From assembly GCA_019261985.1 (NCBI GenBank), contig JAFAQY010000092.1, forward strand, positions 1-45,703: DNA of 45,703 nt. The letters run 5' to 3'. Positions within the stretch are counted from its first letter, which is position 1. Each line of letters begins with the position of its first letter. This document shows, in pieces, positions 1 through 45,703 of this stretch. The position numbers and the translations under genes were made by a program. The stretch is from Bryobacterales bacterium. GTDB lineage: Bacteria > Acidobacteriota > Terriglobia > Bryobacterales > Bryobacteraceae. A model generated the notes under the pieces. It saw nothing but the letters and a program-made list of their open reading frames with translations. It was not told where the DNA came from and did no database searches.

Positions 1-84
1 TTGTTGGAAATGCCCGTCTACGCTGGATGCGTATTTGCGATTATTGGTGCATTCTCACGGGAAGTCAACAGGTATTTTTACTAG
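1..84 (+). other. Possible 3' end of a truncated plus-strand gene
   Basis: Frame 1 is open from the window edge to a TAG at 82-84 and would encode 27 residues ending in a hydrophobic, protein-like stretch (YAGCVFAIIGAF followed by SREVNRYFY). It could be the C-terminus of a gene entering from the left and converging on glgP. An open run of this length is also common by chance, so this is only a possibility. Confidence 0.2.
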
Positions 85-95
85 TATTCTAGTAA
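78..95. repeat. Perfect 7-bp inverted repeat downstream of glgP
   Basis: TTACTAG (78-84) and CTAGTAA (89-95) form a perfect stem with a TATT loop in an AT-rich patch between the glgP stop and the possible gene end on the other strand. There is no clear U-tract on the minus strand, so it is not a textbook intrinsic terminator. It may still act as a weak bidirectional stop or an mRNA 3'-end stabiliser. Confidence 0.35.
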
Positions 96-110
96 TTTCT
101 GAGCCGGCCG

Positions 111-2609
111 TTACCTGTACCACAAAATTTGCGAGCACTCCAACGGCGTCGCGGCCAACGTATGGTGCGGGATGATGCGGGGCGTGTAATCGCCGGCCGA
201 CCGCGCGGCTGGAACGGACGCCGTGTAACAGTGCGCGTTGGATGCGCCCACCAGCGGGGAGCAGCGTTCCATGTCGCGGATCTCCGCGCCGCCGCCATCC
301 TTTGCGTCGGCATAGAGTTGAACCCGGACGCTCTCCGGGTCTAAGCCATTCAAGTAGACCTGAACGTTGAAACGATGCTCGCCACCATCGGAGGCAACAT
401 CCACTTCCCCGAACCGGACGCGGCCCCAGTTTTCTTCCAAGGCTTGGCGCCACTGCATCAATTCCTGGACCTGAGCCAGATTGCTCGTCCGGTCGCAATA
501 CGCCTTGGCGCGCGCAAGATAATGCGTCTCCACGTACTCTCTCACGACTCGATTTGCCGAGAACTGCGGCGTCAGCCGCGCCATGCTGGCCCGCACGCGT
601 TTGATCCATTCGACGGGCACACCCGACGCGTCGCGGCCATAGAACATCGGAACAACCTGGCTCTCCAGCAGTGAATAAAGTTGTTTCCCCTCCTGCCGGT
701 CCCATTCCGGATCGGAGTCATGCTCGCGCCCGTCTCCAATGGCCCAGCCTACGTCCGGCGTGTACGCCTCAGCCCACCAGCCATCGAGTTCCGAAAGATT
801 CAGACCGCCGTTCACGAGCACTTTCATGCCGCTGGTTCCGCTCGCTTCCCATGGCCGCCTTGGCGTATTCAGCCACAGATCCACGCCGCGCACGAGGTGT
901 TCGGTCATCTGCATGTCGTAATCGGCCAAAAACACCACATGATGCCGCGCGGGCGAATGGCGGATGAACTGAATCCATTGCCGGATCATTTCCTGCCCAT
1001 CGTGGTCGGCGGGATGCGCTTTGCCCGCTAGCACAAGCTGAACCGGCCGCTCCTCATTCGTGAGCAGCCGCAATAACCGGTCTGGATCGTGCAGTAGCAG
1101 ATTGGGGCGTTTATATGTGGCGAACCGGCGTGCAAACCCGATGGTCAAGATGTCGGGGTCGAACAGCCGTTTTGCGAGCTCGATATCGGCGGACGGCGCG
1201 CCTTCGCCGGCAAGCTGGCGCGAAAGATAACTCCTGGCATAGGTAACCATCTGCGCCCGGCTCTTCGTGCGCATGGTCCACAGATTCGTGTCGGATACCG
1301 AGTCCAGCGCGGTGGCCAATTGCTCCAGATCCCCGCGCCAGCGCTCTTTGCCGCAAGCGGCGGTCCAGACATCGTCGGCCGCTTCCGAATCCCACGTTGG
1401 AACGTGCACGCCGTTGGTTACATACGTTACCGGAATCTCAGCTTCGGGCCAGCGTGGAAATAGAGGCTCGAATAATTTTCGGCTGACCGCGCCGTGAAGG
1501 CGGCTGACGCCGTTTACTGCGCCGCTGCCCCGGATCGCAAGATACGCCATGTTAAACGGCTCGGATTCATCTTCCGGATTCAACCGCCCCATCGCCATGA
1601 ATTGCTTAAACGGTATATGTAGCCGCTCCTCGGCATACCGGTGCATGCGGCGCTCCATCAGAGCCGGAAGAAAGCGGTCGAAGCCGGCCGCTACCGGAGT
1701 ATGGGTTGTGAATAGATTGCCTGCCCGGGTCGCGGTAAATGCAACGTCGAAGGGCAGCTTTTGTTCTTCCATAAAATCTCGCGCGCGCTCCAAAACGGCA
1801 AACGCCGCGTGGCCTTCATTCAGATGGCAAACTTCCGGCCGCAGGCCTAGCGCGCGCAGAACCCTCCACCCGCCAATTCCGAGAATGCGTTCCTGCTGCA
1901 AGCGCGTCTCCGGTCCGCCGCCGTAGAGCTCGGCGGTAAGGCCGCGATAACCGGGCAGATTCGCGGGGTCGTTTGAATCGAGCAAAAGCAACCGCACCCG
2001 CCCGACGCGCACCTCCCAACTGCGCAGCCAGATACGTGTGCCCGCCATGGCGATCGAAAACCTCAGCCATTCTCCGTTCGGCAGCCGCAGCGGAGAAATC
2101 GGCAACTGCGTCGGATCGTTGTAAGGATATAAGGCTTCCTGATTACCATCGTGATCGATGTGCTGCCGGAAATAACCTTGTTGATAAAGCAGCCCAATGC
2201 CATATACCGGAATACCCAAATCGTTAGCGGACTTGAGCTGATCGCCGGCCACATTGCCCAGTCCGCCCGAATAAATCGGAAGCGCGTCGCTGAGCATGAA
2301 CTCCATGCTGAAATACGCGACGGCGTTAATCGGCGAATTGGAATGCGCGTTCTGGAACCAGCGCGGATGTGTGTTGCGGTACTCGTAGTAGCGCAGCGTC
2401 TCTTCGAGCTTGTCGCGGAAGGCCGGATCCGCCAGACAACCGTCTAGACGTTCGCCGGAAATCGTCTGCAAAATAACCCACGCGTTGTGTGTGAGTGTCC
2501 ACAGCTCCGGGTCAAGGCGGGTCCATAGCTCGTCAGCGACGTGGTTCCACGACCAGCGGAGATCTAGAGCAAGATTGCGAAGTCCTGCCTTGAGTTGCTC
2601 GGCGTCCAT
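111..2609 (-). CDS. glgP: Alpha-glucan (glycogen) phosphorylase, GT35
   Basis: Glycogen phosphorylase removes terminal glucose from alpha-1,4-glucans with phosphate, giving glucose-1-phosphate in the cytoplasm. The 832-residue protein begins with the DUF3417-type segment of short bacterial phosphorylases (LRNLALDLRWSWNHV, about residues 10-25). It then carries the GT35 fold, with MEFMLSDALPIYSGGLG near residue 100. The PLP-lysine motif EASGTSGMK ends at about K596 and is followed by NGGLNLSELDGWWAEAY. A roughly 100-residue C-terminal beta-rich tail, absent from the second phosphorylase in this window, ends in WYR. The ATG at 2609 gives a natural N-terminus. It lies downstream of the heme operon, separated by about 145 bp of repeats, so it may have its own promoter. 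GT35 assignment is firm; the preferred glucan (glycogen or maltodextrin) is unknown. Confidence 0.95.
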   Translation of the reverse strand: MDAEQLKAGLRNLALDLRWSWNHVADELWTRLDPELWTLTHNAWVILQTISGERLDGCLADPAFRDKLEETLRYYEYRNTHPRWFQNAHSNSPINAVAYFSMEFMLSDALPIYSGGLGNVAGDQLKSANDLGIPVYGIGLLYQQGYFRQHIDHDGNQEALYPYNDPTQLPISPLRLPNGEWLRFSIAMAGTRIWLRSWEVRVGRVRLLLLDSNDPANLPGYRGLTAELYGGGPETRLQQERILGIGGWRVLRALGLRPEVCHLNEGHAAFAVLERARDFMEEQKLPFDVAFTATRAGNLFTTHTPVAAGFDRFLPALMERRMHRYAEERLHIPFKQFMAMGRLNPEDESEPFNMAYLAIRGSGAVNGVSRLHGAVSRKLFEPLFPRWPEAEIPVTYVTNGVHVPTWDSEAADDVWTAACGKERWRGDLEQLATALDSVSDTNLWTMRTKSRAQMVTYARSYLSRQLAGEGAPSADIELAKRLFDPDILTIGFARRFATYKRPNLLLHDPDRLLRLLTNEERPVQLVLAGKAHPADHDGQEMIRQWIQFIRHSPARHHVVFLADYDMQMTEHLVRGVDLWLNTPRRPWEASGTSGMKVLVNGGLNLSELDGWWAEAYTPDVGWAIGDGREHDSDPEWDRQEGKQLYSLLESQVVPMFYGRDASGVPVEWIKRVRASMARLTPQFSANRVVREYVETHYLARAKAYCDRTSNLAQVQELMQWRQALEENWGRVRFGEVDVASDGGEHRFNVQVYLNGLDPESVRVQLYADAKDGGGAEIRDMERCSPLVGASNAHCYTASVPAARSAGDYTPRIIPHHTLAATPLECSQILWYR

Positions 2610-2613
2610 GCGT

Positions 2614-2798
2614 TCAGCTTATCGCGCAGTATGGTGGGGCAGCTTGCCAAGCTGCGGCGGCTTGCCATGCTAAGCCGGCTGGTCTGGATGTGAGTAAGGT
2701 TCACCCGGCGGGTGTGCGGGTTCGCCTCAGCTTATCGCCATGGTGGGGCGCTTGCTAAGCCGCCTGGTCTGGATGTGAGTAAGGTTCACCAGGCGGGT
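2614..2798. repeat. Imperfect tandem duplication at the hemD-glgP junction
   Basis: A segment running from TCAGCTTATCGC through a GGTCTGGATGTGAGTAAGG core to GGCGGGT occurs at 2614-2713 and again at 2727-2798. The second copy lacks about 28 bp in the middle. The spacer (2711-2728) also carries an 18-bp copy of GGTGTGCGGGTTCGCCTC, which recurs at 2857-2874 inside hemD, where it encodes EANPHT. The structure looks like local duplication of the hemD 3' end. The second copy supplies the last codons and stop of cobA-hemD. Confidence 0.75.
2635..2676. repeat. REP-like double-hairpin element, degenerate copy
   Basis: GTGGG lead-in followed by the perfect palindrome GCAGCTTGCCAAGCTGC (2639-2655) and then a poorer second hairpin (CGGCTT paired with AAGCCG). 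It is one of four related elements in the window (others at 2792-2832, 15183-15223 and 40555-40595). Confidence 0.6.
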
Positions 2799-4287
2799 TG
2801 GCAACCCGCCGCAGGATGGCATCCTGCGCCACAATTGCCGCCACTAGGCCGTCTATGGTGTGCGGGTTCGCCTCCACGTCCACCTCCAACCCGCACTCGC
2901 CAATCGTCTTCGAAGTAATGGGGCCAATGGAGGCGATCTTAATCCCCTGCAGCGATCCCGGCTCAATGGCCTTTTCCAGATTCTTCACCGTTGATGAACT
3001 CGAAAATACGATCCAATGCGGATTCCGCGCCAGCACTTCCGCCGCGTGCTCCGCCAAATCCGCGGGAGGAACGGTGCGGTAGGCTTCCACCACATCCACG
3101 TGCGCGCCGCGCCGCGTCAGTTCAGTCGGCACCAAATCGCGGGCCACAGCCGCGCGGGGTAACAGAATGCGCCGTCCCGATAGACGCTCTTCCGTAAATG
3201 CCTCTACCAGACTTTCCGCAACATACTCCTGCGGCATCAAATCGACCTTCAAATGCAAAGCTTGAAGCGCCGCCGCCGTGGCCGGCCCGATCGCACATAT
3301 CTTCGCGCTCACGGCTCGCAAATCCCGATGCGAAGCATCCAGGCGCTCGATGAAAAACCTTACTCCATTCACGCTTGTGAAAATCAGCCAATCGTATGTT
3401 CTGATGCGCGCGATGGCGCGGTCGAGCGGAGTCGTATCGGCGGCAGGCTGGATCTCGATCGTAGGCAGCGAGATCGCCTCGGCGCCCAGTTCTTCCAAAG
3501 GCCGGGCAAGTTCCGCGGCCTGCCTGCGGTCGCGCGTCACGACGATGCGCTTCCCGAAAAGTGGAAGTCTTTCGAACCAATTGAACCGGTCGCGCAGCGA
3601 AACCACCTCGCCGATCACGATCGTCGCCGGCGGCTTTATACCTTTTTCCGCGGCCATCGCCGGCAATGTCGAAAGCGTGCCAACCAGCGTTTCCTGATCC
3701 GGCCGCGTGGCCCAGCGCACGATCATGGCGGGCGTATCCCGCGACCGTCCGGACGCGATTAGCTCGGCCGCGATCGCGGCGAAGTTCACCAGCCCCATGA
3801 ACAGGACGATAGTTTCCGTAGCGCCGACCTTCGCCCAGTCGATCGCCTCCACGCGATGGCCGGTCACGAAGGTAACGGCCGAAGTATGCTCGCGATGGGT
3901 TAGCGGAACTCCGGTATATGCCGCAAGCCCGAGCGCGGCCGTCACGCCCGGCACAATTTCGAACGGAATGCCCGCGTCCGCCAGTGCCTCCATCTCCTCG
4001 CCGCCGCGGCCGAAGATGAATGGGTCGCCGCCCTTAAGCCGCACCACGGTCCACCCGCGGCGCGCGCGATCGATCAACAGCCCGCTGATTTCCTGTTGGG
4101 ACATCTCATGCTTCGCGCGTTTTTTCCCGACGTAGATCCGTTCCGCGTGGGCAGGAGCATAATTCAGCAAACGCTCGTTCGCGAGGAAATCGTATAGGAG
4201 GCAATCGGCCGCTTCCAGCACGCGACGGCCTTTTAGCGTGATCAATTCGGGGTCGCCGGGTCCTGCGCCGACCAGGTAAACCTTCAT
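2755..4287 (-). CDS. cobA-hemD: Uroporphyrinogen-III C-methyltransferase / uroporphyrinogen-III synthase fusion
   Basis: This bifunctional tetrapyrrole enzyme closes hydroxymethylbilane to uroporphyrinogen III (HemD half) and methylates it with SAM to precorrin-2 (SUMT half), at the branch to siroheme and cobalamin. From the chosen ATG it has 510 residues. Residues 1 to about 245 are the SUMT domain (VGAGPGDPELITLKG, VRLKGGDPFIFGRGGEE, VPGVTAALGLAAYTGVPLTHR). From about 262 onward is HemD (RIVVTRDRRQAAELARPLEELGAE and later FSSSSTVKNLEKA). The ATG at 4287 overlaps the hemC TGA as ATGA; an in-frame extension to 4389 would run into hemC and is not SUMT-like. The last 20 or so residues come from a REP-like repeat and a local duplication and have no family counterpart. 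Confidence 0.93.
   Translation of the reverse strand: MKVYLVGAGPGDPELITLKGRRVLEAADCLLYDFLANERLLNYAPAHAERIYVGKKRAKHEMSQQEISGLLIDRARRGWTVVRLKGGDPFIFGRGGEEMEALADAGIPFEIVPGVTAALGLAAYTGVPLTHREHTSAVTFVTGHRVEAIDWAKVGATETIVLFMGLVNFAAIAAELIASGRSRDTPAMIVRWATRPDQETLVGTLSTLPAMAAEKGIKPPATIVIGEVVSLRDRFNWFERLPLFGKRIVVTRDRRQAAELARPLEELGAEAISLPTIEIQPAADTTPLDRAIARIRTYDWLIFTSVNGVRFFIERLDASHRDLRAVSAKICAIGPATAAALQALHLKVDLMPQEYVAESLVEAFTEERLSGRRILLPRAAVARDLVPTELTRRGAHVDVVEAYRTVPPADLAEHAAEVLARNPHWIVFSSSSTVKNLEKAIEPGSLQGIKIASIGPITSKTIGECGLEVDVEANPHTIDGLVAAIVAQDAILRRVANPPGEPYSHPDQAA
2792..2832 (-). repeat. REP-like double-hairpin element inside hemD 3' end
   Basis: Reads on the minus strand as GTGGC, hairpin 1 (GCAGGATGCCATCCTGC, 2811-2827) and hairpin 2 (GGCGGGTTGCCAACCCGCC, 2792-2810), both perfect palindromes around one central base. 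It lies in frame within the last codons of cobA-hemD and encodes the QDAILRRVANPPG region, which is not part of the HemD fold. Confidence 0.75.
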
Positions 4288-5192
4288 GCGGCGTAAACTT
4301 CGCTCAGAATCTCGCGCGCCCCTTCGCCGAGCAGCTGCTCCCCAACTTGTGCGCCAAGCTGAACCGGATCCATCCCCTTGGCATCGCACCGCAGAAGACG
4401 CGAACCATCGGGAGCAGCCACGATCGCATGCATGCGGATCACGTCACCTTCGAGAGTGGCATGGGCGCCCACGGGAACCTGGCAGCCGCCGCCGAGAGTG
4501 GAAAGCAGCGCACGCTCGGCTTCCACGGCGATGCGGGTTTGCACGTGATCCAGCTTCCGCGCGAGTTCCTGGGCGGGGCCGCTGTCGTCCCGGGTTTCGA
4601 TCGCGAGAGCGCCTTGCCCTACGGCGGGACACATGATCTCCACCGGAATGATTTGCCGGATTCGATCCTGCAATCCCAACCGCCGCAAGCCGGCAGCCGC
4701 TAGCACGATGGCATCGTATCGTCCCTCGTCCAACTTGCGCAGGCGAGTGTCGACGTTTCCGCGGAGCGTATCGATGATGAAATCGTTTCGGAACGCGCGA
4801 AGCTGCGCCGCACGGCGGAGGGAACTGGTGCCTATCATCGCTCCCTGCCTGGCAGACGAGAGAGAGCGGCCGTCTGCCCCGCTAATCCACGCGTCGCGCG
4901 CTTCCTCCCGTTCCGGAATCGCTGCAAGCGTTAACCCGGACGGCACAATCGCGGGCAGATCCTTCAGGCTGTGCACCGCGATATCGATTTCGCGCGCCAG
5001 CAGAGCCTCTTCGATTTCCTTGGTGAACAGCCCCTTTCCGCCGGCCTTCGCCAGCGGAACGTCCTGAATTTTATCGCCAGTGGTCTTGATTACCTCGATC
5101 CGCGTTTGCGCCCCGAGCGCATCCAGGGCGGCTGCGATATGCCGGGCCTGCCACAACGCCAGCGCGGAACCGCGCGAGCCAATTACGATCAT
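4284..5192 (-). CDS. hemC: Porphobilinogen deaminase (hydroxymethylbilane synthase)
   Basis: HemC polymerises four porphobilinogens to hydroxymethylbilane using a covalently bound dipyrromethane cofactor. The 302-residue length is typical. The N-terminus is GSRGSALALWQA, the catalytic Asp is D78 in HSLKDLP, the substrate Arg motif is GTSSLRR (121-127), and the cofactor cysteine is C237 in LGGGCQVPVGAH. The gene overlaps hemA upstream and cobA-hemD downstream by 4 bp each (ATGA), so it is translated as part of the hem operon and passes its unstable product directly to the HemD half of its neighbour. Confidence 0.97.
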   Translation of the reverse strand: MIVIGSRGSALALWQARHIAAALDALGAQTRIEVIKTTGDKIQDVPLAKAGGKGLFTKEIEEALLAREIDIAVHSLKDLPAIVPSGLTLAAIPEREEARDAWISGADGRSLSSARQGAMIGTSSLRRAAQLRAFRNDFIIDTLRGNVDTRLRKLDEGRYDAIVLAAAGLRRLGLQDRIRQIIPVEIMCPAVGQGALAIETRDDSGPAQELARKLDHVQTRIAVEAERALLSTLGGGCQVPVGAHATLEGDVIRMHAIVAAPDGSRLLRCDAKGMDPVQLGAQVGEQLLGEGAREILSEVYAA

Positions 5193-6448
5193 TCGGCCCC
5201 CAGCCTGAATAATCTTCGGATGAAGCTGTGGCTGGAAGAGTCGCCCGCCTGACGCCGCAGCTCGGCCATGGGCCCGTGCGCGATTTTATTCACAATGCCG
5301 CGGGTGATCGCTTCAATCGCTTCTTCCTGCTGCGCCGTCAGCTTGCCGAGCTTCCCGCGCTGGCGGTCGATTTCCCCTTTGCGCCACTGCTCGAACTGAT
5401 CCTGCAACACCGCGATGGTCGGCGCGGCTTCGCGCGTCTTCAGCCGCGTCATCATCCGGTTGACTTCCTCCTGGATGATGTCTTCGGCCTGCTGCGCAAC
5501 TTGATTCCGCCCGCGCAGATTCAAATCGACGACCTTGCCCAAATCGTCAATGTCGTACAGGAACACATTGTCGAGCTTCTGTACGCTCGGTTCGATATTG
5601 CGCGGCACCGCGATATCGATCAAAAGCATCGGGCGGTTGCGGCGCTTTTCGATGGCGTCCTTCACCTCAGCTTGCGTGACGATGTACCATGGCGAACCAC
5701 TGGAAGCCAGAAGGATATCGACATCGGGCAGCGCATCATGGAAATAATCGTAATCGACGACTTCACCGCCGACGATCTCCGCCAGCCCTTCCGCCCGTTC
5801 GCGCGTGCGGTTGGTGACGATGATTCTCGAAACCCCGGCCCGGCGCAGATGACGGGCGGCGCTCTCGGCCATCTTGCCGGCGCCCACGACCAGCACTTTT
5901 CGTCCTTGTAGCGAACCGAAGATGTCGCGCGCCAGCTCTACCGCCGCATAGCTTACCGAAACCGCGCTCTCTCCAATATCTGTCTCCGAGCGCACGCGCT
6001 TGGCTACATTGAATGCGCGCGTCATCACCAGATCGAGGAACCCGTTGAGGGTGCCCTTTTCCTTCGCCAGTGCGTAAGCGGATTTGAGCTGCCCCAGTAT
6101 TTGCGGCTCGCCGACGATCATCGAATCGAGGCTGGAGGCCACGCGAAACAAGTGCCGGATGGCGTCGGGTCCATCGAACCGGTACAGATACGGCGAAACC
6201 CAATTTCGTTCCACGTGCCGGGAGTCTGCAAGAAAGCTCTCGACTGCCGCTTCGGCATCCGCCTGCTCGTCGGCGGTGACCGCGACCTCTACGCGATTGC
6301 ACGTGGATAGGATCATGCCCTCATGCAGGCCCGGCTGGCGCGACAAGTCATCGAGCGCTTGCGGCAAAGCCTTTTCTTCAAACGCCAGCCGCTCGCGGAC
6401 CTCTACCGGCGCAGTGCGATGGTTCAAGCCGGTGAGCAGAAGCTTCAC
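5189..6448 (-). CDS. hemA: Glutamyl-tRNA reductase
   Basis: HemA makes glutamate-1-semialdehyde from glutamyl-tRNA with NADPH, the first committed step of the C5 heme route. With the GTG at 6448 the protein has 419 residues and starts KLLLTGLNHRTAPVEVRERL. The catalytic cysteine then falls at C50 in STCNRVEV, the same position as in Escherichia coli HemA. The NADPH Rossmann motif VLVVGAGKMAE and the helical C-terminal dimerisation region are present. The GTG overlaps the stop of the upstream membrane-protein gene as GTGA; an in-frame extension to 6607 would lie entirely inside that gene and is not HemA-like. It is coupled to hemC by an ATGA overlap. Confidence 0.96.
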   Translation of the reverse strand: MKLLLTGLNHRTAPVEVRERLAFEEKALPQALDDLSRQPGLHEGMILSTCNRVEVAVTADEQADAEAAVESFLADSRHVERNWVSPYLYRFDGPDAIRHLFRVASSLDSMIVGEPQILGQLKSAYALAKEKGTLNGFLDLVMTRAFNVAKRVRSETDIGESAVSVSYAAVELARDIFGSLQGRKVLVVGAGKMAESAARHLRRAGVSRIIVTNRTRERAEGLAEIVGGEVVDYDYFHDALPDVDILLASSGSPWYIVTQAEVKDAIEKRRNRPMLLIDIAVPRNIEPSVQKLDNVFLYDIDDLGKVVDLNLRGRNQVAQQAEDIIQEEVNRMMTRLKTREAAPTIAVLQDQFEQWRKGEIDRQRGKLGKLTAQQEEAIEAITRGIVNKIAHGPMAELRRQAGDSSSHSFIRRLFRLGAE

Positions 6449-7221
6449 GCCCACACCACCCAGGTAATCGCGGAACACAGGACGACGGCGATGGCCATGG
6501 CCGCGGCCTTGCGTCCTCGCCAACCGGCCGTTGTGCGCAGATAAAGCGTCGCCAGCAGCAGCGCCCAAGTCACCATTGAAATGGTGATGCGCGCGTCGCC
6601 AACCCACCGCGTGCCCGATCCCAGAAATACGACGATAATCGCCAGCGTGATAAATACGAAGGCGTATTCGAGGTAACGGCTGACCAGATTATCGAGCGTC
6701 GCCAGCGCCGGCAATTTTTCCAAAATGCGCGTGGATTTCTTCGTTTTCAGGTTATGTTCCTGAACCAAATAGAACACGCTTGCCGCGGCCATGATCGCGA
6801 GCGCCGCGTATCCGGCAAGCACCAATACGATATGCAGCGCCAGCCAGGTATCCCTTGCCCCGTTCAGAATGGGCACGGGGCGCTCCATGGCCGCGACCAG
6901 CGTCATGACGAAAACCAAAGGAAAATGCGCGACGGCGGTGGACGCGAACTGGTACCGCCACTCTACCGCCAGAAACAGCACGGCGATGAGAAACGCGCAC
7001 AAGCTCAGGGTCTGGAAGAAATTATCAACCGGGATATGCCCGGCCGCCATTCCCAGATCCACAATTGCGACGCCGTGCAGGATCGCGCCAACCCGGAAAG
7101 CCCCCCGCGCGAGCGGGTACAGTCCAGCCCGCTTGCGAATCAGCGCCAGCATGGAATGCACCAGCCCCACCGCATAAAAACACACCGCGATCCGGAGCCA
7201 GAAGATGCTGGTTGAAACCAT
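6445..7221 (-). CDS. CcsA/HemX-type cytochrome c assembly membrane protein
   Basis: The 258-residue integral membrane protein has about eight hydrophobic segments and belongs to the CcmC/CcsA/HemX superfamily, whose members handle heme at the membrane during cytochrome c maturation or modulate HemA. Conserved-looking histidines sit near the ends of membrane segments (GLVHSM, LHGVAI, LALHIVL), and the C-terminal half has the typical ALAIMAAASVFYLVQEHNLK segment. The full tryptophan-rich WWD motif of true heme handlers is not evident, so a HemX-like role linked to hemA is as likely as a cytochrome c synthetase role. It is the first gene of the hem operon and overlaps hemA by 4 bp. Confidence 0.75.
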   Translation of the reverse strand: MVSTSIFWLRIAVCFYAVGLVHSMLALIRKRAGLYPLARGAFRVGAILHGVAIVDLGMAAGHIPVDNFFQTLSLCAFLIAVLFLAVEWRYQFASTAVAHFPLVFVMTLVAAMERPVPILNGARDTWLALHIVLVLAGYAALAIMAAASVFYLVQEHNLKTKKSTRILEKLPALATLDNLVSRYLEYAFVFITLAIIVVFLGSGTRWVGDARITISMVTWALLLATLYLRTTAGWRGRKAAAMAIAVVLCSAITWVVWA

Positions 7222-7310
7222 TCTTTTTCATCTTACGACCTTCCCCTGTTTGGTTTGCCCTTGCGCTCCCGGGTCAGCCGTGACCGTACGGGACCAACGG
7301 TCCGCGGTAT
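7222..7310 (-). promoter_or_regulatory. Intergenic leader of the hem operon
   Basis: This 89-bp spacer separates the flavin-reductase gene from the hem operon, both on the minus strand. It holds a short perfect inverted repeat GGACC-AAC-GGTCC (7291-7303) just after the upstream stop, with no U-tract. It must also hold the hem operon start signals unless transcription reads through. I could not identify a convincing -35/-10 pair. Confidence 0.3.
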
Positions 7311-7934
7311 TTAGGATGACAGCCGCGGACGGGCCATCTCAAAGCGCTCCCGCGTCCGCGTATACCCTGTTCCGCCCATGCGCCCGATGGCGCGGAGCTT
7401 CTCGGGGTCGATGCGAAAATTCTGAACCATCGAGGCGTCCACATGGAACCGGACCACCTCGCCGAAAACCACGCTTCCGCCCGCTGGACGCGTGCTCACG
7501 TCCACGATTTGAATCACCTTGCATTCCATGTTCACAGGCGATTCCAGCACGCAAGGCGGTTTGACCAACTCGCTCGCAGCGGGCGTCAGCCGCGCGATCG
7601 CGAATTCGTCCACTTCAGGCGGGTAGTCGCCCGAAGTTAGATTCATCTGTTCCGCAATGGCCTCCGTCACAATGTTGACGACAAATTCTCCGGTCGCGCG
7701 AACGTTCGCCAGCGTGTCCTTTTCGGGGCGGCGCGCGCCAGACGCGAATAGAACCACCGGAGGCTCGCTACAAACCGCGTTAAAGAAACTGAAGGGCGCC
7801 AGATTGTACACTCCCTCCGGAGAGATCGTCGAAATAAAGCCGATCGGCCGCGGCACGATCGCTCCGATCAGGAGCTTGTAAGCATCGGCCGGCGCATGCG
7901 CAGCCGGATCGATCGCGAGTTTGGTTTCAACCAT
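7311..7934 (-). CDS. Flavin reductase-like (FMN-binding) domain protein
   Basis: The 207-residue protein is of the flavin reductase-like split-barrel family. These bind FMN and often act as NAD(P)H:flavin oxidoreductases or as partners of monooxygenases. Typical features are the N-terminal AYKLLIGAIVPRPIGFISTIS, NLAPFSFFNAVCSEPPVVLF and GEFVVNIVTEAIAEQMNLTSG. The ATG at 7934 is preferred because the in-frame extension to 8081 overlaps the phosphorylase upstream and has no family similarity. It sits 8 bp after the phosphorylase stop, so co-transcription is likely. The true partner and substrate cannot be read from the sequence. Confidence 0.85.
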   Translation of the reverse strand: MVETKLAIDPAAHAPADAYKLLIGAIVPRPIGFISTISPEGVYNLAPFSFFNAVCSEPPVVLFASGARRPEKDTLANVRATGEFVVNIVTEAIAEQMNLTSGDYPPEVDEFAIARLTPAASELVKPPCVLESPVNMECKVIQIVDVSTRPAGGSVVFGEVVRFHVDASMVQNFRIDPEKLRAIGRMGGTGYTRTRERFEMARPRLSS

Positions 7935-7942
7935 AGTCGGGG

Positions 7943-10600
7943 CTACAGTCCGTTGCCGAAGTCGCTGGACAACCCTCCCGCGGCCGGAATGTAGCATTTC
8001 CGAGTGTAATCCATCACCATTCGATCGGCGTTGAAGCGCCAGCCCAGCGTGCGGATGGTCCGCTTCATGCGCTTGATCCACCCGATGGGAAGACCGTCGC
8101 GGTCGCGCTCATAAAATAGCGGAATTACCTGCTCCCGCAGCACGCGATACAAATCGTCGCCGTCGCGGGCGTCGTGAATGTCCGGATTCAAATGCGTGCG
8201 CCCGGCGCCGATCGCAAAGCCGTTTAGCCCATCGTAGGCTTCGGCCCACCACCCGTCGAGGATGGAGAGGTTCAGCCCGCCATTCAAAACCACTTTCTGT
8301 CCACTGGTGCCGGACGCCTCCAGCGGACGGCGGGGATTGTTCAGCCACACGTCCACGCCCTGCACAAAATGGCGCCCTACATTGATGTCGTAATCTTCCA
8401 CAAACACAAACCGGTCAGCAAATTGCGGATCGCGCATCAACTCCGCGATGTGCTGCAAAATGCGCTTGCCCGGCTCGTCATGCGGGTGCGCCTTGCCGGC
8501 GAACACGAACTGCACCGGGCGTTTGGGATCGTTCACCATGGACGCCAGCATTTGCATATCCTTCAGGACCATGTTGGCTCGCTTGTAGGTTGCGAACCGG
8601 CGCGCGAATCCAACCGTGAGCGCGTCCGGGCTCAGCACTTGTCCCATGCGGTCCACAAACTCCGGATCCTCGCCCCGCCGCTCGGCTTGCTCCATCGCCT
8701 CCGCGCGCACGAATTCCAAAAGATTTGCTTTCAGGCTCAAGTGAGTTTCCCACAGCTCTCCATCGCTGAGCTGCTCGATGCGCTCCCAAATCTGCGATTC
8801 GCCACTATGTTCGTGCCAATCCGGCCCTAAATGGCGGTCGTATAACCGGAACATTTGGGGCGCGAGCCACGAGGGAACGTGCACGCCATTGGTGATGTGT
8901 CCGATCGGAACTTCGTCCTCGGGCTTGCCGGGGTAAAGCCCGGTCCACATCGCGCGCGAGACCTCGCCGTGCAGGGCCGAGACGGCATTGGCGCGGCGCG
9001 ACAGCCTGAGTCCCAAAACCGTCATGCAGAACTCTTCGTAAGGATTGTTTGCATTCTCGCGGCCGAGTCCCATCAATTCCTCGTGCGAGATCCCGATGGC
9101 ATCGCGCAGTCGACCGAGATGTTCCTCGACAAGACCGGCATGGAACCTGTCATGGCCTGCGGGAACCGGAGTGTGAGTCGTAAAGACCACTTGACGGGCG
9201 ACATCGCGGGCCGCCTGCCCGAACGTCAGCCCCTCGCCTTCCATCACATCGCGGATCGCCTCCAAGACAACGAACACGCTGTGGCCTTCGTTCAAATGTA
9301 GGACACCGGGGGTGATCCCCATAGCGCGCAGCGCGCGATAGCCGCCGATGCCGAGCAGCAGCTCTTGCCGGATGCGCACGCGGCGATCCCCGCCGTATAA
9401 TCGCGACGTCAGCTCCCGGTCCTCCGGCGCATTGCCCTCGACATTAGAATCGAGCAGCAGCAAATCGCACCGGCCCACTTTCAGCCGCCATACTTTGGCC
9501 AGGATGCTTCCGCCGCGCGTGTCGATTTGAATGCTGATGCGTTCGCCATTGGCTCCGATCGCCGGTTCCATAGGAAGCTGTGTGAGATCGGTGTGCAGAT
9601 ACTCTTCATGCTGCCACCCTTTCGCGTCCAGCCGTTGGAGGAAGTAGCCCTGGGCGTAAAAGAGACCGATACCGATCAGCGGAATGCCGAGGTCGGAAGC
9701 GCTCTTGATGTGGTCGCCCGCGAGCACTCCCAAGCCGCCCGAGTAGATTGGAATGGATTCATGCAAGCCGAACTCGGCCGAAAAATATGCGACCGGACGC
9801 GGACGCAGCACGCCCGCGTGAACCGATCCCCAGGTCCGGTCCGAGTGCAAATATTCCTGCTGCCGGCGGTAAGCGTAATTGATGCGGCTGTGAAGCGCCA
9901 GATCGCGCGCCCGCCGCTCGATCACGGATAGCGGTATTTCATTCAGCAGCGCGATCGGGTTTTGATTGAGCTGCCGCCAGCGTTCCGGATCGAATTCGTT
10001 AAACAGGCTGGTGGAATCGTGGTCCCAGCTCCACCACAGATTTCGCGCCAGGGACCATAGCCGCTCTTGAGCCGGCGCGATAAACCGGTCAAGGGTCCGC
10101 GCTTCGCTGACCACCGGCGCCACCTGCGCGGCGGCGTCGGAGAGCATTTTGACTTCGGTTTCCTGAAAATCGCGGCCGTTGACGGTTTGGATGACCAGCA
10201 CGCCCTGAAGAACGCCGCGATCGACCACGGGGACGCCCAGGAACGACTGATAATTCTCTTCGCCGGCTTCACGGAAATATTTGAAGCGCGGATGTTGCCT
10301 GACATGCTGCACGGCGACGGGCGAGACTTGCTCCGCGACCAAGCCCACCAGCCCTTCATGAACGCCCATGCGAAGCGTGCCGATGCACTTCGGACTCAAT
10401 CCCACAGAGGCGGCTAACACCAAGTTGGCGCGATCCGGCTCCAGCAGGTACGCGGAACAGACGTTACTTTGGAAGCGGCGGGCGATTAAACCCACAAGCT
10501 TCATCAACGTCTCGGCGGGCTTTCCGCTCTCTCTGGCGAGGTCTCCGATTTCCTCCAGGGTCAATACGTCGCTCGGCCGCGCGGCAGCAGCTTTACTCAT
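7943..10600 (-). CDS. glgP: Alpha-glucan phosphorylase with N-terminal GAF sensor domain
   Basis: The 885-residue protein joins a GAF domain (about residues 12-175) to a complete GT35 glucan phosphorylase. The GAF part resembles the GAF of PtsP/EI-Ntr: SNVCSAYLLEPD, EGLVGLVAEQ, HPRFKYF, FLGVPVVDRGVLQGVLVIQ. The catalytic part begins LWSLARNLWWSWDHD. It has the PLP-lysine motif EASGTSGQK at about K769, then NGGLNLSILDGWWAEAYDG, and it lacks the C-terminal extension of the other phosphorylase. The ATG at 10600 follows a good Shine-Dalgarno (AAAGGAA); an upstream in-frame extension to 10687 has none. I infer that glucan breakdown by this isozyme responds to a small ligand or signal bound by the GAF domain. 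Confidence 0.93.
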   Translation of the reverse strand: MSKAAAARPSDVLTLEEIGDLARESGKPAETLMKLVGLIARRFQSNVCSAYLLEPDRANLVLAASVGLSPKCIGTLRMGVHEGLVGLVAEQVSPVAVQHVRQHPRFKYFREAGEENYQSFLGVPVVDRGVLQGVLVIQTVNGRDFQETEVKMLSDAAAQVAPVVSEARTLDRFIAPAQERLWSLARNLWWSWDHDSTSLFNEFDPERWRQLNQNPIALLNEIPLSVIERRARDLALHSRINYAYRRQQEYLHSDRTWGSVHAGVLRPRPVAYFSAEFGLHESIPIYSGGLGVLAGDHIKSASDLGIPLIGIGLFYAQGYFLQRLDAKGWQHEEYLHTDLTQLPMEPAIGANGERISIQIDTRGGSILAKVWRLKVGRCDLLLLDSNVEGNAPEDRELTSRLYGGDRRVRIRQELLLGIGGYRALRAMGITPGVLHLNEGHSVFVVLEAIRDVMEGEGLTFGQAARDVARQVVFTTHTPVPAGHDRFHAGLVEEHLGRLRDAIGISHEELMGLGRENANNPYEEFCMTVLGLRLSRRANAVSALHGEVSRAMWTGLYPGKPEDEVPIGHITNGVHVPSWLAPQMFRLYDRHLGPDWHEHSGESQIWERIEQLSDGELWETHLSLKANLLEFVRAEAMEQAERRGEDPEFVDRMGQVLSPDALTVGFARRFATYKRANMVLKDMQMLASMVNDPKRPVQFVFAGKAHPHDEPGKRILQHIAELMRDPQFADRFVFVEDYDINVGRHFVQGVDVWLNNPRRPLEASGTSGQKVVLNGGLNLSILDGWWAEAYDGLNGFAIGAGRTHLNPDIHDARDGDDLYRVLREQVIPLFYERDRDGLPIGWIKRMKRTIRTLGWRFNADRMVMDYTRKCYIPAAGGLSSDFGNGL

Positions 10601-10717
10601 GTTGATTTCCTTTTTTTGATGGCTCGACGCGGAAAGAACAGCGGTCCTTCGCAAAACGGCAACGGAGCCGCTCCTTTGCTGCAACAATCACAAGACAGGG
10701 TGAACCAATAGTCTACG
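10601..10717 (-). promoter_or_regulatory. Leader of the GAF-phosphorylase gene
   Basis: This 117-bp gap between the DUF2891 stop and the phosphorylase ATG carries the AAAGGAA ribosome-binding site just upstream of the ATG and an A-run on the coding strand. I do not see a clear promoter or terminator hairpin. Confidence 0.3.
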
Positions 10718-11725
10718 TTACGCGGCCGGATGTATGCCAGTGCGGGCCCGCAGCGCCAAAAGCGCGAATGATGCTAGCCAATGTTCGCCCATATAATCGC
10801 CCTCTACACGCGCCAGGCCCGCCGCAAGATGCTCGTCCGCCGCGGAGCGCGCCACGCGCTGCGCCTCGGGAGGAAGTTGGTCGGCAAGTTCGTAGAACGC
10901 CCAGGCGCGGGATAGATTCAGGCCGTCGAGGTGAGCGATCTTGCCGTCCGTGCGGTCGGAAGGACAGACCGGCCGAAACAATGTCGCGGGCAGGCCTTCG
11001 TGCAAGGCGGGCAAGTATTCTCGGAACCAAGCCGCGGCCTGAGCGCGAGGTCCGGCATAGCCGGCGGCTTGGGCAACGGTCAGCGTTGGCGATAGGAAAT
11101 CGTCATTTGAAGGCTCCCAGCATTGCGCGTCGCGATCGCGGCTATGCCATTCCCAAACTTTCGAGCGGAGCGCCGCCTCAAGCTCGGGGTCTTCGGCTTC
11201 GCGGGCGTATTCAAGAGACAACCGCACCGCCAAGGCGGTGTTCGAGTGCACGCCGGTGCGTACCGGATACGTCGCGAGCGGCAGATACTCCATCCAACGC
11301 CGGCGGAAAACGTCGGCCAGCGGTTTGAGGATTTCAAACCATCCTGTTTGGTGACGCTTCAACTCGGCCCCGAGCATGAGGCACCAAGCCCAGCCATACG
11401 GCCGTTCAAACCCCCTCGAGGAGGGCTTGGCCGCATAGGCGCGCTCTTCGTCAACTTTTTGCGGCGTCACATTTCGCTCGAATAGAGCGTTGATCTCTTG
11501 CGCGAACGGCCCATCGGGGCGGAGGCGCAAGACGGTCGCCAGGGTCCAATACCCATGCACGCACGAATGCCAGTCGAAACTGCCATAAAAAACGGGATGC
11601 AGAGCTTTGGGGCCTTGCACATCGGCCTCCGCATTTATCACGTGATCCAGCTTGTTCGGATATTGACGCTCTACGTGCGAGAGAGCGATGCGGGCGAATC
11701 GGTCGAGCAAATCCGGCGCGATCAT
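10718..11725 (-). CDS. DUF2891 family protein
   Basis: A 335-residue soluble protein recognisable as DUF2891 by the N-terminal HPVFYGSFDWHSCVHGYW motif, followed by helical segments rich in Trp, His and Arg (GVHSNTALAVRLSLEYA, AHLDGLNLSRAWAFYELA). The fold is probably all-helical. His, Trp and Asp in the first motif suggest a catalytic or ligand site, but no activity is established to my knowledge. The ATG at 11725 overlaps the DUF979 stop as ATGA and is preferred over one 18 bp upstream. The tight coupling to the DUF969/DUF979 permease pair suggests it processes the compound the permease moves. Confidence 0.85.
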   Translation of the reverse strand: MIAPDLLDRFARIALSHVERQYPNKLDHVINAEADVQGPKALHPVFYGSFDWHSCVHGYWTLATVLRLRPDGPFAQEINALFERNVTPQKVDEERAYAAKPSSRGFERPYGWAWCLMLGAELKRHQTGWFEILKPLADVFRRRWMEYLPLATYPVRTGVHSNTALAVRLSLEYAREAEDPELEAALRSKVWEWHSRDRDAQCWEPSNDDFLSPTLTVAQAAGYAGPRAQAAAWFREYLPALHEGLPATLFRPVCPSDRTDGKIAHLDGLNLSRAWAFYELADQLPPEAQRVARSAADEHLAAGLARVEGDYMGEHWLASFALLALRARTGIHPAA

Positions 11726-12675
11726 CGGTAAACGAGCAGACACAGCAGCAGAAGATTGCCCGCCATTAAAAGTAACGCTGTCGGCGCTTGCGCGCGGATC
11801 ACGGCGTAGCGGTCATCGAGTTCCAAAAGCGTGGCCGGGACGAGATTGAAGTTCGCGGCCATCGGTGTCAGCAACGTTCCGCAAAAACCGGTGAGCATGC
11901 CGAGAGCTGAGACCGCCACAACGTTCGCGCCGAACCTCTGAACCACGAGCGGCAGGCCGAGTGCGGCCATCATTACCGGAAACGCAGCGAACGCGTTCCC
12001 CATAATGATGGTGAACGCGACCATTCCTAGGCCAAAGACGACGACGGCCGTGCGCGGAGTGGTTATGGGCGCATAGGTTGAGAATACCCGTCCAACGGCT
12101 GTCCCAACGCCACTTACGGTAAAAACGGACCCAAGCGCCGCCAACATCTGCGGCAGCAGCAGTGCCCATCCGATCGTATCCACCAATCGCCCTCCCTCGG
12201 TCACGGGTGCTAAAAGCGGTGGACGGAATGCGACCATAGTAAGCGCGAGCCCGACCATAATTCCCGCAAAAAGCCAGACCAGCGTAGCGGCCTGCGGGTC
12301 TACGAGCGGCTTGCCGCCCAGCGATAAGTTTTTCAATACCGTCGAGCCGGCAAAGGCCGAGAACGGCGCAATCAGCGCCGGTACGAACAAGAAAGATTTG
12401 TAGCGCGAAGCCCTTTCGGCGCGTTCGGCATCACTGGTTGTTTTTACAGGTCCGCGGCCGGTTCGCCATGCCCCGCCTACGACGATTAGGCCGAGCGCCA
12501 GAATGCCGTTCGCGAAATCGGAGAGCTTCGAGCCGAACAGAAAACTAATTGCCAGGAGACCGTAGAAGGCAGCGTTCGCGAAACGCTTCGGGTGCAAACG
12601 GTTGAGAGCCGCGGCTGCGGCGAACGCGCCGAACGTCACGCCCGCGATGACATAAACGGCTTCGAGACTTATCAT
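11722..12675 (-). CDS. DUF979 family permease subunit
   Basis: The 317-residue membrane protein has about nine or ten hydrophobic helices and starts MISLEAVYVIAGVTFGAFAA. It contains the characteristic LGMVAFTIIMGNAFAAFPVMMAA and GMLTGFCGTLLTPMAANFN segments of DUF979. DUF969 and DUF979 are found together as a two-part permease of the ion-transporter superfamily. In some bacteria they lie beside 5-oxoproline genes, but the substrate is not evident here. Its ATG overlaps the DUF969 stop, and its stop overlaps DUF2891, so all three are translationally coupled. Confidence 0.88.
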   Translation of the reverse strand: MISLEAVYVIAGVTFGAFAAAAALNRLHPKRFANAAFYGLLAISFLFGSKLSDFANGILALGLIVVGGAWRTGRGPVKTTSDAERAERASRYKSFLFVPALIAPFSAFAGSTVLKNLSLGGKPLVDPQAATLVWLFAGIMVGLALTMVAFRPPLLAPVTEGGRLVDTIGWALLLPQMLAALGSVFTVSGVGTAVGRVFSTYAPITTPRTAVVVFGLGMVAFTIIMGNAFAAFPVMMAALGLPLVVQRFGANVVAVSALGMLTGFCGTLLTPMAANFNLVPATLLELDDRYAVIRAQAPTALLLMAGNLLLLCLLVYR

Positions 12676-13334
12676 AGTTTCCGCCGTAATTTCTTATCGA
12701 ATAGCCACAGTCTTACGGAGTGAATGGAAAATGCGAGCAGCGCCGAAGGGATTGCCCATCGCGCGAGATCCAGCGGCTGAACGTTAATGTGATTTTCACC
12801 AAGAAATCCCTTGATCAGGAGAATCGAGCCGATGGCGATAAAGATGTCCTCTCCGAAAAACAGGCCGATATTGTCGGTAGCGGCAGCCATCGCGCGGATT
12901 TTCTTTCGCGAGTCCTCGGTCTGCCGTTGACCTGCGCGCTCGGCGGCGCCTTCCGCCATAGACGCGATTAGCGGCCGGACCATCTGCGCATGTCCGCCGA
13001 GCGCGGTCAGCCCGAGCGCCGATGTGATCTGCCGGGCCAGCAGGTACATCACCAGCACTCGTCCCGCGGTTGCGGCGCCGATACCCGAAATCATTTGCCG
13101 CGCCCGCGTTTGCAAGCCTTCGCGCTCCAGCACTCCGATTAACGCCAAAATCACCCATGCTGCTGTGATAAAGCGATTGTCGTTGAATGCCTTGCCGAAC
13201 GCCTCAATGATTTCAGACGGGCTAAGGCCGGCGGCGAGTCCGCTGGCCGCAGCCGCGGCCGCAACGACTAGAAGAGGGTTTGCGCGCAGCGCGAATCCGA
13301 CCGCAACAACGGCGACTCCAAGCAGCACCCACAT
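12672..13334 (-). CDS. DUF969 family permease subunit
   Basis: A 220-residue membrane protein with the DUF969 pattern: N-terminal LLGVAVVAVGFALRANPLLVV, the conserved FNDNRFITAAWVILALIGVLEREGLQ split around residues 50-75, and MAAATDNIGLFFGEDIFIAIG. It probably forms a heteromeric transporter with the DUF979 protein encoded next. The ATG at 13334 gives the family N-terminus; a GTG at 13391 would add 19 unrelated residues. It lies 58 bp after fliR on the same strand, so read-through from the flagellar operon is possible. Confidence 0.88.
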   Translation of the reverse strand: MWVLLGVAVVAVGFALRANPLLVVAAAAAASGLAAGLSPSEIIEAFGKAFNDNRFITAAWVILALIGVLEREGLQTRARQMISGIGAATAGRVLVMYLLARQITSALGLTALGGHAQMVRPLIASMAEGAAERAGQRQTEDSRKKIRAMAAATDNIGLFFGEDIFIAIGSILLIKGFLGENHINVQPLDLARWAIPSALLAFSIHSVRLWLFDKKLRRKL

Positions 13335-13392
13335 CGGGCTATTACAACACACGCACTCAGCCGTGCCGGCGAGGCGCGGTCCGTTTTCCACG

Positions 13393-14157
13393 CTACGACA
13401 AGGCCCTCCAAAGCGCCGCCAGCATCCGCTGCGATTCGGCCGTGAATACCTTCGGCGCCGCCGGCGCCAGCGCCGCCATCATCGCGAGGGCGACTGCCAT
13501 CTTGCCGGGGAATGCGACGGAAAGCAGTTGCAGTTGCTGCTGGACTCTTCCCACCAGCGCCAGTGCCAAATCGATCAACAAAAGCAGTGCAAGTATCGGA
13601 AAGGCGAGCCGTAGACCCGTGGAAAGCATAGCGCTGCCAAGACGGATGACACCGTCCAGCCCTGCCGCGGCCGGAGCCCAAGTTCCCGCGGGAAATCTCG
13701 CGAAGCTCGCTGCAAGTACTCGGATCAACTCATGATCGAGGCCAGTTGTAAAGAAGAGCAAGGCAGTGCTTAGCGATGCCATCACCTGTAAAACGGTCGA
13801 GTCCGCTTCACTGTTGGGGTCGATTGTGGACGCGTACCCATAACCCGCATGCAGCCCGGCGACCTGAGCCGCGATTTGAAATCCCTCCGTGAGAAAGGAG
13901 ACCGCGAGCCCTGCGAGCAATCCCAGGCCGGCTTCGGAAAATGCCCACATCGCGAGCTGTCCGATTGACGGGAACGTGTTGGGGAGAACGGGCCAAACGG
14001 GAAATAGCGCCAGCGTAATCGCGAGCGCCAGTACGATCCGAACCGTATCCGGAGCGGCGCGGAAACCGGGTATGGGGAGAAAAGCGATCAATCCAGCTAC
14101 ACGAGCCAGCACCAGAAGGAACGCGTATAAAATGCCGGTGGAAAATTCGATTGTCAA
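13393..14157 (-). CDS. fliR: Flagellar export gate protein FliR
   Basis: FliR is a core membrane component of the FliPQR export gate of the flagellar type III apparatus. The 254-residue protein shows family segments: LLVLARVAGLIAFLPIPGF, QIAAQVAGLHAGYGYASTIDP (the QxGxxxAxxxDP signature), and RLAFPILALLLLIDLALALVGRVQQQLQLL. I prefer the TTG at 14157, preceded by AGGAG just after the fliQ stop. An ATG at 14175 lies in frame but overlaps fliQ by 11 bp. It is the last gene of the minus-strand flagellar operon. Confidence 0.92.
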   Translation of the reverse strand: MTIEFSTGILYAFLLVLARVAGLIAFLPIPGFRAAPDTVRIVLALAITLALFPVWPVLPNTFPSIGQLAMWAFSEAGLGLLAGLAVSFLTEGFQIAAQVAGLHAGYGYASTIDPNSEADSTVLQVMASLSTALLFFTTGLDHELIRVLAASFARFPAGTWAPAAAGLDGVIRLGSAMLSTGLRLAFPILALLLLIDLALALVGRVQQQLQLLSVAFPGKMAVALAMMAALAPAAPKVFTAESQRMLAALWRALS

Positions 14158-14164
14158 GACGCTC

Positions 14165-14434
14165 CTAATGCGCAAACCGTCCTAAATTCCCGAGCAACGC
14201 CGTCGTGTAGGCGATAAGCCTGGTAAGCATCCAGGGCATCGCCAGCAACAGCGCCGCAAGAAAGGCAGTAAGCCTCGGAACTGCGCTGAAGCTCGAATCT
14301 TGAATCGAAGTCACGATTTGCACCAGACTCATGACGATCCCGATCACAAACCCCACGCCGAGCAATGGCAGACTCAGCCAAAATGTTGTGAGAAAAGCTT
14401 GTCGCATCAAATCCACCGTTTGAGCCGTGGTCAT
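14165..14434 (-). CDS. fliQ: Flagellar export gate protein FliQ
   Basis: An 89-residue protein with two hydrophobic helices separated by the FliQ consensus VMSLVQIVTSIQDSSFSAVPRL. It is part of the FliPQR export-gate complex in the inner membrane. Two ATGs are adjacent (14437 and 14434). The strong Shine-Dalgarno AAGGAGG is too close to the first, so the second is favoured. It lies 8-11 bp after fliP. Confidence 0.95.
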   Translation of the reverse strand: MTTAQTVDLMRQAFLTTFWLSLPLLGVGFVIGIVMSLVQIVTSIQDSSFSAVPRLTAFLAALLLAMPWMLTRLIAYTTALLGNLGRFAH

Positions 14435-14445
14435 CATGCCTCCTT

Positions 14446-15177
14446 TTAATAAAAGCTCCGCACGAGCGAACCAACCACCAGATTCCAGCCGTCCACCAAA
14501 ACGAATAACAGTAACTTGAACGGGGCTGAAACCATAACTGGCGGCAATTGCACCATCCCGACAGACAACGTCACGGAAGCAACAACCAGGTCGATGATCA
14601 GAAAGGGCAAAAACAGGACTGCACCGATTTGGAACGCAGTCTTGAGCTCGCTCAGAACGTAAGCGGGCACTAGCGCGCTCAGTGGGACAGCCGACGGGCC
14701 GGCGGGAGCGGGTGCGTGCGCCAGTTCCATAAATAATCGGATATCTTTTTCCCGCGCGAACTTCAGAAGAAAATCATGCACCGGCGCCGAGGCGCGGTCC
14801 CAAGCTTCGCTCGCGCCGATCTGCCCGGCCTCGAGCGGCTGCCAGCTTTCGCGATAAACCTTGTCAGTAACCGGTTGAATAATCAGCAACGAAAGAAATA
14901 AAGCCAAGCCCACCAAGACTTGATTGGAGGGAGTCGTCTGAGTCCCGAGCGCCTGCCGCAAGAAATGCAGCACCACCACAACACGCAGGAAAGGCGTCAC
15001 GGACATGATGATCGCCGGGAGCAGGGTGAGCAGAGTCAGCAGAAGCACGATCTGCATCGGCACGCTCAGGTTTGTCCCGGATTTATTCCCCACAAGCGTT
15101 ATCCCCAAGAGGGAGTCATTGGGGCCTGCGAATGCCGGCGCGGCTAAACACGCGGCCGTGAGAATTAATTTCTTCAT
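14446..15177 (-). CDS. fliP: Flagellar export gate protein FliP
   Basis: The 243-residue FliP starts with a cleavable signal peptide (MKKLILTAACLAAPAFA). The diagnostic segments follow: MSVTPFLRVVVVLHFLRQALGTQTTPSNQVLVGLALFL and, near the C-terminus, LVPAYVLSELKTAFQIG followed by FLIIDLVVASVTLSVGMVQLPP. It forms the export gate with FliQ and FliR encoded next. The ATG overlaps the fliO stop by 4 bp, so the two are coupled. It lacks an unusually long periplasmic insert. Confidence 0.96.
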   Translation of the reverse strand: MKKLILTAACLAAPAFAGPNDSLLGITLVGNKSGTNLSVPMQIVLLLTLLTLLPAIIMSVTPFLRVVVVLHFLRQALGTQTTPSNQVLVGLALFLSLLIIQPVTDKVYRESWQPLEAGQIGASEAWDRASAPVHDFLLKFAREKDIRLFMELAHAPAPAGPSAVPLSALVPAYVLSELKTAFQIGAVLFLPFLIIDLVVASVTLSVGMVQLPPVMVSAPFKLLLFVLVDGWNLVVGSLVRSFY

Positions 15178-15518
15178 AGGACGTGGGGCAGGCTGCCAGC
15201 CTGCGCGCGGTTGCCAACCACGCTTGCCGGGGGTAAATCAGAACCGCCCAACACACAGCAGCCGTTCGGATAGGTGGCAATAACGAGTTCCTGGCCACGC
15301 AGGCGCACTAAGTGCAAAGTATGGTGCGGCGTGAGCACCAGGCGGTCAATCGGCTTGAGTATGCGGTCCGGTTTCGAGCCCGTCAGCCGCGAAGGCACGC
15401 GCAAAAACGTTCGCCCATGGCTCAGCTTCCACAAGGCGCCCCCGAGCAGCGCGAAGACCGCTAGAACCGAGAACACCTGACGAATCAAGCCCGGCTCCGC
15501 TACTGAGTTAAATGGCAT
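15174..15518 (-). CDS. fliO: FliO-like flagellar assembly protein
   Basis: A 114-residue protein with one N-terminal membrane helix (QVFSVLAVFALLGGALW) and a short cytoplasmic domain of FliO type (RILKPIDRLVLTPHHTLHLVRLRGQELVIATYPNGCCVL). FliO is poorly conserved and helps FliP fold. Position between fliN and fliP is the main support. The start at 15518 follows GAGGAGG inside the end of fliN. The last residues (ASVVGNRAQAGSLPHVL) are encoded by a REP-like double hairpin and appear to be a tail acquired from the repeat. Confidence 0.85.
   Translation of the reverse strand: MPFNSVAEPGLIRQVFSVLAVFALLGGALWKLSHGRTFLRVPSRLTGSKPDRILKPIDRLVLTPHHTLHLVRLRGQELVIATYPNGCCVLGGSDLPPASVVGNRAQAGSLPHVL
15183..15223 (+). 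repeat. REP-like double-hairpin element in fliO 3' end
   Basis: GTGGG lead-in, hairpin 1 GCAGGCTGCCAGCCTGC (15188-15204, perfect), then hairpin 2 GCGCGGTTGCCAACCACGC (15205-15223, one mismatch). The C/G pair in hairpin 1 replaces the A/T pair of the copies at 2811 and 40560, so the stem is conserved rather than the sequence. It sits immediately upstream of the fliP ATG on the transcribed strand. Confidence 0.75.
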
Positions 15519-15522
15519 TCCG

Positions 15523-15771
15523 TTAATCCTCCTCGGCAAAGTCCGTGATGCGTACCCCCACGGCTTCTTCGATAATGACGATTTCGCCCGAGGCTACGGG
15601 GGCGCCGCCTATAAGGAGATCGATGTTTTCTCCCGCCGATCGAGTCATGTTAAGGACGCTGCCCTCCTCGAGGGAGAGGATCTCGCCCACGGTCATTATT
15701 TTTCGAGCCAGCTCGACATCCACGTAAACAGGGATATCGGAAAGGTGGCCAATTTGATCCAGTGCCGTCAC
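15523..15771 (-). CDS. fliN: Flagellar switch protein FliN (short form)
   Basis: An 82-residue protein that is essentially one SpoA (surface presentation of antigens) domain: IPVYVDVELARKIMTVGEILSLEEGSVL, then GGAPVASGEIVIIEEAVGVRITD. FliN forms the C-ring of the motor and docks FliH for export. The N-terminal extension found in many FliN proteins is missing. Translation probably starts at a GTG (15771). It is followed 4 bp later by fliO. Confidence 0.92.
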   Translation of the reverse strand: MTALDQIGHLSDIPVYVDVELARKIMTVGEILSLEEGSVLNMTRSAGENIDLLIGGAPVASGEIVIIEEAVGVRITDFAEED

Positions 15772-15816
15772 GCGTTCAACCCAGCATTTCCCCTTCAGCC
15801 CTGCCCGTTACTGGAT

Positions 15817-17049
15817 TTACTGTGGCCTCAAATTAATCGTGTCCTGGCTGAGCTGATCCACGGTCGTGACAACTTTAGCGTTCGCTTCGTAGCTGCGCTG
15901 GAACACAATCAGGTTCGTGAACTCTCGGGCGATGTCGGCATTTGAGGACTCGAGCGATCCCCCGACCACCGTGCCGCGCCCGCCCGTCCCCGGAATTCCA
16001 ATCGCGGGCGGAGCGGAGTACGCACTGAGGCCATAATTGTTGTTCCCCGCTGAAACCAGCGACTCCGGATTAAGAATGCTCGCCATCGCAAGCTGTCCCA
16101 CGACCACTTGGCTCCCATTCGAGAATTGCGCGAGGATCTTTCCTCCGTTCACAAGGCTGACCTGCGTCAGGTTCGCGGCCGGCGATCCGTCCTGCGATTG
16201 CGCGGAAGTTGCGGATGGCTGCGAGAACTGAGTGATGGTCGGTGTTGTTCCGTCAAACAGATTCCAGTTGATGTTCATGTTCGCCGCGCCGTCCGCCAAG
16301 TTCGAAACCGCTAAAACAGGCGGCGTACTGCCGGCAGCCGGACTCGTCAGGACTCCGGAGCTATTGAACGTCAAAGTACCCGTGACCGGGGTGCCCGCGG
16401 AGCTTAGATCGCTGTTCGGGAAGCTCATCGAATACTGCCACTGATTGGCTGTGGACGACTTGGTGAACGTTAACGAGACAACGTGCGAGTTTCCCAATGA
16501 ATCATAGACCTGTACCGACGTCGAAAATGTATTACCCGTTGCGGCCGCCGCGTTCAGATTCATACTTACCGACATGTTCGTAGTTGGCGCTGGTGTTTGC
16601 AGACTTCCCACCGGTACCGTAATGTTTCCCGTCGGACCGCTAGGGTTCAGTACTCCATTAACAGGCATCCAGCCTTGAACGAACTGCCCCGTAGCCGTCG
16701 TGAGGTTTCCGTTTGCGTCTACTTGAAAATTGCCCGCTCGAGTGTATTCCGTGGCGCCCGCCGCGTTCGCGACCACGAAGAATCCGTCGCCCTGAATCGC
16801 GGCGTCAAGCGCGCCGCCCGTCGCTTGGAGCGCTCCTTGACTGAACTGCATTTGGGTAATCGGTGTTCCAACCCCAAACCCAAGCTGCGTTTGACCCGAG
16901 CCCATGGATTGGCTGACCAAATCCTGGAACGACACGTCGCTGGTCTTGAACCCCGTCGTATTGAGATTCGCCAAGTTGTTTCCAACCACATCAATGGCCG
17001 TCGAATCGGCATGCAAGGCTGAAAGCGCTGTAGAGAATGAGGTGAACAT
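15817..17049 (-). CDS. flgE: Flagellar hook protein FlgE
   Basis: The 410-residue hook subunit polymerises outside the cell into the universal joint. The N-terminal rod-like coiled segment (SALHADSTAIDVVGNNLANLNTTGFKTS) and the C-terminal FlgE/FlgG partner (SSNADIAREFTNLIVFQRSYEANAKVV) are canonical. The middle is a Ser/Thr/Asn-rich, low-charge variable domain, as expected of an exported surface protein. No signal peptide is present, in keeping with type III export. It is 12 bp after flgD and 45 bp before fliN. Confidence 0.96.
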   Translation of the reverse strand: MFTSFSTALSALHADSTAIDVVGNNLANLNTTGFKTSDVSFQDLVSQSMGSGQTQLGFGVGTPITQMQFSQGALQATGGALDAAIQGDGFFVVANAAGATEYTRAGNFQVDANGNLTTATGQFVQGWMPVNGVLNPSGPTGNITVPVGSLQTPAPTTNMSVSMNLNAAAATGNTFSTSVQVYDSLGNSHVVSLTFTKSSTANQWQYSMSFPNSDLSSAGTPVTGTLTFNSSGVLTSPAAGSTPPVLAVSNLADGAANMNINWNLFDGTTPTITQFSQPSATSAQSQDGSPAANLTQVSLVNGGKILAQFSNGSQVVVGQLAMASILNPESLVSAGNNNYGLSAYSAPPAIGIPGTGGRGTVVGGSLESSNADIAREFTNLIVFQRSYEANAKVVTTVDQLSQDTINLRPQ

Positions 17050-17061
17050 AGAGTCTCCGAT

Positions 17062-17427
17062 TTAAGAATTGCTGGTCGGGGGTTGGGTCGTGGAGGCTTC
17101 CGCTTGATTTCCCGCCGGCCCATTTGCAGCAGACTGTGGCGCGGGCGACGACGAAGCGGATGCCGCTTGGGCAGTCAACACCTGCCGGATTGTATCCAGG
17201 TCGCTAGTGCCCTGAGTGGTTTGCTCTAACGTGCTGAATTGCGCGAGTTGCGTCACGAACTGAGTTCCATCCGCGGGGCTCAAAGGATCTTGATACTTCA
17301 ATTGGGCCACTAATAACTTCATGAATACATCCGTATTCCCAAGTGCACCAGCCGTCGCCGCGCTCGCCGCCGTAGGCGAGGATGAGCCGGCCGAGGCATT
17401 CGTCGTGTTTACCGTTGAAGTCGTCAT
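17062..17427 (-). CDS. flgD: Minimal hook-cap protein FlgD
   Basis: FlgD caps the growing hook and is exported. This 121-residue version has only the conserved N-terminal part ([37 protein letters not shown], about residues 33-69), followed by a low-complexity Ala/Ser/Pro/Gln tail. The FlgD Ig-like and tudor-like C-terminal domains, usually adding about 100 residues, are absent. The ATG overlaps the fliK stop (ATGA). No frameshift is apparent, so the truncation looks natural. Confidence 0.92.
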
Positions 17428-18692
17428 TGTGTATTCTCCATTACCTCCATCCAGTCTTGTGCGCTGTGCTTTGATTGCCGCTGATGCTGTTGCCCGCTGG
17501 GCTGGTCGCCCGGTCGTCCGCCGGAGCTCGAACCCGATTCCTGTTGCTGGCTACTATTCCCGTTCATTTGCGACGATGGCGATTCCGTTGAATTCACACT
17601 TGGCGGGGCCGAAGCTTCTGCGTGATAACCTGCGCGATCAAGCGATCGCACCAACGCGCCCAAATCTTGCCGGAGGGAGCTTTGAAGCGCGGGATCGGGC
17701 GTGCGAACAGCAACATGGACTTGGCCGCCGCGCTCGGTGAGGTGAACGTCCACGGCCTGCTCCGCCCGGTTAATGCGAACGGCGATCTCATGCGCCGGAG
17801 AAGGCGGATTTACCGGGGCCGGTGCTTCCGGCCCCAGGTTTCGCAGTGCTTCCGCCGAGCTCGCCGGCGCGACTGGAATCGATGGTGGCTGGTTCCGCGG
17901 AGCAGCCGGGGACGCAACGGAGATCTCAAACAGATTTGGCCCATGGATCTGCGCTGCTAGTGTGTTCCCAGAAGCTGTTTCGATGGGCGTGCGTGCTTTC
18001 GCTTCCATGTCGTCGATCTGCGCGGCGCGGGCAGCGACCTGATCGCTCTCTCCGCCAGGCAGCTTAGGTTCCGTTGCGCTTTGCGATTGATCGGGCGTTG
18101 CTTCTTGCACTGCCGAGCTACTATCTTCCGCGTTGATGTCTTTCGGCGTTAGTTTTAATGCAAACGCCACTGGTGTATTTCCGCTTTTGGTCTTGCCGGT
18201 TTTGATCTGCAATGGTTCGCTCGCCCGGCCCGTCTGCGCCGCAAACTGGTCTGCTGCGCAATTTGCCGTTGGGGCCACGGTGATATAAGGTACCGGCGCA
18301 ACAGTGGGAATTATCGCCATCGAGTTCTGACCCGCGTCATTCTGTTTACGCAGCGCAGACTTATTGCCCGGTTTATCCGAGAATGCATTTGTAGACAAGT
18401 TGCAGTCGCGGCCTGACATAGCGCGGATCAGCGCCGCCGCAATCTCTTGAGGAGAGCGTGCCTTCGCCACTGGTGTTAAAGGCTCGGCATCACTTCGTTG
18501 TTCGCCGGAAACTTCCATCCCGGGCTCGACAGAGGTCGAGCCTGACTGTGTCCCCAACAGGATGTTGATGAGATCGACAAAGCCGCTTTGCGCAGTTGGC
18601 TGCGCCTGTTCATTTGCGCGCGTACTCTGCGCGGAGTAGGCGTTTGCCGGCGCATGTATATGTCCGTGGTCAGTGGCGGCTGCTGCCTTCAC
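17424..18692 (-). CDS. fliK: FliK-like flagellar hook-length control protein
   Basis: A 422-residue Pro/Ala/Ser/Gln-rich, mostly disordered protein. A C-terminal segment (about 305-360: [20 protein letters not shown], then [30 protein letters not shown]) matches the FliK C-terminal fold that binds FlhB. The long N-terminal part would serve as the molecular ruler. The tail is Ser/Gly/Gln-rich. Assignment rests on the C-terminal segment and on position as first gene of the hook operon, ahead of flgD and flgE. Confidence 0.8.
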
Positions 18693-18914
18693 GCGTTCGT
18701 GTACAGCATTCGCGCAACCAATTCGCGAATTGCGTATTTAGAGGAGCTTACAACGGAACCGGCAGGCCAAAATGGAACGGGGTTTCAAATCGGAATCGAG
18801 TGAAGTCCGATTTGGTCCCTGTAAATCGTATCGGCGATAGGGCGCGGCTTTTGAATCTTTACGTTCCAGCTTCCCGCCAGAACGGTCGCTCATTTGCAAT
18901 GCCTCATTGCGGCG
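18693..18914. promoter_or_regulatory. Divergent control region of the two flagellar operons
   Basis: This 222-bp gap separates fliK (minus) and flgF (plus) and must hold both operon promoters. It contains a perfect 12-bp palindrome AATTCGCGAATT (18720-18731), a plausible regulator site, about 30 bp in front of fliK. A TGGAAC...TTTCA stretch near 18775 only partly resembles a sigma54 site, and no good sigma28 box is visible. Confidence 0.5.
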
Positions 18915-19622
18915 ATGGACCCACTGTTGATCTCAGCAGCGAGCGGAATGAAAGCGCGCATGGAATCTCTCGATGTGCTCGCAAATAACCTCGCGAACAC
19001 AGGCACCTCAGGGTTTAAGTCCGACCGCGAATTCTATGGACTTTATAGCGAGCAACTGCCTGTCCTTGAAAAGCAGTGGACGGACTTTTCGCAGGGCGCG
19101 CTGGTCCCCACTGGCGATCCACTGGACCTCGGCCTTTCCGGAAAAGGCTTTTTTGCGCTCAACTCTTCGGCCGGCACGGTGTACACACGCAATGGACAGT
19201 TTCAGATTTCAAAAGCGAATCAGTTGCAAACGTCGGACGGCTACACGCTACGGAACTCACGCGATAATGGCAACCCGATCACCATAGATCCGGCCAAGCC
19301 CATCGAGGTAAGTAAGTCGGGCCTAATCAGCCAGGGAGGGCAGGAGGTTGCGCAAATCGAAATCGCCGGAATAGACTCGCCCTCGCAACTCCTGAGCAAA
19401 TTGGGTAATAGCTACTTCGCCGTGACACAAGGCGCGAAGACGCAGGCCGCGGCTGATACCGAGGTGCGACAGGGCACGCTGGAACAATCCAACGTCCCCG
19501 TCGCCGATTCGGCGGTGCGACTGGTGAGCGTTATGCGCCAGTTTGAAATGTTGCAAAAGGCGCTAACCGTCGGCGCGGATATGAATAAGCAGGCGATCGA
19601 AGAGGTCGCAAAAGTCTCTTGA
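18915..19622 (+). CDS. flgF: Flagellar proximal rod protein FlgF
   Basis: A 235-residue FlgF/FlgG-family rod protein. It has the N-terminal motif ESLDVLANNLANTGTSGFKSDREF, the central FlgE/F/G segment (DPLDLGLSGKGFFALN, VYTRNGQFQ), and the C-terminal EQSNVPVADSAVRLVSVMRQFEMLQKAL. The ATG at 18915 (MDPLLISAASGMKARMES) gives the family N-terminus; an ATG 21 bp upstream adds unrelated residues. It starts the plus-strand rod/ring operon, and flgG follows after 37 bp. FlgF is favoured over a second FlgG because it precedes a clear FlgG. Confidence 0.92.
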   Translation: MDPLLISAASGMKARMESLDVLANNLANTGTSGFKSDREFYGLYSEQLPVLEKQWTDFSQGALVPTGDPLDLGLSGKGFFALNSSAGTVYTRNGQFQISKANQLQTSDGYTLRNSRDNGNPITIDPAKPIEVSKSGLISQGGQEVAQIEIAGIDSPSQLLSKLGNSYFAVTQGAKTQAAADTEVRQGTLEQSNVPVADSAVRLVSVMRQFEMLQKALTVGADMNKQAIEEVAKVS

Positions 19623-19659
19623 AGACATCGCCTATAACTGGGAACCCGAGGAGAGGAAA

Positions 19660-20451
19660 GTGATCAGAGCACTCTACAGCGCTGGCAGCGGAATGAATGC
19701 GCAGCAAATGAGTATCGATAATATCGCCAATAACCTGGCTAATGCCAACACTGCCGGGTTCAAAGCCCGGCGAACTCAGTTTCAGGATTTGCTCTATCAA
19801 AGCTTTTTGCAGCCCGGCGCAGCGGCAGGATCGCAAACCACGATTCCTAGCGGCTTGCAACTAGGGCTGGGGTCGCGCCCTTCCGCCAACACTGTCATCT
19901 TTTCGCAAGGCAACTTTACGGAGACCGACAATCCTCTCGATCTGGTCATTCAGGGCAAAGGGTTCTTTCAAATCCGCCGGCCTGACGGATCGGTTGCCTA
20001 TACACGGGCAGGTAATTTTCAGCTCGATAAAGACGGCAATATCGTCACCGGAAACGGAGACCCGATCGAGCCTCAGATAACCATTCCGCAGCAAGCGCAA
20101 TCGATAACGATCGCTTCCGACGGAACCGTCAGCTATACCCAGCCGGGACAGACCGCAACCCAAGTGGCGGGTCAGATTCAGCTCGCGAATTTCACGAACC
20201 CCGGCGGCCTTAATAGCATCGGCAGCGGGCTATTCCTGCCAACGGATGCGAGCGGCGATCCTACCGTCGGTAATCCGGGAGGTCAAGAGGGCCTGGGCAC
20301 CCTCCAACAGGGATACGTTGAAGCATCCAATGTCAGCGTGGTCGAGGAATTCATTAATATGATCACCAGTCAGCGCGCCTACGAGGCTAACAGCAAGGTC
20401 GTCAAGGCCGCCGATGATATGTATTCGCAAGTGAACAACGTCACGCGATAA
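19660..20451 (+). CDS. flgG: Flagellar distal rod protein FlgG
   Basis: The 263-residue FlgG matches the family closely: MIRALYSAGSGMNAQQMSID, NNLANANTAGFKARR, the FlgG-specific GLGSRPSANTVIFSQGNFTETDNPLDLVIQGKGFF and the C-terminal VVEEFINMITSQRAYEANSKVVKAAD. It builds the drive-shaft distal rod crossing the P and L rings. It starts with GTG at 19660 preceded by GAGGAGAGG. flgA follows after 14 bp. Confidence 0.97.
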   Translation: MIRALYSAGSGMNAQQMSIDNIANNLANANTAGFKARRTQFQDLLYQSFLQPGAAAGSQTTIPSGLQLGLGSRPSANTVIFSQGNFTETDNPLDLVIQGKGFFQIRRPDGSVAYTRAGNFQLDKDGNIVTGNGDPIEPQITIPQQAQSITIASDGTVSYTQPGQTATQVAGQIQLANFTNPGGLNSIGSGLFLPTDASGDPTVGNPGGQEGLGTLQQGYVEASNVSVVEEFINMITSQRAYEANSKVVKAADDMYSQVNNVTR

Positions 20452-20465
20452 GGAGACAGAGTCCC

Positions 20466-20774
20466 TTGAAGACTGCGGCGTATTTGCTGTTCGCTATACA
20501 GTTGTTCGGTGCGGAGACGGGAGATCCGCGGGAGCTAAAATCCGCTGAGCCGCCGAGAAGCGGCGCGCGCTTTTCCAAACTGCCTCCGCCGGACGTCCAG
20601 CGCGGGGACAAAGTTGCCGTGATTGTCGTATCCGGCGCGATCCAGCTTAAATTCGATGCGGAGACCGAATCGGCCGGCCACATCGGTGAAACCGTAATCG
20701 TAAAAAATCCTGAGAACGGCCGTCGCTTTGTTGCGCGGGTTGAGGAGAAAGGAAAAGTGGTAGTTAAAAAGTAA
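20466..20774 (+). CDS. flgA: Minimal FlgA, P-ring assembly chaperone domain
   Basis: FlgA is the periplasmic chaperone for P-ring (FlgI) assembly. This 102-residue protein has an N-terminal hydrophobic segment (TAAYLLFAIQLFGA) that could act as a signal peptide. It otherwise carries only the C-terminal FlgA half: VQRGDKVAVIVVSGAIQLKFDAETESAG, then GETVIVKNPENGRRFVARVEEKGKVVV. The N-terminal SAF-like region of the usual 220-residue protein is missing. It uses a TTG start with AAGGAGA upstream, and its TAA shares one base with the flgH ATG. Confidence 0.85.
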   Translation: MKTAAYLLFAIQLFGAETGDPRELKSAEPPRSGARFSKLPPPDVQRGDKVAVIVVSGAIQLKFDAETESAGHIGETVIVKNPENGRRFVARVEEKGKVVVKK

Positions 20775-21370
20775 TGTTCAGGATCTTCGTTGCCATCGCA
20801 TTTTCAGCGGCATTAATGGCCCAACCTTCACCGGGTTCTTTATATGTGCCAGGAGGACGATTCGCCGCATCCACTCGCGATCTTCGCGCTTCCGAAGTTG
20901 GCGATATCGTTACGATTCTGGTAAAGGATAATGCTTCGGCGGTAGCAACCGGGGCGACGAATTCGTCGCGGAAATCATCTGCAAATTCCAACATCGCCGC
21001 TCTTGCAGGCCCTACAGGAGCGCGTTTAGCTAACCTTTTGGGCGTTACCGGCGCACAACAATTGCAGGGCCAGGGACAGACCTCCCGAAATATGACCCTC
21101 ACAACCAACATATCCGCGCGTGTGACGGAAGTCACTGCAAACGGTACTCTGATGGTCGAAGGTTTGAAAGATGTCAGCGTTAACTCGGAAAAGCAGAGCA
21201 TCGTAGTTCGCGGCGCGGTGCGGCCCGCCGATTTGACCACCGCCAACACCGTCGCCTCAGACCAGGTCGCGAACCTCAGTATCCAAATAAATGGAAAGGG
21301 TGTCGTCGGAGATGCGATCCGAAGGCCTCATTTTCTGTACCGTTTGATCCTAGGACTGTTGCCGTTCTAA
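20774..21370 (+). CDS. flgH: Flagellar L-ring protein FlgH
   Basis: FlgH forms the outer-membrane bushing of the flagellum. The 198-residue protein has a hydrophobic N-terminal signal (FRIFVAIAFSAALMA), then the conserved SLY, DLRASEVGDIVTILVKDNASA, LTTNISARVTEVTANGTLMVEG and VVRGAVRPADLTTANTVASDQVAN segments. It contains no cysteine at all, so the lipobox normally found in FlgH is absent and it would be secreted unlipidated. It overlaps flgA by one base. flgI starts 8 bp later. Confidence 0.95.
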   Translation: MFRIFVAIAFSAALMAQPSPGSLYVPGGRFAASTRDLRASEVGDIVTILVKDNASAVATGATNSSRKSSANSNIAALAGPTGARLANLLGVTGAQQLQGQGQTSRNMTLTTNISARVTEVTANGTLMVEGLKDVSVNSEKQSIVVRGAVRPADLTTANTVASDQVANLSIQINGKGVVGDAIRRPHFLYRLILGLLPF

Positions 21371-21378
21371 TCGAGCTT

Positions 21379-22467
21379 ATGTTGCCCGCGATTCTAATAT
21401 TGCTTATGGCTGCCCCGGTTTTCGGAGCAGGAACGCGCTTGAAAGAACTCGCTTCACTCGAGGGCGTCCGTGATAACCAGCTTATGGGGTACGGCCTGGT
21501 GGTCGGTTTGAACGGAACCGGTGATAAGCGGCAAACAGTATTTTCCGCGCAGGCGTTGTCAAACATTCTCCAACGGATGGGAATCAGCGTGAATCCCACG
21601 GCTATCCTGGTGCGAAATATGGCTGCCGTGATGGTCACCGCGACCCTACCTCCCTTTGCTCAGCCCGGAACCAAAATCGATATCACAGCCGCCGCGATCG
21701 GTGATTCAACCAATCTGCAGGGCGGCATGCTGCTGCTGACACCTCTAAACGGAGCCGACGGTAAAGTTTATGCCGCGGCGCAGGGAAACATTCTTACAGG
21801 CGGGTTCTCCGCCGGAGGCCGTGGAAATTCGCAGACTGTGAACCACCCGACAGTCGGGCGCATTCCATCGGGGGCCATCGTCGAGCAGGCGCCCCCGTCG
21901 GTTGCGCCGGGATCCAAATTAAAGTTGCAGCTTCATCAAAGCGATTTCACAACAGCCGCCAAAGTGGTCTCTGCCCTCAATAACCACTTCGGCGGGGAAA
22001 CCCCGGTCGCCCGAGCACTCAGTTCGGCGGTGGTCGCTATCGATCTTCCCGAGCAATGGGCTTCCCGCCCCGTGGAGTTTGTTGCCGAAATGGAAAATCT
22101 GACCGTCGAAGCCGATCGGAAAGAGCGGATCGTCATCAACGAGAAAACGGGGACGATCGTCCTTGGCAAAGACGTAAAAATCTCGCCCGTCGCAATCATC
22201 CATGGAGCGCTGAATGTAGAAGTTCGAACCGCCTTCGACGTCTCGCAGCCGGAGCCCCTGTCAGCCGGCAAGACCGCTGTGATCCCGCAAACCAACATCG
22301 GAGCCAGTGAGGAGAAAGCCAAGCATCTGGTTCTCGATAAAGGAGCAACTATCGAGCAACTGGTGCGCGCGCTTCAGGCGATCGGGTCGACACCCCGAGA
22401 CGTAATCGCCGTACTTGAAAACATGAAATCGGCGGGCGCCCTCGATGCCGACATCGAGGTCATCTGA
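21379..22467 (+). CDS. flgI: Flagellar P-ring protein FlgI
   Basis: The 362-residue FlgI has a signal peptide (LPAILILLMAAPVFGA) and the canonical N-terminus RLKELASLEGVRDNQLMGYGLVVGLNGTGD. It also has IDITAAAIGDSTNLQGGMLLLTPLNGADG and the C-terminal ASLEQLV-type segment (KGATIEQLVRALQAIGSTPRDVIAVLENMKSAGAL). It forms the ring around the rod in the peptidoglycan layer with the help of FlgA. Its TGA shares one base with the flgJ ATG. Confidence 0.97.
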   Translation: MLPAILILLMAAPVFGAGTRLKELASLEGVRDNQLMGYGLVVGLNGTGDKRQTVFSAQALSNILQRMGISVNPTAILVRNMAAVMVTATLPPFAQPGTKIDITAAAIGDSTNLQGGMLLLTPLNGADGKVYAAAQGNILTGGFSAGGRGNSQTVNHPTVGRIPSGAIVEQAPPSVAPGSKLKLQLHQSDFTTAAKVVSALNNHFGGETPVARALSSAVVAIDLPEQWASRPVEFVAEMENLTVEADRKERIVINEKTGTIVLGKDVKISPVAIIHGALNVEVRTAFDVSQPEPLSAGKTAVIPQTNIGASEEKAKHLVLDKGATIEQLVRALQAIGSTPRDVIAVLENMKSAGALDADIEVI

Positions 22468-22751
22468 TGGCTGAAATCACCTCTGCGCCGGCAGGTGCGG
22501 CAGCGCTAGGTACGCCAAACGCTCCCAAGCCCAAAAATGCAAGGGAAGCAGCCCAGCAATTCGAGGGTTTATTGATTGCGCAGATGCTTCGGTCCGCCCG
22601 CGACGCTTCACAGGCAGAAGGTGAGGACGCAACGACCGAAACGATGTTCGATGTGGCCGGTCAACAATTCGCTCAGATGCTCGCCAACCATGGAGGCCTC
22701 GGATTGGCGAAGCTAATCTCGAAGGGTTTAGATGGCTCTATGGCAAGTTGA
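22467..22751 (+). CDS. flgJ: FlgJ-type rod-binding domain protein
   Basis: The 94-residue protein is only the rod-capping half of FlgJ (KPKNAREAAQQFEGLLIAQMLRSAR, then MFDVAGQQFAQMLANHGGLGLAKLI). The C-terminal peptidoglycan hydrolase domain of enterobacterial FlgJ is missing, as in many non-enteric bacteria, so another muramidase must open the wall for rod growth. It closes the plus-strand operon. Its 3' end overlaps that of the convergent Gly-rich gene by 14 bp. Confidence 0.92.
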   Translation: MAEITSAPAGAAALGTPNAPKPKNAREAAQQFEGLLIAQMLRSARDASQAEGEDATTETMFDVAGQQFAQMLANHGGLGLAKLISKGLDGSMAS

Positions 22752-23532
22752 ATTCAACTCGCCGGTCCCGGTTGATCTGCTCGGTGAACCTGCGATCTAC
22801 GCTCGAAAGCGGCGCCTGCATTTCTTCATGCTCGCGCGAAGTCCAGTAGATCTGGCCGTTTTCGATTCGATACGAGATCGCTGCCCGGATCGTATGGTCA
22901 GTGAACGCAAGCAGGTAAAAATCGGGCGACCTGTAGAACGAAGAAGATTGAGGCGCCGGACCCGTCCCGATGCTCTGGTTTACTACTACGGGTGGCTGCG
23001 AAGGCGCCGGAGCGTAACCCGCCGACACGTAGCCATAATTAGGATCGCTCGGATCGGACCAACCCGGACCCGTCGCAAAACCCGGACCGGCGACAAAACC
23101 CGGAGCTATCGCTGGACCCCAGCCGCAACCCCAGAAAGGATCGCACGGAAACCATGGACTCGGCCAGCCCCAGCCCCAACCGAAGAACGGAAGGCCAACA
23201 AAGCCGAACCCAGAACGGAACCCGCGCCCGAAGAATGCGCCGCCGCGGAAACCGCCGCCGATAAAACCGCCTCGGAAACCACTGCCGAAGCCACCGCCAC
23301 GGAAACCGCCGACGGCAACGCCCCCGCCGCGGAAACCGCCACCGCCAACTGCCCCGCCGCGGTAACCACCGGCAAAGCCGCCACCCGAAATCCGGGCTCC
23401 GCCACCGCCGAACCCGCCACCCATATGGCCGCCGCCTCCACCGCCGGCGTGTCCACCACCGCCGCCTCCGCCACGGGCAAATGTCAGCATCGAAACCGAT
23501 GAAACCAGAAGAATAAGCCGTAGGAGTCTCAT
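22738..23532 (-). CDS. Glycine-rich secreted protein of unknown function
   Basis: A 264-residue protein with a signal peptide (MRLLRLILLVSSVSMLTFA) and a Gly/Phe/Arg-rich region (about 20-125) built from GGGFRGG-type units. A Trp/Pro/Phe-rich stretch with two cysteines follows (FPCDPFWGCGWG). The compact C-terminal segment of about 75 residues (YLLAFTDHTIRAAISYRIEN, then IYWTSREHEEMQAPLSSVDRRF) could be a small folded domain. Similar Gly-rich envelope proteins are common in Acidobacteriota, but I do not know a function. The opposite frame also has a long ORF, which is a shadow caused by the GC-rich repeats. Confidence 0.75.
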   Translation of the reverse strand: MRLLRLILLVSSVSMLTFARGGGGGGGHAGGGGGGHMGGGFGGGGARISGGGFAGGYRGGAVGGGGFRGGGVAVGGFRGGGFGSGFRGGFIGGGFRGGAFFGRGFRSGFGFVGLPFFGWGWGWPSPWFPCDPFWGCGWGPAIAPGFVAGPGFATGPGWSDPSDPNYGYVSAGYAPAPSQPPVVVNQSIGTGPAPQSSSFYRSPDFYLLAFTDHTIRAAISYRIENGQIYWTSREHEEMQAPLSSVDRRFTEQINRDRRVEFNLP

Positions 23533-23587
23533 AAACTGTTGCCCCCTAACTTCATTTTACGCCTCCAACCTGAAAACCGGTTCAAAT

Positions 23588-24844
23588 TTAATCTCTTGGA
23601 TCGCTTATCCGGCCCTTCGCCGCTGACGCCGCGACTGTTAGCGTGGACGCCAGATAATGGCGGGCTTTCGGATGGCCATTCCGGCCGGGGAAGTTGCGGG
23701 CCTGCGTTGAGATCATGACCTCGTCTTCGGCGAGCGCGCCCATATTGAACGCTTGATTCGACCCGGCGCTCGGAGGAAAGATATTCGCGCCCGCGTTGAA
23801 CAAGGTCTCGATTAAGCCTTCCCGTAGGGCGGCGCGGTAAATGCCGCGGCTCGCCGGAACCACTTGCAACCGAACGCCTTTTGCGACCTGCCGATGGCTG
23901 AAAAATGCCGCGAGCTGCCGGATGTCTTCCAGACGTCCGCCGGTGCTTCCGCCGACTTCGGCAATATCGATCGGAATTCCGATGGCTTCCCTGACTGGAC
24001 GAACGTTTCCGACCGTTGGCGGGCATGCGATCTGCGGGTCGATTCTGCTGACGTCAATTTCGCGCGTCTCGGAATACGCGCACTCGGGATCGTTGGTGAA
24101 AATTTCAAAATCCGTGCCGTTCAGCGTGGTTTTCGCGAAGGCCACCGTTGCTTCGTCCGGACTAATGAACCCGCATTTCCCGCCGACGTCGATCGATTGA
24201 AGTGGAAATAAAAGCCGGTCTTCGATCGGCAGCGATTCTATATAAGGACCGGCGTATTCGATTGCTCTGTAAATCGCGCCATCTTCGCCGAGACTTCCGA
24301 CCAGGAATTGAGAAACGTCGCGCGCCGTAACGCCCGGCCGGTGCTCCCCGTGGAACACTACTTTGATCGTCTCGGGAACACGGAACCAGCCGAGGCCGCG
24401 CTGGAACCCCAGGGCGGCCATCGAGTTATTGCCGACGCCGGTCGCGAACGCCCCGAGCGCGCCATAGACCGGCGTGTGTGAATCGCAACCGATAATCACC
24501 CGGCCAGGCGCCCACAGGCCGGCTTCCATGATCACGTGATGGACACTGCCGCACCCGGAATCGAAAACATTCTGAATGCCGTGCTTAGCCGCGAACTCCC
24601 GCACCGCGGCCAAAGCTTCGGCCGCCTGCTGCGTGGCGGGAGCGAAGTTGTGATCGAACACGAACGCGATGCGCGACGGGTCGGCGATGGTGCCCGATTC
24701 CATTTCGTTTTCGAAGACCTTCATCACGAAATTGGCGCTGAGGTCGTGCATAACCATCAGATCCACCTTGGCGATGACGACATCGCCGGGCACGACTTCT
24801 TTTTTGCCGCTCGCCTTGGCGAGGATTTTTTCGACCATGTTCAT
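23588..24844 (-). CDS. LeuC/homoaconitase-like large subunit lacking Fe-S cysteines
   Basis: The 418-residue protein aligns along its length with the large subunits of isopropylmalate/homoaconitate dehydratases. It has IGCDSHTPVYGALGAFATGVG (D121-S122-H123), TIKVVFHGEHRPGVTARDV, VPASRGIYRAAL (R333) and the ISTQARNFPGRNGHPKARHYLAS tail. In the family the 4Fe-4S cluster is held by a Cys in GSCTN and two in GCGPC. Here these read GGSTGG (Ser300) and PSAGSN (Ala360 and Asn363), so all three ligands are gone while the acid/base residues remain. I infer a cluster-free isomerase or dehydratase. The ATG at 24844 overlaps the upstream M24-like gene as ATGA, with GAGGAGCG as ribosome site; a second ATG lies 6 bp downstream. 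Substrate unknown. Confidence 0.85.
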   Translation of the reverse strand: MNMVEKILAKASGKKEVVPGDVVIAKVDLMVMHDLSANFVMKVFENEMESGTIADPSRIAFVFDHNFAPATQQAAEALAAVREFAAKHGIQNVFDSGCGSVHHVIMEAGLWAPGRVIIGCDSHTPVYGALGAFATGVGNNSMAALGFQRGLGWFRVPETIKVVFHGEHRPGVTARDVSQFLVGSLGEDGAIYRAIEYAGPYIESLPIEDRLLFPLQSIDVGGKCGFISPDEATVAFAKTTLNGTDFEIFTNDPECAYSETREIDVSRIDPQIACPPTVGNVRPVREAIGIPIDIAEVGGSTGGRLEDIRQLAAFFSHRQVAKGVRLQVVPASRGIYRAALREGLIETLFNAGANIFPPSAGSNQAFNMGALAEDEVMISTQARNFPGRNGHPKARHYLASTLTVAASAAKGRISDPRD

Positions 24845-25563
24845 GGCGCGCTCCTCGCGTTGATTTTGGCCCAATGGCCCCGATATTCCAGCGCGACACT
24901 CACCGAAAATCCCGGTTGCAGCATTTGTCCCTTCGCGGGAACCGGCACTGTGTCGCCATTCGTGACCAGTATTACCAGATCCTCCGCGCCTGCCCGTCGC
25001 AGCCTGCGCTCCAATCGTCCGACGAATTCATAGTCGGTGAGGCCGGCGCCGGAGCCCAGTTCTGTTTCCAAGCCTTTGCATGCCATTTGCGCCGCGCGGC
25101 GCTGCATCGCGCGTTCCCAATCATCGGTCTCATGCGGAATCTCCTGAATCGCCAATTTGCCGCGAAGCGCCAAATGCAAATCGTAAGGAAGTCCCCCCGG
25201 ATCGATCATTCCGACCCGCTCCCACGATCTTTGGGCGGAAATTTCGAGCAGGCGCTGCGCGAGATTAGGACTGTGCAGAATCTCTTCGAGAATTGTCACG
25301 GACCTTATCCACGGATAAACCCGCGGAGACAGGCCGCATAACAGCAAAGGCTTGTCCGCGCGCGGCACAATCAGGAAAGCGCGATTGAAATATGGCATGA
25401 AATTGGAATAAAAGCGCGCGTGACCTGTCCGGCCCAGGTCGCTGTAGACCACCAGCGCATGCAAATCGCGCTCCGCGAGCCGGTTTCTGGCCGCGTCTAG
25501 CCGCGCTTCGAAGACATTCAGAGGCAGTTCTGTTTTATCCCAAGCAATCAAGCCGCGCTTCAT
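24841..25563 (-). CDS. Truncated M24 (creatinase/aminopeptidase-like) N-terminal domain protein
   Basis: A 240-residue protein with the N-terminal creatinase/prolidase-type domain (FEARLDAARNRLAERDLHALVVYSDLGRTGHARFYSNFMPYFNRAFLIVP). It continues into the first helices of the M24 pita-bread fold (MACKGLETELGSGAGLTDYEFVGRLERRLRRAG) and stops after VSVALEYRGHWAKI. The rest of the catalytic fold, including all later metal-ligand positions, is missing. Its start and stop both overlap neighbours by 4 bp (ATGA), so the truncation looks established rather than a recent break. I infer a partner or regulatory subunit for the full-length M24 protein encoded just upstream. Confidence 0.8.
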   Translation of the reverse strand: MKRGLIAWDKTELPLNVFEARLDAARNRLAERDLHALVVYSDLGRTGHARFYSNFMPYFNRAFLIVPRADKPLLLCGLSPRVYPWIRSVTILEEILHSPNLAQRLLEISAQRSWERVGMIDPGGLPYDLHLALRGKLAIQEIPHETDDWERAMQRRAAQMACKGLETELGSGAGLTDYEFVGRLERRLRRAGAEDLVILVTNGDTVPVPAKGQMLQPGFSVSVALEYRGHWAKINARSAP

Positions 25564-26636
25564 TTTTGAAACAGTTTCCTTCCGGCTTGGTTCAGCGAAG
25601 TACAGCCGTCAGCCGTTACCAGCAATGTATCTCCGAAGACCATATAGCCGGAGAGCGGCAAATACGTGTTCGGATGAGCGATGACGACCATGCCTTCCTT
25701 TACCCTGTAATGGACGTCTTCGAGCACGTAAGGATTTTCATCCGGGTGCAGGCCGAGATTGTGGCCACGCACGCGGGTGTATTTGGGACCGGTGTATCCG
25801 CCATAGCCGTACTGGCGAAAAACATCGTTTTGAACACGGGCAATATCCGCGACATCTACGCCGGGTTTCAGCAGATTCTCGGCGGCTTGTCGCGCCTCGA
25901 AGAAAATCTCGAACGCACGGCGCTGCTCGGGATTCGGTTCGCCGAGGATCAGCGTTCTGCAGATTTGCGCGTAGTAGCCGTTCACCGCGGGTGTCAGCTC
26001 GGTGGTCACCTGATCGCCTGGTTGGAACCGGCGTTCCGTGGGCGGCTTCATGCCGGTGACTTCGGTCCCGCCGGAAGCGATCAGCATAAAATTATCCTCT
26101 GCGCCGTTGCATTTGAGAAAACCTTCGACCTCGGCGACTAACTCGTATTCGGCCATGCCGGGCTCGATGATTTGCGCGAAGTAGTGGTAGCCGCGATCGG
26201 CAAGCGCGGCGGCGCGGCGGAGGCAATCGAGTTCTTCGGCGGATTTCACCCGGCGCAGTTCTTCCACCTCCGCGGTTGCGGAAACGGGATCGATTCCCAG
26301 GGCTTCGACGTGACGGGTTTCCATGAGCTCAAGTCCCGCGATGGCGGCGTTGGGGGTTGAGACAGGTTGAAGCTTCAGGGAGACCTTGAAGGCAGGGAAC
26401 AAATCGATATCCCACGGGTCCGAGATAGTCACCTCGATTTCGCCCGATCGATTAAGCGACGCGATGGCCCAAGGACCAGAGAAGTTCACGTTCAACAGAT
26501 AGCGGAAGAAGTCCTTGCGCCAGGAGTGGCCATAGAACAGCAATTGATCCCAGCCATGCTCGGACATTAAGGCCATGAGTTGGGCCAGGCGCTCGGTGGT
26601 GGGGGTGACGGCGGGTTGGGATAGATGGGCCGGCAC
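25560..26636 (-). CDS. M24-family creatinase-like protein without metal ligands
   Basis: About 358 residues: an N-terminal creatinase-type domain (LMSEHGWDQLLFYGHSWRKDFFRYL) and a complete M24 pita-bread domain from about residue 125 (EELRRVKSAEELDCLRRAA). The five usual metal ligands are mostly replaced. The two Asp positions are in ELTPAVNGYYAQICRT, and the two Glu positions read EGMVVIAHPNTY and VFGDTLLVT. One His survives (RGHNLGLHPDE). This recalls creatinase, a metal-free amidinohydrolase, but the substrate is not deducible. I prefer the GTG at 26636, sharing one base with the previous stop; an in-frame ATG at 26663 is the alternative. Confidence 0.82.
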   Translation of the reverse strand: MPAHLSQPAVTPTTERLAQLMALMSEHGWDQLLFYGHSWRKDFFRYLLNVNFSGPWAIASLNRSGEIEVTISDPWDIDLFPAFKVSLKLQPVSTPNAAIAGLELMETRHVEALGIDPVSATAEVEELRRVKSAEELDCLRRAAALADRGYHYFAQIIEPGMAEYELVAEVEGFLKCNGAEDNFMLIASGGTEVTGMKPPTERRFQPGDQVTTELTPAVNGYYAQICRTLILGEPNPEQRRAFEIFFEARQAAENLLKPGVDVADIARVQNDVFRQYGYGGYTGPKYTRVRGHNLGLHPDENPYVLEDVHYRVKEGMVVIAHPNTYLPLSGYMVFGDTLLVTADGCTSLNQAGRKLFQK

Positions 26637-27712
26637 TACGGAGAAACGTCCTCCAAAAACCATTCCGTTGGGATCTCTTTGCCTAGCCCTAGCGCCTTGG
26701 CGCGATTCAGAACGGCCGCGCCCACCGACGCGAACTGCGTGCCCGCTCCAGTATTGTTGTTAAACACGGTGATCTGCTCTGGTGAGGTGCGTCCTTCCAC
26801 TTTGCCCGCGACAAGATCCTGAATCTCCTGAATCGAATCCCAGTTCTTAATGCCCTTTTGCGCGATTTCCCATACGTCCGGCGATTGATCCAGACGCGCG
26901 ACATCTTTCGCGTGCACAACGTATAGATCCGCGCGGCGAATGGTTTCATCGTCGATCTCGCGGCGCTTGTTGCTGGAGTCCGAGCCGCCGATCGACGCGA
27001 CATACATTCCCTTCTCGACCCAATGGCCATCGAACACGGCATCCCATGCGGCGGTTGCGCACTGGACGATATCGCTGCCGTCAACGGCAGCTTCCGGCGA
27101 ACTAACGGTTTTGATCTCGCGGCCGAGCTTCGCGCCCATTGTGCCGCAGAACTCGCGGCAGTGCTCTTGATTGGGGCTGAACACCTTTACAAACTCGAAA
27201 GGGAAATGACTGCACAGAAATTCTAGATGCGCGCCGGCTTGCCACCCGCTGCCGAACAGGCCGAGCACTCGCGGCTTCGCGGGCGCGAGATACTTTGCAC
27301 CGACGACGCTCAGCGCCGCGACACGGATCTTTTGAATGACGCCGTCGGGCATGATGGCAACGGGTTCGATCCGTTCAATATCGAATAGGATCACCATTCC
27401 GCAATAGCGCCCGCCCGTCGCGACCGGAAGAATGCGGCGGCGCTTCACGCCCGCCGTGTACGAAAACCCGGCCATATCGGAAGTGATCCGTAGGGCCCAC
27501 ACGCCGCTGCTGACTCCGCTGCCTTCCTGGGTCTTCATGCGGTACTGGAATCCCGGATTCTGCTTCGATTCCACGGGCAGGTAGGTCTGGCTGCGAGGAC
27601 GATTGATGGCCTTTCCTTCCGCCAGCTCGCGGTAGATGCATTCGGTGGCTGCGATGGCGTCTTCGGGAGTGAGGGCGCGCTCCACTTCGTCGTTATTGAG
27701 AAGCAGCGTCAA
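26636..27712 (-). CDS. Ornithine cyclodeaminase / mu-crystallin family dehydrogenase
   Basis: A 358-residue NAD(P)-dependent protein of the ornithine cyclodeaminase family, which includes imino-acid reductases and alanine dehydrogenases. Its Rossmann motif is VLGLFGSGWQAGAHLEFL, followed by the family segments GSDIVQCATAAWDAVFDGHWVEKGMYVASIG and ITVFNNNTGAGTQFASVGAAVLNRAKALGLG. The protein starts with TTG at 27712, overlapping the LeuD-like stop as TTGA. In this operon it would reduce an imine or deaminate an amino-acid-like intermediate. True ornithine cyclodeaminase activity is unlikely to be provable from sequence, so I give no gene symbol. Confidence 0.88.
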   Translation of the reverse strand: MTLLLNNDEVERALTPEDAIAATECIYRELAEGKAINRPRSQTYLPVESKQNPGFQYRMKTQEGSGVSSGVWALRITSDMAGFSYTAGVKRRRILPVATGGRYCGMVILFDIERIEPVAIMPDGVIQKIRVAALSVVGAKYLAPAKPRVLGLFGSGWQAGAHLEFLCSHFPFEFVKVFSPNQEHCREFCGTMGAKLGREIKTVSSPEAAVDGSDIVQCATAAWDAVFDGHWVEKGMYVASIGGSDSSNKRREIDDETIRRADLYVVHAKDVARLDQSPDVWEIAQKGIKNWDSIQEIQDLVAGKVEGRTSPEQITVFNNNTGAGTQFASVGAAVLNRAKALGLGKEIPTEWFLEDVSP

Positions 27713-28227
27713 ACCGGCGCCTCGAAGAATTTCGAATTTGAGTTGAGCAGCGGGATCAAGCCGCCGGCGCGGACCATCTCGAGTAAGAACTGGGGTAAGG
27801 GTTTGCCCTGCAGCGATCTTCCCGACGTCAAGTTTTCAACCAACCCGGTTGCGATATCCACGCGAAGCCGGTCGCCGGTTTCGACCAGATCGTGAACCCC
27901 GGCCGCCTCCAGCAGCGGCAGCCCGATTTCGGCGCCATTGCGATAAAACGTACGCGAGAACATTTCGGCGACGACCACTCCGATGGCGGTGGCTTTCAAA
28001 GCCTTGGCTGCAAGAGCTCGGCCCGAGGAACAGCCGAAGTTTCGCCCCGCGACGAGGATGTCTCCTGGTTGAACTTTTTTCGGGAAGTCGGGGTTGACCG
28101 TCTCGAGCACGAACTTCGCCATCTCATTCGCCGTTTTGAACATGATGTGGGCGGGCGTGATCATATCGGTCGGGATGTTGTGGCCGAATTTCCAGCAGGC
28201 GCCTTCGAAGATCAGCTTGTCTGTCAT
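27709..28227 (-). CDS. LeuD-like small subunit with altered active-site loop
   Basis: The 172-residue protein matches small subunits of isopropylmalate/homoaconitate dehydratases: CWKFGHNIPTDMITPAHIM, FPKKVQPGDILVAGRNFGCSSGR, FSRTFYRNGAEIGLPLLEAAG. In the family the loop reads GCGSSREHA; here it is GCSSGRALA (residues 65-73). The positions equal to the catalytic Ser and substrate Arg are kept (S68, R70), while the second Ser and the Glu-His pair are changed. It should pair with the LeuC-like protein at the other end of the operon. Splitting of the two subunit genes by three others is unusual. It starts 5 bp after the transporter gene. Confidence 0.87.
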   Translation of the reverse strand: MTDKLIFEGACWKFGHNIPTDMITPAHIMFKTANEMAKFVLETVNPDFPKKVQPGDILVAGRNFGCSSGRALAAKALKATAIGVVVAEMFSRTFYRNGAEIGLPLLEAAGVHDLVETGDRLRVDIATGLVENLTSGRSLQGKPLPQFLLEMVRAGGLIPLLNSNSKFFEAPV

Positions 28228-28232
28228 GGCAT

Positions 28233-29465
28233 TTACGCCGCCACTCTCCGGCGGGCGGAAAGCGCCGCTCCGGCGGTTACGGGCGAAGGACGCGTGGCGC
28301 GGGCAGTGAGCAAGATCAGCGCCAACGCGAAAGCCGCGAGCACCAGATCGAGCACGAACGGCGTCGAATAGCTGCGCGTGAGGTCGAACAGATAACCCGC
28401 GAGTACGCCGCCGCTGGCCGTCCCCAGACCGAAGAAGACGTAGAACAGGCCGAGAGCCCTGCCCACTTGATGCGTTCCGAAGTACTCAAAAACGATCGTC
28501 GGCGAAGCATTGAAAATACCCCCGTAGCCCATGCCAAACACGATCGCCAGCACATCGATCAGCCCAGATTGCGCGGGAGTTTCGAGCAGGGCAAGAATAC
28601 CCAAGCCCACACAGGAAATGCTGAAAAGCATGCCCGCGCGCGCCGATAAACGATCCGCCAGAACGCCGCTGATGAGTTTGCCGAGCGCAGCCGCGAGCAG
28701 CGCAATCGTAAAGACGTGGGCGGCGGCCTGCATCGGGATGCCTTCGCCCGTTAAGTACAAGACCAGGTTCTGCTGAATTCCGAGCATCGCGTGAGCGGTG
28801 AAGAACAGGCTCATGCCGAAGATCCAGAACATCGGCATGCGCGCAAGCTCAGCCGCGGAAGGCGCGCGCCCGGCCGCGCTGTGAGCGCCGCGCGCTCCGT
28901 CTTTTACGATCAACAGTGTCATTAGCAAGGGAATCGCGATGCAGGCCGCAAGGAACAGGAATGCGCCCGGCACTCCCCGGCGTGCGATCTGCGCGGCCGT
29001 AATTGTGGGCGCCACGCCGCCAAGCCCGATACCCGCGTTCACGAATCCCACCGCCAATCCTCGGTTCCGGCTAAACCACGGTCCTATGAGAATCGAGTTG
29101 GGCAGAATGGAAACGGCGGAAGCGCCCGCGCCGAGAATGACGCAAAACGCGTAATACTGCGTCCGCGTCGCGGCGAAGGAAAGCATGCCGAGCGCCAGCG
29201 CGACCAGGCACATGCCGCCGAGCAAAACTCTTTTAGGGCGGAAGCGGTCAACCAGCGAGCCAACCAACGGCGAAAGAATGCCGACCAGAAGCAGAACGAT
29301 CGAGCCGCCGGCGGTGACAGTGGCGCGATTCCAATGGAATATCCGCACCAGCGATGGATAGAATTGCGGCAGCGAAAACAGCCCGAAAGAGAACGCGACC
29401 ATCAGGATGACGAACGAGGTCGCGAGAGTCAGCCAGTTTCGGATGCTGAGTGGCGTCGCGGGCAC
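28233..29465 (-). CDS. MFS transporter, OxlT/monocarboxylate-type
   Basis: A 410-residue major facilitator with 12 predicted membrane helices in two halves joined by a basic loop (VKDGARGAHSAAGRAPSAAEL). It has the motif-A-like loop GSLVDRFRPKRVLLGG between helices 2 and 3 and its repeat GVLADRLSARAG in the second half. It resembles organic-acid/oxalate-type MFS carriers. It begins with GTG at 29465, 12 bp after the YD-repeat gene stop, and is followed 5 bp later by the LeuD-like gene. It likely imports or exports the compound handled by the operon. The C-terminus is Arg/Ala-rich and cytoplasmic. Confidence 0.9.
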   Translation of the reverse strand: MPATPLSIRNWLTLATSFVILMVAFSFGLFSLPQFYPSLVRIFHWNRATVTAGGSIVLLLVGILSPLVGSLVDRFRPKRVLLGGMCLVALALGMLSFAATRTQYYAFCVILGAGASAVSILPNSILIGPWFSRNRGLAVGFVNAGIGLGGVAPTITAAQIARRGVPGAFLFLAACIAIPLLMTLLIVKDGARGAHSAAGRAPSAAELARMPMFWIFGMSLFFTAHAMLGIQQNLVLYLTGEGIPMQAAAHVFTIALLAAALGKLISGVLADRLSARAGMLFSISCVGLGILALLETPAQSGLIDVLAIVFGMGYGGIFNASPTIVFEYFGTHQVGRALGLFYVFFGLGTASGGVLAGYLFDLTRSYSTPFVLDLVLAAFALALILLTARATRPSPVTAGAALSARRRVAA

Positions 29466-29477
29466 GAAGAGGGAAGT

Positions 29478-30596
29478 CTAACATACGGCAGGCGCGTTGA
29501 GATCGAAATAAGAGTTCACCCGGCGCTCGATGGAGTGCACCGTGAAGTCCGCGTCAGGACGATTGCGACCCTCCGAAGTCTTCGAGACCCAGTTGCCTTG
29601 GACGTCGTATTCATAAGTAAAGCGGGCCTCCGACCACCGGCTTCGCTCCGTAGCCGGAGCGGGGGAGAGCTGGCCTTCGTCGTCCATCCCGAACTCGCGA
29701 TCTTGCGCTTCCACAATTTGCCCGATCATATCGCCTCGGTCGTTATAAAACATGCTCATGTGTTCCTCGCTGAGCAGACCCATTTGGTTGCGTGTTTCGA
29801 TTCTGCGGTTGTGCTCATCGTAGCGGTGCGAGCGACGAGCGGCGGCGAACAGATGGCGGACCGCCTCGCGCTGCGCCGCGTTCATTTGAGCCGTTGCCTC
29901 CGGCGGCAACATATCGGCGAACGTTGTCTGCTCTTCTTCCACCAGATTGAGGTTGCCGTCGTAACGGAACTCAACGCGGCTGACCAGATTGCCGGTGGAA
30001 TCGTGGAACAGCAACTCGGCCGGCTGGTCGCGTTCGTTGTAATGGGTCGTGACGAGCGCCGCGTCTGGCGCGGAGTAAAAGGCGTCTGTTCCTTCCACTC
30101 GCCAGGCGTTGGGGCGAACTCCAAGTTGATCAACATGGATGATTTTGCTTTTCCGGCCGTGCTGGTCGTATTCGTAACTTTCAGTGACCCGTTCGCCGGC
30201 CCCGGATCGCATTATCAGTCGCGCGAGCCTGCCAGCCTGATCGTACTCATAAAGCTGCAGATGCACGTCTCCGGATGAGTGCTCGGCGCGGACGATCGTG
30301 AGCAGATCAGCCTGGTTGTATTCATACACTGTTGTGTGTTCCGAGCCGTCCGGATTGAGATGCTTATGCCGGGCAAGAGAGCCGTTGGGGCGGAACTCGA
30401 GCGCGGAGACGTCGTTGCGAGTTTCTGTTTCGCAAGCGTCCGCGCCGCAGCGCGTCATAAACCACGTGCGCTCGATTTTGCAGGTCTTGACGAGGCCGCG
30501 CAGGTTCCAGCGGTTGCGGTCGGTCACGTTTAAAGTATGCACCGGCTTCACCACGTGCTGATGGATGCCGCCGAAAGGGAGATCAGCCTCATTCAA
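29478..30596 (-). CDS. Short YD-repeat (RHS-like) protein
   Basis: A 372-residue protein with about eight YD-type repeats, for example VYEYNQADLLTIV, LYEYDQAGRLARLI, SYEYDQHGRKSKII, HRYDEHNRRIETR and TYEYDVQGNWVSK. RHS/YD proteins form beta-shells around toxins or bind carbohydrate, but this one is far too short for a shell. It has no signal peptide, no RHS core motif and no C-terminal toxin. It starts with TTG, overlapping the dnaE2 stop as TTGA, and is therefore translated from the same message as the polymerase. The link with DNA damage is unexplained. YD architecture is clear; the role is unknown. Confidence 0.8.
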   Translation of the reverse strand: MNEADLPFGGIHQHVVKPVHTLNVTDRNRWNLRGLVKTCKIERTWFMTRCGADACETETRNDVSALEFRPNGSLARHKHLNPDGSEHTTVYEYNQADLLTIVRAEHSSGDVHLQLYEYDQAGRLARLIMRSGAGERVTESYEYDQHGRKSKIIHVDQLGVRPNAWRVEGTDAFYSAPDAALVTTHYNERDQPAELLFHDSTGNLVSRVEFRYDGNLNLVEEEQTTFADMLPPEATAQMNAAQREAVRHLFAAARRSHRYDEHNRRIETRNQMGLLSEEHMSMFYNDRGDMIGQIVEAQDREFGMDDEGQLSPAPATERSRWSEARFTYEYDVQGNWVSKTSEGRNRPDADFTVHSIERRVNSYFDLNAPAVC

Positions 30597-33500
30597 CGAA
30601 AATCGTGCGACGGTGTGCCTGAGGTCGGAAAATCCAGGCGCTCGGCATGGCGCAGCTTTACCGAGACCGCGCCTTGCTGGTTTTGCAGCGTGCCTTCGAT
30701 AAGTAAATACGGCGCGGTTACTAAAACTTCGCGGTGAGCGTCGAACATTTCCGGCTCGACGATCGCGTTAGCGATGCCGGTTTCATCTTCCAGGCTCAGG
30801 AATAAAAAGCCGTTTGCGGTGCCCGGGCGCTGGCGGCAGATTACGCATCCGGCGACGCGCACTGTGCGTCCGTTGCGAATGCGCTTGAGCTTCGAAGCGG
30901 GTAGCGCGCCGCGCTCGGTCATAGCTTCCCGATAGAGACGCATGGGATGTATCCCAATAGTCAGTCCGGTTCCATAGAAATCGGCGCGGATGCGCTCGGG
31001 GGCGGTCATCAACGACAAGGGACCAGGGGCCAAGGACAAGGGGCCGGGGGCCAGGGGCCAGGGGCCAGTGTCCAACGATTCGAAAAGCGGACCAGCCGGC
31101 CTGATCGCATGCTCGGCCTCCCAGAGGGCGTCGCGGCGATGGCCTCCTATGAGAGAATTCAGCGCGCCAACTTCGGCGAGCATGCGCAGTTCGTCTTTAC
31201 GCAAACCCGGGACTCGGCGGATCAGGTCGGCGATGCCGGCGAAGGGGCTTGCGGCCGCGATCGCTTCACCGATTTCTTTACGCAAACCGCGTACATAGTT
31301 GAAGCCGAGGCGAACAACTGGCCCCTGACCCCTGGCCGCTGGCCCCTCGATCGTGCAAACCCATTGCGACCGCTGCACATCCACTGGTAGAAAATGCTGC
31401 CCATGCCGCTGGGCGTCCTTGACCAGTGTTGCCGGATGATAAAAACCCATTGGCTGCTGGTTCAAGATCGATGCGGTGAAGGCGGCCAAATAACGGCATT
31501 TCAGATACGCGCTGGCGTAGGCGATAAGCGCGAAACTGGCGGCGTGCGATTCCGGAAAACCATAAAGCGCGAACGCGGTGATCGATTCCACAATCCGATC
31601 CTGCGTCTCGCCGATAATTCCATTCGCGGTCATGCCCGAGCGCAGCTTGGCTTCGATGTGGCGCATGCGCTGTTCGCTACGCTTGAACCCCATTGCTCGC
31701 CGCAGTTCTTCGGCCTCGCCGCCGGTGAAATTGGCCGCAATCATCGCGATCCTCAGCAACTGCTCTTGAAATAGCGGCACTCCGAGAGTGCGCTTCAGCA
31801 CTGCTTCAAGCGACGGATGCAAACACGCAGCATCTTCATAGCCCTGCCGCCGGCGCAAGTAAGGATGCAGCATCTTGCCCACGATCGGGCCGGGACGGAT
31901 GATCGCCACTTGCACGACTATGTCGTAAAATTTTTTGGGCTTCAGGCGCGGCAGGCAAGACATTTGAGCGCGGCTCTCGACCTGGAACATGCCGATTGTG
32001 TCGGCTTTTTGTAAGGCTTCGTATACGACGGGATCGTCCTGCGGCAAATGCGCCAAATCCACTTCTTCGCGGTAATGTTTGCGGATCAAATCGAGCGATT
32101 CTTCGAGCACCGCCATCATGCCCAGGCCCAGCAGGTCTACTTTGACGAGGCCCAAATCGGCGCAGTCGTCCTTATCCCACTGAATGACCACGCGGCCAGG
32201 CATGGTGGCAGGCTCCAGCGGTACGATTTGATCGAGCTGCCCCTGGCAAATCACCATGCCGCCGGAATGTTGGCCCAGGTGCCGGGGCAGATTTTGCGCG
32301 CCTACGTAAAGCGACAGGAATTTTTTGATTCGAGGGTCGGTGAGATCGAATCCGGCCTGTTCGAATTGCCGCATGGCCGTATCGCGAGGATCATGCCAGC
32401 CCCAGCGCGATACCAGCGACGATAATTTTGAAAGAGCTTCAGGCGGAAATCCCAACGCTTTGCCGATGTCGCGCGCGGCGGAACGGCCGCGATACGTAAC
32501 GACATTCGCGGTCATGCCCGCGCCGCGCGAGCCGTAGTGCTGATACAAATACTGAATCACGCGGTCGCGCTGATCGCCGGAAGGGAGGTCGAGATCGATG
32601 TCCGGCCATTCGCCGCGTTCTTCTGACAGGAACCGCTCAAACAACAGGTCCATCGCGACGGGGTCTACAGCAGTGATGCCAAGCGAATAACACACCGCGC
32701 TATTCGCCGCCGATCCCCGGCCCTGCACCAGAATGCCGTTTTTACGGCAAAAATCGACGAGATCCCATACGATCAGAAAGTAACCCGCGAGATCGAGCTT
32801 TTCGATGAGGGCGAGCTCGCGCTCGATCTGGTTGCGCGCGCGGTCGTGATAAGGCCGGTAGCGGCGGCGAGCGCCTTCATTCGTTCGTTTGCGCAGGAAC
32901 GAATCGATTGTTTCGCCCGGCGGCACGGGATATTTCGGAAATTCGTAGCCCAGTTTTGCGAGCGTGAAATCGAGCCGCTGCGATAGCTCTCTTGTCTCCG
33001 CGACGGCTTCAGGCACGTCGGAAAACAGTTTCATCATGTCGCAAGGACTTTTCAGATACCGCTCGGCATTGCGCGCGAGCAGGCGGCCCGCTTCCATCAC
33101 CGTCGTTTTGTGGCGTACGGCGGTAAGCGTGTCGAATAATTCGCGCTCTTCAGGCGCGGCGTGGCAGACGCCATTGGTGGCCAATAAAGGCAGCTTCATC
33201 GAACGCGCCAGGTCTATAACGGCTTGGTTGCGCGATTCCTCGTCGCGATGCATATGCCGCTGCAGTTCGGCGTAAACGTTGTTCCGCCCGAACAGCCGGA
33301 TCAATTTTTCGAATCGTGCGCGAGTGGGCGCGCCTTCGCCTGTAAGGCAGACCAGTCCGTCGGCGTAATGGGCAAGCTCACTTTCCGATGCCGCTGGCGA
33401 GCCTTTGGCTGACCGCAACTTCATGGAGGTGATCAGCCGGCACAGGTTCTGATAACCTGTGCGATTCTCGACGAGAAGCGGATAACGGTCGCCGTCCTCG

Positions 33501-33703
33501 CCGGTAATTTCCGCTCCCAGATGCGCCTTCGCGCCGATCTTTTTCGCCGCCATATAAAATCGCGGCGCGCCGCAGAGATTGTCGCGGTCCATGAGCGTCA
33601 TCGCACCGTGGCCCAGATCGGCAGCGCGCTGGACCAGGTCTTCAGGCAGCGACGCGCCTTCTAGGAAACTGAAGGCAGAGCGGACGTGGAAATCAATGAA
33701 CAT
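30593..33703 (-). CDS. dnaE2: Error-prone DNA polymerase III alpha subunit DnaE2
   Basis: DnaE2 is the polymerase of the ImuA-ImuB-DnaE2 mutagenesis system that copies damaged templates. The 1036-residue protein has a PHP domain (FIDFHVRSAFSFLEGASLPEDLVQRA), the palm with catalytic Asp residues in PDIDLDLPSGDQRDR and VKVDLLGLGMMAVLEES, and fingers motifs (MFQVESRAQMSCLPRLKPK). It also has the HhH and OB-fold region (LRKDELRMLAEVGALN, IRNGRTVRVAGCVICRQRPGTANG). Two in-frame GC-rich repeat insertions encode Pro/Gly/Leu-rich stretches near its C-terminal third. The ATG at 33703 follows GGAGAAA. imuB and imuA lie upstream on the same strand, but two plus-strand genes intervene. Confidence 0.96.
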   Translation of the reverse strand: MFIDFHVRSAFSFLEGASLPEDLVQRAADLGHGAMTLMDRDNLCGAPRFYMAAKKIGAKAHLGAEITGEDGDRYPLLVENRTGYQNLCRLITSMKLRSAKGSPAASESELAHYADGLVCLTGEGAPTRARFEKLIRLFGRNNVYAELQRHMHRDEESRNQAVIDLARSMKLPLLATNGVCHAAPEERELFDTLTAVRHKTTVMEAGRLLARNAERYLKSPCDMMKLFSDVPEAVAETRELSQRLDFTLAKLGYEFPKYPVPPGETIDSFLRKRTNEGARRRYRPYHDRARNQIERELALIEKLDLAGYFLIVWDLVDFCRKNGILVQGRGSAANSAVCYSLGITAVDPVAMDLLFERFLSEERGEWPDIDLDLPSGDQRDRVIQYLYQHYGSRGAGMTANVVTYRGRSAARDIGKALGFPPEALSKLSSLVSRWGWHDPRDTAMRQFEQAGFDLTDPRIKKFLSLYVGAQNLPRHLGQHSGGMVICQGQLDQIVPLEPATMPGRVVIQWDKDDCADLGLVKVDLLGLGMMAVLEESLDLIRKHYREEVDLAHLPQDDPVVYEALQKADTIGMFQVESRAQMSCLPRLKPKKFYDIVVQVAIIRPGPIVGKMLHPYLRRRQGYEDAACLHPSLEAVLKRTLGVPLFQEQLLRIAMIAANFTGGEAEELRRAMGFKRSEQRMRHIEAKLRSGMTANGIIGETQDRIVESITAFALYGFPESHAASFALIAYASAYLKCRYLAAFTASILNQQPMGFYHPATLVKDAQRHGQHFLPVDVQRSQWVCTIEGPAARGQGPVVRLGFNYVRGLRKEIGEAIAAASPFAGIADLIRRVPGLRKDELRMLAEVGALNSLIGGHRRDALWEAEHAIRPAGPLFESLDTGPWPLAPGPLSLAPGPLSLMTAPERIRADFYGTGLTIGIHPMRLYREAMTERGALPASKLKRIRNGRTVRVAGCVICRQRPGTANGFLFLSLEDETGIANAIVEPEMFDAHREVLVTAPYLLIEGTLQNQQGAVSVKLRHAERLDFPTSGTPSHDFR
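31014..31072. repeat. GGGGCC-rich 21-bp tandem repeat inside dnaE2
   Basis: Two adjacent 21-bp units beginning GACAAGG (31014-31034 and 31035-31055), each followed by GGGCC-type blocks, continue as shorter 7-bp GGGGCCA units to about 31072. Because 21 is a multiple of three, the DnaE2 frame is kept and encodes SLAPGPL-like heptads. Confidence 0.75.
31319..31348. repeat. Inverted GGCCCCTGG-type repeat patch inside dnaE2
   Basis: TGGCCCCTGACCCCTGGCC followed by GCTGGCCCCTCG. This is the same GGGGCCAGG unit as the tandem repeat 250 bp to the left, but on the opposite strand. It encodes the EGPAARGQGP stretch of DnaE2 in frame. Confidence 0.6.
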
Positions 33704-33732
33704 CGATTTCTCCGCGATAAAATAAAAGCGCC

Positions 33733-33948
33733 ATGGCGAACACCACCATTGACGAAGACCTGCCAGAGGTCCATTGGGTTACTGACGAGGAAGCCCGCGC
33801 GACATTTGACAGAGTAGCTCGTCACTACCTGACTATGAGCGGAGAAGAATTCCTGCAAGTTCGGAAAGAAGGCCAGTTCGCCGGAAGAGAATGCGAACGC
33901 GGCGTTTCGCGTGTTTTGGCGCTCCTTCCTCTCCTTGAAGACTGCTAA
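33733..33948 (+). CDS. Small acidic protein, possible antitoxin-like partner
   Basis: A 71-residue acidic protein (DEDLPEVHWVTDEEARATFDRVARHYLTMSGEEFLQVRKEGQF) with a predicted helical region and no membrane segment. The start is 29 bp from the divergent dnaE2 start and has no strong Shine-Dalgarno. Its TAA is directly followed by the GTG of the next gene. The arrangement and pattern resemble small type II antitoxins or accessory proteins, but I cannot name the family with certainty. Confidence 0.6.
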   Translation: MANTTIDEDLPEVHWVTDEEARATFDRVARHYLTMSGEEFLQVRKEGQFAGRECERGVSRVLALLPLLEDC

Positions 33949-34452
33949 GTGCCTGTCACTCCGAGGGAAGCCGTGGAATCGTTTCTGCGGCCATTGCGGC
34001 GAGTTATATCTTGTGTTACGCGGAGTTTCGTCGATGTCCGCGGGGGATACTACCCACGCATTAAACCTCATCCCATTTACGTTGGAGACGGATTGCCAAT
34101 CCCATTGGCGGGACGAAGTGGCTTCAAACTGAGCTTCACACATCACTACAGGATCGTTGAACAGTCCAGCAAGCCACGATCCTGGACGATAGCTACAGGA
34201 TATTCTTATGCATTGGACGATTCCAGTGATCGGGAAATCATCGCGTATCACTGGCATCCTGATGGAAACAGCCCTATCCATTTCACGCACCTACATCTCG
34301 GCACCGGCGCCGGGTGCCGGCATTCCGATTTGTGCGCGGCACATTGCCCCACAGGCGTAATTTCGGTGCAGGATTTCTTGCGGCTTCTTATTTTGGATTT
34401 TCATGTTGAACCGCTCCGGCCGGACTGGTCCGATATCTTTGCTCAGTCATAA
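33949..34452 (+). CDS. Hypothetical protein, possibly TumE/DUF6516-like toxin
   Basis: The 167-residue protein is rich in His and Tyr in its centre (SFTHHYRIV, IIAYHWHPDGNSPIHFTHLHLG) and ends ISVQDFLRLLILDFHVEPLRPDW. The YHW...HLH pattern followed by a helical tail resembles proteins annotated as TumE-family or DUF6516 toxins. This is pattern recall, not a search. It starts at a GTG abutting the previous stop, and its 3' end overlaps the convergent imuB end by 10 bp. With its partner it forms a compact module filling the gap between imuB and dnaE2 on the opposite strand. Confidence 0.6.
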   Translation: MPVTPREAVESFLRPLRRVISCVTRSFVDVRGGYYPRIKPHPIYVGDGLPIPLAGRSGFKLSFTHHYRIVEQSSKPRSWTIATGYSYALDDSSDREIIAYHWHPDGNSPIHFTHLHLGTGAGCRHSDLCAAHCPTGVISVQDFLRLLILDFHVEPLRPDWSDIFAQS

Positions 34453-35570
34453 CTGCCCTCCACAAACCAGCGCTGCTCCCCTCGATCTCTCACTAGCCGG
34501 TATAATGCTCCATCGCTCAAATAAACGTCGAACTCGTCCCGATCCCACGCATCCGGACGCCACCAGTCGCCGCTGGATCGCCAGGGTCCCGCGATGTTCA
34601 AAATCTGGCCTCGGAATGTTCGCGTTGTGACGGCTTTCTCTTGTATGCGCGCTTCGAGCGGAGCACGAAAATAGCGAAAGGCCAAAAATGGTTGTTCCAC
34701 CGGGCCACTTCCCGGACGATACGTATTCAATACTTTCGGATAGATCACGTTTTCGGCGCCCACCAAGCCGCGGATTTTCCCGAGCGTTAGTTCGAGCTTT
34801 TCCGGCTCCGGCGCGGCGAGGGTGAACAGGCCATGCTGAACGCGGCGCGGCTCAGTAGGCTCGATCCGCAGCCGCACTTTTTCAACCGGCTCATCCGGCG
34901 GATGTGTTTCGAGCGAATGCTCCACCAGCTTGATCAGGAATTTGACATCGCGAGTGGGGAACGGAAGCCGCAATACACGCTCTTGACGGTTCAGCGTTAG
35001 CGCAAGCGCCTGCGCGGCCAGGGATTGCGATTTCAGCCGCTTCGTCATATCGAACAGGAACCGGCCGATCAAAAAAACCAGCGGCTCGCGCAATTCCAAC
35101 GGATGATCGAACTCGGCGAACTCTTCATAAATCGTTTGCGGAATTTCGGGCCGCAGCGGCCGATCCAACGCCCCTCGTGCCAGCTTTTGCAACCGAAGTC
35201 CGCTGGCGCCCAGTCTCGCGACCACCCCGTCTTCGGGCAGCTTGGCAAAATCGCCAAGCGTTCGAATGCCCCACATCTCCAGGATTTCGAAAATCGCGGG
35301 ATCGGGCGGCAGGCAGTCAATGGGCAGCCCGCCTAACATACGGATTTCATCTCCGGGAGCGATATAGGTCATGCCCGGAAAATTTCGCGCGGCGATGACG
35401 GCGGCTTCTATGGTCGATGCCACGGCTGCGTTGTGTGGCAGTTTTTGACGCTCGGCCAATTGCCGCGGAGTAAGCGCGAAAACGGCCGTTGAAGAACCGA
35501 TAATCTCCACCCACGGAGAGAATGCTCGGGCCAGCGCGCCGGCATCCGGCGCATGGATACAGGCGTACAT
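34443..35570 (-). CDS. imuB: ImuB-like Y-family polymerase homologue, short N-terminus
   Basis: ImuB is a catalytically dead Y-family polymerase relative that recruits DnaE2 to the sliding clamp. The 375-residue protein retains the thumb with helix-hairpin segment (LEMWGIRTLGDFAKLPEDGVVARLGASGLRLQKLARG), the little finger (FLFDMTKRLKSQSLAAQALALTLNRQERVLRLPF) and the ImuB C-terminus (GPWRSSGDWWRPDAWDRDEFDVYL). The N-terminal palm is shortened: the protein starts around the FSPWVE strand and lacks the first roughly 80 residues, where Y-family polymerases carry catalytic Asp. The ATG at 35570 is 2 bp after the imuA stop; longer in-frame starts would lie inside imuA and are not ImuB-like. Confidence 0.88.
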   Translation of the reverse strand: MYACIHAPDAGALARAFSPWVEIIGSSTAVFALTPRQLAERQKLPHNAAVASTIEAAVIAARNFPGMTYIAPGDEIRMLGGLPIDCLPPDPAIFEILEMWGIRTLGDFAKLPEDGVVARLGASGLRLQKLARGALDRPLRPEIPQTIYEEFAEFDHPLELREPLVFLIGRFLFDMTKRLKSQSLAAQALALTLNRQERVLRLPFPTRDVKFLIKLVEHSLETHPPDEPVEKVRLRIEPTEPRRVQHGLFTLAAPEPEKLELTLGKIRGLVGAENVIYPKVLNTYRPGSGPVEQPFLAFRYFRAPLEARIQEKAVTTRTFRGQILNIAGPWRSSGDWWRPDAWDRDEFDVYLSDGALYRLVRDRGEQRWFVEGSYD

Positions 35571-35572
35571 GA

Positions 35573-36193
35573 TCAGCGCACAGCGGCCGCGGGAGATCGG
35601 CCGTCCATTGAGCCCATAAGCCCGGCCTGCGTTTCTGAGGAGACCGCTTTTCTGAGGAGTTGGAAAGGATGCCGGCCGGTAAAAACCGGCTTGCGGCGTT
35701 CCAGCATGACTCTTTTCGCCGCGCAAGATTTCGTGAGCGGCCGGTCGGCCAGCACAAGAAGAACCGTAGGCGATGGCTCAATCGCGCGCCGGAATCGGAA
35801 CCAGGCGGTTGCGGGAATCCGCGCCAGATCGCTGGCGCGCGCTTCGATTAAATCCAGCGCCAGTACGCCGAACCCGCCTGCGTGAATCAGCAGGTCGGCG
35901 GCGCGGAGCGCGTGCTCGCCATTCGATTTACAACGCACCCAAAGCAGCTTTTCTAATTTCACTCCGGCTGCATCGGCGGAGCAGGGGTCGAAAGCGTCGC
36001 AAGTGTCGATAAGCGCTGTGCATTCGCCCTGGCTGGTGGAGGCGGCCAAAACACTATGCAGTAACGTCGTCCGGCCGCTGGATCGAGGACCGTTGATTTC
36101 GCTGAGGCGGCCGCGCGGGAAATCGTGGGATGGGGTATGGAGTTGATCTGGAGGAGCGTCGAAACGCCAGCCAAGAAGGAGCGGAGACTGCAT
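35573..36193 (-). CDS. imuA: ImuA-like RecA-fold protein
   Basis: A 206-residue RecA/SulA-like protein with the P-loop region LSEINGPRSSGRTTLLHSVLA (Walker A at 35-42, with Arg in place of the usual Lys). It also has a Walker B-like strand (GVLALDLIE) and LIDTCDAFDP. It is probably the ImuA component that supports ImuB and DnaE2 in SOS mutagenesis. The assignment relies on the fold signature plus the adjacent imuB and nearby dnaE2. The ATG at 36193 is preceded by AAAAGGCG. The C-terminal 40 residues are basic and low in complexity. Confidence 0.82.
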   Translation of the reverse strand: MQSPLLLGWRFDAPPDQLHTPSHDFPRGRLSEINGPRSSGRTTLLHSVLAASTSQGECTALIDTCDAFDPCSADAAGVKLEKLLWVRCKSNGEHALRAADLLIHAGGFGVLALDLIEARASDLARIPATAWFRFRRAIEPSPTVLLVLADRPLTKSCAAKRVMLERRKPVFTGRHPFQLLRKAVSSETQAGLMGSMDGRSPAAAVR

Positions 36194-36247
36194 ATTCGCC
36201 TTTTATTCGCCAATTCGAGTATGCGCGAGTAGGCGGGCAGTTGTCAA
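36194..36247 (-). promoter_or_regulatory. imuA: imuA promoter with two direct-repeat operator-like motifs
   Basis: On the minus strand TTGACA (36247-36242) and CATACT (36223-36218) are spaced 18 bp, a good sigma70-like promoter. The direct repeat TACTCG-N4-TACTCG (36231-36216) covers the -10. A second direct repeat GGCGAAT-N4-GGCGAAT (36211-36194) covers the likely start of transcription and the ribosome site. Spacings of 10 and 11 bp are one helical turn. This fits an SOS (LexA-like) operator, although the motif matches no LexA box I know. Confidence 0.6.
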
Positions 36248-36281
36248 GACGCGCATTTCCCCAAACGCCTCTATGTAGCTG

Positions 36282-36548
36282 TTACTTCAGTATTTTCACG
36301 CTATTCGGCGGCGTGTTCTCGCATGCGATAGAATCGGTAACCCCGGACGCGATATCGGCACAGGCGTTCGTGGTGGCGGTGCGGCGCGCGAACTCTTCCG
36401 ACGCTCCGGAGGCCGTGCGGCAGTTGGTGCGGCCATTGAAAGTAATGCAAACCTCCACCTTATGGCCAGCGAGATTCATCGACGAGTACACGATGTAGCC
36501 GAGCACTATTAAGCCAAAGACAATGCCTAGCAGAACAGGTTTCTTCAT
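36282..36548 (-). CDS. Small single-pass membrane protein
   Basis: An 88-residue protein with an N-terminal membrane anchor ([19 protein letters not shown]) and a small periplasmic or outer domain with four cysteines ([34 protein letters not shown]). The cysteines could form two disulfides. It overlaps the accA stop by 4 bp (ATGA), so it is translated from the accA message. I do not recognise a named family. Separation from imuA is only about 88 bp. Confidence 0.75.
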
Positions 36549-37405
36549 GCGCGTTCAGTGAAGAACGATCCCATTCGCCGGAACTTCTCGTAGCGGCCGT
36601 CGATGAGCTGCCGCGGAGTCATGGATGATAATTCCGCCAGCGCGGCGCGAAGAGTTGTTCGGAGCGCTTCCGCGGCTTTATCGGGATCGGAGTGCGCTCC
36701 TTCACCCGGCTCGGGAATGATGCCGTCGATCAAACCGAGTTCGAGCAGATCCGGCGCTGTCATCTTCAAGGCAGCGGCAGCCGCGGGTGCCTGGCCCGAA
36801 TCGCGGTAAATGATCGCCGCGCAGCTTTCCGGCGAAATCACGCTGTATACCGCGTTCTCGAGCATGTAGATTCGATTCGCGACACCAAGGCCAAGCGCTC
36901 CGCCGCTGCCGCCCTCGCCGATAACTACCGCAATGACCGGGACGCCGAGCCGCGACATTTCGCGCAAGTTCTGGGCGATGGCCTCGGCTTGGCCGCGCTC
37001 TTCGGCATCGACGCCGGGATAAGCGCCGGGCGTATCGAGAAATGTAATCACCGGACGCGAGAACTTGGCGGCCAGTTCCATCAGCCGCATGGCCTTGCGA
37101 TAGCCTTCCGGCTTCGGCATACCGAAATTACGAAACAGCTTTTGCTTGGTGTCTCGGCCTTTCTGCTGGCCGATGACCATCACCGGCTGGTCTTCAAACC
37201 AGCCTACGCCCCCGATAATCGAGTGATCGTCGCCGAAAGCGCGATCGCCATGCAGTTCGTCGAAACCGGTCAGCAGCCGCTGGACGTAATCGAGCGAATG
37301 CGGGCGTTTGGGATGCCGCGCAAGCTGCACCCGCTCCCAGCTGGGGTTTGTTGCGGGTGCGGGAGCTTCGTCCGCGGAATTGGCTAGCGTGGATTTTTCA
37401 GTCAA
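36545..37405 (-). CDS. accA: Acetyl-CoA carboxylase carboxyltransferase subunit alpha
   Basis: AccA, with AccD, transfers the carboxyl group from biotin to acetyl-CoA to form malonyl-CoA for fatty acid synthesis. The 286-residue protein shows [72 protein letters not shown] and [17 protein letters not shown]. It is about 30 residues shorter than the E. coli subunit at the N-terminus, without loss of catalytic motifs. It appears to start at TTG (37405), with a weak AGG upstream. A coupled small membrane protein follows. Confidence 0.95.
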
Positions 37406-37497
37406 AAGCCTAGGATAACTGGGCCGCGGGCGCGGGCGCGCACGTGCGCGTAGCTTTCCAGAGCAGCCAATGATACAGTGCTGCGGAGGAGGGCCCC
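37406..37497. promoter_or_regulatory. Divergent region between accA and the FkbM-type gene
   Basis: This 92-bp region must hold promoters for both directions. It contains the perfect 14-bp palindrome CGCGCACGTGCGCG (37437-37450), a possible regulator site, and the ribosome site GGAGGAGGG just ahead of the plus-strand ATG. No clear -35/-10 pair is visible in the GC-rich half. Confidence 0.4.
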
Positions 37498-38427
37498 ATG
37501 AGATTCGTGAAGAGATACTGGATCGTTGTTCTTGTGCTGTTCGCGCTCGTTTTCGTGGAGGCGTGGCGCTACCGGAAGCTTGTTGTATACGGAGCTTTCA
37601 TTACATTCACGAATTCCAACTGCAAGCTGATGGATGTGCTCAGCGCGAAGGCCAATTCCGTAACCGGGAACGACGTCGAAGCAGAACTGAAGCGCAATTC
37701 GCGCCGCATCCGCACCGATCCCGATGGCTTCGAATTATGGGATACGCCGGACGGAGAATACTGGGATCTGAAATCGAGTACAGTGCTTTCCGTTTTATCC
37801 GAACAGGCGCGAAACATTTATACAAACCGGCCCGATCAATCGATCCGGCCCGGCGATATTGTCTTCGATTGTGGCGCTAGCATCGGCGTGTTCACAAGAA
37901 AAGCATTGAAGGCGGGGGCGAAAAAAGTAATCGCGGTCGAGCCCGGTCCGGAATCGCTCGTGTGCTTGCGGCGGAATTATGAAAAAGAGATTCAGAACGG
38001 CACTGTCGTGGTAATTCCAAAAGGTGTGTATGACCACGAAGGCGAAATGCCGTTTCTAGATATACAGGACAATCCGATGGGCAGCCGGTTTATTCGCGAT
38101 CCGCGATCCCGTCTTACTCCAAAGCTCACATCGTTGCCAATCACCACCATCGATAAAATCGTCGCGGACCTCGGCTTACCCAGCGTCGATTTCATCAAAA
38201 TGGATATCGAAGGCAGCGAGAGATACGCGCTTAAAGGGGCGGAGCAGACGCTGAGGAAATTCCACCCGCGGATGGCGATCTGTACATACCACTTGCGCGA
38301 CGATCCGAAGGCAATTCCGGCAGTGGTAGAGGCGATCGGCGCCGGTTACAAAATGCAGTGCGGCGCTTGCTCGATCACGACCATCAGCGGCGGCCATTTC
38401 CGGCCGGCGGTCATGTTCTTCAATTAG
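37498..38427 (+). CDS. FkbM-family SAM-dependent methyltransferase, membrane-anchored
   Basis: A 309-residue protein with an N-terminal membrane helix ([17 protein letters not shown]) and a FkbM-type methyltransferase domain: the SAM site [22 protein letters not shown], then [10 protein letters not shown], and [20 protein letters not shown] (the family motif). FkbM enzymes methylate sugars or secondary metabolites; the substrate here is unknown. The ATG follows GGAGGAGGG. Its stop lies 2 bp from the convergent PQQ dehydrogenase stop, leaving no room for a terminator. Confidence 0.9.
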
Positions 38428-38429
38428 GA

Positions 38430-40499
38430 CTATTGCGCAGCCGGTGGAGCGGGCGGCGGAGGGAGCGTCGCCTTTCCATCCAGCGTGTAGACCAGCAATC
38501 TCGAGGGCTGTGGCGGAGCGGCAGGCGCGACCGGCGCGGCTTGCGCTCCGCCGCGGCCTGCAGCACCTGCCCCGCCGCGTCCGCCACCGGCGCCGGGCGG
38601 GCCGCCGGCCACGGCCACGTATTGTTTGCCATCAATCATGAACGTCATCGGCGGACCCATTTGCGAAAGCCCGGTCGTCATGTCTAAAATCTGTTCGCCG
38701 GTATCGGCTCGATATGCGAGCAGCCGCGTGTTGACGCTCGAGAAAACGAGATTCCCCGCCGTGGACAACGTGCCGCCCTGATTAAATCCAGCGGAGCCGC
38801 CCGCGACGCGCCAGCGTTCTTTTTGAGCAACAGGATCCCACGCGATAAGAAAATTCCCGCGGCCTTCGGGACCGATGGAAGGAATGGCAGGACCAACTGG
38901 CGGCGCTGGGCCACGCCCAGCTCCGGCGCCGCCCCGTCCGCCGCCCGCGACAACTGCTGCTGGATCGACACCAGGAGGCACATTGCCGCCGCGGCCCGCG
39001 GCTACGGCGGCCGGGTCAACGCCTGGAGGCGGACCACCCGCCGCGCCCGCGGCACCGCGCCCGCCACCGCCTGCGCCGCCGCGGCCACCGCCGGCACGGC
39101 CGGTTCCCATATTCATCTGCCCTCGCCCTGTCGGCCCAATGTCGGTCGGCACCGGGGTGTAATCCGGATTTGCATTGTAAGAATATGGCTGCCCGCTTGT
39201 GCTCGGAATATAAACCAAACCGGTTGTGGGATTGTACGACCACGGCGGCCATACATGCCCGCCGCCCGGACCCGGCATGACGCTCACGCTATCGGTTCCA
39301 TAACGCGCCTCCGGATTCACCGTGGGTCTTCCCGTTTTGAGATTGACGCCCGACGCCCACGTGACTTGAACCCACGGGTCGGCGGAGAGCAACTCTCCGG
39401 TGTGCCTGTCCAGTACATAAAAGAACCCGTTCTTCGGCGCATGCATCAAAACGTGCCGCAGCTTTCCGTTGATGGTCAGATCCGCGAGCATGATATCCGC
39501 GATGGAATCGTAATCCCAATCGTCGCCGGGGGTGGTTTGGTAATGCCACACGTATTTGCCCGTGGAGCCGCGTACCGCAATGATGCAATCCGTGCAGAGA
39601 TTATCGCCTTTGCCGCGGTGCACCGACGTCCAAGGTCCGGGCTGCCCGGTGCCGACGTACACAATATCGGCATCCGGATCGTAAGCGACGCCGCCCCATA
39701 CCGGAGCGCCGCCGCCGATCTTCCACCATTCAGCGCTCCACGTTTTGGCCCAATCGGCGAGCTCGGGCTGCTCAAATGGCTTGGACGGATCGCCCGGGAC
39801 GGTGTAGAATCGCCAGGCGCGTTTCCCGGTATCCGCGTCATAAGCGTCGAAGAAGCCCCGGATGCCGTACTCTCCGCCGCTCACGCCGACGATAATCTTG
39901 CCTCCCTTAATCACGCGCGGCGCCATGGTGATTGTGTAGGGCATGTTCTCGGGCGAAACGCGTGTTTCCCAAGCGATCCTGCCAGTGGTTTGATCCAGCG
40001 CGCGGAGCCGCCCGTCTACAACAGGAGCGATGATTTTGTCCTGGTAAAGGGCTATTCCGCGGTTCACAATTCCGCAGCAGATTCGCGATTGCCACACCTG
40101 CTGATTCACCTCGGGATCCGAGCGCCACATTTCCTTTCCCGTCCGCGCGTCCACTGCGTAAACCACGCTCCACGGCGTAATGCTGTAAACCACGCCGTTG
40201 TAGACAAGCGGCGTCGCTTCCTGCCGGTTCTGTGGATTGCCGGGAGCGGCCGGAATATCGGTATACCAGCCCAGACCGAGGCGGCTCACGTTCGAAGTGT
40301 TGATCTGAGTGAGGGGGCTATAGCGCTGCTCGAACCAGTTCACGTTGTAACTGATCCACTCGTCGCCGGTCCGGCCGGCTTCTCTAAAGCCAATATCGTC
40401 GACACGCCGGGGCTGCTGGCCCGTGGCGACCCAGGCGGCCGCGAGCGCCAATCCCAGCGTCAATAAACACAACCTGGCCCAGCGAGACACGTCCAGCAT
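38430..40499 (-). CDS. PQQ-dependent alcohol dehydrogenase (quinoprotein)
   Basis: A 689-residue periplasmic quinoprotein with a signal peptide (LCLLTLGLALAAAWVATGQ) and eight-bladed propeller repeats (YAVDARTGKEMW, RALDQTTGRIAWET). The vicinal disulfide is C141-C142 (SRICCGIVNRG) and the catalytic region is DDWDYDSIAD, with D329 plus a second Asp at D331. The extra Asp is the lanthanide-type signature of XoxF/PedH; calcium enzymes have Ala or Ser there. No cytochrome c domain is fused. A Gly/Ala/Pro-rich insert with two copies of PPGVDPAAV (about 465-535) and another low-complexity tail interrupt and end the propeller. Substrate unknown. Confidence 0.92.
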   Translation of the reverse strand: MLDVSRWARLCLLTLGLALAAAWVATGQQPRRVDDIGFREAGRTGDEWISYNVNWFEQRYSPLTQINTSNVSRLGLGWYTDIPAAPGNPQNRQEATPLVYNGVVYSITPWSVVYAVDARTGKEMWRSDPEVNQQVWQSRICCGIVNRGIALYQDKIIAPVVDGRLRALDQTTGRIAWETRVSPENMPYTITMAPRVIKGGKIIVGVSGGEYGIRGFFDAYDADTGKRAWRFYTVPGDPSKPFEQPELADWAKTWSAEWWKIGGGAPVWGGVAYDPDADIVYVGTGQPGPWTSVHRGKGDNLCTDCIIAVRGSTGKYVWHYQTTPGDDWDYDSIADIMLADLTINGKLRHVLMHAPKNGFFYVLDRHTGELLSADPWVQVTWASGVNLKTGRPTVNPEARYGTDSVSVMPGPGGGHVWPPWSYNPTTGLVYIPSTSGQPYSYNANPDYTPVPTDIGPTGRGQMNMGTGRAGGGRGGAGGGGRGAAGAAGGPPPGVDPAAVAAGRGGNVPPGVDPAAVVAGGGRGGAGAGRGPAPPVGPAIPSIGPEGRGNFLIAWDPVAQKERWRVAGGSAGFNQGGTLSTAGNLVFSSVNTRLLAYRADTGEQILDMTTGLSQMGPPMTFMIDGKQYVAVAGGPPGAGGGRGGAGAAGRGGAQAAPVAPAAPPQPSRLLVYTLDGKATLPPPPAPPAAQ

Positions 40500-40554
40500 T
40501 CGGATTAAACCTCCAGCATGCTATGACGAAACCGGGCGGCGCCGCCGTTACTAT

Positions 40555-40595
40555 GTGGGGCAGGATGCCATCCTGCGCGCGATTGCCAATCGCGC
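40555..40595 (+). repeat. REP-like double-hairpin element, best copy
   Basis: GTGGG lead-in, hairpin 1 GCAGGATGCCATCCTGC (40560-40576) and hairpin 2 GCGCGATTGCCAATCGCGC (40577-40595), both perfect palindromes around a single central base. It lies in the 139-bp gap between the response-regulator stop and the PQQ dehydrogenase start. The rest of that gap shows nothing else recognisable. Confidence 0.8.
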
Positions 40596-40638
40596 TGGGC
40601 GGCGTTGCGCACACGTGACCAGACGGAGGCAGTCCCCG

Positions 40639-41052
40639 CTACGGCGCGGCTGAGGAGGCCTGGCACAGCATCTCGAACCTTCTGGCGAGCTTCTTATATC
40701 CCGCGAGCGAGTTCGGTTTCTCGAAATACGCATTAGCGCCCAAACTCAGCGCGCGTTCGCGATCCTCCTGAGCCTGTGAGCAGGATAGGATGGCCACCGG
40801 AACTTTACTGAATTTTGGAAGCTCCCGCAAAAGCTCCAGCACCGCGAAACCGTCGCGCTTCGGCAGCCTCAAATCCAACAGAATTAAGTCGGGCGGAGGG
40901 TTGGCGGCGCGCAGATAAATAAGCGCTGCCTCCCCGTCGGCGATGGCCTGCAAATCGTGCACCGCTCCCGATTCCTCCACACTCATGCGGGTCAAAAGCA
41001 CATCCGCCGGATTGTCCTCTACCAGCAGGATCCGTAATGGTCTCTGGTCCAT
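40639..41052 (-). CDS. CheY-like response regulator (Rcp1 type)
   Basis: A 137-residue stand-alone receiver domain. The acidic pair is in VEDNPADVLLTRMSVEE, the phosphoacceptor Asp is in LILLDLRLPKRDG, the Thr/Ser switch is in VAILSCS and the conserved Lys is in YFEKPNS. The NPADVLLT pattern is that of Rcp1-like regulators paired with phytochrome or hybrid kinases. No kinase is encoded in the window and there is no output domain, so the target is unknown. Confidence 0.92.
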   Translation of the reverse strand: MDQRPLRILLVEDNPADVLLTRMSVEESGAVHDLQAIADGEAALIYLRAANPPPDLILLDLRLPKRDGFAVLELLRELPKFSKVPVAILSCSQAQEDRERALSLGANAYFEKPNSLAGYKKLARRFEMLCQASSAAP

Positions 41053-41198
41053 ACTTCTCCCTCGCGGAATTAGTGATTATATCCGGTACTTACCCGCCGT
41101 TACGCAACAACAGGTGCAGCGATAAAGACGCGCTTCGTAACTCCTAGCAAACAAGGGGCAGATGTTGGGGGGCAGGTTTCAGCCCGGTTTCAGCCCGT
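41053..41198. other. Intergenic region with an 11-bp tandem repeat
   Basis: The 146-bp gap between the spermidine-synthase-like stop and the response-regulator start on the same strand. Next to the stop it has GGTTTCAGCCC twice in tandem (41175-41185 and 41186-41196), preceded by a GGGGGGCA run that recalls the start of the REP-like elements. I see no clear promoter or terminator. Confidence 0.5.
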
Positions 41199-43436
41199 CT
41201 AGTTCAATCTAAGGATTTGGATGATGTTGCTGTAATCGTCCGTCCATGCGCGGAAATTCGCAGGAAACTTGGTCTTGCTGATATCGGCATCGGCAAAAGA
41301 GTTAGTCAGGAACCAGCTTGGATCGGACGTGACCAGCACCCACGTCGAGGACGAAAAGTAACTCGCGAGCGCGCCGTCATCGTTGATCGTGCGAGCGTCC
41401 TTGTGAAAGTACGCAGCGCCGGACGCGCAGACCGGAGCCAAATCCAGATAGCGGTTCGAAATGTGCAGAGCCAGGATTCCGTTCGGCTTCAGGTGATGGA
41501 AATAGAGATCCAGCGCTTCGCGAGTTAAAAGGTGGATCGGGATAGCGTCGCTGGAAAAAGCGTCCACCGACAGCACGTCGAAATTCTGAATGTCGCCTGC
41601 CTTTAATTGATTCTCGAGCGTAAGGCGCGCGTCACCCATCAGGATCTTTTTGTCGGCTTGGGAATGTGGGTAGAACGTGAACCATGTCTGCGCGATACCC
41701 TCCACCAGTGGATTGATTTCGTAGATTCGCAAATAATCGCCAAGCTTGCCATAGTTGGAGATCACCGCCGCGCCTAACCCGATGCTGCCGATGCGCGCCG
41801 GGCCTTTCTCATGAATCGCTCGAATGGCGCGGCCAATTCCGGAGTTCTCGCCGTAGTAGGAAGTGGTGACATAACGCAATTCCGGCGCCAGAAGCTGCGA
41901 ACCGTGGTTGATGGTGCCGTGCGTCAGCGAGCGCTCCGCATCCCGCTCGGAGGGATCGTCATCGTGGATCTTGAGAACGCCATAGAAATTGCGGACCGAA
42001 AGCCGCTGCGTCTTTTGCTCCTCCCAGTGGTGGCGCACGAGATATCCGGACAAAGCTCCTAGTCCGATGCATAGCGCGACTCGCAAAGGCCATGCATCGA
42101 GCTTGGGAAACTTATTGTTCGCGAGCCAAAGATATCCGATCGTCGCGAACAAGGCCATGCCGATTGTCACTCGCACTGCAAGCGGGCCCAGGCGGCCCGG
42201 GAAATAAATGCCCGCCAAATATGCGACCGCCGCGCCGAATCCGAGACAAAACATTGCGCCCAACGCCCAACCGGCGAACTTCGGCATGTCGATGTCCCAC
42301 AGCGCTATTACCGTAAGCAGCGCGCACAGAGCCATGCCGGCCGGCAGCTCCAGATACGAGTTGAAAACGTGCGGCGCAACCAGCGCGACCGTCACTCCGC
42401 CCAGCGCGCCTCCCAGCGAAACCATTAAGTAAAACAACGTGAGGTGGTCCGCGGCCGGCTTCCTTCGCGATAGCTCGCCATGGCAAACCATGCAGCAGAC
42501 GAAAAGCCCGGCCGCGAACAGCGGGATAAGTTGTTTGATGTGCGTGTTACCGGAGTCGGCGAACAGATAATACGCCATGAATCCGAGTAGCGCCGCCAGC
42601 AGCGGGACGAAAATCCAGCGCTGGTAGATTTTGTCGCTTTCAAAGCACAGGATGAAGCTGAGCAGATAAAGCGCCAGCGGAATCACCCATAGCAGCGGAA
42701 TCGGCGCGACGTTTTGACTCAGATGGTTCGTGATGGAGACAAGCAAAATCGACGCGCAGGCGGCGAGCGCAACCCAAAAGACGAGCTCTTTGAACGCCGG
42801 TCGTGGCGTGACCCTCGACGATGCCGTAAACACGCCCGCGGCCTCGGCAGCCTTTGAGGGAGTTTGCGATACCCAGGCCGTCAGCCCGCACAGGATCGCG
42901 AAAGCTACGTAGATTCCGCTCCAGATGTAAGCCTGCGCACGCGACGCGAGCGCCGGTTCAACCCAAAACGGAAACGTAATCAATCCCAGCATGGAGCCGA
43001 AGTTCGATAAGGCGAACAAGCGGTAGGGCATGCTGGATCCCGAACGCCGCACGTACCAGGCTTGCAGCAGCGGGCTTGTGGAGGAGAGCAGGAAATAGGG
43101 AAGTCCGATGGTCGCCGCCAGCAACAGCAGAATGCGGAGGGTCGGGTCGCCCGCCTGGGTCGGCTTCCAGTAAGGATTCGGCAAAATCGGCAGCAGCGCC
43201 GCGCTGATCACCAGCAGTGCGCCGTGCACCTGCATCTGCGCTCTTGCTTTGAAATTGCGTATGAGGAAATGCGCGTACGCATAGCCGGCCAGCAGCGAAA
43301 CCTGGAAAAACAGCATCGCCGCGCTCCACACGGCGGCCGAGCCTCCGAACCACGGCAAGATGATTTTCGCAATCAGCGGCTGGACTTGAAATAGCAGGAA
43401 GGCGCTAAGGAAGATCGTAAGAGCGTAGAGAAACAT
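41199..43436 (-). CDS. Fused membrane / spermidine synthase-like protein
   Basis: A 745-residue protein. About the first 470 residues form ten or more membrane helices (FLYALTIFLSAFLLFQVQPLIAK, FFQVSLLAGYAYAHFLI, PYRLFALSNFGSMLGLI). The rest is a spermidine-synthase-like Rossmann domain (RIGSIGLGAAVISNYGKLGD, IYEINPLVE, VLSVDAFSSDAIPIHLLTREALDLYFHHLKPNGILALHISN). Such proteins are annotated as fused MFS/spermidine synthase; the reaction and substrate are unproven. It follows its paralogue by 9 bp. The start is the ATG at 43436 (MFLYALTIFLS). Confidence 0.88.
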   Translation of the reverse strand: MFLYALTIFLSAFLLFQVQPLIAKIILPWFGGSAAVWSAAMLFFQVSLLAGYAYAHFLIRNFKARAQMQVHGALLVISAALLPILPNPYWKPTQAGDPTLRILLLLAATIGLPYFLLSSTSPLLQAWYVRRSGSSMPYRLFALSNFGSMLGLITFPFWVEPALASRAQAYIWSGIYVAFAILCGLTAWVSQTPSKAAEAAGVFTASSRVTPRPAFKELVFWVALAACASILLVSITNHLSQNVAPIPLLWVIPLALYLLSFILCFESDKIYQRWIFVPLLAALLGFMAYYLFADSGNTHIKQLIPLFAAGLFVCCMVCHGELSRRKPAADHLTLFYLMVSLGGALGGVTVALVAPHVFNSYLELPAGMALCALLTVIALWDIDMPKFAGWALGAMFCLGFGAAVAYLAGIYFPGRLGPLAVRVTIGMALFATIGYLWLANNKFPKLDAWPLRVALCIGLGALSGYLVRHHWEEQKTQRLSVRNFYGVLKIHDDDPSERDAERSLTHGTINHGSQLLAPELRYVTTSYYGENSGIGRAIRAIHEKGPARIGSIGLGAAVISNYGKLGDYLRIYEINPLVEGIAQTWFTFYPHSQADKKILMGDARLTLENQLKAGDIQNFDVLSVDAFSSDAIPIHLLTREALDLYFHHLKPNGILALHISNRYLDLAPVCASGAAYFHKDARTINDDGALASYFSSSTWVLVTSDPSWFLTNSFADADISKTKFPANFRAWTDDYSNIIQILRLN

Positions 43437-43445
43437 GTGCGTGTA

Positions 43446-45515
43446 CTACGGAAGGATGCTCTTCAGCCAGGGCGGAAGGCTGATGCTAATTTTAACAATA
43501 TTCGAGTAATCGTCGGTCCAGGCGCGGAAACCCGGCGTCGCCTTCATGGGTTCAACCGATGGGTCCTGGAAATACTGGTGATTGAAGAATTCCCGCTTGG
43601 GCGATAGGACCATCCACGTCGAACTGGTGTAAAACGGCTCCAGGCTGGCGTCGTCGTAAACCGTTACTCCGGACCATCCGATATCTTGCGCGCCCTTGGT
43701 GACTACAGGCTCCAAATCCATATAGCGGTTCGAGATGTTAATTGCCAGAACACCATCCGGCTTCAGATGGCGCACATAAATTTGATACGCCTCGCGCGTT
43801 AGCAAGTGAATCGGAACAGAGTCGCTGGTAAAGGCATCCATGGCCAGAAAATCGAGCTGCTCGCTCGGCAAGCGCTCCAAAACCAGCCGTCCATCGCCCA
43901 GGAAGATATGCTTATCCGCGGGGCAGGCGCGGAAGAACTCGAACATTTTGCTATCGATCTGGGGGACCAGCGGATTGATCTCGTAATAGTGAAGGGTATC
44001 GCCAGCGCGCGCGAGCGATGCCGTTACGCCCGCGCCTAACCCAAGGATGCCGATGCGGATCGGGCCATGGTCGCCTTTCGCCGCGATGGCTCGCGCTATG
44101 CCGGTCCCGCGGCCGAAGTAAGAAGTCGGGATGCGTCCGCCATTCGGCACCAGAAGCTGAGTGCCGTGATTGATGGTGCCGTGCACAAGAACGCGAACCG
44201 CCGGCGTGTTATCTGTCGGCGGATCGTCCCGCACGTGGAGAACGCCGTAGAAATTCCGGGCGTTCAGTATGTAGTACTTCTGATCGGCCCGCTCATTGCG
44301 GCCGAGATAGACGAGGAAGCCCGCGACCAAGATCAGCATGGAATAACGAACCCAAATCGGGCGCGGGCCGCCGGCGTCATCATTCCAGAGCGCGAAGGCC
44401 GCCAGCAATGCGCATCCGCCGACCGCGATCGGCAATTCCATGTAGGTCGGGAACACATGCGGGGCCAGAAAGGCGACAAAAAATCCGCCTGCGGCGCCGC
44501 CGATGGAAACCATCAGATAGAACTGCGTCAAATATCGCGGATGCGGCTTTCGGAGCGCCAGCTCTCCGTGGCACACCATGCAGCACACAAACAGCGCCGC
44601 GCATAACGCCGCGATCATTTTTCCGATATCTTCGTTGTTTTCGGACTTGTACATCGCGTACGGGTAGAGCGCCAAGGCTGCAATCAGCAGCGGCAGAAAG
44701 ATGAAGCGCTGATAGACGTGCCCTTCAAAACAGAAGATGAAGCTCAACAGATAAATGCTGAGCGGGACCACCCAAAGCAGCGGGATCGGCGCGACATTTT
44801 GCGTCAGCAGGGTGGTGGTGGAGAGCAGCAGCACGGAAGCGCAGGCGCCGAGTGCAACCCAGAAAACCATGGAAGCGGCGCTCGGAGGCGTTCCGGCGGC
44901 AGTGTCATTCGGTTCCCGCACTTCGGCGCCGGATATGCTCGACGCGCTGCGCCAGCCTGCAAACGCGCACACCAGCGCAAACAGCGCGTATCCGGCCGAC
45001 CATGACCTCGCCTGCGTTCCGAGAGTAAGGCGCGGCTCGATCAGCAAGGGATAACTGAGCAGAGCGAGCATCGATCCGAAATTCGAAAGCGCAAACAGCC
45101 GGTAGGGGATCGCGCCCTTCTTGGCGCGCAGATACCATGCCTGAAGCAGCGGGCTGGTGGATGAAAGGAGCATATACGGCAGTCCCACCGTGGCGCCCAA
45201 CAAAAGCAAAATGTTCAGTGTCGGATCGCCGCTCGCCGATGGTTTCCAATACGCCGAAGGAATAATCGGCAGGGTGATTAAACTGAGCGCAAGCAGCGGC
45301 CCATGCACTTGCAACTGCCGTTTGGGCGAGAAATAGCGAATCAGAAGGTGCGCGTAAAAGTACCCGCCCAGCAGCACGAGTTGGAAGAACAGCAGCGTGG
45401 CGCTCCAAACCGCCGCCGAGCCGCCAAACCACGGAAGGATGAATTTCGCAATAAGGGGTTGAACTTGGAAGAGCAGGAATGCGCTGAGAAAGATGGTTAC
45501 GGCGTAGATCGGCAC
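43446..45515 (-). CDS. Fused membrane / spermidine synthase-like protein, paralogue
   Basis: A 689-residue paralogue of the next gene, with the same order of membrane segments (YAVTIFLSAFLLFQVQPLIAK, LSSTSPLLQAWYLRAKKG) and synthase domain (GPIRIGILGLGAGVTASLARAGD, YYEINPLVPQ, LDFLAMDAFTSDSVPIHLL). The synthase-domain Gly-rich loop GLGAG is better conserved than in its sister. The GTG at 45515 gives VPIYAVTIFLSAF, aligned with the paralogue start; a TTG at 45575 would add 20 unrelated residues. No strong Shine-Dalgarno is seen at either. Confidence 0.85.
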   Translation of the reverse strand: MPIYAVTIFLSAFLLFQVQPLIAKFILPWFGGSAAVWSATLLFFQLVLLGGYFYAHLLIRYFSPKRQLQVHGPLLALSLITLPIIPSAYWKPSASGDPTLNILLLLGATVGLPYMLLSSTSPLLQAWYLRAKKGAIPYRLFALSNFGSMLALLSYPLLIEPRLTLGTQARSWSAGYALFALVCAFAGWRSASSISGAEVREPNDTAAGTPPSAASMVFWVALGACASVLLLSTTTLLTQNVAPIPLLWVVPLSIYLLSFIFCFEGHVYQRFIFLPLLIAALALYPYAMYKSENNEDIGKMIAALCAALFVCCMVCHGELALRKPHPRYLTQFYLMVSIGGAAGGFFVAFLAPHVFPTYMELPIAVGGCALLAAFALWNDDAGGPRPIWVRYSMLILVAGFLVYLGRNERADQKYYILNARNFYGVLHVRDDPPTDNTPAVRVLVHGTINHGTQLLVPNGGRIPTSYFGRGTGIARAIAAKGDHGPIRIGILGLGAGVTASLARAGDTLHYYEINPLVPQIDSKMFEFFRACPADKHIFLGDGRLVLERLPSEQLDFLAMDAFTSDSVPIHLLTREAYQIYVRHLKPDGVLAINISNRYMDLEPVVTKGAQDIGWSGVTVYDDASLEPFYTSSTWMVLSPKREFFNHQYFQDPSVEPMKATPGFRAWTDDYSNIVKISISLPPWLKSILP

Positions 45516-45565
45516 AGAGGGACTAGCATAGCGTAGTCGCGGAACGGGGCAAATGAAGAGTCTTA

Positions 45566-45623
45566 TCTCATGCAAGATGAGCCTGAAGAAAGGGTTTGTT
45601 TCTCACGCAAGATGAGCCTGAAG
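45566..45623. repeat. 23-bp direct repeat, period 35 bp
   Basis: TCTCATGCAAGATGAG...CTGAAG at 45566-45588 recurs at 45601-45623 with one change (T to C). Each copy contains a CTCAT/C-N5-ATGAG inverted repeat, perfect in the first copy. It lies just upstream of the membrane spermidine-synthase-like gene and may be a regulatory duplication. Confidence 0.6.
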
Positions 45624-45703
45624 GAGCGCACACGCCGCATGCTGAGGATTGATCATCCGAATGCAAGCAAGGCAGAAGGTAGGCCTGGAGCAAATCCGGG
45701 TAT
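45612..45703 (+). other. Possible partial gene running off the right edge
   Basis: An ATG at 45612, inside the second direct repeat and with no clear ribosome site, opens a frame of 30 codons (MSLKERTRRMLRIDH, then PNASKAEGRPGA) that stays open to the end. It may be the start of a divergent gene or a chance open frame. No family can be recognised from so few residues. Confidence 0.25.

Follow-up and report, generated by a model that had tools for sequence, protein, structure and literature searches.

A conserved cassette in Bryobacterales and Steroidobacteraceae that combines a LeuC-like protein lacking cluster cysteines with an altered M24 protein and its truncated paralogue

We re-derived the open reading frames of the window, the whole 45,703-nucleotide stretch of Bryobacterales DNA analysed here, and found a contiguous run of six on the minus strand at 23588-29465 (Table 1), with the coordinates, strand and overlaps that the initial annotation had given them. 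The MFS and LeuD1 genes are separated by a 5-bp gap; the remaining junctions overlap, by 4 bp between LeuD1 and the OCD-like gene (TTGA), by 1 bp between the OCD-like gene and M24 (TAGTG), and by 4 bp at both M24/trM24 and trM24/LeuC1 (ATGA in each case). An RHS-repeat gene on the same strand stops 12 bp short of the MFS start, and transcription may therefore start upstream of MFS. Promoter and terminator scanning returned sites no commoner than in shuffled sequence, and positions 22000-31000 had no match in Rfam. The family assignments proposed earlier were borne out by Pfam and NCBIfam, except that trM24 has only a sub-threshold Creatinase_N score. In Pfam, LeuC1 matches PF00330 only, and LeuD1 matches PF00694 together with PF06434, the latter below its cut-off.

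Table 1. Genes of the cassette in the window.
Gene	Product	Position	Strand	Start	Supporting match
MFS	MFS transporter, monocarboxylate / oxalate-formate-like	28233-29465	-	GTG	PF07690, 128 bits
LeuD1	Small subunit of hydro-lyase	27709-28227	-		TIGR02087, 152 bits (cut-off 109)
OCD-like	OCD / mu-crystallin family oxidoreductase	26636-27712	-	TTG	PF02423, 131 bits (cut-off 24)
M24	M24 protein with putatively rebuilt active site	25560-26636	-	GTG	PF00557, 127.6 bits (cut-off 23)
trM24	Decayed M24 paralogue	24841-25563	-		hhalign to M24, 98.6%, 227 columns
LeuC1	Large subunit without [4Fe-4S] cysteines	23588-24844	-	ATG	NF001614, 429 bits (cut-off 385)

The cassette, carried by soil bacteria, was also found in Bryobacterales and in Steroidobacteraceae, and its recurrence in two phyla rules out chance juxtaposition. 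The full gene order of the window is present in 10 of 19 homologous loci (window counted), where the genes mostly overlap or lie a few bases apart, and M24 and trM24 stand side by side in 18 of the 19 loci compared. For each gene measured, dN/dS is at most 0.21 (pairs of relatives outside the window). Gene order and co-occurrence in the homologous loci thus uphold the earlier claim of a conserved, co-inherited unit. It is a rare one, with M24 present in 11 of 257 Bryobacterales genomes; a phage search with M24 returned 19 records, none spanning 80% of the query. In the neighbourhood survey, the genes that had been described as belonging together mostly stayed together, but M24 and trM24 can also be paired with neither LeuD1 nor OCD preceding them. 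This is so for a second pair in genome G677 (locus L066), where the contig breaks off 524 bases past trM24 and the assembly shows just one LeuC1, and for Neorhizobium galegae, whose pair is only 44%/29% identical. A presumed HyuAB fusion adjoining the second G677 pair is actually an outer-membrane beta-barrel protein. Because no OCD match at E<=1e-40 was present in the core-bearing Steroidobacterales genomes G457 and G458 (the latter a 3.6 Mb MAG), the core of the cassette, judged by gene content, is LeuD1, M24, trM24 and LeuC1. The bracketing of the other enzyme genes by the two hydro-lyase subunits is true of the window but not of L049, L070 and L099, where LeuC1 adjoins LeuD1.

A second pair, LeuC2-LeuD2, is associated with the cassette and lies, in the source genome, on a contig other than the window's. 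LeuC2 has all three cluster cysteines (11/11). Like M24, it occurs in 11 of the 257 Bryobacterales genomes, 10 of them common to both (hypergeometric P 4e-16, with relatedness ignored and all 12 genomes of the set coming from three genera). Genome G1137 carries one run of OCD-LeuD2-LeuC2-LeuC1-LeuD1-trM24-M24-MFS, and G501 has the same gene set over two contigs. The divergence of the partners is correlated (r 0.91 to 0.995), a high range that shared ancestry alone also yields. Going by this association, the cysteine-bearing LeuC2-LeuD2 pair is part of the cassette's functional unit. The six genes first delineated as the unit are therefore conserved but incomplete as a set, since LeuC2-LeuD2 belongs to it too, and OCD and MFS are not universal.

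By its model scores, LeuC1-LeuD1 is a member of the IPM dehydratase / homoaconitase family at the subfamily level: LeuC1 exceeds the cut-offs of NF001614 (Table 1) and TIGR01343 (418.7; cut-off 385.7) and lies under that of TIGR02086 (396.4; cut-off 410.15). Against the LeuC equivalog for 3-isopropylmalate dehydratase, TIGR02083, it scores 369.8 where the cut-off is 610.65, and the equivalog scores together with the missing cysteines rule out an ordinary leucine-pathway LeuCD. In 15/15 homologues the three [4Fe-4S] cysteine sites carry Ser/His, Ala/Thr and Asn. With a cluster cysteine at any of the three sites in 0/15, the description as a cluster-free LeuC holds at the level of sequence. What resembled an extra Gln in the former cysteine loop of LeuC1 is merely a deletion in LeuC2. 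The remainder of the active site is retained: D74/H75, H112, D131/S132/H133 and R393/R398 are common to LeuC1 and LeuC2, with D74-H75, H112 and D131-S132-H133 invariant in both alignments, and Ser-x-Arg (S68, R70) is present in both LeuD1 and LeuD2. We take the Asp-His, His, Asp-Ser-His and Ser-x-Arg residues to have the catalytic roles given in the aconitase literature. The pair thus resembles archaeal-type IPM dehydratase / homoaconitase (LeuC/LeuD, HacA/HacB; PDB 4NQY, 4KP1) in its separate subunit genes, its whole-length similarity, its substrate-binding and acid-base residues and the small-subunit Ser-x-Arg. It differs in the loss of the three cluster cysteines, in the catalytic Glu of the NMAIE motif, which is Asp in LeuC1, and in LeuD1, which shows fixed differences from LeuD2 and an altered substrate loop. 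The LeuC1 clade is monophyletic (support 100/100). Its dN/dS of 0.03-0.10 (seven pairs of relatives), compared to 0.04-0.06 for the canonical LeuC2, indicates that LeuC1 is being maintained and is no relic. A cluster-free LeuC was also sought in other relatives, and 9 LeuC genes in 8 plasmid records (chosen among 30 listed, with 542 records matching) all kept the three cysteines.

LeuC1 might not be truly iron-free and might instead hold a metal centre, either a mononuclear metal or an unusual cluster, through other residues. Excerpts of PMC10040528, PMC5144071 and PMC8184944 present aconitase X (AcnX) as a change of cluster type and ligand positions within the superfamily, first reported with mononuclear Fe(III), and C130 of LeuC1 is Cys in 13/15 rows. 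Such a centre is nevertheless improbable: C284, the sole Cys invariant in 15/15 rows, is equally invariant in the cluster-bearing LeuC2, and C108 and C234 are variable. Another set of cysteines holding a cluster was rejected, there being no additional invariant Cys. LeuC1-LeuD1 shares with AcnX (cis-3-hydroxyproline / phosphomevalonate dehydratase) its membership of the aconitase superfamily and an altered cofactor site. However, AcnX keeps an Fe-S cluster, and in type I its cysteines occupy sites B/C, the counterparts of sites 2/3 (excerpts of PMC10040528), whereas LeuC1 has no Cys at these sites in any of its 15 rows, and neither LeuC1 nor LeuD1 has a Pfam match to the AcnX family.

In M24, alignment to 1PV9 places E213, Q224, H292, H321 and G335 at the five ligand positions, where the canonical metal ligands are D, D, H, E and E. 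This Glu/Gln/His/His/Gly set is invariant in 19/19 homologues, a count that takes in the L024 M24 (359 aa open frame); L024 is left out of the 18-row alignment, the domain conservation and the M24 rows of the correlated-divergence and dN/dS analyses. The label metal-free M24 is too strong and fits only in part: four of the five canonical ligands are replaced, but one remains, and the residues that took over, Glu and His among them, do not vary. M24 reaches no NCBIfam cut-off, scores 44.7 against the ectoine hydrolase DoeA/EutD model TIGR02993 (cut-off 613), and matches creatinase (1CHM) at E 7.5e-15, more weakly than prolidases. As had been claimed, trM24 is truncated. It is a paralogue of M24, and its alignment with M24 breaks off near residue 230, where trM24 stops; it comprises a creatinase-type N-domain and the beginning of the catalytic domain. 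It measures 242 aa in three relatives and 278-351 aa in 13 others; one is cut by a contig end. Its dN/dS between relatives is 0.12-0.21, and its residues R45, Y58, R81 and W85 are invariant. AlphaFold pLDDT is 82.7 for trM24 and 54.5 for M24, the latter a poor model.

Over 16 loci, and using domain limits that we chose ourselves, conservation in M24 is 67% for the C-domain versus 43% for the N-domain, and in trM24 49% for the N-domain versus 43% for the retained C-domain part, a small contrast. Adjacency and complementary conservation lead us to predict an M24-trM24 heterodimer. trM24 keeps the N-domain, the part that shapes the partner's active site in M24-fold dimers. In DddP, a protein of this fold, each pita-bread has the N-domain of the partner chain packed into it (excerpts of PMC4108388). 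The pita-bread and the arrangement of N-domain plus catalytic domain are those of the M24 family (prolidase, creatinase, ectoine hydrolase DoeA, DMSP lyase DddP); unlike these, the cassette has an invariant new set at the altered ligand positions and codes two unequal paralogous chains side by side. The loss of cofactor ligands in both LeuC1 and M24 could also mean that LeuC1-LeuD1 and the M24 pair are regulators or scaffolds, and pseudo-M24 proteins such as Ebp1 do exist (excerpts of PMC11266112). We find this very improbable, given that the substituted M24 residues are invariant, as are 75 columns of the 18-row alignment, that the substrate-binding residues of LeuC1 are kept, and that its dN/dS is close to that of LeuC2.

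Across 11 homologous loci the OCD-like protein has 75-82% identity, against 48% in L070. Its best score against OCD-family equivalogs (BhcD, EutC, LhpI, SbnB and others) is 126, under a cut-off of 417; sub-cut-off scores occur with pyrroline-2-carboxylate reductase, alanine dehydrogenase and iminosuccinate reductase models, and the protein appears to be of the imine reductase / amino-acid dehydrogenase type. In cis-3-hydroxyproline catabolism, aconitase X is followed by an OCD-family reductase. By a similar route, LeuC1-LeuD1 might form an enamine/imine by dehydrating a beta-hydroxy amino (or cyclic imino) acid, OCD would reduce this product, and the M24 pair would free the amino acid from a conjugate. 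This would agree with the sub-cut-off scores, with the 4-bp overlap of OCD and LeuD1 in most OCD-bearing loci, with NMT1-type ABC genes close to some copies, and with an aconitase-superfamily dehydratase that yields pyrroline-2-carboxylate (excerpts of PMC5144071). The route is possible but unlikely, as it leaves the associated LeuC2-LeuD2 unexplained, two core-bearing genomes have no OCD match, and the OCD-like protein reaches no NCBIfam equivalog cut-off.

For the MFS protein the best NCBIfam model is SfMCT (121 bits, far under the cut-off of 320). It is 47-63% identical in 10 homologous loci, and other cassette copies adjoin more distant MFS or ABC transporters. Recognised neighbours comprise amidohydrolases, aldolases, LigM, UbiD, LysR regulators and ABC transporters with NMT1-type binding proteins; two RraA-like genes occur in L017 and L020, whose clusters also include an NMT1-type binding protein, and HpcH in L028 and L029. 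The import of an amino- or amidino-acid and the C-N hydrolysis proposed in the initial annotation are conjectural; some neighbours, LigM, FolD, UbiD and the aldolases of RraA and HpcH type, point more towards a lower pathway for aromatic compounds or polycarboxylates. Since LeuCD pairs are a typical feature of chain elongation and the direction of an MFS transporter is unreadable from sequence, the cassette could conceivably make and export a small metabolite, with MFS as exporter and the LeuCD pairs as a 2-oxoacid chain-elongation module. The neighbours just listed speak against this, and neither homocitrate/isopropylmalate synthase nor IPM dehydrogenase was recognised among the annotated ones (many being unannotated); we regard it as quite improbable. 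Behind the Neorhizobium galegae M24/trM24 pair, a PrpD-family gene (MmgE_PrpD_N 37.1 bits, cut-off 32.1; no NCBIfam model at 1e-10) takes the place of LeuCD1, and G456 has two PrpD-family genes beside LeuC2-LeuD2 and an ABC transporter.

What the sequences show is the gene unit with its conservation, the lost and the invariant residues, and the tie to LeuC2-LeuD2. Our preferred reading, to which we give a probability of roughly 0.4, is that the cassette is catabolic and so far undescribed, combining a split isomerase with an M24 heterodimer; we infer each of its reactions, the heterodimer and the way in which the transporter works. The cassette would have spread laterally and serve the breakdown of a carboxylic acid, probably amino- or polycarboxylic, imported by MFS here and by ABC transporters beside some other copies. 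LeuC1-LeuD1 would be an iron-sulfur-independent hydro-lyase; since it has lost the cluster ligands and kept the acid-base residues, it would most likely perform a half reaction only, using acid-base chemistry to dehydrate or epimerise its substrate. LeuC2-LeuD2, the canonical pair of [4Fe-4S] type, would then re-add water at the other carbon, the two pairs forming a split isomerase. PrpD and aconitase act together in this way in the methylcitrate cycle. The likeness to PrpD, aconitase and PrpB would extend to the combination of a cluster-free hydro-lyase, a [4Fe-4S] hydratase and a lyase/aldolase; the cassette differs in that its cluster-free partner is LeuCD, not PrpD, and no methylcitrate synthase was recognised among its annotated neighbours. 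The PrpD analogy has its basis in two related loci. M24 as catalytic half-barrel and trM24 as closing N-domain may build one active site that cleaves a pathway intermediate at a C-N or C-C bond. In copies that have it, the OCD-like enzyme would act on an imine or amino acid, and where RraA- or HpcH-type aldolases adjoin the cassette, they could carry out a final retro-aldol step.

The initial annotation knew of no described pathway with this gene set, and in the open-access literature (PMC) we likewise found no system matching the cassette. More tentatively still, the cassette may represent a new pathway with the first aconitase-superfamily hydro-lyase to work without any iron-sulfur cluster, forming a split isomerase in tandem with its own dedicated paralogue that bears one, joined to an asymmetric M24 heterodimer of a decayed, substrate-shaping half and a partner that has gained a new Glu/His/His site for catalysis or metal binding. 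Aconitase-superfamily enzymes usually catalyse by means of a [4Fe-4S] cluster, and a clade without any cluster ligand under strong purifying selection offers a direct test of the cluster's need; as a hydro-lyase, LeuC1-LeuD1 may be robust to oxygen. The unequal M24 pair, if true, would be a compact case of division of labour after duplication. The cassette suggests an undescribed breakdown route for an organic acid, and the LeuC2-LeuD2 partner defines eight or so proteins for joint expression. OCD has no match in two core genomes and aldolases and transporters are variable, and the pathway may differ between copies.

The six open reading frames of the cassette have the strand, coordinates and overlaps that the initial annotation gave them, and Pfam and NCBIfam back its family assignments (MFS, LeuD, OCD, M24 and LeuC). 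The truncated M24 protein (trM24) scores 18.9 against Creatinase_N, below the cut-off of 22; profile comparison identifies it as a paralogue of M24 (98.6% probability, 227 columns) that stops at a position matching M24 residue ~230. A gap of 12 bp separates the end of the RHS-repeat gene from the MFS start, so transcription of the cassette may originate upstream.

Coordinates of the cassette, its flanking genes and related loci
Feature	Location	Strand	Remark
Six-gene cassette	window, 23588-29465	-	
RHS-repeat protein gene	window, 29478-33703	-	4-bp overlap with a DnaE-type polymerase gene
Glycine-rich ORF	window, 22738-23532	-	immediately downstream of cassette; no Pfam match
Flagellar genes including FlgI	window, 18894-22467	+	past cassette 3' end; names other than FlgI assigned by eye
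Second M24/trM24 pair	L066, 525-2680		same genome as L025; adjoins an outer-membrane protein and an NMT1-type binding protein homologue; divergent LeuC2-LeuD2-UbiD
Two LeuC, one LeuD and one LeuD-like gene in tandem	L109 (Skermanella mucosa plasmid), 1700-5350		three cysteines kept in both LeuC

We consider the cassette, together with a second, cysteine-bearing LeuC-LeuD pair (LeuC2-LeuD2), to be a conserved functional unit, with a probability of about 0.9. Gene order was compared across 19 loci, using script-selected start codons. trM24 sits next to M24 in 18 of them, including L024, where M24 is an open frame of 359 aa with a 4-bp overlap with trM24; the nineteenth, L050, lies at a contig end, and its trM24 is found at the edge of a second contig (L099). 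LeuC1 occurs in the same run in 15 of the 19, plus L099 for the split L050 case; it was not seen in L065 and L066, both at contig ends (the latter, the second copy in genome G677, stops 524 bases behind trM24), or in Neorhizobium galegae (L044). OCD forms part of the run in 13/19 loci, plus L099; it was not seen in L044 and L066, sits on a different contig from the cassette in genome G484, and gave no match at E<=1e-40 in the Steroidobacterales genomes G457 and G458 (L028, L029). Ten loci keep the full window order (window, L017-L022, L024, L025 and L027).

The second pair adjoins 12 loci (L017-L020, L022, L026, L028, L029, L049, L066, L070 and L099; in L049 LeuC2 is only a fragment at the contig end), and all three cluster cysteines are present in 11/11 aligned LeuC2 rows. 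The window's genome carries it on contig C82 (L023); identity with the Peristeroidobacter pair is 79%/75%. Among 257 Bryobacterales genomes, LeuC2 (E<=1e-170) and M24 (E<=1e-60) occur in 11 each, 10 of them common (P = 4e-16, relatedness ignored). Genome G008, 82% complete, has M24 without LeuC2; G674 has LeuC2 without M24, but retains a contig-end OCD fragment, 83% identical.

LeuC1 very probably lacks an Fe-S cluster. The motifs GSCTNGR and PSCSAC of the isopropylmalate/citramalate isomerase 4NQY read GGSTGGR and PSAGSN in LeuC1, and the cluster-cysteine sites (positions 310, 370 and 373, 428-aa frame) are Ser/His, Ala/Thr and Asn in 15 rows. The sole cysteine invariant in 15/15 rows, C284, is also present in LeuC2; C130, C234 and C108 occur in 13, 9 and 4 of the 15. 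All 15 rows carry Asp in place of the NMAIE-motif Glu. Retained are the LeuC1 Asp-His, His, Asp-Ser-His and R393/R398 and the LeuD Ser-x-Arg, for which we assume the catalytic roles known from aconitase work. For LeuC1, dN/dS is 0.03-0.10 in seven pairs of relatives (window gene left out), with dS often near or above 1. LeuC1-LeuD1 (LeuCD1) is predicted to be catalytically active, with good probability. GRYLIY stands in the loop of 10/11 LeuD2 and GRYL in 0/16 LeuD1, which makes a different substrate likely.

In M24, E213, Q224, H292, H321 and G335 replace D209, D220, H284, E313 and E327 of Xaa-Pro dipeptidase 1PV9, which we take to be metal ligands. All five are invariant in 18/18 aligned rows (19/19 with L024), a pattern unlike that of a relic; a single metal could even be held by E213, H292 and H321. 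Across 16 loci, conservation is 67% in the M24 C-domain versus 43% in its N-domain, and in trM24 49% in the N-domain versus 43% in the window-retained remainder, a small contrast; the two patterns are complementary. The predicted trM24 model (pLDDT 82.7) comprises the N-domain helices and strands plus a pair of long helices and another three strands; the trM24 end is missing in the window and L017-L019. In DddP, each N-domain is reported to fit into the pita-bread of the partner chain and to form the active-site tunnel (PMC4108388). The simplest reading is a putative M24-trM24 heterodimer with one active site, and heterodimer formation itself is reasonably probable.

Neighbouring genes vary from copy to copy. 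L017, with homologues in L020, has Amidohydro_2, an NMT1 binding protein, an ABC ATPase and permease, and two RraA-like aldolases; L028 has an HpcH aldolase, DUF6282, LysR, a 302-aa protein with no family assigned, an SDR and a LigM O-demethylase exceeding its cut-off (726 vs 580). A FolD-type gene occurs in L026, FAD_binding_3 in L021, and two MmgE/PrpD genes with an ABC transporter adjoin LeuC2-LeuD2 in L098. In N. galegae HAMBI 540 (M24/trM24 44%/29% identical), the order is HyuA-HyuB-M24-trM24-PrpD-NMT1 protein-ABC-Amidohydro_2, the HyuB family being assigned from the VafX2 copy. A recurrent protein family with a GHWEGDTLVVDT-like motif lies alongside L065, L066, L070 and L098; the copy examined, that of L066, has no recognised domain. 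A tentative split isomerase, for which we put the odds somewhat below even, is proposed mainly on two suggestive grounds, the PrpD-type gene replacing LeuCD1 and the PrpD genes next to LeuC2-LeuD2: LeuCD1 would dehydrate and LeuC2-LeuD2 rehydrate at the other carbon (compare PrpD plus aconitase). Any assignment of the cassette's substrate class is doubtful. The individual folds are already known; we found no description in the open-access literature of a cluster-free LeuCD, this M24/trM24 pair or their combination.

The distribution is sparse. trM24 matches in 7 of 61 close relatives, own genome counted, at E of 1.3e-47 or better, and three further genomes match at only about 1e-5. LeuC1 occurs in 1/396 sampled Acidobacteriota, its own genome (E<=1e-130), and M24 in 1/398 sampled Pseudomonadota, that sample's own centre genome. 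M24 is found in 3/60 genomes of the G457 family and 5/120 of the G455 family (overlapping samples, centre genomes counted), and in 2/14 of the Peristeroidobacter genus set. A scan for the LeuC1 pattern across 84,980 species genomes, able to detect close relatives only, returned six loci (three acidobacterial, three gammaproteobacterial; 70-77% identical), a lower bound since later searches found copies that it missed. In the LeuC tree, which carries a program warning of long branches, the 15 LeuC1 group into a single clade with a long stem (100/100). Within it, the gammaproteobacterial L026, L028 and L029 nest by the window sequence amid acidobacterial rows (93/88; 95/94 for the set of five), and this nesting suggests lateral transfer.
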